Shown: one piece after another, positions 1 to 64,000 of the stretch
Numbering within the stretch: the first letter of the stretch is position 1
Layout: each line of letters starts with the position of its first letter
Assembly: GCF_900111835.1 (NCBI RefSeq)
Contig: NZ_FOJP01000007.1
Coordinates: 124,001 to 188,000, forward strand
Reading direction: 5' to 3'
DNA from: Metapseudomonas otitidis
GTDB lineage: Bacteria; Pseudomonadota; Gammaproteobacteria; Pseudomonadales; Pseudomonadaceae
DNA length: 64,000 bases
Position numbers and translations under genes: made by a program
The notes under the pieces: model-generated
What the model saw: only the letters and a program-made list of their open reading frames with translations
Database searches by the model: none
What the model was told of the DNA's origin: nothing

Positions 1-789
1 CTGCTGGTCGGCCGGCAGCAACACCACGGCAAAGGGCGCCCGAGACAGGGTCAGTTCGCCCAGTTGCAGGGCAGGCGTCTTGCCTTCCAGCTGCAGGTCG
101 ACCCCGACCAGCGCGCTGACGCCCTGGGGCTTGGGCTGGGTCGCCCACCAGCTCTGCCAGGCATGCAGGCCCGCCAGGTTCGACCCGGCCAGCTTGATCC
201 GGCCATCGGCATGCAACGCCACCAACCCGGAGGGCCAGGCCTCGGCTGCCCCCCACGGGCCGTCCGGCCTGGCTGGCAGGGGCTGCTGGCGGAGGCTCGC
301 CCAGAGCCCGGCCAGCAGATCCAGCTCACGCAGGTCGGCGCCCGCCAGGGCCCTGATCAACGGCGTCTCGGTGCGCAAGTCAGCGTCATCGGTGGGGGCG
401 CCCTGGCGAACGAGGCTCCTGGATTGCAGGCGCAGCGCCCTGCCCTTTTCCCAGCGACGGTCATGGGTCCAGAAGATCGAGACCATCGTCCACACCGCTC
501 CCGAATCGGTCATCTGCACACCGCTGCAGTGCGTCAGGGCCTGCAGCGGGGCGGTGGGGCTTACCAGCACGGGCGCCCGACAGCTCGGGGCGAGGCCGAG
601 CGACGCGAGGCTCTTCCATTCACGGCTGTTCGGCAGGCGCACCTGCAGGCTGTCGGGCTTTTCGGCGATTAGCTGGCGCAGTTCCTTGAGCCGTGCATCG
701 GCCTCGCCAACGCTGCTGTCCAGGCTTGTGGCCTGGGCGATCGAGCTGGCGAAAAGGCAACCGAGCACCAGGCCAATCCGTATCCACAT
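1..789 (-). CDS. Hypothetical secreted protein, 3' end beyond window
   Basis: An open minus-strand frame of 263 codons runs from an ATG at 789 off the left edge without a stop. The first 20 residues (MWIRIGLVLGCLFASSIAQA) are a typical signal peptide ending in AQA, so the product is probably periplasmic. The rest is Leu/Ala-rich with no motif I recognise. It starts 6 bp after the stop of the DUF1190 gene, so the two are almost certainly co-transcribed. In E. coli the DUF1190 gene ygiB is followed by ygiC, but this protein does not look like a YgiC-type ligase. Function unknown. Confidence 0.6.
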   Translation of the reverse strand, partial: MWIRIGLVLGCLFASSIAQATSLDSSVGEADARLKELRQLIAEKPDSLQVRLPNSREWKSLASLGLAPSCRAPVLVSPTAPLQALTHCSGVQMTDSGAVWTMVSIFWTHDRRWEKGRALRLQSRSLVRQGAPTDDADLRTETPLIRALAGADLRELDLLAGLWASLRQQPLPARPDGPWGAAEAWPSGLVALHADGRIKLAGSNLAGLHAWQSWWATQPKPQGVSALVGVDLQLEGKTPALQLGELTLSRAPFAVVLLPADQQ

Positions 790-795
790 GATCGG

Positions 796-1584
796 CTACC
801 CGCTGGCCATGGCCAGGCTGCTGCGGGCGGTCGCGCCGAACCCGCCGCGGCTGGCAGCGCCCTGGAGGCGCGTCGGCAATTGTCCGCTCTGGAACTGCTG
901 GGCGTAGCCGGATGCCTGCAGCTGGCTGCGGTGCAGGCTGGCCTGGCGAGCACGCTGGTCGCCCAGGTACTGGCCCTGGCCGGTGAACAGGTGCAGGTTG
1001 CGAGCACCACCGCCGCCGCTGTAGCTGCCAAAGTGGCCGCCGCCATAGGTGCTGCTGCCATAGAGCGCGTCTTCGCTCATGCCGAAGACCGGCTGCAGTT
1101 CATCGAGGCCGATCTCGCTCCAATCGTCCGGTTCGCCACTGCGCAGGCGTCTGATCAAGGCATCGCTGACCAGGAACGCCACCGGCTGGGGGCGGGCCAG
1201 GCCGTCGTCGCCCTGTGTGCAGCTCTGCACGGCGTCGGCCACGCACCACTCACCGACCTTGCAGTTGCCACTGATACGGATGAAGTCGCGCTCACAGGCC
1301 ATGAAGCTGGTGTAGACCGGCGCCATCAGGGTGGTGCGCCGGAACGCCTCGTCGCGCAGCCGCAGGCATTGTTCGGCGGTCAGGGTGGTGCCCTGCTCGC
1401 AGACCGCCAGGCTGTCGAAGACCCGCACCTCACGGTACATCGGGTCCCAGGCCAGCAGGACGAGGGGGGTGGCGCCCATAAGGCTGAGGGTCAGCAAGCC
1501 GGCGCGCTTCTGCCGGCGAGCGGTGTCAGGCAGTGGCTGGGAGGGGGCGGCAGCAGGTGCCGAGGGCGCTTCGGCGGAGGGCAT
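796..1584 (-). CDS. DUF1190 (YgiB-like) membrane-anchored protein
   Basis: 262 aa. The Pro/Ala-rich N terminus is followed by a hydrophobic segment (about residues 28-46), then a Cys-containing domain with the spacing typical of DUF1190/YgiB (pattern C..C, a Tyr/Ala/Pro stretch, further Cys) and a Gly/Ser-rich tail containing the family's RGGFG motif near the C terminus. YgiB-family proteins are envelope proteins of unknown function. The ATG at 1584 is chosen because the frame stays open upstream across the transposon junction at 1721, so the longer version is a chimera. Before the insertion this gene lay about 150 bp downstream of glmS. The start is not backed by a strong ribosome binding site. 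Confidence 0.7.
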   Translation of the reverse strand: MPSAEAPSAPAAAPSQPLPDTARRQKRAGLLTLSLMGATPLVLLAWDPMYREVRVFDSLAVCEQGTTLTAEQCLRLRDEAFRRTTLMAPVYTSFMACERDFIRISGNCKVGEWCVADAVQSCTQGDDGLARPQPVAFLVSDALIRRLRSGEPDDWSEIGLDELQPVFGMSEDALYGSSTYGGGHFGSYSGGGGARNLHLFTGQGQYLGDQRARQASLHRSQLQASGYAQQFQSGQLPTRLQGAASRGGFGATARSSLAMASG

Positions 1585-1690
1585 AAACAGTCCATGTTCA
1601 AGATCGAGGGGCGGATTAGAAGATGACGCTCCCCTCGGGTCAACCGCCTTTGAACGGGATGTGATCCAGTCCCGGCGGCTGTGCACGGCC

Positions 1691-1720
1691 CACGGCGCCC
1701 GTGGCTGGAGGCCTGCCACG
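1691..1720. terminator. Left part of the interrupted glmS hairpin
   Basis: CACGGCGCCCGTGGC (1691-1705) plus loop plus GCCACG (1715-1720). Joined to GGCGCCGTG at 20938-20946 it restores a 15-bp perfect stem with a 9-nt loop starting 11 bp after the glmS stop codon. It is presumably the original glmS terminator, although no long U-tract follows. The transposon inserted within the glmS-proximal arm. Confidence 0.7.
1716..1720. repeat. Left copy of 5-bp target-site duplication (CCACG)
   Basis: CCACG at 1716-1720 is repeated directly at 20933-20937, immediately outside the two transposon termini. Five base pairs is the duplication length made by Tn7-family transposases. Confidence 0.9.
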
Positions 1721-1868
1721 TGGATAGCCGAAACATAGTTTGACACAGCGGGTCGCAAAATCCGCTAGCTTCAGCGCTAGGATCTTCATCTACGACTGAA
1801 TCATAGTTTGACACAGCACAGCCCGCACACGCTAAAAGCCAGCTACTGTCAGGAACATAGTTTGACAC
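1721..1868 (+). repeat. Transposon left end with three TnsB-type sites
   Basis: The core TAGTTTGACAC occurs identically at 1736-1746, 1804-1814 and 1858-1868, each preceded by A/CA. Spacings are 68 and 54 bp. Widely spaced sites are typical of the cargo-side (left) end of Tn7. A weaker TTGACAC at 2205-2211, within the palindrome GACACGTGTC (2207-2216), could be a fourth site but lies far from the others. Confidence 0.88.
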
Positions 1869-2239
1869 CTTCCGCCAACAACGCATGCCGGTAATGTGCC
1901 TGAACTCTGAAGACGGCTCGGGATTTCACCAGTGGCCGACCCTAGGACATGTTTGTGGCAATCAACTCTGCTGGGGGCATCCAAAATCAGTACCGATTTT
2001 CCACGTAAGCCACTGGACATCCTGTAAAAAATCATGCAAAAACTGGCGACATCACTAATCTACATTCAGACTTAGTGCATATGCTCGATTATCACGAGAG
2101 TCCCGTGATCCCGCGTTCGAAATATGGATATTTCAATGCAAAGCCCGCTACAACTCAGCTACCTCCGCCACCGCCAACGAGCGCTAATTCAGCGAGCGTT
2201 CACATTGACACGTGTCGCCGATAGGAACCTCTACATTCT
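1869..2239. other. Non-coding stretch between left end and helicase
   Basis: No credible gene is visible. It contains an inverted repeat ATCACG-N7-CGTGAT (2091-2109) and the palindrome GACACGTGTC (2207-2216) just before the helicase start. Either could be an operator for the helicase pair; nothing in the window identifies a binding protein. Confidence 0.4.
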
Positions 2240-4093
2240 ATGAATTATTTCACCGAAACGGCGGCCAATATCCTTGGCAATAAAAAGCTGCGTAGTCCCC
2301 AGATTGAAGCCTACATCAAGGCCCAAGAACACTTCGAGAGTTCCAGCGAGGATGCATTGATCGTTTTGCCTACCGGAACGGGAAAAAGCGGGCTTATCTC
2401 CATATTACCGTTCGGCCTGGCAAAGGGACGTGTGCTGATCATTACACCCGGCTTGGTCACTAAGCAGAGTATTCGCCGGACACAGGAGCTTCTAGAAGAC
2501 AACTTCTGGATAAACTTCGATGTAATTTTCAGTGCCGAAGATCTTCCGGTCACATGCGAGTTCGCTTCTGATACTCATCAGGCAAGCCTTGAACAGGCCC
2601 ACTTCGTTTATTCAAATATCCAGCAGATATATAACGAGCGTGGACAGTCACTGACGAAGCGGGTGCCATCCGACTTTTTCGATCTCATCATCATTGATGA
2701 AGGGCACCATGCGCCGGCAGGTAGCTGGCAAAAGACATTGGCGCACTTTTCAAAAGCCAAAAAGATTTTTGTGACAGGTACTCCATTCCGCGGCGACAAC
2801 CAAGATGTACCGGGAAAGCTGATCCACAAAACGCCTCTTTCTGAAGTGATGCGTGATCGATATGTTAAGTGGCTCAGGAAAGAGACAGTTAATGCTCATG
2901 AGCTCTATTTCACAATTGCCGAACAGCCAGGTGTCCGGCTCTCTAAAGAGCAAGTTCTAGAATTCAAAGAAATTGAGTGGGTGGAGCGCAGCGTAGCCCT
3001 GTCAGCAGAATGCTCAATGGACGTGATTGACCTGAGCATTCAGAAACTGGATGAGCTACGGAAAATATCTCCAGATGTACCACACAAGATTCTCGCGGTC
3101 GGTTGCAGCATCACCCACGCAGAGGACCTGCGCGCCTGGTATAAATCCAAGAAGCTGACTGCAGTCGTGGTGCATAGCAACATGGAGTCAGCGGATATCG
3201 ATGCGGCATTCCGGTTGATCGATAACCACCGATGCGATGTCGTAATTTCCGTGAACATGCTGATGGAAGGCTACGACCATCGGTACCTCACTGTTCTTGC
3301 GCTCTTCCGTCCTTACCGAAGCGAAAATGCCTTTGCACAAATCGTGGGCAGGGTTTTGCGGGCAATCCCTGCCGACGAGATAACGGCTTTTGAGATCGAT
3401 AACAACGCCGTAGTGATCTATCACCAGGAGACCGGGTTGGATTCGATGTGGACGGCCTTCCAGACTGAAGTTGATCGAGCCAAGCACCAGCGTACCCGCG
3501 ACTACACCATCACGGATGAGGACTACATCCGTAAAGAGCAGGATCTAGGTGGTGTTTCCACCTCCGAAGCATTTGTGAGTGACCGTGACTCTTACCTTGG
3601 AGATCTGGATTTCAATAAGATTTTTTCGGAGAAAAGGGCCGAAGTCGAGTCCATCGCAACGCAGAAGGTCCAGGCGCTTCCGGGGATTGAAGGCTACGAC
3701 GCAGATGTTCTTGCACAGCTCAAGAGTGTTTTCTTGAACGCTGAGACAAAAAAAGCAGCCCAGACCATAGACCCAAACCTTATGGAGAAGCGGCCTGAAA
3801 TCGCCCGTAAACAGCTGCGCGAGATCCTTACGAAGAAGGCTCAGGACGAGGTCGCAACCTTGCTCAGCGATCTGAAAATCGAAGAAAAAACCTCTACCCT
3901 TTATCCGATATTCAAAAACCACCTACCGATGGCGAAACCCAACATGCCTAACGACGGTATACTGGTGAGCTTTATCAACAACAAGCTGTTGAAAAAATTC
4001 GGTAGGGTTGTTGACCGTGACAACAGCTCACTGACCAAGTCGATTGAGTACGTGGCGGTGATCATCGATGAATTGAGGAGAATGCTGAAATGA
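2240..4093 (+). CDS. SF2 DEAD/DEAH-type helicase
   Basis: 617 aa. Walker A is GTGKS (residues 46-50), motif II is DEGH (153-156), motif III-like TGTPFRG is at 179-185, and motif VI QIVGRVLR is at 367-374. This is the complete RecA-like core of the ResIII/UvrB-type superfamily 2. The remaining 240 C-terminal residues are charged and helical in appearance, with no nuclease motif I can see. It is therefore a DNA or RNA translocase/helicase of unknown substrate. It overlaps the next gene by 4 bp (ATGA), so the pair forms one translationally coupled unit. Such helicases are common in phage-defence cargo of Tn7-like elements, but defence here is inference only. AGGAA lies about 12 bp before the ATG. 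Confidence 0.8.
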   Translation: MNYFTETAANILGNKKLRSPQIEAYIKAQEHFESSSEDALIVLPTGTGKSGLISILPFGLAKGRVLIITPGLVTKQSIRRTQELLEDNFWINFDVIFSAEDLPVTCEFASDTHQASLEQAHFVYSNIQQIYNERGQSLTKRVPSDFFDLIIIDEGHHAPAGSWQKTLAHFSKAKKIFVTGTPFRGDNQDVPGKLIHKTPLSEVMRDRYVKWLRKETVNAHELYFTIAEQPGVRLSKEQVLEFKEIEWVERSVALSAECSMDVIDLSIQKLDELRKISPDVPHKILAVGCSITHAEDLRAWYKSKKLTAVVVHSNMESADIDAAFRLIDNHRCDVVISVNMLMEGYDHRYLTVLALFRPYRSENAFAQIVGRVLRAIPADEITAFEIDNNAVVIYHQETGLDSMWTAFQTEVDRAKHQRTRDYTITDEDYIRKEQDLGGVSTSEAFVSDRDSYLGDLDFNKIFSEKRAEVESIATQKVQALPGIEGYDADVLAQLKSVFLNAETKKAAQTIDPNLMEKRPEIARKQLREILTKKAQDEVATLLSDLKIEEKTSTLYPIFKNHLPMAKPNMPNDGILVSFINNKLLKKFGRVVDRDNSSLTKSIEYVAVIIDELRRMLK

Positions 4094-4518
4094 GTCTAGA
4101 AACCATCAAAATACTGGTTGATGAGCTCTCGACTCTCCACGTCAGCCGTGGTGTTCAGCCCAGCGAGCTCATCGATAATCTCTTCGAAAACGACTACGTA
4201 GGGTCCTCTGCGCGAAAGACTTCGCAGGGCCTGGTGTTCGAGCTTACTTTCTCCGAGCTAGATGAAGACGGATCCTTGAGCAATGTAACCATGCGCTATA
4301 CCTATGACCGCAGCCGTTTTTTGGTGCTGGTTGAGCAGAAGGTAGCGACCAAGCGGTTCAGCATTCAATGGGACCGCTCCTACGCCATCCAGGAACGGCT
4401 CCGTAAGCTTGAAGCGCAACTCTCTAGCCTGCTACCCCGAGAGAAAGTAGCCGAAATCCTGTCAACCATACCCCAAGACTACCTTGCACTTGCCCCGCAA
4501 CTACGGTTGGCTGCCTAA
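4090..4518 (+). CDS. Small unknown partner of the helicase
   Basis: 142 aa, start codon overlapping the helicase stop (ATGA). Acidic N-terminal half with alternating hydrophobic strands (about residues 40-85), then a helical Arg/Glu/Leu-rich C terminus. No catalytic motif, signal peptide or membrane segment is visible and I do not recognise a family. Tight coupling suggests it works with the helicase, for example as an adaptor or regulator. Confidence 0.65.
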   Translation: MSLETIKILVDELSTLHVSRGVQPSELIDNLFENDYVGSSARKTSQGLVFELTFSELDEDGSLSNVTMRYTYDRSRFLVLVEQKVATKRFSIQWDRSYAIQERLRKLEAQLSSLLPREKVAEILSTIPQDYLALAPQLRLAA

Positions 4519-4838
4519 CCTAGTCTGCCTTGGAACGGGGAGAAAGCTAGTTAAGAGTCATTGCTCGGGCTGAGTTAGCCAAGCGTCGGTGCATCGCCAA
4601 CTGACGACTGAGCGCGAGAGCACAACGACGCGACACAGTCAGCTGTTGTGCAGCCCGCACGTCGGTAATGTCCAGCACCCAGCTCTGGGTGATTCGACAC
4701 TATGAATTGATCCTGGCAGCCGCTGAAGACCAATCACTTGTGCTTGCGTGTATGAACACATAAGCCGGCTTGGCGCATCATTGGCTCGCTTGATGAGGAG
4801 GACTTCTGACCTGTATGGAAGTCCTCAGCACCGAGGCA
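4519..4838. other. Non-coding stretch with hairpin
   Basis: No gene seen. A 9-bp perfect hairpin GAGGACTTC/GAAGTCCTC with an 11-nt loop (about 4797-4825) lies 13 bp past the stop of the small metal-island gene and could end its transcript, although no U-tract follows. This is where the rightward helicase unit and the leftward metal unit converge. Confidence 0.4.
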
Positions 4839-4973
4839 TCAGTGGCAGTGATAGTCACCGGTCTTGTGGTTGCGATGACAGCCCTTGGAGTCGGTGCCGC
4901 CACTGTGGGCCAATGCAGAGGCAGATACACAGGCGAAGAGCAGGGCAAGGAAGGCAGCGGACAGTTTCTTCAC
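4839..4973 (-). CDS. 44-aa secreted His/Cys mini-protein (YHYH-like)
   Basis: GTG start at 4973 preceded by GGAG (complement of 4981-4984) with a 7-nt spacer. The first half is a clear signal peptide (KKLSAAFLALLFACVSASALA). The mature part is only about 22 residues and contains HSGGTDSKGCHRNHKTGDYHCH, given here as two stretches: HSGGTDSKGCH, then RNHKTGDYHCH. This resembles the YHYH/YHCH domain of small secreted proteins. The five His and two Cys in so short a peptide suggest metal binding. It is the last gene of the leftward nickel/cobalt group, 85 bp after the MFS exporter. Function unproven. Confidence 0.7.
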   Translation of the reverse strand: MKKLSAAFLALLFACVSASALAHSGGTDSKGCHRNHKTGDYHCH

Positions 4974-5058
4974 GGTAGAACTCCTTTTCTAGTTGGGCGC
5001 CAGAACTGGCCAGCTGACGATATGGCAGCTAGCCACTAGCTCGCAACCCCTTACGCAA

Positions 5059-6357
5059 TTAGGGCCAGCGCCGATGCTGGTCGTCAATCACATAGACGTG
5101 GGAGTGGGTCTTACCCTCAGCAACGTGCTCGTGGTCTTCTGCGAGGTCGTCATGGGTGTGTTCGATCACTGTCCGGTCGTGCTCAGGCTTCCAGATCCGG
5201 AAGCTGACCACCAGGGAGGTGGCAGCCAAGGCACTCAAGCCTATGAACGACGCCTGCAGGCTGACATTGGCGCCCAGCCAGCCGGCAAGGGGATAGGTGA
5301 TCAACCAGCAGGCGTGGGACAGCGCGAACTGGGCGGCGAAGAGGGCGGGGCGGTCCAGCGAGCAGGAAGATCGGCGGAGAATCCTCCCGGAGGGTGTTTG
5401 CGCCATCGAGTAGCCCGCGCCCAGGAAGAACCAGAGCCCGAGCATAAAGGTGTAGCTAGGCAACAGAATGCCAATGCAGAGGCCGATCACCAGCGCGCTG
5501 GCGCCGCCGAACATCACCTTGCGGTCATCCATGCGATCCAGCAGCCGGGGCAGTATCAGAGCCACCAGCATGGAGCCGGCACCGAAAGCCATCAACGCGG
5601 TTGCGGTGGAGGTCTGCGGCAGGCCGAAACGCGATTGCACAAGAACCACGGTGTTCACGATCACCATCGCACTGGCTGAGGCAATGGCGAGGTTCAGCGC
5701 GAGCAGGCCGCGCAGGCGCGGTGTGGCGAGGAAGATGCGCAGCCCCCGTGTCGTCCTGTCGTAGATGCCGCGCTTGGGGCCTGGTTGGGCGATGGGCAGG
5801 GTGACGGAGACGACCATCGCCGCCGAAACGAGGAAACCGACTACGGTGCCGCCGAACAGGCTGTGGAAGCTGACCATCGTCAGCAGCAGGGCTGCCAACA
5901 TTGGGCTGATGACGCTTTCCAGATCGTATGCGAGACGCGACAGCGACAGGGCGCGGGTGTACTCGCGCTCATCAGGGAGGATGTCCGGGATAGTGGCCTG
6001 GAAGGTGGGCGTGAAGGCTGCGGATGCGGACTGCAGCACGAAGATGAGCACATACACCTGCCAGATCTCGGTGACGAAGGGCAGCAGCAGCGCTACCGCC
6101 GCTCGCACCAGATCCAGGGCTACCAGCATGGCTCTGCGTGGCAGGCGCTCGGCGAACGCAGCGGCGATGGGCGCGACACCGATGTAGGCAGTCATCTTGA
6201 TTGCCAGGGCGGTACCTAGCACGGCTCCAGCCTGGGCGCCGGCCAGGTCATAGGCAAGCAGGCCCAGGGCGACTGTCGCGAGGCCCGTGCCCACCAGCGC
6301 GATGACTTGCGCGATGAAGAGGTGCCTATAGGTGCGGTTGGCGAGAACGGAAAGCAT
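5059..6357 (-). CDS. NreB/NrsD-like MFS metal exporter with His-rich tail
   Basis: 432 aa with about 12 hydrophobic segments of a major facilitator. The loop around RLPRRAM (about residues 67-73) corresponds to the conserved MFS loop 2-3 region. The last 40 residues are rich in His and acidic residues (EHTHDD, EDHEHV, KTHSHV), as in NreB and NrsD, which export Ni(II), and sometimes Co(II), from the cytoplasm. It is separated from the upstream traX-like gene by 73 bp holding its own G/C-tract operator, so it probably has its own repressible promoter. Substrate is inferred from the tail and from the neighbouring RcnA-like exporter and CsoR-type repressor. Confidence 0.8.
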   Translation of the reverse strand: MLSVLANRTYRHLFIAQVIALVGTGLATVALGLLAYDLAGAQAGAVLGTALAIKMTAYIGVAPIAAAFAERLPRRAMLVALDLVRAAVALLLPFVTEIWQVYVLIFVLQSASAAFTPTFQATIPDILPDEREYTRALSLSRLAYDLESVISPMLAALLLTMVSFHSLFGGTVVGFLVSAAMVVSVTLPIAQPGPKRGIYDRTTRGLRIFLATPRLRGLLALNLAIASASAMVIVNTVVLVQSRFGLPQTSTATALMAFGAGSMLVALILPRLLDRMDDRKVMFGGASALVIGLCIGILLPSYTFMLGLWFFLGAGYSMAQTPSGRILRRSSCSLDRPALFAAQFALSHACWLITYPLAGWLGANVSLQASFIGLSALAATSLVVSFRIWKPEHDRTVIEHTHDDLAEDHEHVAEGKTHSHVYVIDDQHRRWP

Positions 6358-6386
6358 GTCAGCCCCCTCGTGAAGGTGGATTGATC

Positions 6387-6402
6387 ATCCCCCTGGGGGG
6401 AT
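6387..6402. promoter_or_regulatory. Operator 1 of metal island (before MFS exporter)
   Basis: ATCCCCCTGGGGGGAT, a near-perfect G/C-tract palindrome 30 bp upstream of the MFS start. CsoR/RcnR-family repressors bind G-tract inverted repeats of this kind. Two related sites stand before the other units of the island. Confidence 0.7.
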
Positions 6403-6430
6403 GGGTGGAACGGTTGATCGCGAAACGGTG

Positions 6431-7156
6431 TTATGTCACTGCGTACCTGAGCAACACCAAGGCCAGCAGGTGTCCCGGGTAGAAGGAGTAGCCCCAGCGG
6501 GTGACGGGCGGGACCTTGAACGACCATTCCTTTCTCAGCAGCCAGAGCCCATATAGCGGGGCACTGAACGCGATGATCGCCACTACGATCGGGTAAGGCT
6601 GAATGCCCCACTGCAGCATCCAGCTGTCCCTGTTGTTGGCCATTACGCAAAGGATGGCTGGCAGCAGGGCGCTGAGGCCGGGTTTGCGGATGGCCAATAC
6701 CAGGGCCGCCGGGATCAACACGCCACTAACGCCGTACATGAACAGGTCATGGAAGGCGACGCTGCTGGCAATGGCTATGGCGGCAGCAACGATGGAGACG
6801 ACATCGCGGTGATAGCAACCCCAGGCAACAATGAGCCCGAGCATTAGAGTGGGCATAACGCTGAAGGTCGAACTGCCCGACGACAGCATCCGGTAAGGAG
6901 GTTCCGAGATGACAACAAACAGCAGCATCCAGGTCAGGTAGCGTACGTTCGCTTCCGTGTAGAGCTCCCCACGGCGGCTGCGTGCCACATTCGCGGCTAT
7001 GGCGAGGCAGAACAGGGGGAATGACAGCCTGCCTATCAGGTAGAGCGGTGCCATGTCGTGCCAGAGGTAGCGCAGGTGGTCCAACACCATGGTTGCCATG
7101 CCCAGCCATTTGACGATGTCCAGGCCCGTATCCCGGTTCTGGTTGGCTTCGTTCAT
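6431..7156 (-). CDS. TraX-family membrane protein
   Basis: 241 aa, polytopic (about 7-8 hydrophobic segments). The start GLDIVKWLGMATMVLDHL and the following LIGRLSFPLFC resemble the TraX family (acyltransferase-3-like), known in conjugative plasmids for N-acetylating pilin. Here no conjugation genes are present and it sits in a metal-resistance operon, so its role is unknown. It might modify an envelope protein or protect against metal. The start at 7156 overlaps the preceding stop (ATGA) and has GGGGTGG upstream; this is preferred over the in-frame ATG at 7165. Confidence 0.7.
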   Translation of the reverse strand: MNEANQNRDTGLDIVKWLGMATMVLDHLRYLWHDMAPLYLIGRLSFPLFCLAIAANVARSRRGELYTEANVRYLTWMLLFVVISEPPYRMLSSGSSTFSVMPTLMLGLIVAWGCYHRDVVSIVAAAIAIASSVAFHDLFMYGVSGVLIPAALVLAIRKPGLSALLPAILCVMANNRDSWMLQWGIQPYPIVVAIIAFSAPLYGLWLLRKEWSFKVPPVTRWGYSFYPGHLLALVLLRYAVT

Positions 7157-7590
7157 GCGAGCCACCCCAGAGTGAGGGCTGTGAGGACCAGGTAACGGGC
7201 TGTCTTGGCGAAAATCACGATCAAGAGAAAGCTCCAGAACGGCTCGCGCAGCACACCGGCGAGCAGCGTAAGTGGGTCACCGATCACGGGCACCCAGCTC
7301 AGGAGAAGCGACCAGCGGCCATACCGGTGGTAATAACTGCCCGCTCGCTGCAGATTCTTTTCCTTGAGGGGGAACCAGCGATGGGACCCCCAGCGGGAAA
7401 CGTGACGCCCGAGCCACCAGTTGACGCTGGAGCCCAGAACATTTCCGAGGCTGGCAACTAGCAACAGAAGCCATACCGAATAGTTCTCTGTCAGCAGCAG
7501 GCCTACCAGGACGGCCTCCGACTGCAGCGGCAATAGCGTCGCGGCACCGAACGCGGTTAGAAACAGGCCTGCATAGGCCGATCTCTCCAC
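7153..7590 (-). CDS. YqaA/DedA-type small membrane protein
   Basis: 145 aa with about four hydrophobic segments. The pattern of a Gly-rich stretch (SLGNVLGSSVNWWLGR) and RWSLLLSWVPVIGDPLTLLAG matches the YqaA branch of the DedA/SNARE-associated superfamily, membrane proteins linked to lipid flipping, proton-motive force and stress tolerance. It begins 6 bp after the RcnA-like stop and overlaps the traX-like gene, so it belongs to the metal operon. Specific function unknown. Confidence 0.75.
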   Translation of the reverse strand: MERSAYAGLFLTAFGAATLLPLQSEAVLVGLLLTENYSVWLLLLVASLGNVLGSSVNWWLGRHVSRWGSHRWFPLKEKNLQRAGSYYHRYGRWSLLLSWVPVIGDPLTLLAGVLREPFWSFLLIVIFAKTARYLVLTALTLGWLA

Positions 7591-7596
7591 TGGTCT

Positions 7597-8724
7597 TCAG
7601 CTCGTAAGGTTGAGCCAGCCATGCCAGCCGACGTACACGCCCACCGCGATGATCAGAACGCTGGACAGGTAGGGCGCCCGACGGGCGACGGTGCTGAGCC
7701 AGGGCCAGCGGTTCGAGGCGTGACGTGCGCCCAGTGCAGCGGCGACCCCGACCGTTACCAGCGTGAGTGCAAGGCCCATGCTGAAGCACAGGACCAGAAC
7801 CGCTCCCAGCGTCATCTCCTTCACCTGCAGGCAGAGCAGCAGGACCGTGATAGCAGCGGGGCAGGGAATCAGACCGCCGGTCAGGCCGAACAGGATGACC
7901 TGGATCGTGGTGACGTCGCGGTTGGCGAAACGACGCTTGATGTCATTGGCATGCGCCCTTTCGTGAGCATCCTGATAGCCGTCAGCAGCCAGCTCGAGCC
8001 CTTCGAGTTCACTATGACCATGGTGGTGATGGGCGTGCTCCTTGTACTCGACGTCGTAGTCGTGGGAGTGGCCGCCATGGCCCAGGCTGACCCGAACACT
8101 GAACTCGTGGGGCTCCGGGATCACGTCGCGGGACTCAAGGAAGCCGACCTGCTGGACGAAGGTGAACGACTGCTCCACGCCATCCGGGCGGCGAGTCATG
8201 AGGTGGGTTTCTTGCGCTACCCAGGGCAAGCCACTGAGTGTCTTGATGCGCCAGCGGGGCGGTACGCCTTCCTCGAAGATCGACAGCTCGATCCGTCCAT
8301 GCCCGGTATCGATAACCCGAGTTTCGTCATGGGCGTGGTCATACTTATGATCGTGATCGCTTTCTGCCAACCAGCTGCGTTCACCCCGCCAGGTGCGCCA
8401 GAGCATCCATAGGGCGATGGCGATGATCAATGCGGCAGAGCCCAGTTGAAAGTAGGGTTCGGTGGTCTCCGCATCCAGGCCCTGGCCTAGGTACATGCCG
8501 CCGACGGCCACTGCCCAGACTACAGCCGTATGGGAGACGGTAGCTGCCAGCCCGAGCAGGATCGCCTGCTTGGCAGTGCCACGGATAGCGACGATAAAGG
8601 CGGCCATCATCGTCTTGGAATGGCCAGGCTCCAACCCGTGCAGCGCTCCAAGAAGGATGGCGCTGGGGAAATACAGCCAAGCGTGTGCCGCTCCCTGCTG
8701 CAGGAGTTGCGAGAAACTGCCCAT
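7597..8724 (-). CDS. RcnA-like nickel/cobalt efflux protein
   Basis: 375 aa. The N-terminal segment contains LLGALHGLEPGHSKTM, the NiCoT/RcnA signature with metal-coordinating His residues in the first membrane helices. A long cytoplasmic loop rich in His and Asp (about residues 125-255: DHDHKYDHAHDE, EHAHHHHGHSE) is followed by further helices with GGLIPCPAAITVLLLC. RcnA exports Ni(II) and Co(II) from the cytoplasm. E. coli RcnA is about 275 aa; the extra length is mostly the loop, part of which (about 165-225) looks like a folded insert. It follows the repressor gene by 9 bp in one operon. Confidence 0.9.
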   Translation of the reverse strand: MGSFSQLLQQGAAHAWLYFPSAILLGALHGLEPGHSKTMMAAFIVAIRGTAKQAILLGLAATVSHTAVVWAVAVGGMYLGQGLDAETTEPYFQLGSAALIIAIALWMLWRTWRGERSWLAESDHDHKYDHAHDETRVIDTGHGRIELSIFEEGVPPRWRIKTLSGLPWVAQETHLMTRRPDGVEQSFTFVQQVGFLESRDVIPEPHEFSVRVSLGHGGHSHDYDVEYKEHAHHHHGHSELEGLELAADGYQDAHERAHANDIKRRFANRDVTTIQVILFGLTGGLIPCPAAITVLLLCLQVKEMTLGAVLVLCFSMGLALTLVTVGVAAALGARHASNRWPWLSTVARRAPYLSSVLIIAVGVYVGWHGWLNLTS

Positions 8725-8733
8725 GGATGGACC

Positions 8734-9033
8734 TCAAAGGTATTTGGTGATCTGCTTGAACTCTTCAAGCGGCGCCCGCTCATCGCTGGTCATGGCGCCG
8801 ATGGTGTGTTCGAGGCAGTGGTCGATGTGATCCTGAATCAGCGTCCGTTTCGCCTGGCATACGGCCTTCTCGACTGCATGCATCTGTTGGGCAATATCCA
8901 CGCACTCGCGGCCGTTCTCGATCATGGTGATGATGCTGCGCAGATGCCCCTCCGCTCGCTTAAGACGCTTGACGATATCGGTGTGGCTTTCGTGGCGATG
9001 CCCATGATCGTGGGTCTGATCGAGTTCGCTCAT
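8734..9033 (-). CDS. CsoR/RcnR-family metal-sensing repressor
   Basis: 99 aa, all-helical family size. The His-rich N-terminal tail (THDHGHRHESH) is followed by the family core. By position the metal ligands are Cys44, His69 and Cys73, the C-H-C set of CsoR and of the nickel sensor InrS, rather than the C-H-H of RcnR. Such proteins are tetrameric repressors that leave DNA when metal binds. It is the first gene of the operon with the RcnA-like exporter and lies beside a G/C-tract operator 36 bp upstream, so autoregulation is likely. Nickel/cobalt specificity is inferred from its neighbours. Confidence 0.9.
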   Translation of the reverse strand: MSELDQTHDHGHRHESHTDIVKRLKRAEGHLRSIITMIENGRECVDIAQQMHAVEKAVCQAKRTLIQDHIDHCLEHTIGAMTSDERAPLEEFKQITKYL

Positions 9034-9064
9034 CGGTGGCTCATATTCTGTGGCTGATCACCAA

Positions 9065-9094
9065 ATCCTATCCCCCCCGGGAGGATATAATCAA
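9065..9094 (-). promoter_or_regulatory. Promoter and operator 2 of the repressor-rcnA operon
   Basis: On the minus strand, a -35 TTGATT (9089-9094), 18-bp spacer and -10 TAGGAT (9065-9070). The spacer is filled by the G/C-tract inverted repeat TATCCCCCCCGGGAGGATA (9069-9087). A repressor bound there would block polymerase directly. The layout mirrors the promoter at 9257-9286. Confidence 0.65.
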
Positions 9095-9256
9095 CAGGTG
9101 GCCGGCACTTGGATCCTTGTTGGCACGGAACCTGGGTATCGGGGCAGTCCGCTCTCATGCATTCGTCTTTTAGCCATCTCTTATGTGGCGGCTTGCCTGG
9201 TGCAGAGTGCTGACATCCAAGGAAATATTCGGGTCGCCCATAGAAATACTTAACAC

Positions 9257-9286
9257 TTGATCACATCCTCCCCCAGGGGATAAATT
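9257..9286 (+). promoter_or_regulatory. Promoter and operator 3 of the rightward metal operon
   Basis: A -35 TTGATC (9257-9262) and -10 candidate TAAATT (9281-9286) flank the G/C-tract repeat ATCCTCCCCCAGGGGATA (9265-9282). Same geometry as operator 2 but on the other strand, so the repressor probably controls both divergent units. The 170 bp between the two operators hold nothing recognisable. Confidence 0.6.
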
Positions 9287-9320
9287 GTCGGTCAACTCAG
9301 TATTTCGGCCGTCAACTACG

Positions 9321-9671
9321 ATGTCTCGAACCGCCTCCACCCGCACAGCACTAACGCTGGTGTTCGCGCTTCTGATGGCGTGGGTCGGGCACACCTATTC
9401 TCTACTTTCCTCGGCTGGCCTGCAGAACGTTGGCATAGAGGCCCACCATCACTCCCATGATGACGATTCGTTCAGCAACGCCGATCTTGGCGACCACTAC
9501 CACGCGCCTTTCACAGCTGATCACGTCCACGAAACTCCATACCTCGGCTCGCTGATCATCCTGCCCCCGATGAGTGGGCCTGGACAGCTGCAGTCTTCCC
9601 CCCGCTTCACCATGCCCATCGGGCCCATCTTCCTTATCGAGCGCCCTCCGCGCGACACGTCCGTGCTTTGA
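9321..9671 (+). CDS. Small His-rich envelope protein
   Basis: 116 aa. An N-terminal hydrophobic segment (TALTLVFALLMAWVGHTYSLL) acts as signal or anchor, followed by a His/Asp cluster (EAHHHSHDDD, GDHYHAPF, ADHVHE) and a Pro-rich tail. The composition resembles small periplasmic proteins found in metal-resistance operons (CzcI-like), but I cannot assign a family with certainty. It is the first gene of the rightward operon, 39 bp past operator 3. The start is uncertain: an in-frame TTG at 9285 is possible, but it overlaps the promoter. Confidence 0.6.
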   Translation: MSRTASTRTALTLVFALLMAWVGHTYSLLSSAGLQNVGIEAHHHSHDDDSFSNADLGDHYHAPFTADHVHETPYLGSLIILPPMSGPGQLQSSPRFTMPIGPIFLIERPPRDTSVL

Positions 9672-9719
9672 ATCGGGCTGCTTCGCAGCTCTCGTTTTCA
9701 GCAATCTAGGACGTAAGCA

Positions 9720-10445
9720 ATGAATGCACTTCTATGGAGTGGTGCGGACGCATTTCTGCGCCGCCCGCTTTTCCTGCTGACCCTGGTCGCGGCGCTGCTG
9801 CTCGTGACTCCGGACGCACTCGCCCATGGCGTTGCCGAAGGTGACAAGGGGTTCATCCAGGAGAGCACCGGCGTGATGCTCATGCCGTTTATCTACATGG
9901 GCGCCAAGCACATGATCACCGGATACGACCACCTGCTGTTCCTGTTCGGCGTGATCTTCTTCCTGTACCGCCTCAAGGATGTGGGACTCTACGTAACGCT
10001 GTTCGCCGTGGGCCATTCCGTGACGCTGCTGTTGGGCGTACTGGCCGACATCAGCATCAGCTCCTACGTGATCGACGCGATCATCGGCTTCTCGGTGGTC
10101 TACAAGGCGCTCGACAACCTCGGTGCCTTCAAACGCTGGTTCGGCGTACAGCCCGATACCCGCGCCGCCACCCTGATCTTCGGTCTGCTCCATGGTTTCG
10201 GCCTGGCTACCAAGATCCAGGAGTTCGAGATATCCCCAGACGGGCTGATCGTCAATCTGATCGCTTTCAACGTCGGTGTCGAAATCGGCCAGCTTCTGGC
10301 GCTCGGCAGCATCCTCATCCTCATGGGCTACTGGCGTCGCACTGCCAGTTTCTGGCAGCACGCGTATTCCGCCAACGTCGCCATGATGAGCGCCGGCTTC
10401 CTGCTGATGGGCTACCAGCTCACCGGCCTGGTTATTTCCCAGTAA
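9720..10445 (+). CDS. HupE/UreJ-family membrane protein
   Basis: 241 aa. Signal-like N terminus ending in ALAHG, then about six membrane segments. Family hallmarks are GYDHLLFLFGV (about residues 68-78) and LLHGFGLA (about 157-164). HupE/UreJ proteins mediate nickel or cobalt movement across membranes, often uptake for hydrogenase or urease. In this efflux island it more likely handles metal in the opposite sense or acts as an accessory; that is inference. It is followed after 9 bp by the anchor protein, a pair commonly seen together in metal islands. Confidence 0.85.
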   Translation: MNALLWSGADAFLRRPLFLLTLVAALLLVTPDALAHGVAEGDKGFIQESTGVMLMPFIYMGAKHMITGYDHLLFLFGVIFFLYRLKDVGLYVTLFAVGHSVTLLLGVLADISISSYVIDAIIGFSVVYKALDNLGAFKRWFGVQPDTRAATLIFGLLHGFGLATKIQEFEISPDGLIVNLIAFNVGVEIGQLLALGSILILMGYWRRTASFWQHAYSANVAMMSAGFLLMGYQLTGLVISQ

Positions 10446-10454
10446 GGACAAGAC

Positions 10455-11147
10455 ATGTTCAATTCGAAGCTTCCTACCCTCAATGAGCTGCCCAGCAGCA
10501 AACAACTGCTCCGCTCCACCGTCATCGCCATGGTTGCCGCCGGCGCACTGCTGGTCACCGTGGTCATGCCATCGGAGTACGCCCTTGACCCCACCGGTGT
10601 CGGTAGCGCCCTGGGCCTGACTCAGATGGGCAAGATCAAGATTCAACTCGCCGAGGAAGCGGCGGCGGACGCCGCTGTCGACAGTGCTGCACTGCAGGCA
10701 GCCGCTCCGGTTCAGCAAACCGCACCGGCCGCTCCGGTGGCGCCCGCACAACCGGCCATCGCGGCAACCCCTGCACCCGCTGCTGCTCCGGCGGCACCGA
10801 GTGCTCCAGCCAAGGCGGCTGGCCAGCAGCATCAGATCAGCATCACCCTGGCCCCGAACCAGGGGGCAGAAGTGAAGCTGGAAATGCTCAAGGGTGCCCG
10901 TGTCGATTTCACCTGGAGCGTGGCTGATGGCGTCGTGAACTACGATACCCACGGCGATCCCTACAACGCGCCCAAGGGCTTCTATCACGGCTATGGCAAG
11001 GGCCGTGCGACCCAGGAAGACAAGGGTACGCTGGAGGCGGCGTTCGACGGCAAGCACGGCTGGTTCTGGCGCAACCGTGGCAACGAGCCGGTAACCGTCA
11101 CCCTCAAGACCGAAGGCGACTATCTGCAGATTAAGCGCGTGATCTGA
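10455..11147 (+). CDS. Membrane-anchored periplasmic protein with Ala/Pro linker
   Basis: 230 aa. One membrane segment (residues about 22-38), a long Ala/Pro-rich linker (about 68-120), and a C-terminal globular domain with aromatic/Gly motifs (NYDTHGDP, GFYHGYGKG, HGWFWRN). It is of the type annotated as transmembrane anchor protein next to hupE in metal islands; no enzymatic motif is visible. Probably tethered to the inner membrane with the domain in the periplasm, working with the HupE-like protein. Last gene of the rightward operon. Confidence 0.65.
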   Translation: MFNSKLPTLNELPSSKQLLRSTVIAMVAAGALLVTVVMPSEYALDPTGVGSALGLTQMGKIKIQLAEEAAADAAVDSAALQAAAPVQQTAPAAPVAPAQPAIAATPAPAAAPAAPSAPAKAAGQQHQISITLAPNQGAEVKLEMLKGARVDFTWSVADGVVNYDTHGDPYNAPKGFYHGYGKGRATQEDKGTLEAAFDGKHGWFWRNRGNEPVTVTLKTEGDYLQIKRVI

Positions 11148-11206
11148 CGTGCTCATGGCCGGCTCACCCGAGTCGGCCTCCTACTCGTCCATGGAGACAT
11201 ACCACC

Positions 11207-12061
11207 ATGATGAAGATCGTCGGGATGATTGTCGTACTGGCGAGCGTGATCGCCGGCTACATGCTGTCTGGAGGTGCAATTGCAGCACTCATACAACCCT
11301 ATGAGGTCCTAGTAATCGGTGGTTGTGCACTAGGCGCCTTCCTGCAAGCAAATCCTGGTGGTACCACCATGCATGTCTTCAAGAAGGCGTTGAAGATGTT
11401 CAGCAGTCGCTTCAGTCACGCCTTCTATGTAGAGATCCTCACTGCGCTCTACGAAATCCTCAACAAGTCACGCCGGGAAGGCATGATGGCAATCGAGGCG
11501 GATATCGAGGACCCCAACGCGAGTCCCATCTTTAGTAAGTATCCGCGATTGGTGCAGGACACACGGATGCTGTCGTTCACCTGCGATCATCTTCGGATCA
11601 TGTCATCCGGGAACATGGCTCCTCACGAGTTGGAGGGGCTGATGGATGCAGGTCTGGGTAGTCTGAAAGAAGAGCTGGAACACAATTCCCATGCGGTGAG
11701 TCGACTCGCCGACGGCTTACCGGGCTTCGGTATCGTTGCTGCGGTGCTAGGTATCGTTGTTACCATGGGCCTGCTGGGTGAGGGCGATCAGGCTGCTATT
11801 GGTAAGCATGTGGCCGCCGCACTGGTGGGCACTTTTCTCGGCATCCTGGCAGCCTACGGCTTCTTCGGCCCCCTGGCGACCTGCCTAGAGCACGATGCCA
11901 AGGAGGAGCTGAATGTGTTCGAAGCGATCAAAGTGACTTTAGTGGCTGCGGCTTCTGGCATGCCCCCAACATTAGCTGTGGAGTTTGGCAGGAACGTGAT
12001 TTTCCCTGCACACCGGCCCTCCTTCAGCGAAATGGATGAGGCCTTCAGGAGTGCCAAGTAA
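11207..12061 (+). CDS. motA: MotA-like flagellar stator protein, without motB
   Basis: 284 aa, the length of proteobacterial MotA. Four membrane segments and a large cytoplasmic loop are present; Arg90 and a nearby Glu correspond to the charged residues that contact the rotor. The helix-3/4 signature GLPGFGIVAAVLGIV and the later FGPLATCLE are conserved. MotA forms the proton-driven stator with MotB, which is absent from the whole window. The gene has its own ribosome binding site (GGAGA) and lies 59 bp after the metal operon. A solitary motA as transposon cargo is unusual. It might pair with chromosomal MotB or poison stators; both are speculation. Confidence 0.85.
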   Translation: MMKIVGMIVVLASVIAGYMLSGGAIAALIQPYEVLVIGGCALGAFLQANPGGTTMHVFKKALKMFSSRFSHAFYVEILTALYEILNKSRREGMMAIEADIEDPNASPIFSKYPRLVQDTRMLSFTCDHLRIMSSGNMAPHELEGLMDAGLGSLKEELEHNSHAVSRLADGLPGFGIVAAVLGIVVTMGLLGEGDQAAIGKHVAAALVGTFLGILAAYGFFGPLATCLEHDAKEELNVFEAIKVTLVAAASGMPPTLAVEFGRNVIFPAHRPSFSEMDEAFRSAK

Positions 12062-12152
12062 AGTCGAGTGCACGCAACCCAGCGTCTTTGCCCGCGCGAA
12101 TTCACTCCGCATGATAGTCTCTGGAAAATAGACCGAACTGCAGAGGTTGAAC

Positions 12153-12356
12153 ATGAGCAATGTCGAGCAGCCAGATCGCAGCATTGCCGACATGTTGGAG
12201 GAAAAAGCTCGGCGACGCGAAGAGCTGGTAAAGGCCATTTGGGAGGCTGATCCTGCTGTCCTTGCTGAAGCCGCCGAAAAGCTCAGGGAGGCGATGCGCA
12301 AAGAAGACCCCAGTCAACGATGCCGCAGGCTGGGACCACGTTTGTTCCGCAAGTGA
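12153..12356 (+). CDS. Small charged helical protein, unknown
   Basis: 67 aa. ATG at 12153 with AGAGG 6 nt upstream. Highly charged and helical (EEKARRREELVKAIWEADP; AEAAEKLREAMRKE), with a basic C terminus. No family recognised. It lies 91 bp after motA. It could be a small regulator, but it may also be a fortuitous frame. Confidence 0.4.
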   Translation: MSNVEQPDRSIADMLEEKARRREELVKAIWEADPAVLAEAAEKLREAMRKEDPSQRCRRLGPRLFRK

Positions 12357-12540
12357 TCTGGCCCTACCTAATATTGAGTAGATCTAGCGATACATGAAAC
12401 CGCGAGAACTATAAAAAGCCGTATTAAGTGCGAAAATTAATCGTGCCCTTTAATTATGGCTTCAAATTCCCAAACGCGGCAAATTCAGCAAAAACTCTAG
12501 CGAGCCCATACTCCCAAGATCAAAGGGAGCTCGACAGGCT

Positions 12541-14229
12541 TCACTCCGCACTTTTTCTTTCCAGTCGCTTAGCTACGGATTTTTTCCGATAATATGCGGT
12601 TCCGCCCAGAACTTGGTTGAAACCTGGCGGACCCTGCCAGTTCCTTGGAACTCCCGTCGATTTAAGCAGGGACTCGGAGTCAACGCCGTTTCTCACAAAC
12701 CCCTCCAAGTCCCACTCGAAAAAGCTGACAAGGACTTGAAAAACCGTATTCGGCAGACTGGAAACCACACCCAAGCTGCCAGTGTTCATCGGAAGATTTA
12801 GTCTCCTGATATCGGCAAGAGCACCGATTAGCCGCCTCAGTCGAAAGTGCCAGACAGACTCCATGAGCAGTTCAGCCTGCTTGGAAGCCAAGGGAAATCT
12901 GCGCTTACGTAATTTTGGGCAGGGTGGAAGACGCACAGGTAGTAGTTTCTGCAGGTTGCTGAGATTAACCCGCTTCTGCCCTTTGGAAATTCGATAGAGA
13001 TCCTCAGCACCCGCTAAGAGAATAGCAGCGTATGCGCTGTCTCGGAGATCACTAACCTCCTTAACTACGTCAGGTACGGGCGTGCAGAGCCTTGCCATCA
13101 ACCAAGAATTATCATGTTTCGTCAACCAACGAGTTGCTTGGTAAGCATTATCCCAGAGGTACTCCAAATCGGCGTTCACTCGCACAGCCAAAATCGTATT
13201 TATTTTCTGACGATGTTGCGCCTTCCTACCGACCTGCGGCTTTTCCGGATTTGAGCGTGATTTTTCACCTGCGGCGCTATGATAAATAACTTCATTCTTC
13301 AAAGCTTCCTCAAATTGATCTGCGCTACCGAACAGATGCTGCGCAATGATCATATGCCTCGCAATTGGCATATCCATTTGGCCATTGCAAGATCCAAACC
13401 GTATCCATTGGTTGTGCTTACCTGTTTCATAAGCTTTATCCATTCGCGACAAAGCTTCATCTCCATACATTGAGCGGATACTGTTAAATAGTTTCGCAGT
13501 ACTTGTAAATTTTCCGTGTATAAAACCGCGCGCCCTGCATTGCCGCACATAGCTTCCCCCCAATGCCTCACAACTGACTAGTGGAAAGCTCCGCTGTAGT
13601 ACCTCGTAGGCAAACTGAGCAAAATTCCTTTCTTGCGCAGTACCCTGTTTAACTGTCGAAGGATCAAGTGCGCTCCAACCGCATACGCAAGGCTCAGTCG
13701 GATTAGGAAGTAGACGAAGCTTACGGAAGAACGGATGAGAGCACTTGGGGCACGCGTGCATTAGCGACTCACCATGACGCCAACAAACGCTCACACCGGG
13801 CAAGTGATGTGAGCGATGCCAGTATGCGGAACCTGTTTCAAGCAGATCTTGCTGCACACAGGTTAAGCAAAGCTTAGCCTTCCCGTGGACCGCTGCCTCT
13901 CGACGGGGAATACGAGCAACCCCAGACAAGCGGGAACCTGCATAGGCAGAATCCGCATCGTGGCCTACCCCTAGAAAGGGTCTATACGCTGGAAATATAG
14001 TATTAGCGCAAATTAATTCGTCGAGATTACGTGCCGGATCACCAGGCAGTCTGGAGGCAAGCTCTTCAATCTGCTTTGGCAAAATCCCCATACTGAACGG
14101 CGCCGAGCCGAACAGGTCTTGGAAGGTTTCAGTCGCAGTTCTGTTACCTGACAGGAAGTGGTAGCGCGTGATACGAGAATGCAAAATCTCGTCCGGCATC
14201 GACATGGGAAAAAATAGCAGATCAGACAT
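12541..14229 (-). CDS. Second TnsD/TniQ-family target-selection protein
   Basis: 562 aa from the ATG at 14229; the frame also extends to a TTG at 14247. The TniQ domain has the zinc-binding set Cys121, Cys124, Cys149, His152, with the same spacing as in Tn7 TnsD, inside the family motif AYWHRSHHLPGVSVC. A second Cys pair (CPKC, 160-163) and a later CVCG suggest an additional zinc ribbon. The C-terminal half is unlike the first TnsD in this element and unlike Tn7 TnsD, so it probably recognises a different target or acts as a partner. It is separated from tnsD by about 290 bp and likely has its own promoter. Confidence 0.85.
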   Translation of the reverse strand: MSDLLFFPMSMPDEILHSRITRYHFLSGNRTATETFQDLFGSAPFSMGILPKQIEELASRLPGDPARNLDELICANTIFPAYRPFLGVGHDADSAYAGSRLSGVARIPRREAAVHGKAKLCLTCVQQDLLETGSAYWHRSHHLPGVSVCWRHGESLMHACPKCSHPFFRKLRLLPNPTEPCVCGWSALDPSTVKQGTAQERNFAQFAYEVLQRSFPLVSCEALGGSYVRQCRARGFIHGKFTSTAKLFNSIRSMYGDEALSRMDKAYETGKHNQWIRFGSCNGQMDMPIARHMIIAQHLFGSADQFEEALKNEVIYHSAAGEKSRSNPEKPQVGRKAQHRQKINTILAVRVNADLEYLWDNAYQATRWLTKHDNSWLMARLCTPVPDVVKEVSDLRDSAYAAILLAGAEDLYRISKGQKRVNLSNLQKLLPVRLPPCPKLRKRRFPLASKQAELLMESVWHFRLRRLIGALADIRRLNLPMNTGSLGVVSSLPNTVFQVLVSFFEWDLEGFVRNGVDSESLLKSTGVPRNWQGPPGFNQVLGGTAYYRKKSVAKRLERKSAE

Positions 14230-14519
14230 CGAAAATTGACTAGCCAAATAGTGCTTAAAAAGTACACGAACTCTACAGCGCAGTGTATTTCCAACACACT
14301 ATATCGTGTTTCGGAGAGGAAAATATAAAAAAATGCCAACCCATGACATACAAGAGCTATGTTGATTTTACACCCTCACACTTTTCTTGCACAAAGCAGA
14401 TAGCCAACATAAGCCGTCTTCACACTAGTATTATCGCGGACTCCCTCCTAAAAAACGCCTGCCGGGGCTCACACTCTCTTATAAATATGCATGGGATATT
14501 TTCCTCTCAGAGGACATAA
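14230..14519. other. AT-rich gap between the two TniQ genes
   Basis: No gene is visible. The stretch is markedly AT-rich compared with the chromosome and presumably holds the promoter of the downstream tniQ gene. A short imperfect inverted repeat (AGTGTATTTCCAACACACT, about 14282-14300) is the only structure noticed. No CRISPR-like repeats are present here. Confidence 0.4.
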
Positions 14520-16184
14520 CTACGGCCGAATGCAAGCTGTTCGATACAACGCTGACCGAGTTACGCTTCGCTGCTCGTTTTCCAACCTCGCCTTGGCCCA
14601 CTCTAAGCGCCGAACGTGAAACTCCTCGATAGACTCACACGTCTGCTCCAATGCCAAGGCACACAGGGGTAGCTTGGAGAGCTGTTTTTCGAAACGTGAG
14701 AGGACGTGTAGATCCCGCCCTATTCTAGAGCGCGAGATGTAGACAGGCTTTCCTGGTGCAGTCCGAAGGCGCTGCCCACAGCACCGGATCTGTTCTGCAA
14801 GTATCGCGTCAATAGTAGTGAATGTAGTGGTGCTATCAGCACGGCATGTATGAGTATCTGCATGTTTGGCGATGTAGCCTGAGAGCCAGGCTCGATCACA
14901 GCGATAAAGCCACATGTAATCCTTGCACTTGTGAGCTTGCAGGGTCACATATTCGACCTCGAAGGTTGCTCGGCGCCTAAGGCGCTCGCTTTGAAATTTT
15001 GCGTTTTTCCAGGCCGGCGAACCGCCGTTGACACCACGGATGGTTCGATAAACATATACCCTGGAGACACCAAGCGCAGAGGCGATCTGCCGAGCCTCAC
15101 ATCCGGCAAGTGCTAGTCTCCAAACAACAGCAGGCAAGCCCTCCATCCCCTCTAGCAGGTCCTCAGAAAGCTTGGCTTTTGTATAACCGAGACCAGTTGG
15201 CGATGGTCGCTTAACAACTGGCGTGGATCGCTCGTTGCAGCATTGGAGATGAGCCAGATCGACCCCCAGGGCAGTGGCCAGCACAATGTATTTGAGTGGA
15301 TGATGCGTATGCCTTGGCCTGCGTAGCAGCTTGGTGACCCAAGTCGCGGGTTGGCCTGCGGGTGACTCTCTGAGGATCGAGTATTCCCAAGCTGCAGGCA
15401 GAACGTTGAAAACGCCGACCATATGTGCGGCCAAACGGCATAGATCCAGCCGCTGCGATTTACCCCGGGTTAGACCTACCTCAGTAGCTCTCTGCATCAG
15501 GCAAGCGCGCAAGGCAATGGGTGAAATGGGATTGAGGGCTAGCGTAAGCAATTGCATTGATTGGAGCGCGATCTGATGCAGCGTTGGAAAAGCCTCCAAA
15601 CCAACAGTGACCTGGTGTGAATGAGCTTGTACTTCCGCATCATCAGGCAGGTGGAGCTGCCATGAGTTACGGCTGCACCAGCTCGGATCCACCATCCTGA
15701 GCGAATCGCCGTGGTGAGGGCATACCAACACGCCGGGAAGCTGGTGAACGCGGTGCCAGTACGCTGCGCCAACCCCAACGAGGTCCTCATTGAGGCAGGC
15801 CGGACAGAAGCGTACCCTCGAAGCTCCTTCGAGCCGACTGGCATTGACTCCTAGTTTCAGCATTAGCCACTTGCCGTCCCCGGCCATTGAGGTGCGGGCA
15901 TGCAGCATCTGATCATCGGTGAGAAAAGGCGCGTAATAGGGCAGAACTGTATGGCGCGTGATGATTTTGCATACCGAGAGGTCTGTGCCTGGGGGAAGCG
16001 ACTCGACTAAATCATCCAATCGACAGGGAAACGCTACATTTTGCGTGAACGAGACCGCAGCTCTGTTGCCGATGAACGCAGCTTTGCGGCTATGCCCGCC
16101 ACAAAGCCGGGCATAGCGAGATAGAACGCTGTGTAGCGTCTCATCGGGGAATGCTGTAGGGAAGAAATGGAATTTCAGCTCCAT
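14520..16184 (-). CDS. tnsD: TnsD, attTn7-recognising target selector
   Basis: 554 aa (Tn7 TnsD is 508). TniQ domain with zinc ligands Cys127, Cys130, Cys155, His158, the same spacing as the CCCH finger of Tn7 TnsD. The C-terminal third also matches Tn7 TnsD in pattern: WLYRCDRAWL, then LSKLPLCALALEQTCESIEEF and HVRRLEWA. TnsD binds the 3' end of glmS and recruits TnsC, directing insertion just downstream, exactly where this element sits. It starts 15 bp after the tnsC stop, so it is the fourth gene of the tns operon. Confidence 0.92.
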   Translation of the reverse strand: MELKFHFFPTAFPDETLHSVLSRYARLCGGHSRKAAFIGNRAAVSFTQNVAFPCRLDDLVESLPPGTDLSVCKIITRHTVLPYYAPFLTDDQMLHARTSMAGDGKWLMLKLGVNASRLEGASRVRFCPACLNEDLVGVGAAYWHRVHQLPGVLVCPHHGDSLRMVDPSWCSRNSWQLHLPDDAEVQAHSHQVTVGLEAFPTLHQIALQSMQLLTLALNPISPIALRACLMQRATEVGLTRGKSQRLDLCRLAAHMVGVFNVLPAAWEYSILRESPAGQPATWVTKLLRRPRHTHHPLKYIVLATALGVDLAHLQCCNERSTPVVKRPSPTGLGYTKAKLSEDLLEGMEGLPAVVWRLALAGCEARQIASALGVSRVYVYRTIRGVNGGSPAWKNAKFQSERLRRRATFEVEYVTLQAHKCKDYMWLYRCDRAWLSGYIAKHADTHTCRADSTTTFTTIDAILAEQIRCCGQRLRTAPGKPVYISRSRIGRDLHVLSRFEKQLSKLPLCALALEQTCESIEEFHVRRLEWAKARLENEQRSVTRSALYRTACIRP

Positions 16185-16199
16185 TACACGACCCTCGAA

Positions 16200-17660
16200 T
16201 CATGATCGACGGTAGGCCGGCGAGAACTCGAAGATATCCTTGGTGACCCAGCCAGCTGACTTCAGCTCTGCAAGAGTGTCAGGATGCTCACTGAACGCCT
16301 TTGCTTGCGACGCCTCAACGGCGACGGCTACAGGCGTACCGGACTTCTTAACAGCAGGTTCTGGTACCGCGTTGTTTGCACGTGCGGGTGGGGTCACACT
16401 TCGAAGCAAAGCAAGACGGTCAGCTCGCCCAAGCCCACTGAACGCCATCATTTCCATCAGCTGCTCCTCAATGGGAAGCAAGTCGTCGAACTTGCGCATG
16501 CGATTAGGATCACGACTACGCAGAGCAGATAGCGCTGGCCTGAGTATTTGCATCTTGGAATTGCTTACTTTGGCGATCGTCTCGGCAGTCACACACTCGG
16601 AGCCACTCTGAATGGCATAGCGCTGGCTCAGCACCAATAACTTAACCAGGAAGTCAGTCACTCCCTGGGTGTGCTCGTACAGTGCGTCAAAAATCTCCGA
16701 AGTCAGTTCAGTCGTCTGCTTACACCACTGATAGCTCCAAAGGTTCTCGACCAGAAAGCGCCACTCTTCATCCTCCCTCTCGAAGCGCTTGAATTCGATC
16801 ATCCCCCCACCGCAACTGCGCCTGGCGACACGCATTACGTCCGAGAACAGGCTGATCATCGAATTCGTCCCGATGAACACGACCGGGATACCGATGTTGT
16901 TCACCAGGTGAAGGAAGAAATTCAGCATGCTTTCCTTACCCCCGGTCTTGGCCAGGTGAAGGTTCTGCAGCTCATCAATGAGCAAGGCGCCGATAAAAAA
17001 CGTGCTGGCTACCTGCTCCATCTGCTGAAGCGCATCGTTGATGTTTCGATGCCGGTGGCGCTTGTGGTAGTCCTGGTCGCCCAGTGCTTGGCCGACCGCG
17101 TGGAAGAACTGCTGACAAAATCCAGCCAACGAGCCATCTCGTGGACAATCAAGCTTGAGCCAGGTGATCTGGGTGTGGACGAATTGCTGGCCCTCATAAC
17201 GCTCATGCCGGATCGTCTGAGGGTACAGGCTTAAAATGGCATGCAGTGCAGTGGACTTCCCAATACCACTCAGGCCCACAACGCTGAAGGTGTCAGCCGT
17301 TGATTTGAAAGCATCGTGATAGCGCTGAGCCCCTGACAAGGAATGCAAGTGCCTAACCGTGGAGGCACTAGTTGGATTACGGCCAACGTATCCACGCCGG
17401 ATCAGCAGTGACAACAACGACTCTAGCTCTAAATGCAGCAGAAACGGCTGCACAACCGTCCTCAGACGATCAATGCAGTGAATACGCGTTGCACCATCTA
17501 GCTCAAGCTCTTCCGGTGTTACCGGCTGGGGAAAATTTGATATCAGCTCGGCAGCTGTCATTTCATCAAGAATTGGTGGCAGCGCTTCGATCAGAGGGTT
17601 TCCCGCGTATTCAGTTATGGACTGCCTTGAATAGCTCGCAAGAGCTTTAGCACCTCTCAC
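16200..17660 (-). CDS. tnsC: TnsC, AAA+ transposition regulator
   Basis: 486 aa. Walker A GLSGIGKST (residues 129-137), Walker B ALLIDE with Asp229-Glu230, then LQNL, all typical of TnsC/TniB ATPases. In Tn7, TnsC polymerises on target DNA marked by TnsD and activates the TnsAB transposase, and also gives target immunity. GTG start overlapping the tnsB stop by 4 bp (GTGA). An Ala/Pro-rich segment near the C terminus (about 425-455) resembles a flexible tail that could contact TnsA or TnsB. Confidence 0.93.
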   Translation of the reverse strand: MRGAKALASYSRQSITEYAGNPLIEALPPILDEMTAAELISNFPQPVTPEELELDGATRIHCIDRLRTVVQPFLLHLELESLLSLLIRRGYVGRNPTSASTVRHLHSLSGAQRYHDAFKSTADTFSVVGLSGIGKSTALHAILSLYPQTIRHERYEGQQFVHTQITWLKLDCPRDGSLAGFCQQFFHAVGQALGDQDYHKRHRHRNINDALQQMEQVASTFFIGALLIDELQNLHLAKTGGKESMLNFFLHLVNNIGIPVVFIGTNSMISLFSDVMRVARRSCGGGMIEFKRFEREDEEWRFLVENLWSYQWCKQTTELTSEIFDALYEHTQGVTDFLVKLLVLSQRYAIQSGSECVTAETIAKVSNSKMQILRPALSALRSRDPNRMRKFDDLLPIEEQLMEMMAFSGLGRADRLALLRSVTPPARANNAVPEPAVKKSGTPVAVAVEASQAKAFSEHPDTLAELKSAGWVTKDIFEFSPAYRRS

Positions 17661-19825
17661 TTGACCTGTCCCGGCCGAACTCTTTTGATCAAATCGATAA
17701 CCTGCGCGGTGCGCGGTCCAGCATACGAGTCTCGGACAATGACAGAGCTCTGATCTTCAGATTGACCGGGAACCGTACGTACACCGTCAGGGACAGTGGC
17801 CTGCTCTCGTTCCATGAGTCGCTCTCGCGCGCGATTCTCGCGAATGTTCGCCAACGCTTCAGCTTTAGAGCCGGCCGCTGGTTCAAGCTTTCTCTCGGCT
17901 CTTGCATTGCTTAGAATTTGATCAACCGTCTCGACCAAGCCTACTCGGCTTTCTAGTTCGGCGCGTTTATGAGCTGGCGGCATCTGCCTATTGGCCTCCA
18001 GAAGATCATAGACCTCGTCCGAACGATATCCCGCATATTTGGCATCCGACCGCCGCAGGTCGCAACGCAAAAACTCCTTGTTCTCGCCCTTAATCCAGAT
18101 GTGCGCTGCAGAGTTCGGATCAAACCAGCAGTCAATCGACCAAACGCCATTTCGACGCGCTTTGGCGAACCATTTTTTCTCGATAGCCATCTCACAGAGA
18201 TAGTGCATGCCGCGGAACAATACACCTCCCTTCTGGACCGTGGCTCTTTCCTTAGGCAGCAAGTTGAGATAAATCAATTCGTCAGGTCGATTGTTGGGCT
18301 GGATAAGTTGGTTCTCCAACGCCCACCCCCAGATTTCTATCGGAGTGGGTTCCACACCATCATTCATCATTGCTTGAGTAAGACGATCCGGCTGCCGATG
18401 GAAACGGTTGTAGTGGAGGATGCACTCGATGATGATCTGGGTGAATTCCTTCAGATTCAGCGTGGCATCAAGCCGATAATCTCGCTCGCCGCGTTCCTTT
18501 TCTCGGGCCGCCACTCCGCCAGGGAGCCATCTAATACCTGTTAGATCGTTCAAGATGCCGAAGCGACTCTCGACCATGGGTTTCCAATCTGGTCGATACG
18601 GCGGTGCTGTCCCCATATCGATACCTAGGCCGGCTGCGAGCCCTTCTGCAGCCGCCCCCAGCATTTCACCTCTGTCGGCGTAGATTTGATGCGGCAGGTG
18701 ACGACAGTCCCAATCCTCTGGTCTGATATCGACGCCGTTCTGCGCACAGAACTCAACCTTGGAGGTAAATGCGTTGAACAGTGCTTGCCTAGCACCATTC
18801 CAGCTAGGTCCCTCAAGGCCTACATACAAACCGACAATCATCCCTGAAAAACTGTCGACCACGATGTACACCACAGGACGGCCGATGAGCATTCGTCGGG
18901 TGTAACTGTTGACCAAGTAAATGTCAGCAACAGTCGCGTCTATTTCAAATTGATGACAAGGCCCTCTAAGCCAATCGCGGACGGTACCGGATAATGGACG
19001 GCAATCCTTTAGCCACTTCCTCATACCCTTACGCCCACGATCAGTCTCGATGTCATCGAAAAACTGCTTGCCCCAGTAAATAAACTGGTTGAATGTGGGA
19101 ATTTCAGACTGAGGAAGTAATCTAACTTTACCTTCTGGATTTTTAGAAAGCTGTTTCTCCGAATAGTATTTTTCAAGCATTTTTTCGTAAGCTCTACTAA
19201 TCGTTGAGCTTTTGTTCTTTGCGTAAAGAGCGTAGGAAACCCGAATACATCGCTTATCAGTATCACTTAGCAACTTAGCAGGCGAAACTAGCAAGCCCTG
19301 ATACTTAGGCTTTCGCCCTGGCTTTTTGTCAGCAGAATAATTACGAACTCCAACGCCTACCGCAGAATAATTTTTAAGAAACGCATTTCTTACTTGACCA
19401 TAAAACCAATATCTATACAGCAACCGATACAGCGTCTTACGCTGAACGCCCACCTCAGCGGCACGATCACCGACCAACCTACCCATCTCGCCATGAAAAA
19501 ATATTTGCCCTGGGTATGCCTGATCAAAAAATGGTGCAATCAAAGCCCACTTTTGATCCCTATCTCGTTTCGCACGGTCATCAAGCTCATCTTCCAAAAC
19601 CAATAGAAACTCTGGTACAGCTATCACTACAGACTTAGTATCTCCTGACTCCAAAGACCCTCTAAACTCTTCAAGGCTAATCGAGTAGGGTTTCTTGGGG
19701 GGATCTCTCAGGTCCATAACAACTAGTACGTCGTTCTTCTCATCGACGTATAAGGCTCTCGCCATAGTAGGGAGCATAGAGAAATCTGTAACGGGCTCAA
19801 AGACATCATTGACTGATATTTTCAT
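17657..19825 (-). CDS. tnsB: TnsB, DDE transposase
   Basis: 722 aa (Tn7 TnsB 702). The catalytic triad is Asp296 (FEIDAT), Asp384 (IYADRGE) and Glu419 (MVES). The spacings of 88 and 35 residues equal those of Tn7 TnsB (D273, D361, E396). The N-terminal part holds the DNA-binding helices that recognise the end repeats. TnsB cuts the 3' ends and joins them to the target. Its start codon overlaps the tnsA stop (ATGA), so TnsA and TnsB are made together. The triad is complete, arguing for an active transposase. Confidence 0.95.
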   Translation of the reverse strand: MKISVNDVFEPVTDFSMLPTMARALYVDEKNDVLVVMDLRDPPKKPYSISLEEFRGSLESGDTKSVVIAVPEFLLVLEDELDDRAKRDRDQKWALIAPFFDQAYPGQIFFHGEMGRLVGDRAAEVGVQRKTLYRLLYRYWFYGQVRNAFLKNYSAVGVGVRNYSADKKPGRKPKYQGLLVSPAKLLSDTDKRCIRVSYALYAKNKSSTISRAYEKMLEKYYSEKQLSKNPEGKVRLLPQSEIPTFNQFIYWGKQFFDDIETDRGRKGMRKWLKDCRPLSGTVRDWLRGPCHQFEIDATVADIYLVNSYTRRMLIGRPVVYIVVDSFSGMIVGLYVGLEGPSWNGARQALFNAFTSKVEFCAQNGVDIRPEDWDCRHLPHQIYADRGEMLGAAAEGLAAGLGIDMGTAPPYRPDWKPMVESRFGILNDLTGIRWLPGGVAAREKERGERDYRLDATLNLKEFTQIIIECILHYNRFHRQPDRLTQAMMNDGVEPTPIEIWGWALENQLIQPNNRPDELIYLNLLPKERATVQKGGVLFRGMHYLCEMAIEKKWFAKARRNGVWSIDCWFDPNSAAHIWIKGENKEFLRCDLRRSDAKYAGYRSDEVYDLLEANRQMPPAHKRAELESRVGLVETVDQILSNARAERKLEPAAGSKAEALANIRENRARERLMEREQATVPDGVRTVPGQSEDQSSVIVRDSYAGPRTAQVIDLIKRVRPGQVK

Positions 19826-20676
19826 GAAGACTTCTCGCCCTGTTTGACCGCTTCGATAGGAAAGACAATGCTGAAGTCTGGCAACGGCGACTTTAAGTGT
19901 AATGGCGCGCCACTTAAGTCAACCCTTATAATTTTCCGCCAAATTAAATTAAAAAATATATCCCGAGCTTCAGCATACGGTATGGATAATCTGTGCCCAA
20001 TCCGCCTCAGACTCTCTGAGGTAGACCAAGAGCAACCTTTTACTGATTCAAGAATCTCAACAAATTCAAAATGCAGCGAAACATCCATTAGAGCACGAGA
20101 CAATTTTGCATATTTTCGAAGAGCTACGAGATTCAAGATTAAATCAGACGTAAATAACTCCTCCGTTACTATGCTCCAGTCTACACCTTGGCTCATCCAG
20201 AAACGTCTCTCGACCTCTAATTTCTCCAAGGTGCGAGCACAGCCCTTACCTTGAAGGTCTTGCTGATACTTTATAGTCCTTGCAAAAAATTTTAGGTCGC
20301 CGTTTGGCTGCTTAACTGTGAGCAGAAAGTCGGTGGTCATTACGAGCGGGACAGAGGTTGTCTTATACCTTGGATATGGAACACCGATAGCTCTTGCGAT
20401 TGCCTGGGTGCTGTCCAACGGCAACAACGGATACTGCTCACGGATGTCTACTACATCCTCTGAAAACTCACAGAGCAGAAAGTAAGCTCTTTCAAGATCG
20501 GATAAGAGGTGATGAACTCGATCAATCTTAACGCCTTGGATTTTCCAGGACCGCCCCATTGAGGGGACATCCTGAACACGCAACCAAGGCACATAATCGG
20601 CTCCGGCACCTGCTCCAAAACCATTGGCGATGTGCCGTTCGATATCCTGATTTGAAGCAAACCTACGACCCCGCAC
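19822..20676 (-). CDS. tnsA: TnsA, transposon 5'-end endonuclease
   Basis: 284 aa (Tn7 TnsA 273). Restriction-endonuclease-like fold with probable catalytic residues Glu62 (LERAYF), Asp116 (TTDFLL) and Lys136 (ARTIKY), in line with Glu63, Asp114 and Lys132 of Tn7 TnsA. TnsA cuts the 5' strands so that, with TnsB, the element moves by cut-and-paste. GTG start preceded by GGAGAGAGG. First gene of the tnsABCD operon; transcription runs away from glmS. Confidence 0.92.
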   Translation of the reverse strand: MRGRRFASNQDIERHIANGFGAGAGADYVPWLRVQDVPSMGRSWKIQGVKIDRVHHLLSDLERAYFLLCEFSEDVVDIREQYPLLPLDSTQAIARAIGVPYPRYKTTSVPLVMTTDFLLTVKQPNGDLKFFARTIKYQQDLQGKGCARTLEKLEVERRFWMSQGVDWSIVTEELFTSDLILNLVALRKYAKLSRALMDVSLHFEFVEILESVKGCSWSTSESLRRIGHRLSIPYAEARDIFFNLIWRKIIRVDLSGAPLHLKSPLPDFSIVFPIEAVKQGEKSS

Positions 20677-20829
20677 CCTCTCTCCTCACCCGCCAGGAAC
20701 TCTCCCTTCACTCGGCAAGAAAAATAGTTAAAGGAAAACACGGGCTGCTGAGCCCCCATTCTGAACAGCCTTCCAGACTACTCCTATCAAAAACTCAAGG
20801 GCCAACCGCTGATAAACGGCTGAGGATAA

Positions 20830-20856
20830 AAAGAAAAATCCCTGCAAATACAGGGA
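20830..20856 (-). terminator. Intrinsic terminator inside the right end
   Basis: On the minus strand, hairpin TCCCTG-TATTTG-CAGGGA (20839-20856) is followed directly by TTTTTCTTT. It lies 102 bp downstream of the glmS stop, between the end repeats and tnsA, and would stop transcripts entering from glmS. This replaces the hairpin that insertion destroyed and isolates tnsABCD from the strong glmS operon. Confidence 0.8.
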
Positions 20857-20866
20857 CCTAGAGTTT

Positions 20867-20932
20867 GTGTCAAACTATAATATCTCGTGTCAGACTTTAT
20901 TCTTTTGTGTCAATCTTTATTCCATGAAGCCA
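20867..20932 (-). repeat. Transposon right end with three tandem TnsB-type sites
   Basis: GTGTC cores begin at 20867, 20887 and 20907, exactly 20 bp apart, each followed by an AAACTA-like sequence (AAACTA, AGACTT, AATCTT). They are inverted relative to the left-end sites. Closely packed sites at the glmS-proximal end and spaced ones at the other repeat the Tn7 asymmetry that fixes insertion orientation. Confidence 0.88.
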
Positions 20933-20937
20933 CCACG
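20933..20937. repeat. Right copy of target-site duplication (CCACG)
   Basis: Direct repeat of 1716-1720. The remaining arm of the interrupted hairpin continues to 20946. Confidence 0.9.
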
Positions 20938-20957
20938 GGCGCCGTGCGGGCGGCCCG

Positions 20958-22790
<1,833 letters not shown>

Positions 22791-22801
22791 GGGTTGTCTC
22801 C

Positions 22802-23572
22802 TCAGTTATCCACAGGCGCGCAGACCAGCGTGATGCCGCGCGCTTCTATCTGTTGGCGAGCGTCCTGGGGCAGGCGCTCGTCGGTGATCAGGGTATGGAT
22901 GCTGCTCCAGGGCAGCTCCAGGTTGGGGATGCGCCGCCCGACCTTGTCGGCCTCGGCCATGACGATCACCTCGCGGGCGACCTCGGCCATGACCCGGGAC
23001 AGGCCCAGCAGCTCATTGAAGGTGGTGGTGCCACGGGCCAGGTCGATGCCGTCGGCGCCGATGAACAGCTGGTCGAAGTCGTAGGAGCGCAGCACCTGCT
23101 CGGCGACCTGGCCCTGGAAGGACTCGGAATGCGGGTCCCAGGTGCCGCCGGTCATCAGCAGCACCGGTTCGTGCTCCAGTTCGCGCAGGGCGGTGGCAAC
23201 ATTCAGCGAGTTGGTCATCACCACCAGGCCGGGGCGGTGGCCGAGTTCGGGGATCAGCGCGGCGGTGGTGCTCCCGCTGTCGACGATGATCCGCGCGTGC
23301 TCACGGATGCGCTCGGCGGCGGCGCGGGCGATGGCCTGCTTGTAGCGGGACACCGGCTGGCTGGTTTCGCTGATGAACTCCTGGGGCACGGGCACGGCGC
23401 CGCCGTAGCGACGCAGCAGCAGGCCGTTGGCCTCCAGGGCGGCGAGGTCCTTGCGGATGGTCACTTCCGAGGTGGCGAAGGCTTTGGCCAGGGCGTCGAC
23501 GCTGACCTCGCCCTGCTCGGCGAGCAGGGCGAGGATGGCATGGCGACGCTGGGGCGTATTGCGCTTCGACAT
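22802..23572 (-). CDS. glmR: DeoR-family regulator, GlmR type
   Basis: 256 aa. N-terminal DeoR helix-turn-helix (about residues 20-50: [21 protein letters not shown]) and a DeoR C-terminal sugar-phosphate sensor domain ([22 protein letters not shown]). In pseudomonads the gene between glmU and glmS encodes GlmR, which controls amino-sugar metabolism and cell-wall stress responses. A perfect DnaA box (TTATCCACA, 22806-22814) overlaps its last codons. Confidence 0.88.
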
Positions 23573-23648
23573 CTCGTAAGTTTCGATTCGAAAGAAAAAG
23601 TGGGCGAATCAAAACTCAACGAAGCTTTTGCGTCAACCCCGGAAACGA

Positions 23649-23674
23649 CAGAAGGCGACCTCGGTCGCCTTCTG
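23649..23674 (-). terminator. Hairpin after glmU
   Basis: An 11-bp stem CAGAAGGCGAC/GTCGCCTTCTG with a 4-nt loop lies in the 142-bp gap between glmU and glmR. Only a weak T-run follows on the minus strand, so it may attenuate rather than fully terminate. Confidence 0.55.
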
Positions 23675-23687
23675 GAGGGCCTGCGGT

Positions 23688-23712
23688 TTATCCACAGGCG
23701 GGGTTATCCACA
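23688..23712. other. Pair of perfect DnaA boxes downstream of glmU
   Basis: TTATCCACA at 23688-23696 and again at 23704-23712, direct repeats with a 16-bp period. Two more perfect boxes flank this region, at 22806-22814 and 25096-25104 (opposite strand). Possible DnaA titration or regulatory cluster 18 kb from oriC. Confidence 0.6.
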
Positions 23713-23714
23713 AC

Positions 23715-25076
23715 TCACTTCTTCTTCACGGGGCGCTTCCAGCCTTCGATGTTGCGCTGCTTGGCGCGGCCGACGGCGAGGCTGTGGGCGGGTACGTCCT
23801 GGGTGATGGTGGAGCCGGCGCCGGTGGTGGCGCCGTCACCGAGGGTCACGGGCGCGACCAGGGCGCTGTTGGAGCCGATGAAGACGTCTTCGCCCATGAC
23901 GGTGCGGGACTTGTTGGCGCCGTCGTAGTTGCAGGTGATGGTGCCGGCACCGATGTTGGTGCGTGCGCCGATCTCGGCATCGCCCAGGTAGCTCAGGTGG
24001 CCGGCCTTGGCGCCCTCGCCCATCACGGCGTTCTTCAGTTCGACGAAGTTACCCACATGGGCCTTGGCACCCAGCACGGCACCGGGACGCAGGCGGGCGA
24101 ACGGGCCGCAGTCGGCGCCTTCGCCCAGCTCGGCACCGTCCAGGTGGCTGTTGGCCTTGACGATGGCGCCACGGCGCAGGGTGCTGTCCTTGATGACGCA
24201 GTTGGGGCCGATCTGGACGTCGTCTTCGATCACCACGCGGCCTTCGAGGATGACGTTGACGTCGATGAGCACGTCGCGGCCCACGCTGGCTTCGCCACGC
24301 AGGTCGAAGCGCGCCGGGTCCAGCAGGGTCACGCCTTGGGCCATGAGGCGACGGGCCGCCCGCTGCTGGTAGTGACGCTCCAGTTCGGCGAGCTGGATGC
24401 GGTCGTTGGCGCCCTGCACTTCCATGGCGTCCTGGGGCTGCTCGGTGGCCACCACCAGGCCGTCGGCCACGGCCATGGCGATGACGTCGGTCAGGTAGTA
24501 CTCGCCCTGGGCGTTGTGGTTGGACAGCCGGCCCAGCCAGTCGGCCAGGCGCTTGCCGGGGACGGCGAGGATGCCGGTGTTGCCTTCGCGGATGGCGCGC
24601 TGCTCGGGGCCGGCGTCCTTGTGTTCGACGATGGCCTTCACCACGCCCTGGGCGTCCCGCACGATGCGGCCGTAGCCGGTGGGGTCCTCGAGCTCGACGG
24701 TGAGCAGGGCGAGCTGGTCGTCCTGGACCTTGTCCAGCAGGCGGCGCAGGGTGGCTTCCTCGATCAGCGGCACGTCGCCATAGAGGATCAGCACGCGCTC
24801 GGCACTGAGCTGCGGCAGGGCCTGGGCCACTGCGTGGCCGGTGCCCAGCTGCTGGGCCTGCAGGACGAAGCCGAGGTCGTCTGCGGCGAGGCGCTCACGC
24901 ACGAGGTCGGCCCCATGGCCGATGACCACGTGGATGCCCTGGGGCTGCAGCGCACGGGCGCTGTCGATGACGTGCCCGAGCATGGGTTTGCCGGCAACGG
25001 GGTGGAGAACCTTGGGCAGCGCCGAGCGCATGCGGGTGCCCTGGCCTGCGGCGAGGATGACGATATCGAGGGACAT
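23715..25076 (-). CDS. glmU: Bifunctional GlmU (uridyltransferase/acetyltransferase)
   Basis: 453 aa. N-terminal nucleotidyltransferase with [18 protein letters not shown] (residues about 8-25), and a C-terminal left-handed beta-helix acetyltransferase with hexapeptide repeats (about 250-440). It converts glucosamine-1-phosphate to UDP-N-acetylglucosamine, acting two steps after GlmS. Separated from atpC by a terminator. Confidence 0.98.
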
Positions 25077-25120
25077 GAAAGGACGCTTCCGAGCCTGTGG
25101 ATAACCGGCGATGCCGGAAA

Positions 25121-25149
25121 AGAAAAAGGGTAGCCAAGGCTACCCTTTT
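25121..25149 (-). terminator. Terminator of the atp operon
   Basis: Minus-strand stem AAAAGGGTAGCC/GGCTACCCTTTT followed by TCTTTTCC, beginning about 27 bp past the atpC stop. Strong intrinsic terminator by eye. Confidence 0.85.
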
Positions 25150-25175
25150 ACTTGCATGCGATGAAGAGCGGTGGC

Positions 25176-25601
25176 TTAGCCGCCGAACTTCTTGCGCAAC
25201 TGCTGGACGGTACGCAGCTGGGCCGCGGCCTCTGCCAGACGGGCGGCAGCGGAGCTGTAGTCGAACTCCGAGCCCTTCTGGTTCAGCGCCTTCTCAGCGG
25301 CCTTGAGGGCCTCCTGAGCAGCGGCTTCGTCCAGGTCACCGGCGCGGACCACGGTGTCGGCCAGGACCTTCACCATGCTCGGCTGCACTTCGAGGAAACC
25401 ACCGGAGATGTAGAACACCTCCTCCTCGCCGCCCTGCTTGACCAGGCGGATCGGACCCGGCTTGAGATCGGTGATCAGCGGGGCGTGGCCCGGCGTGATA
25501 CCCAGGTCGCCCAGGTTGCCGTGGGCGATCACCATCTCGACCAGACCGGAGAAGATCTCCGCTTCGGCGCTGACGATATCGCAGTGGACAGTAATAGCCA
25601 T
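25176..25601 (-). CDS. atpC: F1 ATP synthase epsilon subunit
   Basis: 141 aa, beta-sandwich N-terminal domain ([36 protein letters not shown]) and a helical C terminus. Part of the central stalk; its C-terminal helices inhibit ATP hydrolysis. Last gene of the operon. Confidence 0.97.
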
Positions 25602-25644
25602 ACGCTTGCCTCACGTAAGCGCCCGTTGCCGGGCGCTCAGGGGG

Positions 25645-27051
<1,407 letters not shown>

Positions 27052-27912
27052 TTAAACCGCGGCAGCGCCGCCGACGATTTCCGAAATTTCCTGGGTGATC
27101 GCTGCCTGACGCGCCTTGTTGTAGATCAGCTGCAGATCGCTGATCAGTTCACCGGCGTTGTCGGTGGCGTTCTTCATCGCGATCATCCGCGCAGCCTGCT
27201 CGGCGGCGTTGTTCTCGACCACCGCCTGGTACACCTGCGACTCCACGTAACGCACCATCAGCCCGTCGAGGAGCTGCTTGGCGTCGGGTTCGTACAGGTA
27301 GTCCCAGTGATGCTTGAGCGCTTCATCCGGAGTCGCCACCAGCGGAACGAGCTGTTCCACAGTGGGCTTCTGCACCATGGTGTTGACGAACTTGTTCGAA
27401 ACCACGGACAGACGATCGATGCGACCTTCGAGGTAGGCATCGAGCATCACCTTGACGCTGCCGATCAGATCGTTGATCGACGGCTCTTCGCCGAGGTGGC
27501 TGATCGCAGCAACGACATTGCCACCAAAGTTGCGGAAGAACGCCGCACCCTTGCTGCCAATCACGCAGAGATCGATCTCCACGCCTTGCTCGCGATTGCT
27601 CGCCATGTCCTTGACCAGGGCCTTGAACAGGTTGGTGTTCAAGCCACCGCACAGACCACGGTCCGAACTCACCACGACATAGCCGACGCGCTTGACGGGG
27701 CGCTCGATCATGAAGGGGTGGCGGTACTCGGGGTTGGCGTTGGCCAGATGACCGATCACCTGGCGGATGCGCTCCGCGTACGGACGGCTGGCAGCCATGC
27801 GCTGCTGAGCCCTGCGCATCTTGCTGACGGCCACCTTTTCCATGGCGCTGGTGATCTTCTGCGTGCTTTTGATGCTCGCAATCTTGCTGCGAATCTCTTT
27901 TGCGCCTGCCAT
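27052..27912 (-). CDS. atpG: F1 ATP synthase gamma subunit
   Basis: 286 aa. N-terminal [27 protein letters not shown], the conserved rotor helix, and C-terminal [25 protein letters not shown]. Rotating shaft of F1. Confidence 0.98.
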
Positions 27913-27962
27913 TTGACACCTTTCGGGTTAGCAGGCGGGGGCCCTGGGGCCCCCGCTGCGGC

Positions 27963-29507
<1,545 letters not shown>

Positions 29508-29528
29508 TGCTCTGCTGCCCCTTCAAAC

Positions 29529-30065
29529 TCAAGATTTCAACGCTTCGGCCAGCTTCGCGATCTTGCCGCGAACCGAGCCATCGATAACCAGGTCGCCGGC
29601 ACGGATCACGACACCGCCGATGAGGCTGGTGTCTTCCGCAGCGTGCAGTCGCACTTCCCGGCCAAGCCGAGCGCTGAGAACCTTGGCGAGTTTGTCTTGC
29701 TGTTCAGTGTTCAATGCGAAGGCACTGGTGACTTCCACGTCGATCGACTTCTCCTGCTCGGCCTTGTACAGCTCGAACAGTTCGACGATCTCCGGCAACA
29801 GGCCGATGCGGCCGTTTTCGGAGAGGACGCGGATGAAATTGCCTACCTGAGCATCGAATTTGTCGCCAACCACCTCGATGAAGGTGTTGGCTTTCTCTTC
29901 GCTCGTCAGACGCGGGGCTTTGAGCACCTGCTGCATGGTGGTGTCCTGAGACACCGCAGCGGCCAGGCCAAGCATGGCCGACCAGGCGGCCAGCTGCTGA
30001 TGGGCCTGGGCGTACTCGAAAGCCGCCTTGGCGTAAGGTCGGGCCAGCGTGGTCAGTTCTGCCAT
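29529..30065 (-). CDS. atpH: F1 ATP synthase delta subunit
   Basis: 178 aa, helical N-terminal domain ([12 protein letters not shown]) and the conserved C-terminal [21 protein letters not shown]. Joins F1 to the peripheral stalk. Confidence 0.97.
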
Positions 30066-30077
30066 GATCGCCCTCGC

Positions 30078-30548
30078 TTAGATTTCGGCGGCCAGTTTGT
30101 TAACCAGCTCCGCGTGCGCGTTTTGATCGATAGTGGCACCCAGGATCTTCTCGGCACCGCTGACGGCCAGGCTACCCAGTTGGGCACGCAGCGCGTCTTT
30201 GACACCGTTGAGTTCCTGCTCGATCTCGGCCTGAGCCTGCGCCTTGAGGCGCTCGCCTTCGGTGCGGGCCTGATCGCGAGCTTCGTCGACGATCTGGGTA
30301 GCACGCTTCTTGGCTTGCTCGATGATTTCAGCTGCCTGAGTCTTGGCCTCGCGCAGTTGCTGGGCCACTTTCTCGTGGGCCAGCTCCAGGTCACGAGCCG
30401 CGCGGTTGGCAGCGTCCAGGCCGTCGGCGATCTTCTTCTGACGGTCGCGCAGTGCCGTGATGACCGGAGGCCACACGAACTTCATGCAGAACAGTACGAA
30501 GATGAAGAACGCGACGGACTGGCCGATCAGGGTTGCATTAATATTCAC
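30078..30548 (-). CDS. atpF: Fo ATP synthase b subunit
   Basis: 156 aa. One N-terminal membrane helix ([19 protein letters not shown]) and a long charged coiled coil forming the peripheral stalk. Confidence 0.97.
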
Positions 30549-30596
30549 GCCAACACCTCGCTCGTTCGTTGTCAGTCCAATTCCCTAAGGAAGGGA

Positions 30597-31034
<438 letters not shown>

Positions 31035-31037
31035 CTA

Positions 31038-32331
<1,294 letters not shown>

Positions 32332-32404
32332 CGCAGCATGTCCTCTGAGTCGGCGCCTTGAATCAATGACTTGGCATACTTTGTGCCGACAAAATTGCGC
32401 GCAG

Positions 32405-32433
32405 AGTATAGGGGCCTAACCCCCCCCGTTCAA
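32405..32433 (-). promoter_or_regulatory. Sigma-70 promoter of the atp operon
   Basis: Minus-strand -35 TTGAAC (32428-32433), 17-bp spacer containing a G-run, and -10 TATACT (32405-32410). Transcription would start near 32398, about 67 nt before the atpI start codon. Confidence 0.75.
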
Positions 32434-32478
32434 CTGCCCGGTAGTGAAATCCGACTATCCGCTACATGCCCAGATGTT

Positions 32479-33351
32479 TCAGCGGATGTGGGCCAGGACA
32501 CCCTGCAATTCGTCGAGGGAGTTGTAGCGGATCACCAGCTGTCCCTTGCCCTTCTGCCCGTGCTTGATCTGCACCGGAGCGCCCAGGCGCTCAGCCAGGC
32601 GCTGTTCGAGCCGGCTGATGTCCGGGTCGGACTTGACCGCGTCGACAGGCTTCTCGCGGGTGTTCAGCCACTGCCTCACCAGTGCCTCGGTTTGGCGCAC
32701 GGTGAGCCCGCGTGCGACAACATGTCGCGCGCCTTCCACCTGGCGTTCCAGGGGCAGGCCGAGCAGTGCACGGGCATGGCCCATTTCCAGGTCGCCATGG
32801 GCCAGGAGGGTCTTCACCTCTTCCGGCAGGCCGATCAGGCGCAGCAGGTTGGTGATGGTGACGCGGGACTTGCCCACCGCTTCGGCCACCTGTTGCTGGG
32901 TGAGCTGGAACTCCTGCTGCAGGCGCTGAAGCGCCACGGCCTCTTCGATAGGGCTGAGGTCTTCACGCTGGATGTTCTCGATCAGCGCCATGGCGATGGC
33001 GGCTTCGTCCGGTACCTCACGCACCAGGGCCGGGATGCGGTCCAGACCGGCCTGCTGGCTGGCACGCCAGCGGCGCTCACCGGCAATGATCTCGAAGCGG
33101 CCGCCACCGATGGGGCGCACCACGATGGGTTGCATGACGCCCTGGGCCTTGATCGACTGGGCCAGCTCTTCGAGGGCGGTGGGATCCATGTCCCGGCGGG
33201 GTTGGTACTTGCCGCGCTGGATCAGGTCCAGAGGCAGGTTCTGCAGCTCGCGAGTATCGGCCTTGCTGGCCTCCTCCTGCAGGACGGTGGCGTTGTTGCC
33301 GCCCAGCAGGGCGTCCAGGCCACGACCCAGGCCTCGTTTTTTCGCTGCCAT
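32479..33351 (-). CDS. parB: Chromosome-partition protein ParB
   Basis: 290 aa. N-terminal CTPase domain with GERRWRAS (about residues 95-102), central helix-turn-helix (TQQQVAEAVGKSRVTITNLLRL) that reads parS, and a C-terminal dimerisation domain. Loads at parS, spreads and recruits SMC. Two parS sites lie 11-13 kb away inside recF. Confidence 0.98.
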   Translation of the reverse strand: MAAKKRGLGRGLDALLGGNNATVLQEEASKADTRELQNLPLDLIQRGKYQPRRDMDPTALEELAQSIKAQGVMQPIVVRPIGGGRFEIIAGERRWRASQQAGLDRIPALVREVPDEAAIAMALIENIQREDLSPIEEAVALQRLQQEFQLTQQQVAEAVGKSRVTITNLLRLIGLPEEVKTLLAHGDLEMGHARALLGLPLERQVEGARHVVARGLTVRQTEALVRQWLNTREKPVDAVKSDPDISRLEQRLAERLGAPVQIKHGQKGKGQLVIRYNSLDELQGVLAHIR

Positions 33352-33360
33352 GCGGTTTCC

Positions 33361-34149
33361 TTATGCGGTAGCTGTTCTGGCGCCGGCGCGCTGTCGGCGA
33401 ACCACTTCGCCAGCCAGCGCAAGGTAGGCGATGGCGCCACGGGATTGCTTGTCGTACACCAGCGCCGGCATGCCGAAGCTGGGTGCCTCGGCGAGGCGTA
33501 CGTTGCGGGGGATGACGGCGTCGTAGAGCTTGTCGCCGAAGTGCTCCTTGAGCTGGGCGCTGACGTCGTTGGTGAGGCTGATGCGCGGATCGTACATGGT
33601 GCGCAACAGGCCTTCGATCTTCAGTTCGGGGTTCAGCAACTGGCCGATGCGCTGGATGCTGTTGATCAGGTCGGACAGCCCTTCCAGTGCGTAGTACTCG
33701 CACTGCATGGGGATGATCACACCATCGGCCGCCACCAGGGCGTTGATGGTGAGCATCGACAGGGACGGCGGGCAGTCGATGAGGATGTAGTCGTAGTTCT
33801 CCCGCACCGGTGCCAGGGCATAGCGCAGGCGGCTTTCCTTCATCTTCATTTCCAGCAGGGCCACTTCCGCCGCGGTCAGGTCGCGGTTGGCCGGCAGCAG
33901 CTGGTAGCCACCGTGCTCGGAGAACTGTATGGCGTCGGCCAGGTCGCACTCACCAATCAAGACGTCATAGATGGAATGCTCCAGGGCGTGCTTGTCGATG
34001 CCGCTGCCCATGGTGGCGTTGCCCTGGGGATCGAGGTCGATCAGCAGGACACGACGCTTGGTGGCGACCAGCGACGCAGCCAGGTTGATGCAGGTGGTGG
34101 TCTTGCCCACTCCGCCCTTCTGGTTGGCGATCGCGAATACCTTGGCCAT
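33361..34149 (-). CDS. parA: Chromosome-partition ATPase ParA (Soj)
   Basis: 262 aa. Deviant Walker A KGGVGKTT at residues 11-18; DCPPSLSMLT is the Walker B-type motif. The start AKVFAIANQKGG is typical, so the ATG at 34149 is chosen over the longer frame to 34212. Ends 9 bp before parB. Confidence 0.97.
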   Translation of the reverse strand: MAKVFAIANQKGGVGKTTTCINLAASLVATKRRVLLIDLDPQGNATMGSGIDKHALEHSIYDVLIGECDLADAIQFSEHGGYQLLPANRDLTAAEVALLEMKMKESRLRYALAPVRENYDYILIDCPPSLSMLTINALVAADGVIIPMQCEYYALEGLSDLINSIQRIGQLLNPELKIEGLLRTMYDPRISLTNDVSAQLKEHFGDKLYDAVIPRNVRLAEAPSFGMPALVYDKQSRGAIAYLALAGEVVRRQRAGARTATA

Positions 34150-34166
34150 GGCTGCCTTACCCCCCT

Positions 34167-34814
34167 TCATTCCGTGCGGCGCAGTATCAGCAGATGGCGT
34201 TGGCCTTGGCAACCGGGAACCGCGAGGGTGTGCTCCGCTTCGACCTTGAAGTCTTCGGGCATGCGCGCCAGTTCGTCATCCGGGCGCAGCCCCTTCATGG
34301 CCAGCCAGTGAGTGTCGCGGTCGCCCAGGTGGCGGGTCCAGCTGGCGAAGTCCTCCAGGGCACTGAATGCGCGGGAGACGATGCCGGCGAAGGGTTGCTC
34401 AGGACGGAAGGCTTCGACGCGTGCGTTGACCACACCGAGGTTCTCCAGACCGAGCTCCAGCTTCACCTGGGTCAGGAAGCGGGTCTTCTTGCCGTTGGAA
34501 TCCAGCAGAGTGAAGCGACGCTCGGGGAAGAGGATCGCCAGGGGCACGCCGGGCATGCCGCCGCCGCTGCCGACGTCGAGCCAGTCATTGCCGCGCTCGG
34601 CGACGAAGGGCACCACGCTGAGGCTGTCCAGCAGATGGCGCGACACCATCTCGTCCGGGTTGCGCACCGCGGTGAGGTTGTAGGCCTTGTTCCACTTGAT
34701 CAGCAGGGCCAGGTAGCCCATCAGCAGCCCATGCTGACGGGCATCGAGCGTTACGCCCAGGGTCGCGGCGCCCAGGGTCAGTTCTTCGGCGTGCCGGGAG
34801 GTGACGAGGGACAT
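34167..34814 (-). CDS. rsmG: 16S rRNA m7G527 methyltransferase
   Basis: 215 aa. SAM-binding motif [20 protein letters not shown] (about residues 79-98). Methylates G527 of 16S rRNA. Its start overlaps the mnmG stop by one base (TGATG). Confidence 0.97.
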
Positions 34815-36706
34815 CAGGCACTTCTCTCCAGCGACTGACCGGCACCACGCTTCTTCAGGTGGATCAGCAGCAGCGAGATGGCCGCCGGGGTGACGCCGGG
34901 GATGCGCGAGGCCTGCCCCAGAGTCTCCGGACGGGCGTTGCCCAGCTTGTGCTGGATCTCCTTGGACAGCCCGGAGATGGCGGCGTAGTCCAGGTCATCG
35001 GGCAGGCGGGTGTTCTCGCTGGCGCGCAGGCGAGCGATCTCGTCCTGCTGGCGGTCGATGTAGCCGGCGTACTTGGTCTTGATCTCCACCTGTTCGGCCA
35101 CCTGCGGATCCTCGGCGCCGTTGCCGGTCACTTCCACCAGGCCGGCGTAGTCGATCTCCGGGCGGCTGAGCAGGTTGAGCAGGTTGTATTCGTGGGTGAG
35201 CGGCGTGCCAAAACGCTCGGCGATGGCATCGCCCTGGGGCGTACCGGGACGTACCCAGGTGCTCTTCAGGCGCTGCTCTTCCAGGGCGATGCCCTCGCGC
35301 TTGGCCTCGAAGGCGGCCCAGCGGCGGTCGTCCACCAGGCCCAGTTCGCGACCTTTTTCGGTCAGGCGCAGGTCGGCGTTGTCCTCGCGGAGGATCAGCC
35401 GGTACTCGGCCCGCGAGGTGAACATGCGGTAGGGCTCCTGGGTGCCCAGGGTGATGAGGTCATCCACCAGCACGCCGATGTAGGCCTCGTCACGACGGGG
35501 GCACCAGGCTTCACGGCCCTGGGCACGCAGTGCGGCGTTGGCGCCGGCCAGCAGGCCCTGTGCACCGGCTTCTTCGTAGCCGGTGGTGCCGTTGATCTGC
35601 CCGGCGAAGAACAGACCGCCGATGACCTTGGTCTCCAGGCTGTACTTGAGGTCGCGCGGGTCGAAGTAGTCGTACTCGATGGCGTACCCGGGACGCACGA
35701 TGTGGGCGTTCTCCATGCCACGGATGGAGCGGACGATGTCCAGCTGTACATCGAAGGGCAGCGAGGTGGAGATGCCGTTCGGGTACAGCTCGTGGGTGGT
35801 CAGGCCTTCCGGCTCAAGGAACACCTGGTGGCTGTCCTTGTCGGCGAAGCGGTGGATCTTGTCCTCGATCGACGGGCAGTAGCGCGGGCCGACCCCTTCG
35901 ATGACCCCCGAGTACATCGGCGAGCGGTCGAGGTTGCTGGCGATGATCTCGTGGGTGCGGGCATTGGTGTGGGTGATCCAGCAACTGACCTGGCGCGGGT
36001 GCTGCTCCTTGTTGCCCAGGAAGGACATCACCGGGATCGGTGTATCACCGGGTTGCTCGGTCATCACCGAGAAGTCGACGGAACGGCCATCGATGCGCGG
36101 GGGAGTGCCGGTCTTCAGGCGTCCGACCCGCAGGGGCAGCTCCCGCAGGCGATGAGCCAGGGCGATGGACGGCGGGTCTCCGGCACGACCACCTGAATAG
36201 TTCTGCAGCCCGATGTGGATAAGTCCGCCGAGGAAGGTGCCAGTGGTCAGTACCACGGATTCGGCATGGAAGCGCAGGCCCATCTGGGTCACGACCCCCT
36301 TCACCTGGTCGTTTTCCACAATCAGGTCGTCGCAGGCCTGCTGGAATATCCACAGGTTCGGCTGGTTTTCCAGGATCTCGCGAATGGCCGCCTTGTAGAG
36401 GACACGGTCAGCCTGGGCACGTGTAGCGCGTACTGCCGGGCCCTTGCGGCTGTTGAGTACGCGGAACTGAATGCCGCCCAGATCGGTGGCAGTGGCCATG
36501 GCGCCGCCCAATGCATCGATTTCCTTGACCAGGTGGCTCTTGCCGATGCCGCCGATGGCCGGGTTGCAGCTCATCTGGCCCAGGGTTTCGACGTTATGGG
36601 TCAGCAGCAAGGTCTTAACGCCCATGCGGGCGGATGCCAGCGCGGCCTCGGTACCGGCATGACCGCCGCCGATCACGATCACGTCAAAACGGGAAGGGAA
36701 ATCCAC
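34814..36706 (-). CDS. mnmG: tRNA uridine-34 modification enzyme MnmG (GidA)
   Basis: 630 aa. FAD-binding [10 protein letters not shown] near the N terminus. With MnmE it installs the cmnm5 group at U34 of tRNA anticodons. The GTG at 36706 gives the family-standard [14 protein letters not shown] start and length; upstream codons are discarded. Contains a perfect DnaA box at 36214-36222. Confidence 0.97.
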
Positions 36707-37222
36707 CACGCACCTCGTGCCTGTTCTGGAAGGGGGAAATAGGGAAGGCCGCAAGTATAGGGATTTAGCCTTCTTGAATGAAGCCTTCTGCACAAAAAAT
36801 AGCCAATAGGTGATTCCGCAAGTTTTCCACAACCGCTTCTCCTGACTAACCCTTCTTGTGGAAAACCCTCGTGAGTAGAAAAAAGAAAAGAGAAGAGAAT
36901 TTCTTAAAGAGCTTGTTCTTGTGTTTATGTATGGTGAAACGCCTTTCTGTGGATAAGTGCCTGTCAGCCACTAAACACAATGCGTGTAGCCAAGGATAAG
37001 CCTGTCGAGTTCCTGGCGGTTTCCTGGGGGATGCCCGTGTCGGGCCTGTGGATGAAAAGTAAGCTTATTCACAGGGCAGTTATCCTCCGTCTTTTACCCA
37101 GGGTTATGGACGGGGTTCAGGCCAGGTTATCAACAGGGTTTATTCGGCGCGCAGGTGCCCATTCCACGCTGCCGTGGGTTGGCAGCATGGGGAGGGGGAA
37201 GTGGTCGTGGAGGGGGGAGCGG
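36707..37222. other. DnaA-box-rich region between mnmG and mnmE (oriII-type)
   Basis: This 516-bp gap holds one perfect DnaA box (36948-36956, TGTGGATAA) and near matches at 36823-36831 (TTTTCCACA), 36857-36865 (TGTGGAAAA), 37047-37055 (TGTGGATGA), 37065-37073 (TTATTCACA) and 37127-37135 (TTATCAACA). An A/T- and purine-rich stretch (about 36870-36940) resembles an unwinding element. An autonomously replicating segment near gidA was described in Pseudomonas as a second origin-like region. Whether it fires in the chromosome cannot be told here. Confidence 0.65.
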
Positions 37223-38590
37223 CTACTTGCCGATGCAGAAGCTGGAGAAGATCCGGCCCAGGAGGTCGTCGGAGCTGAATGCACCGGTGATTTCGCCCAG
37301 GGCCTGCTGTGCAAGGCGCAGGTCTTCCGCCAGCAGCTCGCCAGCGCCCAGGTGGGTGAGCTGATCACGGCCATGATCCAGATGGGTGCCGGCCTGCCGC
37401 AGGGATTCCAGGTGCCGGCGGCGGGCGCTGAAGCTGCTCTCGGCGGTCTGCTCGTAGCCCATGCAGGCCTTGAGGTGATCCCGCAGCAGCTCGAGGCCGG
37501 CGCCGGAGCGTGCACTGAGGCTCAGGGTGGCGTGGCCGTCGGCGGAGATTTCCAGCCCCACGGCTTCGCCGCTCAGGTCCGCCTTGTTGCGGATCAGCGT
37601 CACCCGCGCGGGGTCGGGCGAGGTGTCGAGGAACTCCGGCCAGAGGGCGAAGGGGTCGGCCGCTTCCGGTGCACTGGCGTCCACCACCAACAGGACGCGG
37701 TCAGCCTCGTTGATGGCCTTCAGGGCACGTTCCACGCCGATCTTTTCCACATGGTCGTCGGTGCTGCGCAAGCCGGCGGTGTCCACCACGTGCAGGGGCA
37801 TGCCGTCGATGTGGATATGTTCACGCAGCACGTCTCGGGTGGTGCCGGCGATGTCGGTGACGATGGCTGCCTCTCGCCCCGCCAGGGCATTCAGCAGGCT
37901 GGACTTGCCGGCGTTGGGGCGCCCGGCGATGACAACGGTCATGCCGTCCCGCAGCAAGGCGCCCTGCCCTGCTTCCTTGAGGACTGTGGATAAGTCCGCG
38001 CGAACGCCGTCCAGCAGGCCGACCACATGGCCATCGGCGAGGAAGTCGATTTCCTCTTCCGGAAAGTCGATGGCGGCCTCCACATAGATGCGCAACTGGA
38101 TGAGTCGCTCGGTCAACCCGTGTACCCGAGCCGAGAAAGCGCCCTGCAGGGAGCGCAGGGCATTTCGCGCGGCCTGTTCGGAGCTGGCTTCGATCAGGTC
38201 GGCGATCGCCTCGGCCTGCGCCAGGTCGAGCTTGTCGTTGAGGAAGGCGCGCTCGCTGAACTCACCAGGGCGTGCCAGGCGTGCGCCCAACGCGAGGCAG
38301 CGTTTGAGCAGCAGGTCGAGCACCACGGGGCCGCCGTGCCCCTGCAACTCCAGGACGTCTTCCCCGGTGAAGGAGTTCGGTCCGGGGAAGTACAGGGCAA
38401 GCCCTTCGTCCAGGGCGCCGTTCTCGCTGTCCCGGAAGGCGCCGTAATGGGCGAATCGGGGCTTGAGCGAGCGACCTGTGACGGCCTCGCCGATCTGTCC
38501 CGCCAGGGGACCCGAGACGCGCACGATACCGACACCACCCCGACCCTGGGCGGTGGCGACGGCGGCGATGGTTTCACGGGGCGCGTTCAT
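37223..38590 (-). CDS. mnmE: tRNA-modifying GTPase MnmE
   Basis: 455 aa. N-terminal folate-binding domain, inserted G domain with GRPNAGKSS (about residues 224-232) and the C-terminal CIGK whose Cys is family-conserved. Partner of MnmG. The ATG at 38590 follows GGAGAGCCC. A perfect DnaA box lies inside at 37985-37993. Confidence 0.97.
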
Positions 38591-38616
38591 GGGCTCTCCT
38601 TCAACGAGCGGATAGC

Positions 38617-38646
38617 AAGACGCCCCACGATGGGGGCGTCTTTTTT
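38617..38646 (+). terminator. Hairpin between yidC and mnmE
   Basis: Stem AAGACGCCCC/GGGGCGTCTT with a 6-nt loop. TTTTTT follows only on the plus strand; on the minus strand, where the genes are, the run after the stem is short. It may stop antisense transcripts or reduce read-through from yidC. Confidence 0.5.
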
Positions 38647-38661
38647 CAGGCGGTTCTGGCG

Positions 38662-40344
38662 TCAGGCACTGGCCTTGGTGGACGCTTCGATCTGCCGCGT
38701 AATGTACCACTGCTGTGCAATGGACAGGCAGTTGTTGACCACCCAGTAGATCACCAGGCCGGCCGGGAACCACAGGAAGAAGAAGGTGAAGATCACCGGC
38801 ATCAGCTTGAGGACCTTGGCCTGCATCGGATCCGGCGGGGTCGGGTTCAGGTGCTGCTGGATGAACATGGTGGCGCCCATGATGATCGGCAGGATGAAGA
38901 ACGGATCCTTGATCGACAGGTCGGTGATCCAGAACATCCAGGGGGCCTGGCGCATCTCGACGCTTTCCAGCAGTACCCAGTACAGGGCCAGGAAGACCGG
39001 CATCTGCACCAGGATCGGCAGGCAGCCGCCCAGCGGGTTGATCTTCTCTTTCTTGTACAGCTCCATCATCGCCTGGGACATCTTCTGGCGATCGTCACCG
39101 AACTGTTCCTTCAGCGCCTGCAGCTTGGGCGATACGGCACGCATGCGGGCCATGGACTTGTAGCTGGCGGCGGAGAGGGGGAAGAAGGCGAGCTTGATCA
39201 GCACGGTCAGGGCGATGATCGACCAGCCCCAGTTGCCGATCAGGCTGTGGATATGTTGCAGCAGCCAGAAGATCGGCTGGGCGATGAACCACAGGAAGCC
39301 GTAGTCGACGGTCAGTTCCAGGCCTGGGGAGAGTTCCTTCAGGTGGTTCTGGATCTTCGGACCGGCGTACAGCACGGCCGAGCTTTCACCCTGGCCACCC
39401 GCGGCGACGTTGAGGCTGGAGCCGACGAAACCGACGATGTAGTTGCCCTTGGTGTCCTTGCGGGTCTGGATGGTGTTGGTCTGGCCTTTTTCAGGAATCC
39501 AGGCCGTCACGAAGTAGTGCTGAAGCCAGGCGACCCAGCCGCCATCGACGGTTTCCTTGAACTCCTGCTTGTCGATGTCCTTGATGGAAATCTTCTTGTA
39601 GGGCTCGCTCGGGGTCCAGACGGCGGCACCCAGGTAGGTGGAGACGCCGGTGGCGGTGCTGGAGGACGGATCACCGCTGCCGTCACGCTTGAGCTGGGCA
39701 TAGAGGTTGCCGGTCCAGGGCTGGCCGCTCTGGTTGTCGATGCGGTAGGTCACCTTGAGGTCGTACTGGCCGCGGGTGAAGGTGAAGCGCTTGGTGTAGT
39801 TCACACCGGCGTCGCTGTAGGTCAGGTCGACCACCAGTTGATCCTGGCCGTCGGCCAGCTTGTACTGGCGCTGGGCAGAGGCATACATCGGGCGACCGCT
39901 GGCACGACCATCCGGGCCGTTGGCACCGATCAGACCGCTCTGGGCCAGGTAGGTACGCTCGTTGCCGTTGTCGAACAGCTGGAACGGAACATCCGGGTGA
40001 TCCTGGCGACGGGGGTACTTCGGCAGCGTCAGCTGGACGATGTCACCACCGTTCGGATCGATGGCGATGTTCAGCACGTCGGTGTCGACACGGATCAGCT
40101 CGTTGCTTGGCGCGCTCTGTGCCGTCATGGGGGCGCTGGCTTGGCCAGGTCCCTCGGCGGTGGGCACGTCGTCGCTGCTGCGTTGGGCCGGCGAACCGGT
40201 TTCCGGCAGGGAAGACGGTGCACTGGAGGCAGCGGTGCTGGTGGTCGGCAGTGCGGCCTGGCCGTAGTCCTGGTTCCACTGGAGAACCATGAGGTAGGAC
40301 ACGATCGCCAGGGCGACTATCAGGATCGAGCGTTGGATATCCAT
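38662..40344 (-). CDS. yidC: Membrane protein insertase YidC
   Basis: 560 aa. N-terminal membrane anchor, large periplasmic domain (about 60-340), then five-helix insertase core ([42 protein letters not shown]). Inserts inner-membrane proteins, including Fo subunit c. Downstream of yidD by 2 bp. Confidence 0.98.
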
Positions 40345-40346
40345 GA

Positions 40347-40592
40347 TTACTCGGCCATCGAAGAGGATTGGGATGTGTTGGCAGGGGGAACCGGGTCATA
40401 GCCGCCGGGGTTCCAGGGGTGACAGCGACCCAGTCGGCGCAGGGTCAGCCAGCCACCACGCAGGACGCCATGACGTTCGATGGCCTCCTGTGCATAACAG
40501 GAACAGCTGGGATAGAAGCGGCAGTGACTGGCCATCAGCGGGCTGATGGCGTAGCGATAGAACTGGATCGGAACGAGGGCCAGTTTACGCAT
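40347..40592 (-). CDS. yidD: Membrane protein insertion efficiency factor YidD
   Basis: 81 aa. Contains the family [11 protein letters not shown] and GGYDPVP motifs. The ATG at 40592 gives the usual [13 protein letters not shown] start and overlaps the rnpA end by 8 bp. Assists YidC. Confidence 0.96.
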
Positions 40593-40989
40593 GAGGGGTG
40601 TCGGCCATCCCTGGTTCGGTCGGAGACTCAGGGCGAGGCCGGCTGCGTGCAAGGCGCTTCCAGAGTTTGCCGAATTGCTGCTTGAGCTCTTCGTTCTCCA
40701 GATCGCCCAGGCCTCGCTTGGCCACGATCACGATGTCCCAGCCGGCCAGCAACTCGAGGTTGTGGCGGAAGGATTCGCGTATCTGGCGTTTGAGGCGGTT
40801 GCGCTCGACGGACAGCTTGACGCTCTTCTTGCCGATCACCATGCCCAAGCGGGGATGATCGAGGGCGTTGTCACGTGCGAGCAGCAGGACATTCCTGCCG
40901 GGGACCTTGCCGGAAGGGGAGTCGAAGACCGCCTTGAATTGCCGGGGGACCAGTAGTCGCTTTTCCCGGCCGAAGCCTCGACTCACCAC
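40585..40989 (-). CDS. rnpA: Ribonuclease P protein component
   Basis: 134 aa from a GTG at 40989 ([12 protein letters not shown]). RNR motif [15 protein letters not shown] (about residues 56-70) is the RNase P signature. Processes tRNA 5' ends with the RNA subunit. The frame runs further upstream into the rpmH region, which is rejected by family length. Confidence 0.95.
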
Positions 40990-41003
40990 CTGTTCCGGGT
41001 GAA

Positions 41004-41138
41004 TCAGACGGTCAGGCGCTTGCGGCCCTTGGCGCGGCGACGCGACAGGACTTGGCGGCCGTTCTTGGTGGCCATACGAGCACGGAAACCGTGGGTACGA
41101 GCGCGCTTGAGGGTGCTGGGCTGGAAAGTGCGTTTCAT
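41004..41138 (-). CDS. rpmH: 50S ribosomal protein L34
   Basis: 44 aa, [18 protein letters not shown] at the start and [12 protein letters not shown] at the end, the universal L34 sequence. Too short for many gene finders. First gene of rpmH-rnpA-yidD-yidC, reading away from oriC. Confidence 0.98.
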
Positions 41139-41196
41139 GATTCGTTACCTGGTTGATCACAACGGGCCGAGGTGGCCCCCGTTTAAGAGACCGGCA

Positions 41197-41225
41197 ATTC
41201 TAGAGAAATGGCGTGAGCAGGTCAA
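41197..41225 (-). promoter_or_regulatory. Sigma-70 promoter of rpmH
   Basis: Minus-strand -35 TTGACC (41220-41225), 17-bp spacer, -10 TAGAAT (41197-41202). About 60 bp upstream of the rpmH start codon. Confidence 0.75.
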
Positions 41226-41665
41226 TTTCCAACCAGCGATGAATCCCAGGCAGGAATAGATAGAAAAGAAGATGGATTAAAGAAGGATGAATGAGCTTAT
41301 AGATGTAGTGAGACCCTCTGCCTGTGGAAAACTGCCTCAAGGGGCCGGGTTGCGCACAAGCTGGCCCGGGAAAAGCCTGTCAGCAAGTCGGGGAGCAGCT
41401 GTGCCGGGGCTGTTGGCAAGCGGGGCATAATTCGGTCTGTTGTCCACAGGCTCTTTGTGCACTGGGTTATCCAGGGCCTTGTATACCGAGCTAAGCGGTC
41501 GTTATCCACAGCTTTCACGGGCTATCCCAGGTGCTGCGTGGTGCGTCAATAAGGCATTGATTTTCCTTGGCGAATCGACGAATTGCATGTGGATAACTTG
41601 GCCGCTGACCGCTACACTATGCGCCAGCTTTTTCACCGCACTCCTTTCCTACCTGGGGGACATCC
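41226..41665. other. oriC: Chromosomal replication origin oriC
   Basis: Gap between divergent rpmH and dnaA with perfect DnaA boxes at 41502-41510 (TTATCCACA) and 41588-41596 (TGTGGATAA), and near matches at 41323-41331 (TGTGGAAAA), 41440-41448 (TTGTCCACA) and 41467-41475. An AT-rich stretch at about 41250-41300 may unwind. Established location of the Pseudomonas origin. Confidence 0.9.
41588..41618 (+). promoter_or_regulatory. dnaA promoter with overlapping DnaA box
   Basis: A -10 candidate TACACT (41613-41618) lies 17 bp after a perfect DnaA box (41588-41596) occupying the -35 zone, suggesting autorepression by DnaA. The -35 itself is weak. Confidence 0.5.
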
Positions 41666-43132
41666 GTGTCAGTGGAACTTTGGCAGCAGTGCGTCGATCT
41701 TCTGCGCGACGAACTGCCCGCCCAGCAATTCAACACCTGGATCCGTCCGTTGCAGGTCGAGGCCGAGGGTGACGAACTCCGGGTCTACGCCCCCAATCGT
41801 TTCGTATTGGACTGGGTCAACGAAAAGTACATGGGCCGCCTGCTGGAGTTGCTCAGTGAGCGAGGCAATGGCCTGGCGCCTGCCCTGTCGTTGCTGATCG
41901 GCAGCAAGCGCAACCGGCCGCCGCCCCGTGTCGCCCCCGTTCCCGTTTCCGCGCCGCCTGTGATTACCCCTGCGCCCGTGGCGCCGGTGGCTGCACAGCG
42001 TGTCGAGACGGTCGAGGAAAGCCGCGCGAGCCTCGATCCGCTCGCTTCCGTCTCGGCACCGCCTGCCGTTCGTACCGAGCGCTCGGTACAGGTAGAAGGT
42101 GCGTTGAAGCACACCAGCTACCTGAACCGTACCTTCACCTTCGAGAACTTCGTCGAAGGCAAGTCCAATCAGTTGGCCCGTGCTGCAGCCTGGCAGGTGG
42201 CGGACAACCCGAAGCACGGCTACAACCCGCTCTTCCTTTATGGGGGCGTGGGTCTCGGCAAGACCCACCTGATGCACGCAGTGGGTAACCACCTGCTGAA
42301 GAAGAACCCCAACGCGAAGATCGTCTACCTGCACTCCGAGCGTTTCGTCGCTGACATGGTCAAGGCGCTGCAGCTGAATGCGATCAACGAGTTCAAGCGC
42401 TTCTACCGCTCGGTGGACGCGCTGCTCATCGACGACATCCAGTTCTTCGCCCGCAAGGAGCGTTCCCAGGAGGAGTTCTTCCACACCTTCAACGCCCTGC
42501 TGGAGGGCGGCCAACAGGTGATCCTCACCAGTGACCGCTATCCGAAGGAGATCGAGGGGCTCGAGGAGCGCCTGAAGTCCCGCTTCGGCTGGGGCCTGAC
42601 GGTGGCCGTGGAGCCGCCGGAGCTGGAGACCCGTGTGGCGATCCTGATGAAGAAAGCCGAGCAGGCCAAGGTCGACCTGCCCCACGATGCCGCGTTCTTC
42701 ATCGCCCAGCGCATCCGCTCCAACGTCCGTGAGCTGGAAGGTGCGCTCAAGCGGGTCATCGCCCACGCGCACTTCATGGGGCGCGAGATCACCATCGAGC
42801 TGATCCGTGAATCCTTGAAGGACCTGCTGGCCCTGCAGGACAAGCTGGTCAGCATCGACAACATCCAGCGCATCGTCGTCGAGTACTACAAGATCAAGAT
42901 GTCGGACATGCTGTCCAAGCGCCGCTCGCGCTCCGTCGCGCGGCCGCGCCAGGTGGCCATGGCACTGTCCAAGGAACTGACCAACCACAGCTTGCCGGAA
43001 ATCGGCGACGCCTTTGGTGGACGAGACCACACGACTGTTCTGCATGCCTGTCGTAAGATTGCGGAACTCAGGGAATCCGACGCGGATATCCGCGAGGACT
43101 ACAAGAACCTGCTGCGTACACTGACCACGTGA
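41666..43132 (+). CDS. dnaA: Replication initiator DnaA
   Basis: 488 aa, GTG start with GGGGGA upstream. Domain I (to about 85), Pro-rich linker (about 90-150), AAA+ domain with [11 protein letters not shown] (about 193-203), and C-terminal DnaA-box-binding helix-turn-helix ending [15 protein letters not shown]. Opens oriC. Confidence 0.99.
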
Positions 43133-43170
43133 CCGTTCAAGCGCAGCCCATTGAGGCAAGGGACTAGACC

Positions 43171-44274
43171 ATGCATTTCACCATTCAACGCGAAGCCCTG
43201 TTGAAACCCCTGCAACTGGTCGCCGGCGTCGTCGAGCGCCGCCAGACCTTGCCGGTCCTCTCCAATGTGTTGCTGGTGGTTGAAGGCCAGCAGCTGTCGC
43301 TGACCGGTACCGACCTTGAGGTCGAGCTGGTCGGGCGCGTAGTCCTCGAAGAAGCGGCTGAGCCGGGTGAGATCACCGTACCGGCGCGCAAGCTGATGGA
43401 CATCTGCAAGAGCCTGCCCAGCGATGCGCTGATCGATATCCGCGTCGACGAGCAGAAGCTGCTGATCAAGGCCGGCCGGAGCAAGTTCACCCTCTCCACC
43501 CTGCCTGCCAATGACTTCCCCACCGTGGAAGAAGGCCCGGGCTCGCTGAACTTCAGCCTGGTGCAGAGCAAGCTGCGTCGTCTGATCGAACGCACCAGCT
43601 TCGCCATGGCCCAGCAGGACGTGCGCTACTACCTCAACGGCATGCTGCTGGAAGTGAACGCCGGCGTGCTGCGTGCTGTTGCCACCGATGGCCACCGCCT
43701 GGCGATGTGCGCCATGCAGGCTGGCATCGAAGGTGTGGATCGTCACCAGGTGATCGTGCCGCGCAAGGGCATCCTCGAACTGGCTCGCCTGCTCACAGAG
43801 CAGGATGGCGAAGTCCGCATCGTGCTTGGCCAGCACCACATCCGTGCCACCACCGGCGAGTTCACCTTCACCTCCAAGCTGGTCGACGGCAAGTTCCCGG
43901 ACTACGAGCGTGTGCTGCCCCGTGGCGGCGACAAGCTGGTCGTCGGTGATCGCCAGGCTCTGCGTGAGGCCTTCAGCCGTACCGCGATCCTGTCCAACGA
44001 GAAGTACCGTGGTATTCGCCTGCAACTGGCGGCCGGCCTGCTGAAGATCCAGGCCAACAACCCGGAGCAGGAAGAGGCGGAAGAGGAAGTGGCCGTCGAG
44101 TACGGCGGCAGCAACCTGGAGATCGGTTTCAACGTCAGCTACCTGCTCGACGTGCTGGGTGTGATGACCACCGACCAGGTGCGCCTCATCCTGTCCGACT
44201 CCAACAGCAGCGCCCTGCTCCAGGAAGCCGACAACGACGACTCTTCCTATGTCGTCATGCCGATGCGCCTGTAA
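43171..44274 (+). CDS. dnaN: DNA polymerase III beta clamp
   Basis: 367 aa, starting [23 protein letters not shown] and ending YVVMPMRL. Sliding clamp that tethers polymerase III and, with Hda-like factors, inactivates DnaA. Follows dnaA by 38 bp. Confidence 0.99.
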
Positions 44275-44282
44275 CACGCTCG

Positions 44283-47809
<3,527 letters not shown>

Positions 47810-47836
47810 CCCACCCGAGTGCTTGGCTATGCTTCC

Positions 47837-47865
47837 AGCCCCGGCCCTGTGCCGGGGCTTTTTAT
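47837..47865 (+). terminator. Terminator after gyrB
   Basis: Stem AGCCCCGGC/GCCGGGGCT, 5-nt loop, then TTTTTATT. Ends the dnaA-dnaN-recF-gyrB unit. Confidence 0.9.
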
Positions 47866-47890
47866 TGGGAACAGGAAAGGAGTGCACCTC

Positions 47891-48088
47891 ATGCAGGAAA
47901 CCCAAGGCTCGCCGGAGGCGCCCGTCAGCGATGACGTGCTGATGGACTATCTCGAGCGACAGCTGCGCAGCGGCAGGGTAAAGGTCGGCGTGCTGATGGT
48001 GCAGTTCGAGAAGGCATTTCCCGGTGTGGAGCGGGATCGCCTGGTGCGCTGTTTCAATGCACTGGAATCGCGCTATCTGAAGCGCTGA
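47891..48088 (+). CDS. Small conserved-looking protein, unknown
   Basis: 65 aa from the ATG at 47891, preceded by AGGAAAGGAG about 11 bp upstream. Acidic start, then DYLERQLRSGRVKVGVLMVQF and a basic helical end (RCFNALESRYLKR). No motif recognised. It follows the gyrB terminator, so it has its own promoter or relies on read-through. Confidence 0.55.
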   Translation: MQETQGSPEAPVSDDVLMDYLERQLRSGRVKVGVLMVQFEKAFPGVERDRLVRCFNALESRYLKR

Positions 48089-48197
48089 ATCCCGTCCGGG
48101 CAATCAGCTTATGCACCAATCGTCGGTTTTCCAGAGGAAAGCTGTGAGGCCCGACTGACGCGGGCCTCAGGCAGGAAACAATCAATTGCCGGGATTT

Positions 48198-48206
48198 TTA
48201 TCCACA
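48198..48206 (+). other. Perfect DnaA box
   Basis: TTATCCACA in the gap downstream of the small ORF and plsC, 6.6 kb from oriC. Confidence 0.6.
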
Positions 48207-48219
48207 GCTTTTCAACAGA

Positions 48220-48993
48220 TCAGGCAGGCGTGGAATCCGCCGCTTCCACAGGCTGGGGGGCGGCGCCTTCGATCCGCTGCTGGGCCTGCTCGACCCAGGC
48301 GTAGGCGCGGTCGTTCAGCTCGGCAATGGCACGAGGCCCCTCCCCTTCTGCGTACATCGCCGGGCCTATCTCCACCTGGATGGTGCCGGGGTACTTGGCC
48401 CAGCCCACCTTGGGCCAGAACAGCCCGGCGTTGTGCGCTACCGGCAACACCGGCAGCCCTGCGTTGACTGCCAGTGCAGTGCCGCCGCGGGAGAACTTGC
48501 CCATCTGCCCCACCGGAACCCGGGTTCCTTCCGGGAACACCAGCACCCAGGCCCCCTGGCGCAGGCGCTCGTCGCCCTGGCTGGCGAGCTGCTTGAGCGC
48601 AGCCTTGGGGTTGCTGCGGTCGATGGCGATGGGGCGCAGCAGGGCCATTGCCCAGCCGAAGAACGGCACGTAGAGCAGCTCGCGCTTCACCACCTGGCTG
48701 AGGGGTTCGAAGAAGCCGGAGAGGAAGAAGGTTTCCCAGGTGCTCTGGTGCTTGGAGAGGATCACGCAGGGCGTCTGCGGAATGTTCTCCATGCCCCCAA
48801 CGCGGTAGTCGACACCCGCCACCACCTTGGCCAGCCAGACCGCGAAGCGGCACCAGCGCCAGATCACGAAGCGGTAGCGTGCGCGGAACGGCAGGAAGGG
48901 TGCGACCAGGAAGCTGATCGTGCCCCAGACGAAGGCACTGGACGACAGCAGCAGGTAGAAGAGGACGGTTCTGATGGCCTGCACTGTCGTCAT
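48220..48993 (-). CDS. plsC: 1-acylglycerol-3-phosphate acyltransferase
   Basis: 257 aa with an N-terminal membrane segment. Acyltransferase motif is KHQSTWET (H-x4-E variant of HX4D) and FPEGTR is motif III. Makes phosphatidic acid; the P. aeruginosa gene at this place has been called lptA. Starts 15 bp after gmhB. Confidence 0.92.
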   Translation of the reverse strand: MTTVQAIRTVLFYLLLSSSAFVWGTISFLVAPFLPFRARYRFVIWRWCRFAVWLAKVVAGVDYRVGGMENIPQTPCVILSKHQSTWETFFLSGFFEPLSQVVKRELLYVPFFGWAMALLRPIAIDRSNPKAALKQLASQGDERLRQGAWVLVFPEGTRVPVGQMGKFSRGGTALAVNAGLPVLPVAHNAGLFWPKVGWAKYPGTIQVEIGPAMYAEGEGPRAIAELNDRAYAWVEQAQQRIEGAAPQPVEAADSTPA

Positions 48994-49008
48994 GGTTCCT
49001 TGCCTTGG

Positions 49009-49539
49009 CTAACTGAGGAGATGGTTGGCGACGGCCGCCAGGTCGTCGAATACGAGGACGTCCCCGGGCACGCCTTTGGCCAGGGTTCGCTCGCCCTTGC
49101 CGGTTCTAACCAGCACAGGCTGACAATCGACGGCTCTGGCCGCCTCCAGGTCACCGCTGCTGTCGCCGACGAACCAGATGCCGCCCAACGGTACGCCGTA
49201 GTGCTCGGCAATCTGCAGCAGCATGCCCGGCTTGGGTTTGCGGCAATCGCAGCCGTCGTCGGGCCCGTGGGGGCAATGGACGATCAGGCCGACGTCGCCG
49301 CCCTGCTCCGCCACCCGCTCACGCAGCCGCGCATGCATGGCGTCGAGGGTTTCCAGGGGGTAGTAGCCACGCGCGATGCCCGACTGGTTGGTGGCCACGG
49401 CCACGGTCCAGCCCGCACGCGAGAGGCGCGCAATGGCCTCGATGGCGCCCGGGATCGGGATCCATTCATCGAGGCTTTTGATGTAGGCGTCGGAGTCATG
49501 GTTGATGACGCCGTCGCGGTCGAGGATGAGCAATTTCAT
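49009..49539 (-). CDS. gmhB: Heptose 1,7-bisphosphate 7-phosphatase
   Basis: 176 aa HAD phosphatase. DRDGVIN (residues 7-13) carries the nucleophile and acid/base Asp; CPHGPDDGCDCRKP holds the zinc-binding Cys/His. Acts in ADP-heptose synthesis for LPS. Confidence 0.94.
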   Translation of the reverse strand: MKLLILDRDGVINHDSDAYIKSLDEWIPIPGAIEAIARLSRAGWTVAVATNQSGIARGYYPLETLDAMHARLRERVAEQGGDVGLIVHCPHGPDDGCDCRKPKPGMLLQIAEHYGVPLGGIWFVGDSSGDLEAARAVDCQPVLVRTGKGERTLAKGVPGDVLVFDDLAAVANHLLS

Positions 49540-49591
49540 GGTGCGTCCTGTCAGCCAACCGCAGGCGTGTCGCCTGCGGTTGGCTCAGCCT

Positions 49592-51646
49592 TTAGCCGAG
49601 AACGGAGATGTCGGCGGCGCCGAGGAACAGGCCGCGCAGCTTCGCCAGCAGGGCGTAGCGGTTCGCACGGACGGCCGCGTCATCGACGTTGACCATCACC
49701 GCCTCGAAGAACGCATCCACCGGCTCGCGCAGGCTCGCCAGGCGGCCCAGGGCTTCGCTGTAGCAACGGGCGGCTGCCATGGGGGCGACGGCACGCTCGG
49801 CCTCTGCCACGGCTGCGGCAAGGGCCTTCTCGGCGTCTTCCTGCAGCAGGGCGCTGTCGACCACGGCCGGTACTTCGCCTTCGGCCTTGCCCAGCAGGTT
49901 GGAGACGCGCTTGTTGGCGGCGGCCAGGGCTGCGGCTTCGGGCAGGGCGCGGAAGGCCTGCACGGCTTGCACGCGCTGGTCGAAGTCCAGGGCCGAGGTC
50001 GGCTTGAGGGCACGGACGGAGAGGTACACCGCCACGTCCACGCCTTCGTCTTCGTAGCGGGCGCGCAGGCGGTCGAAGATGAAGTCCAGCACCTGGGTGG
50101 CCAGGCCGTCCGCCTTCACCTTGTCGCCGTACTGGGCGATGGCGAAGCCGACGGCGTCGTCCAGGTCCAGGTCCAGCTTCTTCTCGATCAGGATGCGCAG
50201 TACGCCGAGGGCCTGGCGGCGCAGGGCGAAGGGGTCCTTGCTGCCGGTGGGCAGCATGCCGATGCCGAAGATACCCACCAGGGTGTCCAGCTTGTCGGCC
50301 ACCGCCAGCGCAGCACCGGTCAGGGTCTGCGGCAGCTCGGCGCCGGCGCCACGCGGCATGTACTGCTCGTTCAGGGCGTGGGCGACGTCGTCCGCTTCAC
50401 CGTCGTTCAGGGCGTAGTAGTAGCCGGCGATGCCCTGCATTTCCGGGAACTCGCCGACCATCTCGGTGGCCAGGTCGCACTTGGCGAGGATGCCGGCACG
50501 GGCGGCTTTCACCGGGTCGGCGCCGACGCGCTCGGCGATGTGGGCGGCCAGTGCGGAAACGCGCTCGGCCTTCTCGTACACGGTGCCGAGCTGGGCCTGG
50601 AACACCACGTTCTTCAGGCGCTCGTTGAAGGTTTCCAGCTTCTGCTTCTTGTCCTGCTTGAAGAAGAACTCGGCGTCGGTCAGGCGCGGACGCACGACCT
50701 TCTCGTTGCCCGAGATGATCTGCGCCGGGTCCTTGCTCTCGACGTTGGCCACGGTGATGAAGCGCGGCAGCAGCTTGCCGTTGGCATCCAGCAGGCAGAA
50801 GTACTTCTGGTTGTCCTGCATGGTGGTGATCAGGGCTTCCTGGGGCACTTCGAGGAAGCGCTCCTCGAACGAGCACACCAGCGGCACCGGCCACTCGACC
50901 AGTGCCGTCACCTCGTCCAGCAGGTCCGCCGGTACCACGGCGCTGCCCTTCTGCTCGGCAGCCAGTTGGTCGACGCGCTTGGCGATCAGCTCGCGGCGCT
51001 CGGCGAAGTCGGCCAGCACGTAGGCGGCGCGCAGGTCCTCCAGATAGCTGGAAGGCTTGCTGATGCGGATGTTCGCGGGGTTGTGGAAGCGGTGGCCACG
51101 GGACTCGCGGCCCGCCTTCTGGGCGAGGATCTCGCAGTCCACCACGTCATCGCCGAAGAGCATCACCAGCCACTGGGTCGGGCGCACGAACTCTTCGCGG
51201 CGAGCAGCCCAGCGCATGCGCTTGGGAATCGGCAGGGCGGCCAGGGAGGCCTCGACGATGCCGGCCAGCAGGCCCTTGGCGGGTTGGCCGGGGATGGTCT
51301 GGCTGAACTTCAGCTTCGGCCCGCTGGTGTCGATCTGTGCCAGGTCGACGCCGCACTTCTTGGCGAAGCCGAGGGCGGCCTGGGTCGGGTTGCCGGCGGC
51401 GTCGAAGGCGGCCTGCAGCGGCGGGCCGTCGAGGTTGACGCTGCGGTCGGGCTGCTGGGTGGCCAGTTGCTCGACCAGCACCGCCAGGCGGCGCGGCGCG
51501 GCGTAGACGCGGGCGGCGCCGTGGCTCAGGCCAGCCGTCTTGAGGCCACCGAGGATGCCGGCGAGGAAGGCGTCACCCAGGGACTTGAGGGCCTTGGGCG
51601 GCAGCTCTTCGGTGCCCAGTTCGACGAGGAAATCTTGTGCACTCAT
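49592..51646 (-). CDS. glyS: Glycyl-tRNA synthetase beta subunit
   Basis: 684 aa, typical start [16 protein letters not shown] and C-terminal anticodon/HD-like domain. Works with GlyQ as an alpha2-beta2 enzyme. Its ATG overlaps the glyQ stop (ATGA). Confidence 0.98.
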
Positions 51647-52590
51647 TCTGCCGCCTCCAGCTTGGCCAGTACTTCGTCACGCAGTTCGGGGGTCGCCATG
51701 GGGAAGCCCAGGCGCGCGCGCGCCTGCAGGTAGCTCTGGGCCACGGCGCGGGCCAGGGTGCGCACGCGCAGGATGTAGCGCTGGCGCTCGGTCACGGAGA
51801 TGGCGCGGCGGGCATCCAGCAGATTGAAGGTGTGGGAGGCCTTGAGGACCATCTCGTAGGTCGGCAGCGGCAGCTGCAGCTCGATCAGGCGGTTGGCCTC
51901 GCTCTCGTAGAAGTCGAAGAGTTCGAACAGCTTCGGCACGTTGGCGTGCTCGAAGTTGAAGGTGGACTGCTCCACTTCGTTCTGGTGGAACACGTCGCCG
52001 TAGGTGACCACGCCGAAGGGGCCGTCGGTCCACACCAGGTCATAGACCGAGTCCACGCCCTGCAGGTACATGGCCAGGCGCTCCAGGCCATAGGTGATCT
52101 CGCCGGTCACCGGGTAGCACTCGATGCCGCCGACCTGCTGGAAGTAGGTGAACTGGGTGACTTCCATGCCGTTCAGCCAGATTTCCCAACCCAGGCCCCA
52201 GGCGCCGAGGGTGGGAGACTCCCAGTTGTCCTCGACGAAGCGGATGTCGTGCACCAGCGGGTCGATGCCGATGGCCTTCAGGGAGCCCAGGTACAGCTCC
52301 TGGAAGTTCTCCGGGTTGGGCTTCAGGACCACCTGGAACTGGTAGTAGTGCTGCAGGCGGTTGGGGTTCTCGCCGTAGCGGCCGTCAGTGGGGCGGCGCG
52401 AGGGCTGCACGTAGGCGGCGTTCCAGGTCTCCGGGCCGATGGCGCGGAGGAAGGTGGCGGTGTGGAAGGTACCGGCGCCCACTTCCATGTCGTAGGGCTG
52501 GAGCACCACGCAGCCCTGCTCGGCCCAGTACTGCTGCAGGGCGAGGATCAGGTCTTGGAAGGTGCGCACGGCGGGCGTAGTCTGGCTCAC
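51643..52590 (-). CDS. glyQ: Glycyl-tRNA synthetase alpha subunit
   Basis: 315 aa from the GTG at 52590 ([15 protein letters not shown]). Class II catalytic core ([19 protein letters not shown]). The open frame extends far upstream over the tag gene; family length fixes the start. Confidence 0.97.
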
Positions 52591-52671
52591 GAATTTCACC
52601 TGTGCTGGGTATTCGACTGAAAGGGCGCGAGTATACCCGATCCGACCCGCCGCAACCGCATGGAAAGCCTT

Positions 52672-53223
52672 ATGCCACGCTGCTTCTGGTGCAACGAAGA
52701 CCCCCTCTACATCGCCTACCACGACCAGGAATGGGGCGTGCCCCAACGGGATGCCGGGGCGCTGTTCGAGATGCTGTTGCTGGAGGGTTTCCAGGCCGGC
52801 CTGTCGTGGATCACGGTGCTGAAGAAGCGTGCCCGCTACCGCGAGGTGCTGTTCGGTTTCGACCCACAGCGCCTGGCGCAGATGACCGACGAGGAAATCG
52901 AGGTGCGCATGCAGGACCCGGGCATCATCCGCAACCGCGCCAAGCTGCGCGCGGCCCGGCAGAACGCCCAGGCCTGGCTGCGCCTGGAGGACCCCTCCGC
53001 CCTGCTTTGGTCCTTCGTCGGCGGCGCACCACGGATCAACCGCTTCGTCGACCGCAGCGAGGTGCCGGCGGTGACGGCCGAGGCCGAGGCGATGAGCAAG
53101 GCGCTGCGCAAGCTGGGCTTCACCTTTGTCGGGCCGACCATCTGCTACGCCTTCATGCAGGCCACCGGCATGGTCATGGACCACACCCTCGACTGCGATC
53201 GGCATCCTCACCTGGCGGGCTGA
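52672..53223 (+). CDS. tag: DNA-3-methyladenine glycosylase I
   Basis: 183 aa, zinc-binding CFWC at residues 4-7 and YHDQEWG nearby; helix-hairpin-helix glycosylase. Removes 3-methyladenine. Divergent from glyQ. Confidence 0.96.
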
Positions 53224-53290
53224 CGGTCCGTCCCGCACCTGAGCGCGCGTCACGGTAGAATGCGCGCTTTTCCTTGCCCTGGAGTTGCCT

Positions 53291-54178
53291 GTGGACAAGC
53301 TCAAAGGCGCCCTCGTGGTCGGCTTCCTGCGCCTCTTCGCCCTGCTGCCCTGGCGGGCCGTACAAGCCGTGGGCGCGGCAATCGGCTGGCTGATGTGGAA
53401 GCTGCCCAACCGCTCCCGCGAGGTCACGCGGATCAACCTCGCCAAGTGCTTTCCGGAACTGTCCCCGACCGAGCTCGACCAGCGTGTCGGCCAGAGCCTG
53501 ATGGACATCGGTCGCACCCTCACCGAAAGCGCCTGCGCCTGGATTTGGCCGGCGGAGAAGTCCATCGGCCTGGTGCGCGAAGTGGAAGGCCTGGAGGTGC
53601 TGCACGAGGCATTGGCCAGCGGCAAGGGCGTGGTGGGCATCACCAGTCACCTGGGCAACTGGGAGGTGCTGAACCACTTCTACTGTGCCCAGTGCAAACC
53701 GATCATCTTCTACCGCCCGCCGAAGCTGAAGGCCGTGGACGAACTGCTGCAGAAGCAGCGCGTGCAGCTCGGCAACCGCGTCGCGCCGTCCACCAAGGAA
53801 GGCATCCTCAGCGTCATCAAGGAAGTGCGTCGGGGCGGCGCGGTGGGCATTCCGGCCGACCCGGAACCGAGCCTGTCCGCCGGCGTGTTCGTGCCCTTCC
53901 TCGGCACCCTGGCGCTGACCAGCAAGTTCGTCCCCGGCATGCTCGCCGGCGGCAAGGCGCGCGGGGTGTTCCTGCATGCGTTGCGCCTGCCGGATGGCTC
54001 CGGCTTCAAGGTCATCCTCGAAGCTGCGCCGGAGGGGATGTACAGCGACAACGTGGAAGAAGGCGTGGCGGCGATGAGCGCCGTGGTGGAGCGCTACGTG
54101 CGCACCTACCCGACCCAGTACATGTGGAGCATGAAGCGCTTCAAGAAGCGCCCCGAGGGCGAAGCCCGCTGGTATTGA
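53291..54178 (+). CDS. Lipid A lauroyl-type acyltransferase
   Basis: 295 aa from the GTG at 53291. One N-terminal membrane segment and acyltransferase motif HLGNWE (H-x4-E); LpxL/HtrB family. Adds a secondary acyl chain to lipid A. Followed by a hairpin terminator. Confidence 0.9.
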
Positions 54179-54180
54179 GA

Positions 54181-54204
54181 AAAGGCGCCTCGGCGCCTTT
54201 TTTG
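54181..54204 (+). terminator. Terminator after the lipid A acyltransferase
   Basis: Stem AAAAGGCGC/GCGCCTTTT with loop CTCG, then TT. Starts 2 bp after the stop codon. Confidence 0.85.
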
Positions 54205-54272
54205 CGTCTTCTGCTGGGCGAGTCGGTGGTTTTAGGCTAAAAACCGCTCAGACCAATCCAAGGTGTGTCGCG

Positions 54273-54539
54273 ATGTCCTCCAACCAGCGCCAGCATCCCC
54301 GTACGCCGATGAAGTGCCGGATCAAGATCAGTCACGAGAGCTTCGGGGATCTCTTCGCCCAGACCCGCGACCTGTCGGACGGCGGCGTGTACGTCCGCCA
54401 CCCGGACCTGGTGGCCCTGCCGGTGGGCACCATCCTCACCGGCCAGGTGCAGGACCTGCCCTTCGAAGCGCCGATCCTGCAGATGGAGATCATGCGGGTG
54501 GACGCCGAGGGTGTCGGCCTGCGCTTCGTCGAGTCCTGA
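54273..54539 (+). CDS. PilZ-domain protein
   Basis: 88 aa. RQHPR (residues 6-10) and DLSDGGVYV are the c-di-GMP-binding RxxxR and D/NxSxxG motifs. Single-domain PilZ adaptor; target unknown. Confidence 0.9.
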   Translation: MSSNQRQHPRTPMKCRIKISHESFGDLFAQTRDLSDGGVYVRHPDLVALPVGTILTGQVQDLPFEAPILQMEIMRVDAEGVGLRFVES

Positions 54540-54568
54540 TCCGCTACCAACCGCTCCCGGAAATCCCC

Positions 54569-54997
54569 CTAGCCTTCCTCGTCCGCCGTCAGCAGCACCA
54601 GTGGTTCGCACGCCTGACGACGGCAGCCCCAGCGATACTCCTCCCGGGTCGGCCCTTCACCGCGCCAGGTCGTTGCCGTGGCGCCGCCGTTGATGCGGAA
54701 GTTCCACACCTGGCCGCGGCCGTCATGCAGGCGCCCCTCGATGCTGCAGGGCACCCAGGAGAACGCGTGGTGCAGCACCACGCCGTCCAGCAACTCGGCC
54801 AGGGTGAAGAAGCGGCTGGCACCCCGCGCGTCCAGCTTCCAGGCGCGGCAGGCTTCGGTCAGGGCGGGTTCGGCCGAAGGCGGGGCTTCCAGTATCGGTG
54901 GCTTGATCGAATCGACCTGGTAGGGCGGCACCGGTTGGGCAGCGACGCCATCCAAGGCGAACGCCGCAATCCCCAGGGCGAGCACGGTGCGCACCAT
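54569..54997 (-). CDS. Hypothetical secreted protein
   Basis: 142 aa with a signal peptide ending GVAAQ. Four Cys residues (C49, C83, C124, C129) may form disulfides. One base separates it from the TPR gene, so they form an operon. Function unknown. Confidence 0.7.
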   Translation of the reverse strand: MVRTVLALGIAAFALDGVAAQPVPPYQVDSIKPPILEAPPSAEPALTEACRAWKLDARGASRFFTLAELLDGVVLHHAFSWVPCSIEGRLHDGRGQVWNFRINGGATATTWRGEGPTREEYRWGCRRQACEPLVLLTADEEG

Positions 54998-54998
54998 G

Positions 54999-55319
54999 TC
55001 ACTGCCCTCCCTGGCGGCGGGCGAGGCGCTTGAGGAACACCCCCATCTCCTTCTCCGCCTGCTTGTCGCCCTTGGCCTGCGCGGCGCTCAGGCCCTGCTC
55101 CCAGGCCTGGCGAGCCCCCTCACTGTCACCGTTGCTCTCCAGTGCCTTGCCCAGCAGCTTCCAGGCGGCCGAGTAGGCTGGGTCCTGCTCGACGCAGCGT
55201 TGCAGGTGCAGCGCCGCCGCCGTCGCATCACCCTGGTCGAGGTAGCCCTTGCCCAGGCCGAAGCGCAGCAGCGCGTTGTCCACGCCCTTGGCGAGCATTT
55301 TCTCCAGTGAATCGATCAT
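54999..55319 (-). CDS. TPR-repeat protein
   Basis: 106 aa, two to three tetratricopeptide repeats (LGKGYLDQGDATAAALHLQRCVEQDP, then AWKLLGKALESNGDSEGARQAWEQGL), split here only for description. Protein-interaction scaffold, partner unknown; matches the small TPR gene at this place in P. aeruginosa. Confidence 0.8.
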   Translation of the reverse strand: MIDSLEKMLAKGVDNALLRFGLGKGYLDQGDATAAALHLQRCVEQDPAYSAAWKLLGKALESNGDSEGARQAWEQGLSAAQAKGDKQAEKEMGVFLKRLARRQGGQ

Positions 55320-55386
55320 GGTCCTGTCCCCGGGCTGTCGAGGCGCTCACCCTACCCTGATCGACGCGAGCACCCAACCCCAAGGC

Positions 55387-56910
55387 TCAGAACCGCCAGA
55401 AGGCCGGGCTGAGCAGGATCAGCAGGGAGAACACCTCCAGCCGCCCCAGCACCATGGCCAGGCTCAATACCAGCTTGGCGCCATCGGGCAGGTTGCCGTA
55501 GTGCGCCGCCGCCTCGCCCAGGGCCGGGCCCAGGTTGTTCATGCAGGAGGCCAGGGTGGAGAAGGCGGTGAGCTGGTCCAGCCCCATGGCCATCAGCAGC
55601 AGGAGCAGCACCACGAAGGTCATCAGGTAGATGGAGCAAAAGGCCCAGACCGACTCCACCACCCGCTCTGGAATTTGACGGCGCCCCAGCTTGAGGGTGA
55701 ACACCCCGTTGGGGTGCAGCAGCCGCTGGAACTCCCGCACCCCTTGGCGCAGCACCAGCAGGATGCGCATCACTTTCATGCCGCCGCCGGTGGAGCCGGC
55801 GCAGGCGCCGATGAAGGTGGTGTAGAGCAGCAGGTGCGGCAGCAGGGTCGGCCAGGTGCTGAAGTCGGCCAGGCCGAAGCCGGTGGTGGTGGCCACCGAG
55901 ACCACCATGAACGCGGCATAGCGGATCGATTGCAGCGGCGCCTCGTAGTGCTGGTGGACGATGAGCGTGGTGGCGCAGATCACGAAGGTGCCCAGCAGCA
56001 GCAACAGGTACGCGCGGCATTCCGCGTCGCGCAGGTAGTGCCGCAGGCTGCGCTGTCGCCAGGCGAGAAAGTGCAGGCCGAAGTTCACCCCCGAGACCAC
56101 CAGGAAGAACATGCACACCGCCTCCACCAGCGGACTGTCGAAGTAGCCGATGCTGGCGTCGTGGGTGGAGAAGCCGCCGATGGCGATGGTGGAGAAGCTG
56201 TGGCAGATGGCGTCGAACAGGCTCATCCCGGCGGCCCAGTACGCCAGCGCACAGGCCAGGGTCAGGCCGCAGTAGATCAGCCACAGGGTGCGCGCGGTTT
56301 CCGCGATGCGTGGCGAGAGCTTCTGCTCCTTCAGCGGGCCGGGCATCTCGGCGCGGTACAGCTGCATTCCGCCGATGCCGAGCATGGGCATGATCGCCAC
56401 CGCGAGGACGATGATCCCCATCCCGCCGAACCACTGCAGCTGCTGGCGGTAGTAGAGGACCGCCTTGGGCAGCTGGTCGAGCCCGGTGAGTACGGTCGCC
56501 CCGGTGGTGCTGATGCCCGAGACGGACTCGAACAGCGCGTCCACCAGGCCCATGCGCGGCGTGTCGATGAGCAGGAAGGGAATGCAGCCGAAGGTGCCGA
56601 GCACGGTCCAGAACAGCGCGGTGATCAGGTAGCCGTCGCGGATCTTCAGGTCCCCGTTGGCACCGCGCACCGGTAGCCAGATGAGCAGGCCGATGCTCAG
56701 GGTGATCAGCAGCGCCATCAGAAAGCCCTGCCAGGCGCCTTCGCCGTAGTACAGGTCGATCAGCAAGGGCGGCAGTTGGGTGCTGCTGAACAGCATCAGC
56801 AGCACGCCGAGGATCCGGCGGATCACCGCATGGCGCTGGGCTCGTCCGGTCACGGCGTTAGGCAGGTAAGTGTTCTGGCGCAGCGGCAGGAGGGGTTCGA
56901 AGCGGGACAT
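55387..56910 (-). CDS. trkH: Trk potassium transporter TrkH
   Basis: 507 aa with about ten membrane segments and the four selectivity-loop regions (SGISTTGATV, STIAIGGFSTH, ATTTGFG, CMNNLGPA). Partner of TrkA, whose gene lies 120 bp upstream. P. aeruginosa keeps trkH elsewhere, so the pairing here is lineage-specific. Confidence 0.95.
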   Translation of the reverse strand: MSRFEPLLPLRQNTYLPNAVTGRAQRHAVIRRILGVLLMLFSSTQLPPLLIDLYYGEGAWQGFLMALLITLSIGLLIWLPVRGANGDLKIRDGYLITALFWTVLGTFGCIPFLLIDTPRMGLVDALFESVSGISTTGATVLTGLDQLPKAVLYYRQQLQWFGGMGIIVLAVAIMPMLGIGGMQLYRAEMPGPLKEQKLSPRIAETARTLWLIYCGLTLACALAYWAAGMSLFDAICHSFSTIAIGGFSTHDASIGYFDSPLVEAVCMFFLVVSGVNFGLHFLAWRQRSLRHYLRDAECRAYLLLLLGTFVICATTLIVHQHYEAPLQSIRYAAFMVVSVATTTGFGLADFSTWPTLLPHLLLYTTFIGACAGSTGGGMKVMRILLVLRQGVREFQRLLHPNGVFTLKLGRRQIPERVVESVWAFCSIYLMTFVVLLLLLMAMGLDQLTAFSTLASCMNNLGPALGEAAAHYGNLPDGAKLVLSLAMVLGRLEVFSLLILLSPAFWRF

Positions 56911-57030
56911 GGCGGGCCCTCGGAACGGGAGGGTCCGAACCCTACCGCCGGCTCGCAGGGAGGGGATGTAGGAAGTGGCTGAAAACCGGGCGGCCGGTAT
57001 CTGGATACCGCGCGCGCCCGGTTGGCGGCG

Positions 57031-58404
57031 TCAGAAGAAGGTCAGGCCGACCTGGAACAGCCGCTCCACGTCGCGGATGTACTTCTTGTCCACGAGGAAG
57101 AGGATCACGTGGTCGCCGGACTCGATCACCGTGTCGTCGTGGGCGATCAGCACCTCGTCGTCACGGATCACCGCGCCGATGGTGGTGCCCGGCGGCAGGG
57201 CGATGTCCTCGATCATCTTGCCCACCACCTTGCTCGACTTGGCGTCGCCGTGGGCGATGGCCTCGATGGCTTCGGCCGCGCCCCGGCGCAGGGAGTGCAC
57301 GCTGACGATGTCGCCCCGGCGCACGTGGGTGAGCAGGGTGCCGATGGTGGCGAGCTGGGGGCTGAGGGCAATGTCGATCTCGCCGCCCTGCACCAGGTCC
57401 ACGTAGGCGGGGTTGTTGATGAGGGTCATCACCTTGCGCGCTCCGAGCCGCTTGGCCAGCAGCGAGGACATGATGTTGGCCTCGTCGTCGTTGGTCAGGG
57501 CCAGGAAGATGTCGGCGTCGTTGATGTTCTCTTCCACCAGCAGGTCGCGGTCCGAAGCGCTGCCCTGCAGCACCACGGTGCTGTCGAGGGTGTCCGACAG
57601 GTAGCGGCAGCGGGCCGGGTTCATCTCGATGATCTTCACCTGGTAACGGCTCTCGATGGCCTCGGCCAGGCGCTCGCCGATGTTGCCGCCGCCGGCGATG
57701 ACCACGCGCTTGTAGCTGTCCTCCAGGCGGCGCAGCTCACTCATCACCGCGCGGATGTGGGCCTTGGCAGCGATGAAGAACACCTCGTCGTCCGCCTCGA
57801 TCACGGTGTCGCCCTTGGGGATGATCGGCCGGTTGCGGCGGAAGATGGCCGCCACGCGCGTGTCGACGCTGGGCATGTGCTCGCGGATCTGGCGCAGCTC
57901 CTGGCCCACCAGCGGGCCGCCGTAGTAGGCACGGACGCCCACCAGCTGGGCCTTGCCCTCGGCGAAGTCGATCACCTGCAGGGCGCCGGGGTACTCGATC
58001 AGGCGCTTGATGTAGTTGGTGACCACCTGCTCGGGGCTGATCAGCACGTCGACCGGGATGGCCTCGTTGTCGAACAGCGCCTCGCGGGTCAGGTAGGCCG
58101 ACTCGCGTACGCGGGCGATCTTGGTGGGGGTGTGGAACAGGGTGTAGGCCACCTGGCAGGCGACCATGTTCACCTCGTCGCTGTTGGTCACGGCCACCAG
58201 CATGTCGGCGTCGTCGGCACCGGCCTGGCGCAGCACGGTGGGGAACGAGCCCTTGCCCTGCACGGTGCGGATGTCCAGGCGATCGCCGAGGTCGCGCAGG
58301 CGGTCGCCGTCGGTGTCGACCACGGTGATGTCGTTGGCTTCGCCGGACAGGTGTTCCGCGAGGGTGCCGCCGACCTGGCCGGCCCCGAGAATGATGATCT
58401 TCAC
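57031..58404 (-). CDS. trkA: Trk potassium regulator TrkA
   Basis: 457 aa with two RCK halves, each starting with a Rossmann motif ([13 protein letters not shown] near residue 7; [13 protein letters not shown] near 239). NAD-binding cytosolic regulator gating TrkH. Follows rsmB by 11 bp. Confidence 0.98.
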
Positions 58405-58415
58405 TGATTGCTCCG

Positions 58416-59729
58416 TTAGCCGCGGGGAGACGCGGCGATCTTCATCAGCTTGGCATAGTAGAAGCCGTCATGGCCGTCTTCCTGGGCCAGCAGCTGGCGG
58501 CCATGGGGTTGCTTGAGGCCGAACCCGCCGGCGATATCCAGCTCCCGCGCGCCGGGGGTGCGGGCGAGGAAGGCGGCGATGTTCTCGCTGTTTTCCGCCG
58601 GCAGCGCCGAGCAGGTGGCGTAGAGCAGGATGCCGCCCACTTCGAGCGTCGGCCAGAGGGCGTCCAGCAGCTCGCCTTGCAGGGTGGCCAGGGGCGCGAT
58701 GTCCTCGGCCTTGCGGGTCAGCTTGATATCGGGGTGGCGACGGATCACGCCGGTGGCCGAGCACGGGGCATCGAGCAGGATGCGCTGGAAGGGCTTGCCG
58801 TCCCACCAGCTCGCGGTGTCGCGGCCGTCGGCGGCGATCAACTGGGCATCCAGGCCCAGGCGCGCCAGGTTTTCGCGCACGCGCACCAGGCGGCTTTCCT
58901 CCAGGTCCACGCCCACCACCTGGGCCAGGCCGGGTTCGGCTTCCATCAAATGGCAGGTCTTGCCGCCGGGGGCGCAGCAGGCATCCAGCACCCGCTGGCC
59001 GGGTGCCAGTTCCAGCAGGTCGGCGGCCAGTTGCGCGGCTTCGTCCTGGACGCTGACACGCCCTTCGGAAAAGCCCGGCAAGCCGGTGACGTCGCAGGCT
59101 TCGGCCAGGCGGATGCCGTCGCGGCTGAAGGGGCAGGGTTCGGCTTCGATCCCGGCCTGGCGCAGTTCGGCGAGGTAGGCATCGCGGTCGCCGTGACGGC
59201 GGTTGACCCGCAGGATCAGCGGCGGGTGGGCATTGTTGGCCGCGCAGACGGCTTCCCACTGTTCCGGCCAGGCAGCCTTCAGGGCCTTCTGCAGCCAGCG
59301 TGGGTGGGCGGTGCGTACGGCCGGGTCGCGTTCGAACTCGGCGAAGATCGCCTCGCCCTGGCGCTGGGCATTGCGCAGCACGGCGTTGAGCAGGCCCTTG
59401 GCCCAGGGCTTCTTCAGCTTGTCGGCACAGCCGACGGTTTCGCCGATGGCCGCGTGGGGCGGGATGCGGGTGTGGAACAGCTGGTAGAGGCCCACCAGCA
59501 ACAGGGCTTCGACGTCACGGTCGGCCGCCTTGAAGGGCTTCTGCAGCAGGCGCTCGGCCAGGGCCGACAGGCGGGGTTGCCAGCGGGCGGCGCCGAAGGC
59601 GAGGTCCTGGGCGAGGCCGCGATCGCGCGGGTCCACCTTGTCCAGCTGGGCAGGCAGGCTGCCGCCGAGGGAGGCCTTGCCGTTGAGCACGGCCGCCAGG
59701 GCACGGGCGGCGGCGAGGCGCGGGCTCAT
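58416..59729 (-). CDS. rsmB: 16S rRNA m5C967 methyltransferase
   Basis: 437 aa from the ATG at 59729. NusB-like N-terminal domain, SAM motif [15 protein letters not shown] and catalytic Cys in the later YATCS. Start overlaps the fmt stop (ATGA). Confidence 0.97.
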
Positions 59730-60670
59730 GCGCCGAGCACCTGGCCGGGGGCGAACTGTTCGCGGCGGCTGTTGTAGAGGTCGGCGAAGGCCAGGGGCTT
59801 GCCGCCGGGCAGTTGCAGGCGGGTCAGGCGCAGGGCGCCTTCGCCACAAGCCACGGTGAGGCCGTCCTTGCTGGCGTCGAGGATCTGGCCGGGTTGGCCG
59901 CGGCCTTCGGCGGGCTCGGCAGCGAGCACCTTCAGCGGCTGGCCGTCAAGGGTGCTGTGGCAGATGGGCCAGGGGTTGAAGGCACGCACCAGGCGCTCCA
60001 GCTCGTCGGCCGGGCGGCTCCAGTCGATCCGCGCCTCGTCCTTGTTGAGCTTGTGGGCGTAGGTGGCCAGGGCGTCGTCCTGCACCTCGCCCTGCAGCGT
60101 GCCGGCAGCAAGACCGGCGATGGCCTGGACGACGGCCTGGGGGCCGAGCTGTGCAAGGCGGTCATGCAGGCTGCCGCCGGTGTCGCCGGCGGTGATCGGG
60201 GTGGTGACCTTGAGCAGCATGGGGCCGGTGTCGAGACCCGCCTCCATCTGCATCACGGTGACGCCGCTCTCGGCGTCGCCCGCCTGCACCGCCCGCTGGA
60301 TCGGTGCGGCGCCGCGCCAGCGCGGCAGCAGCGAGGCATGGCTGTTGATGCAGCCGAGGCGCGGGATGTCCAGCACTACCTGCGGCAGGATCAGGCCGTA
60401 GGCGACCACCACCATCAGGTCCGGGGCAAGGGCGCGCAGTTCCTCCTGGGCGGCAGGGTCGCGCAGGGTCGGCGGCTGCAGGACCGGGAGGCCGTGCTGC
60501 AGGGCAAGCTGCTTGACCGGGCTGGGCATGAGCTTCTGGCCGCGGCCGGCGGGGCGGTCGGGCTGGGTGTACACGGCAACGATCTGGTGAGGGGTGTCGA
60601 GCAGGGCCTTGAGGTGTTCGGCGGCGAACTCCGGGGTGCCGGCGAAGACGAGGCGCAGGGCTTGGGTCAT
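59726..60670 (-). CDS. fmt: Methionyl-tRNA formyltransferase
   Basis: 314 aa. Formyl-binding core with [19 protein letters not shown]. Formylates initiator tRNA. Downstream of def, but with a terminator between. Confidence 0.98.
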
Positions 60671-60687
60671 GCGGGGCTCACTCTACT

Positions 60688-60719
60688 AAAAAGAAAAAGG
60701 CTTGCCGGAGCAAGCCTTT
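60688..60719 (-). terminator. Terminator between def and fmt
   Basis: Minus-strand stem AAAGGCTTGC/GCAAGCCTTT, loop TCCG, then TTCTTTTTAG. Likely reduces fmt-rsmB-trkA expression from the def promoter. Confidence 0.8.
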
Positions 60720-60731
60720 GGGGTTCGGGGA

Positions 60732-61238
60732 TCAAGCCTGCTGGCGGTGCTGCTTTTCCAGCTTCTTCTTGATCCGGTCGCGCTTGAGGCTGGAGAGGTA
60801 GTCGACGAAGAGCTTGCCGTTGAGGTGGTCGCATTCGTGCTGGATGCACACCGCCAGCAGGCCTTCGGCAATCATCTCGAATGGCTGGCCATCGCGGTCC
60901 AGGGCCTTGATCTTGACCTTCTGCGGGCGGTCGACGTTCTCGTAGAAGCCGGGCACCGAGAGGCAGCCTTCCTGGTACTGGTCCATCTGGTCGGTCAGGG
61001 ACTCGAACTCGGGATTGATGAAGACCATCGGCTCGGACTTGTCCTCCGACAGGTCCATCACCACCACGCGCTTGTGCACATTCACCTGGGTCGCCGCCAG
61101 GCCGATGCCGGGGGCTTCGTACATGGTCTCGAACATGTCGTCGATCAACTGGCGCAGCGCGTCGTCCACCACCTCCACCGGTTTGGCGATGGTGCGCAGG
61201 CGCGGATCAGGGAATTCGAGGATGTTCAGGATCGCCAT
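60732..61238 (-). CDS. def: Peptide deformylase
   Basis: 168 aa. Motifs [13 protein letters not shown] and HECDH hold the metal ligands (Cys, His, His) and catalytic Glu. Removes N-formyl from new proteins. Confidence 0.98.
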
Positions 61239-61379
61239 ATGGGTTTGTGATGCACTTGTGGAATAAAGTCAAAATCCGCTGCTAAGATGATGAGCAGCAT
61301 TGAAAAACGCCTGAAAAGCCCGGTTGGGGCGGCTTTCAGGCCGTTTCGCGTGAACGCACATAATAAAGGGATTCACCGC

Positions 61380-62405
61380 ATGAGGAAATCACTACTCGCC
61401 CTGCTGCTCCTGGCTGCCAACGGGCTGGCACAGGCTGCGGTGGAGCTCAAGGACGGCCATCCGGAACGCTATACGGTGGTCCGTGGCGACACACTCTGGG
61501 ACATCTCCGGCAAGTTCCTCAGCGAACCCTGGAAATGGCCGGAAATCTGGCATGCCAACCCGCAGATCCAGAACCCGCACCTCATCTACCCCGGTGACAC
61601 CCTGAGCCTGGTGTATGTCGATGGCCAGCCGCGCCTGGTGCTGGATCGCGGCGCGTCCCGCGGCACCATCAAGCTGTCGCCTCGTGTTCGCAGCACACCG
61701 ATGGCCGAGGCCATTCCGACCATTCCGCTGGAGGCGATCAACAGCTTCCTGTTGTCGAACCGCATCGTTGATACCCCTGAGCAGTTCGAGGGTATTCCGT
61801 ACATCGTCGCGGGTAACGCCGAGCGTGTTGTCAGTGGCGCGGGTGACCGCGTCTATGCACGCGGCAAGATCGACCCCGCAGGTGCCTCCTACGGCATTTT
61901 CCGCCAGGGCAAGACCTACATCGACCCGGATACCGAGGAATTCCTGGGCATCAATGCCGATGACATCGGTGGCGCCAACGTGGTTGCCCAAGAGGGGGAT
62001 GTCACCACCATGGCCCTGACACGCTCGACCCAGGAAGTTCGCCTGGGGGATCGTCTTTTCCCCACCGAAGAGCGCTCCATCACCTCGACCTTCATGCCGA
62101 GTGCGCCCGACCGCGAGGTCAAAGGGCTAATCCTCGATGTACCTCGAGGTGTGAGCCAGATCGGCCAGTTTGATGTGGTCACCCTGAACAAGGGCAAGCG
62201 CGATGGCCTGGCCGAAGGCAACGTACTGGCGGTCTACAAGACCGGCGAAACCGTCCGCGATCGGGTCACCGGTGAGATGGTGAAGATCCCCGACGAGCGT
62301 GCCGGCCTGCTGATGGTGTTCCGCACCTACGACAAGCTCAGCTATGGTCTGATTCTCGCGGCGAGTCGCCAGTTGCAGGTGATGGACAAGGTACAAAATC
62401 CGTAG
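61380..62405 (+). CDS. LysM-domain envelope protein
   Basis: 341 aa. Signal peptide (residues 1-19, ending AQA), LysM domain (about 29-80: YTVVRGDTLWDISGKFL, NPQIQNPHLIYPGDTLSL), then a beta-rich C-terminal region. LysM binds peptidoglycan. Divergent from def, as in other pseudomonads. Confidence 0.9.
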   Translation: MRKSLLALLLLAANGLAQAAVELKDGHPERYTVVRGDTLWDISGKFLSEPWKWPEIWHANPQIQNPHLIYPGDTLSLVYVDGQPRLVLDRGASRGTIKLSPRVRSTPMAEAIPTIPLEAINSFLLSNRIVDTPEQFEGIPYIVAGNAERVVSGAGDRVYARGKIDPAGASYGIFRQGKTYIDPDTEEFLGINADDIGGANVVAQEGDVTTMALTRSTQEVRLGDRLFPTEERSITSTFMPSAPDREVKGLILDVPRGVSQIGQFDVVTLNKGKRDGLAEGNVLAVYKTGETVRDRVTGEMVKIPDERAGLLMVFRTYDKLSYGLILAASRQLQVMDKVQNP

Positions 62406-62413
62406 TGCCAATC

Positions 62414-62440
62414 AGCCCCCGCCTAGCGGGGGCTTGTTGT
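62414..62440 (+). terminator. Terminator after the LysM gene
   Basis: Stem AGCCCCCGC/GCGGGGGCT with a 3-nt loop, then TGTTGT; weak U-tract. Confidence 0.7.
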
Positions 62441-62489
62441 ATACAGGGCGGCCAGCCGCGCCATGCGGCACCGGTCAAGGACGAATCCC

Positions 62490-63590
62490 ATGCCGCCCGC
62501 CCTCTCCCCCGCCGAGCTGGAAGCCCGGCTCCGCCTGCACAGCCTCCCCGAAGTCGGCCCTCGCCGTTTTCATACCCTGATCGAAGCCTTCGCCAGCGCC
62601 TCTGCCGCGCTCAGCGCCCCGGCTGCCGCCTGGCGCTCCCTCGGCCTGCCGGAAGCCTGTGCCGGCCCGCGCCGGGATGCCGCCATCCGCGAGCGGGCCG
62701 CCCATGCGCTGGCCTGGCTGGAAGGGCCGGACTGCCACCTGATCACCTGGGATGATCCGCGCTACCCCGCCCTGCTCGCCGAACTGCCGGACGCCCCGCC
62801 GCTGCTCTTCCTCCAGGGCGACCCCGGCCTGCTGGAGACCCCGCAACTGGCCATCGTCGGCAGCCGTCGCGCCTCCGCCGCCGGGCTCGACAACGCCCAC
62901 GCCTTCGCCTGTGCCCTGGCTGGCGGAGGGTTCACCATCACCAGCGGCCTTGCCCTGGGCATCGACGGTGCCGCCCACCAGGGCGCGCTGGATGCCAGCG
63001 GCAAGACCATCGCCGTGCTCGGCACCGGCCTGCAGCGGCTCTACCCCCGGCGCCATGCCGGGCTGGCCCGGGACCTGCTGGCCAGGGGCGGCGCCCTGGT
63101 GTCCGAACTGCCCCTGGACTGCCCGCCCCAGGCCGCCAACTTCCCCCGTCGCAACCGCATCATCAGCGGGCTGTCCCTGGGCGTGCTGGTGGTGGAAGCC
63201 AGCCCCTCCAGCGGCTCGCTGATCACCGCCCGGCTGGCCGCCGAACAGGGCCGCGAGGTCTACGCCCTGCCCGGCTCCATCCACCACCCTGGCGCGCGGG
63301 GTTGCCACCAACTGATCCGCGAAGGCGCCGTGCTGGTGGAGACCACCGAGCACATCCTCGAAGCCCTGCGGGGCTGGCAGCAGGTGGCACCGCTCCCAGT
63401 TGCCAAGCCGATCGAAGCCCCCCACCAGCACCCGCTGTTGGACCTGCTGCGCGCCGCCCCCTACAGCAGCGAGGCCCTGGCCCATGCCAGCGGCTGGGAC
63501 CTGCCCCGCGTACTGGCCAGCCTCACCGAACTGGAGCTCGACGGCTGTGTCGCCTGCGAGGCGGGGCGCTGGGTTCATCGCTGCGGGTGA
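62490..63590 (+). CDS. dprA: DNA-processing protein DprA
   Basis: 366 aa. Rossmann-like core with [19 protein letters not shown] and [13 protein letters not shown]-terminal winged helix. Loads RecA on incoming single-stranded DNA. The ATG at 62490 is chosen because the N terminus then matches the family start. Confidence 0.95.
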
Positions 63591-63630
63591 GCCCTGTACA
63601 CTCGCGCCATCGTTTTTCCGGGAGCAGGCG

Positions 63631-64000
63631 ATGGTCAACAAATGGCAGGTTCAACGCGTGGCGCGGATCGTTCGAGAAGGCGGCGTGATCGCCTACCCCA
63701 CCGAAGCGGTGTGGGGCCTGGGCTGTGATCCGTGGAATGCGGACGCGGTCTACCGCTTGCTGGCGCTCAAGGACCGGCCGGTGGAAAAGGGCCTGATCCT
63801 GGTGGCCGACGACATCCAGCAGTTCGACTTCCTCCTCGACGGCCTGCCCGACGCCTGGATCGACCAGCTCACCGCCAGTTGGCCGGGCCCCAACACCTGG
63901 CTGGTGCCCCACCAGGGCCTGCTGCCCGAATGGATCACCGGCCAGCACGACAGCGTCGCCCTGCGCGTCACCGACCACCCCCTGGTGCGCGCCCTGTGCG
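63631..64000 (+). CDS. tsaC: L-threonylcarbamoyladenylate synthase, 3' end beyond window
   Basis: First 123 codons seen. YrdC/Sua5 motif [20 protein letters not shown] near the start, then [18 protein letters not shown] lies 6 nt before the ATG. Makes the intermediate for t6A37 of tRNA. Runs off the right edge. Confidence 0.96.

Follow-up and report, generated by a model that had tools for sequence, protein, structure and literature searches.

The 64,000-nucleotide stretch of Metapseudomonas otitidis DNA analyzed here (the window) contains a complete Tn7-like element of 19,212 bp (1721-20932), with the target-site duplication (TSD) CCACG on both sides. Although no binding or transposition data are available, we consider it likely that this is a Tn7-like transposon in which one TnsABC machinery serves two protein selectors: a TnsD-type protein (D1) that directs it to glmS, and a second one (D2) that directs it to plasmids and ICEs by sequence and replaces TnsE. 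As far as sequence alone can support such a reading, its basis consists of the transposon ends, the TSDs, one empty site, a target motif with its spacing, elements that carry only D2, and purifying selection on D2.

The genes run inward from the right end in the order tnsA, tnsB, tnsC, D1 and D2 (Table 1); D2 is second in transcription order and has the lower coordinates. The glmS stop codon lies 21 bp from the element (TSD excluded), which is the attTn7 position. In 15 of 18 relatives, a pattern search gave 23-25 bp, a distance counted up to the first base of the transposon, with the 5-bp TSD included. From position 1721 the left end reads TGGATAGCCG, and the spacing of its TnsB-type sites (68 and about 55) is that of the relatives. 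The window thus fulfils the criteria for a Tn7-like element, namely tnsA, tnsB and tnsC with tniQ/tnsD, repeated TnsB sites at both ends, a 5-bp TSD and the attTn7 position. It does not meet that for canonical Tn7, a TnsE plasmid selector. The original prediction had seen no TnsE, and a tblastn search with TnsE of the R721 Tn7 likewise gave no match in the window or in any fetched stretch with a D2 element, while the R721 TnsE positive control was found. This negative result rests on tblastn (the controls of a Pfam TnsE_C search were silent), and a very divergent TnsE could have been missed.

Table 1. Features of the Tn7-like element and its attachment site, in window coordinates
Feature	Position	Strand	Basis
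Left target-site duplication CCACG	1716..1720	+	Sequence; identical 5 bp at 20933-20937
Transposon left end, 5'-TGGATAGCCGAA, then TnsB-type sites at 1733, 1801, 1855	1721..1870	+	
D2, second TniQ/TnsD, extra zinc ribbon, proposed plasmid/ICE selector	12541..14229	-	Pfam TniQ, partial TnsD
D1, TnsD-type selector, glmS route	14520..16184	-	Pfam TniQ + TnsD
tnsC	16200..17660	-	Pfam AAA_22 and TniB
tnsB	17657..19825	-	Pfam PF09299, 6.6e-6; 70-89% identity to relatives' TnsB
tnsA	19822..20676	-	Pfam PF08722, 6.7e-21
Transposon right end, 5'-TGGCTTCATGG, then three TnsB-type sites, 20-bp spacing	20865..20932	-	
Right target-site duplication CCACG	20933..20937	+	
glmS	20958..22790	-	TIGR01135, 3e-257

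Rfam gave no match in the window, and PADLOC, applied to 7 proteins and not to every ORF, returned only TniQ domains and helicase-type matches. The cargo includes a full-length flagellar stator gene, motA (window 11207-12061, + strand; TIGR03818, 354 bits), of which a second copy, 78% identical, is present elsewhere in the same genome. A two-gene unit at the left end (window 2240-4518, + strand), possibly a defence unit, encodes a RadD/restriction-type helicase and a 142-aa protein without a Pfam match; the left end of the pTTS12 element also has a helicase and a protein of similar size.

Both selector genes are real, intact and full-length, in keeping with the original prediction of two TnsD-type proteins in one element. 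Both proteins also carry the CCCH zinc finger with the Tn7 TnsD spacing that had been read for them (C-x2-C-x24-C-x2-H, as in TnsD of the R721 Tn7), and D2 meets the criterion of a TniQ core plus this finger. D1 (554 aa) matches Pfam TniQ (5.7e-20) and TnsD (7.2e-20), the latter match extending to the model's C-terminus. For D2, TniQ is matched (1.6e-12), and the TnsD match covers only model positions 2-111, about the first third. The claim that D1 alone shares the C-terminal pattern of Tn7 TnsD holds. The start of D2 was revised from 14247 to 14229, giving 562 aa, because the reading frame of the closely related RW109 plasmid copy contains a stop codon immediately before this point; relatives start at MSDLLFFP. 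R721 TnsD aligns with D1 over 4-488 (24%), to the end, and with D2 only over 4-373 (23%), to residue 384. The different C-terminal half that had been claimed for D2 was worded slightly too strongly, as a D1-D2 profile comparison finds remote similarity to about residue 490 of D2 (Prob 99.7). The extra Cys-rich ribbon, C-x2-C...C-x-C, is indeed present in every D2-clade protein tested and absent from D1 and R721 TnsD; however, it also occurs in a TniQ of known structure (7u5d) and is therefore a TniQ trait that is not unique to D2. The tree separates D1 from D2 proteins by a deep split into two clades (100/100), and the Burkholderia proteins belong to that of D2. The mean pLDDT of AlphaFold2 models was too low for use (42.6 for D2, from an alignment of 10; 59.2 for D1, from an alignment of 8).

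Relatives of D2 were collected from plasmids, whole genomes and genome contigs. Chromosomal copies are mostly located at glmS, and the intact glmS-adjacent ones carry both D1 and D2. Within the TnsB clade (TnsB more than 70% identical to that of the window), D2 is present in 12 of 12 plasmid copies, and glmS adjoins the right end in none of the 12. Finding all D2 carriers only at glmS would have refuted the original prediction; plasmid and other non-glmS insertions are instead observed. Most plasmid elements carry both selectors. Elements on Burkholderia contaminans plasmids have tnsABC and a single TniQ, which belongs to the D2 and not the D1 clade, thereby providing the relatives with only the second TniQ whose search had been recommended. 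They occupy two different plasmid sites (TSDs CTACC and GGTGG), with the sequence GGAAAAC at 40 and 41 bp. With its flanks joined, the first of these sites gives 495 bp that are uninterrupted at 100% identity in five Burkholderia plasmids, i.e. an empty site. The copy on the RW109 plasmid has both D1 and D2, the TSD GCGCA and IS insertions inside; joining its flanks restores a small gene, inside which, as read from the sequence, the insertion falls. Other matching 5-bp duplications were found for pPALO532 (CTTGC) and pMG4 (GCAGA), and an empty site for pPALO532 was sought without success. A MITE of about 400 bp lies in a Stenotrophomonas plasmid (TSD TGATT), and one Pseudomonas plasmid has two of about 395 bp (TSDs AACAA and CCCGC). 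Two right-end patterns gave no match in viral contigs, and a class-wide search with the Burkholderia D2 returned the window's own genome as its only match.

Several arrangements among the relatives were recorded in addition. In pTTS12 (L057/L092), about 13 kb of cargo lies between D1 and D2, with D2 near the left end, and D2 can travel as its own unit in such an arrangement. The D1-like and D2-like genes are convergent in L082, L084, L085 and L087. An Azonexus plasmid (L069:20470-22293) has an annotated glmS gene, with a Tn7-like tnsA about 16 kb off. MITEs of about 400 bp with both transposon ends and TSDs are found at L093:833-1822 and L120 about 5990-6390, two of them adjacent in one plasmid, and each has GGAAA about 40 bp from its right end.

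The target motif was sought by aligning the sequence outside the right ends. Of eight independent plasmid sites in the discovery set, seven have GGAAAAC with its end 39-41 bp ahead of the insertion, and the eighth has GGAAACC. The shorter GGAAA, counted at 41-44 bp and ending 41-43 bp before the insertion, is present in 8 of 16 discovery and 8 of 11 held-out sites, together 16 of 27 non-glmS sites, and in none of 30 glmS sites (29 distinct). Its chance occurrence is 0.5% per site, the held-out binomial tail is 6e-17, and no other offset gave more than one match. The orientation of the insertions is fixed: it is the right end that lies closest to the motif. The held-out sites were collected by right-end sequence only, after the GGAAAAC rule had been noted. 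Their matches are on plasmids (L117, GGAAAAC at 40; L119, GGAAAAA at 40; L120, GGAAATC at 40) and in Pseudomonas genomes (L144, GGAAATC at 39; L160, GGAAATC at 41; L167, GGAAAAC at 40; L162, GGAAAAT at 41; L154, GGAAAGG at 41). Since this list was made after tandem and cut cases had been set aside, and GGAAA was shortened from GGAAAAC, the result is a strong guide and not a formal test. Moreover, several held-out cases consist of a remnant or MITE in which D2 is missing, and their placement is not ascribed to a particular selector.

A second motif resembling CAGTAGAAGG lies 42-44 bp before the insertion in most of the remaining non-glmS sites, namely six (L064, L065, L066, the third of L093, L118 and L146), and L063 has a weaker match to it with two mismatches. 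L060 has such a motif one helical turn further away, and neither motif is present at L164, at L068 or at L052 and L150, which are one site. In these four non-glmS sites (L060; L052/L150; L164; L068), no motif of either kind stands where it would be expected. There is no clean correspondence between the two motifs and the D2 clades. Motif-matching insertions also occur in some chromosomal contigs; one insertion, with the second motif, adjoins a TraC conjugation gene. Three groups (L046/L110/L114, L053/L157 and L103) were rejected as non-glmS sites, as in each the right end directly adjoins the terminus of a further Tn7-like element, in tandem; L046, L053 and L103 are probably cases of an occupied attTn7. 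L121 was left out because its right-end terminus is cut. It was also observed that L064, L065, L066, L118 and L146 represent a recurrent intergenic target in plasmids and ICEs, in which a GC-rich hairpin is followed by GGCAGTAGAAGGGCGC.

GGAAAAC is often the Shine-Dalgarno sequence of small plasmid genes, with a start codon following and genes running on the same strand. With many motif sites being ribosome-binding sites ahead of an ATG, D2 could recognize an unknown host or plasmid protein, or a ribosome-linked structure on Shine-Dalgarno-like sequences, and not the motif DNA; Tn5053, a TniQ element whose targets are the resolution sites of plasmids (PMC11406308), is a precedent. We regard this as unlikely, though not to be dismissed. 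The motif sites of L117, L119 and L160 have no close ATG after the motif, and D2 has a long C-terminal region, like the TnsD-type proteins that read DNA directly (PMC10293859). Furthermore, only about 2% of the GGA-N4-to-ATG contexts in these stretches carry GGAAAAC, and therefore the ribosome-binding site as such is not the signal.

The glmS insertions raise a different question, whether D1 itself, by relaxed recognition, makes the insertions away from glmS. In 16 of 18 attTn7 sites, the last letter of a conserved glmS 8-mer, GC[GC]AA..., is 39-41 bp ahead of the insertion, which is the spacing of GGAAAAC; the letters of the two are partly similar (GCGAAGTC, AGGAAAAC), and most plasmid elements have D1 available beside D2. 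However, the Burkholderia elements use the same motif twice without any D1-clade protein. One chromosomal copy, close to a TraC conjugation gene, retains an intact D2 but carries an IS3-type transposase in place of D1, although the IS may postdate the insertion. A role of D1 in place of D2 is thus quite improbable.

PMC3384475 credits Parks and Peters with the proposal that, in Tn7-like elements with two tnsD genes, one TnsD might permit non-specific targeting. Applied here, D2 would give access to targets with little or no sequence preference, and the plasmid bias would reflect survival only. The plasmid backbones and the genes hit do vary, and four sites lack the motif, but GGAAA at a fixed distance in 16 of 27 sites, and in 8 of 11 held-out ones, cannot easily be squared with the chance figure given above, and we give this possibility very little credence. 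That D2 is a functionless, decaying duplicate kept by hitch-hiking is hardly tenable, for although some copies are broken or orphaned (a split frame in G1008; a D2 without a D1 match in pKF715B), its dN/dS is 0.07-0.15 across 66-82% identity, its zinc ligands are all invariant among relatives, and no plasmid copy of the TnsB clade lacks it. By these ratios, D2 is under purifying selection (D1, 0.23-0.31), and the values against close relatives (0.12-0.15) offer no sequence evidence of the inactive D2 that would have contradicted the original prediction.

Under the preferred reading, with D1 and D2 as separate selectors, D1 would read the end of glmS and place the element at attTn7, and D2 would provide a second, dissemination route in the place of TnsE, toward plasmids, ICEs and related DNA. 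Its target would be a short purine-rich sequence, mostly GGAAAAC and in some elements CAGTAGAAGG at nearly the same position, with insertion 39-44 bp downstream. D2 is taken as the reader because the D2-only elements use the same motif twice; that it contacts the motif DNA itself and recruits TnsC, which sets the spacing, is inferred. In the simplest reading, the two selectors would both dock on one TnsC platform at an equal distance, the only difference being the DNA that each reads. The alternative target route without CRISPR that had been suggested for the second protein is supported to this extent by the D2-only relatives and the shared motif off glmS. Small genes in plasmid operons often have GGAAAAC as their ribosome-binding site, and a single conjugative plasmid therefore presents several addresses. 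GGAAAAC is about twofold enriched in plasmid stretches relative to 58 kb of chromosome, and GGAAAACNNNATG shows little if any enrichment in plasmids; the motif alone was dropped as the cause of the plasmid bias, since global plasmid enrichment of GGAAAACNNNATG was not clear. Because the motif is also found on chromosomes, the plasmid/ICE enrichment must be partly due to survival or an added cue, and we infer that targeting and survival act together.

Compared with Tn7 (TnsABC+D+E; the R721 copy served as control), the window element shares the attTn7 site past glmS, the 5-bp TSD, the ABCD gene order and the two-route lifestyle of chromosomal haven and plasmid dissemination, which has been reviewed (PMC11406308). 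It differs in its termini (TGG, versus TGT in Tn7) and in that no TnsE, the known plasmid selector (PMC10293859), was found, the plasmid route apparently being sequence-read by a second TnsD/TniQ. CRISPR-associated dual-TniQ elements likewise have two TniQ-family proteins, one of them for glmS, but their second protein partners CRISPR-Cas, whereas D2 has 562 aa and no CRISPR partner was seen. Faure et al. (2023) described 998 loci with two TniQ-TnsD proteins, the second usually small and the dual loci mostly derived from in-situ duplication (PMC10293859). The window element belongs to this broad class, but both D1 and D2 exceed 550 aa and come from clades with a deep split between them, and for D2 we propose a target. 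Tn5053/Tn402 is also a TniQ-type element choosing plasmid targets; it uses res sites with resolvase, in contrast to the short motif 40 bp from the insertion here. BGImetal, a Tn7-like island of Burkholderia (33,652 bp, tnsABC+tniQ), matches the Burkholderia D2-only element (33.6 kb) in species and gene set and closely in length; the passages of PMC10702557 consulted name neither a target rule nor a link to D2. A search of the open-access literature (subscription papers were outside it) turned up neither the motif nor any TnsD/TniQ choosing plasmids by sequence. The biological idea is not new, but the specific, sequence-based answer appears to be new.

We also favor, with less assurance, the view that D2 founds a class of selectors that bring Tn7-like elements to conjugative plasmids and ICEs through a translation-start-like sequence common in mobile-element operons, using the same 40-bp ruler as the glmS route and functionally replacing TnsE and CRISPR guides. 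Many Tn7-like elements have a second TnsD/TniQ, and its job outside CRISPR systems, an open question, here receives a concrete and testable answer: a motif of 5-7 letters, a spacing fixed at 40 bp, an empty site and elements that naturally have D2 alone. Besides the known ones, Tn7-like transposons would thus have a third type of route for dissemination by plasmids, which matters for how metal resistance genes spread, and a compact, protein-only insertion system becomes available for testing.
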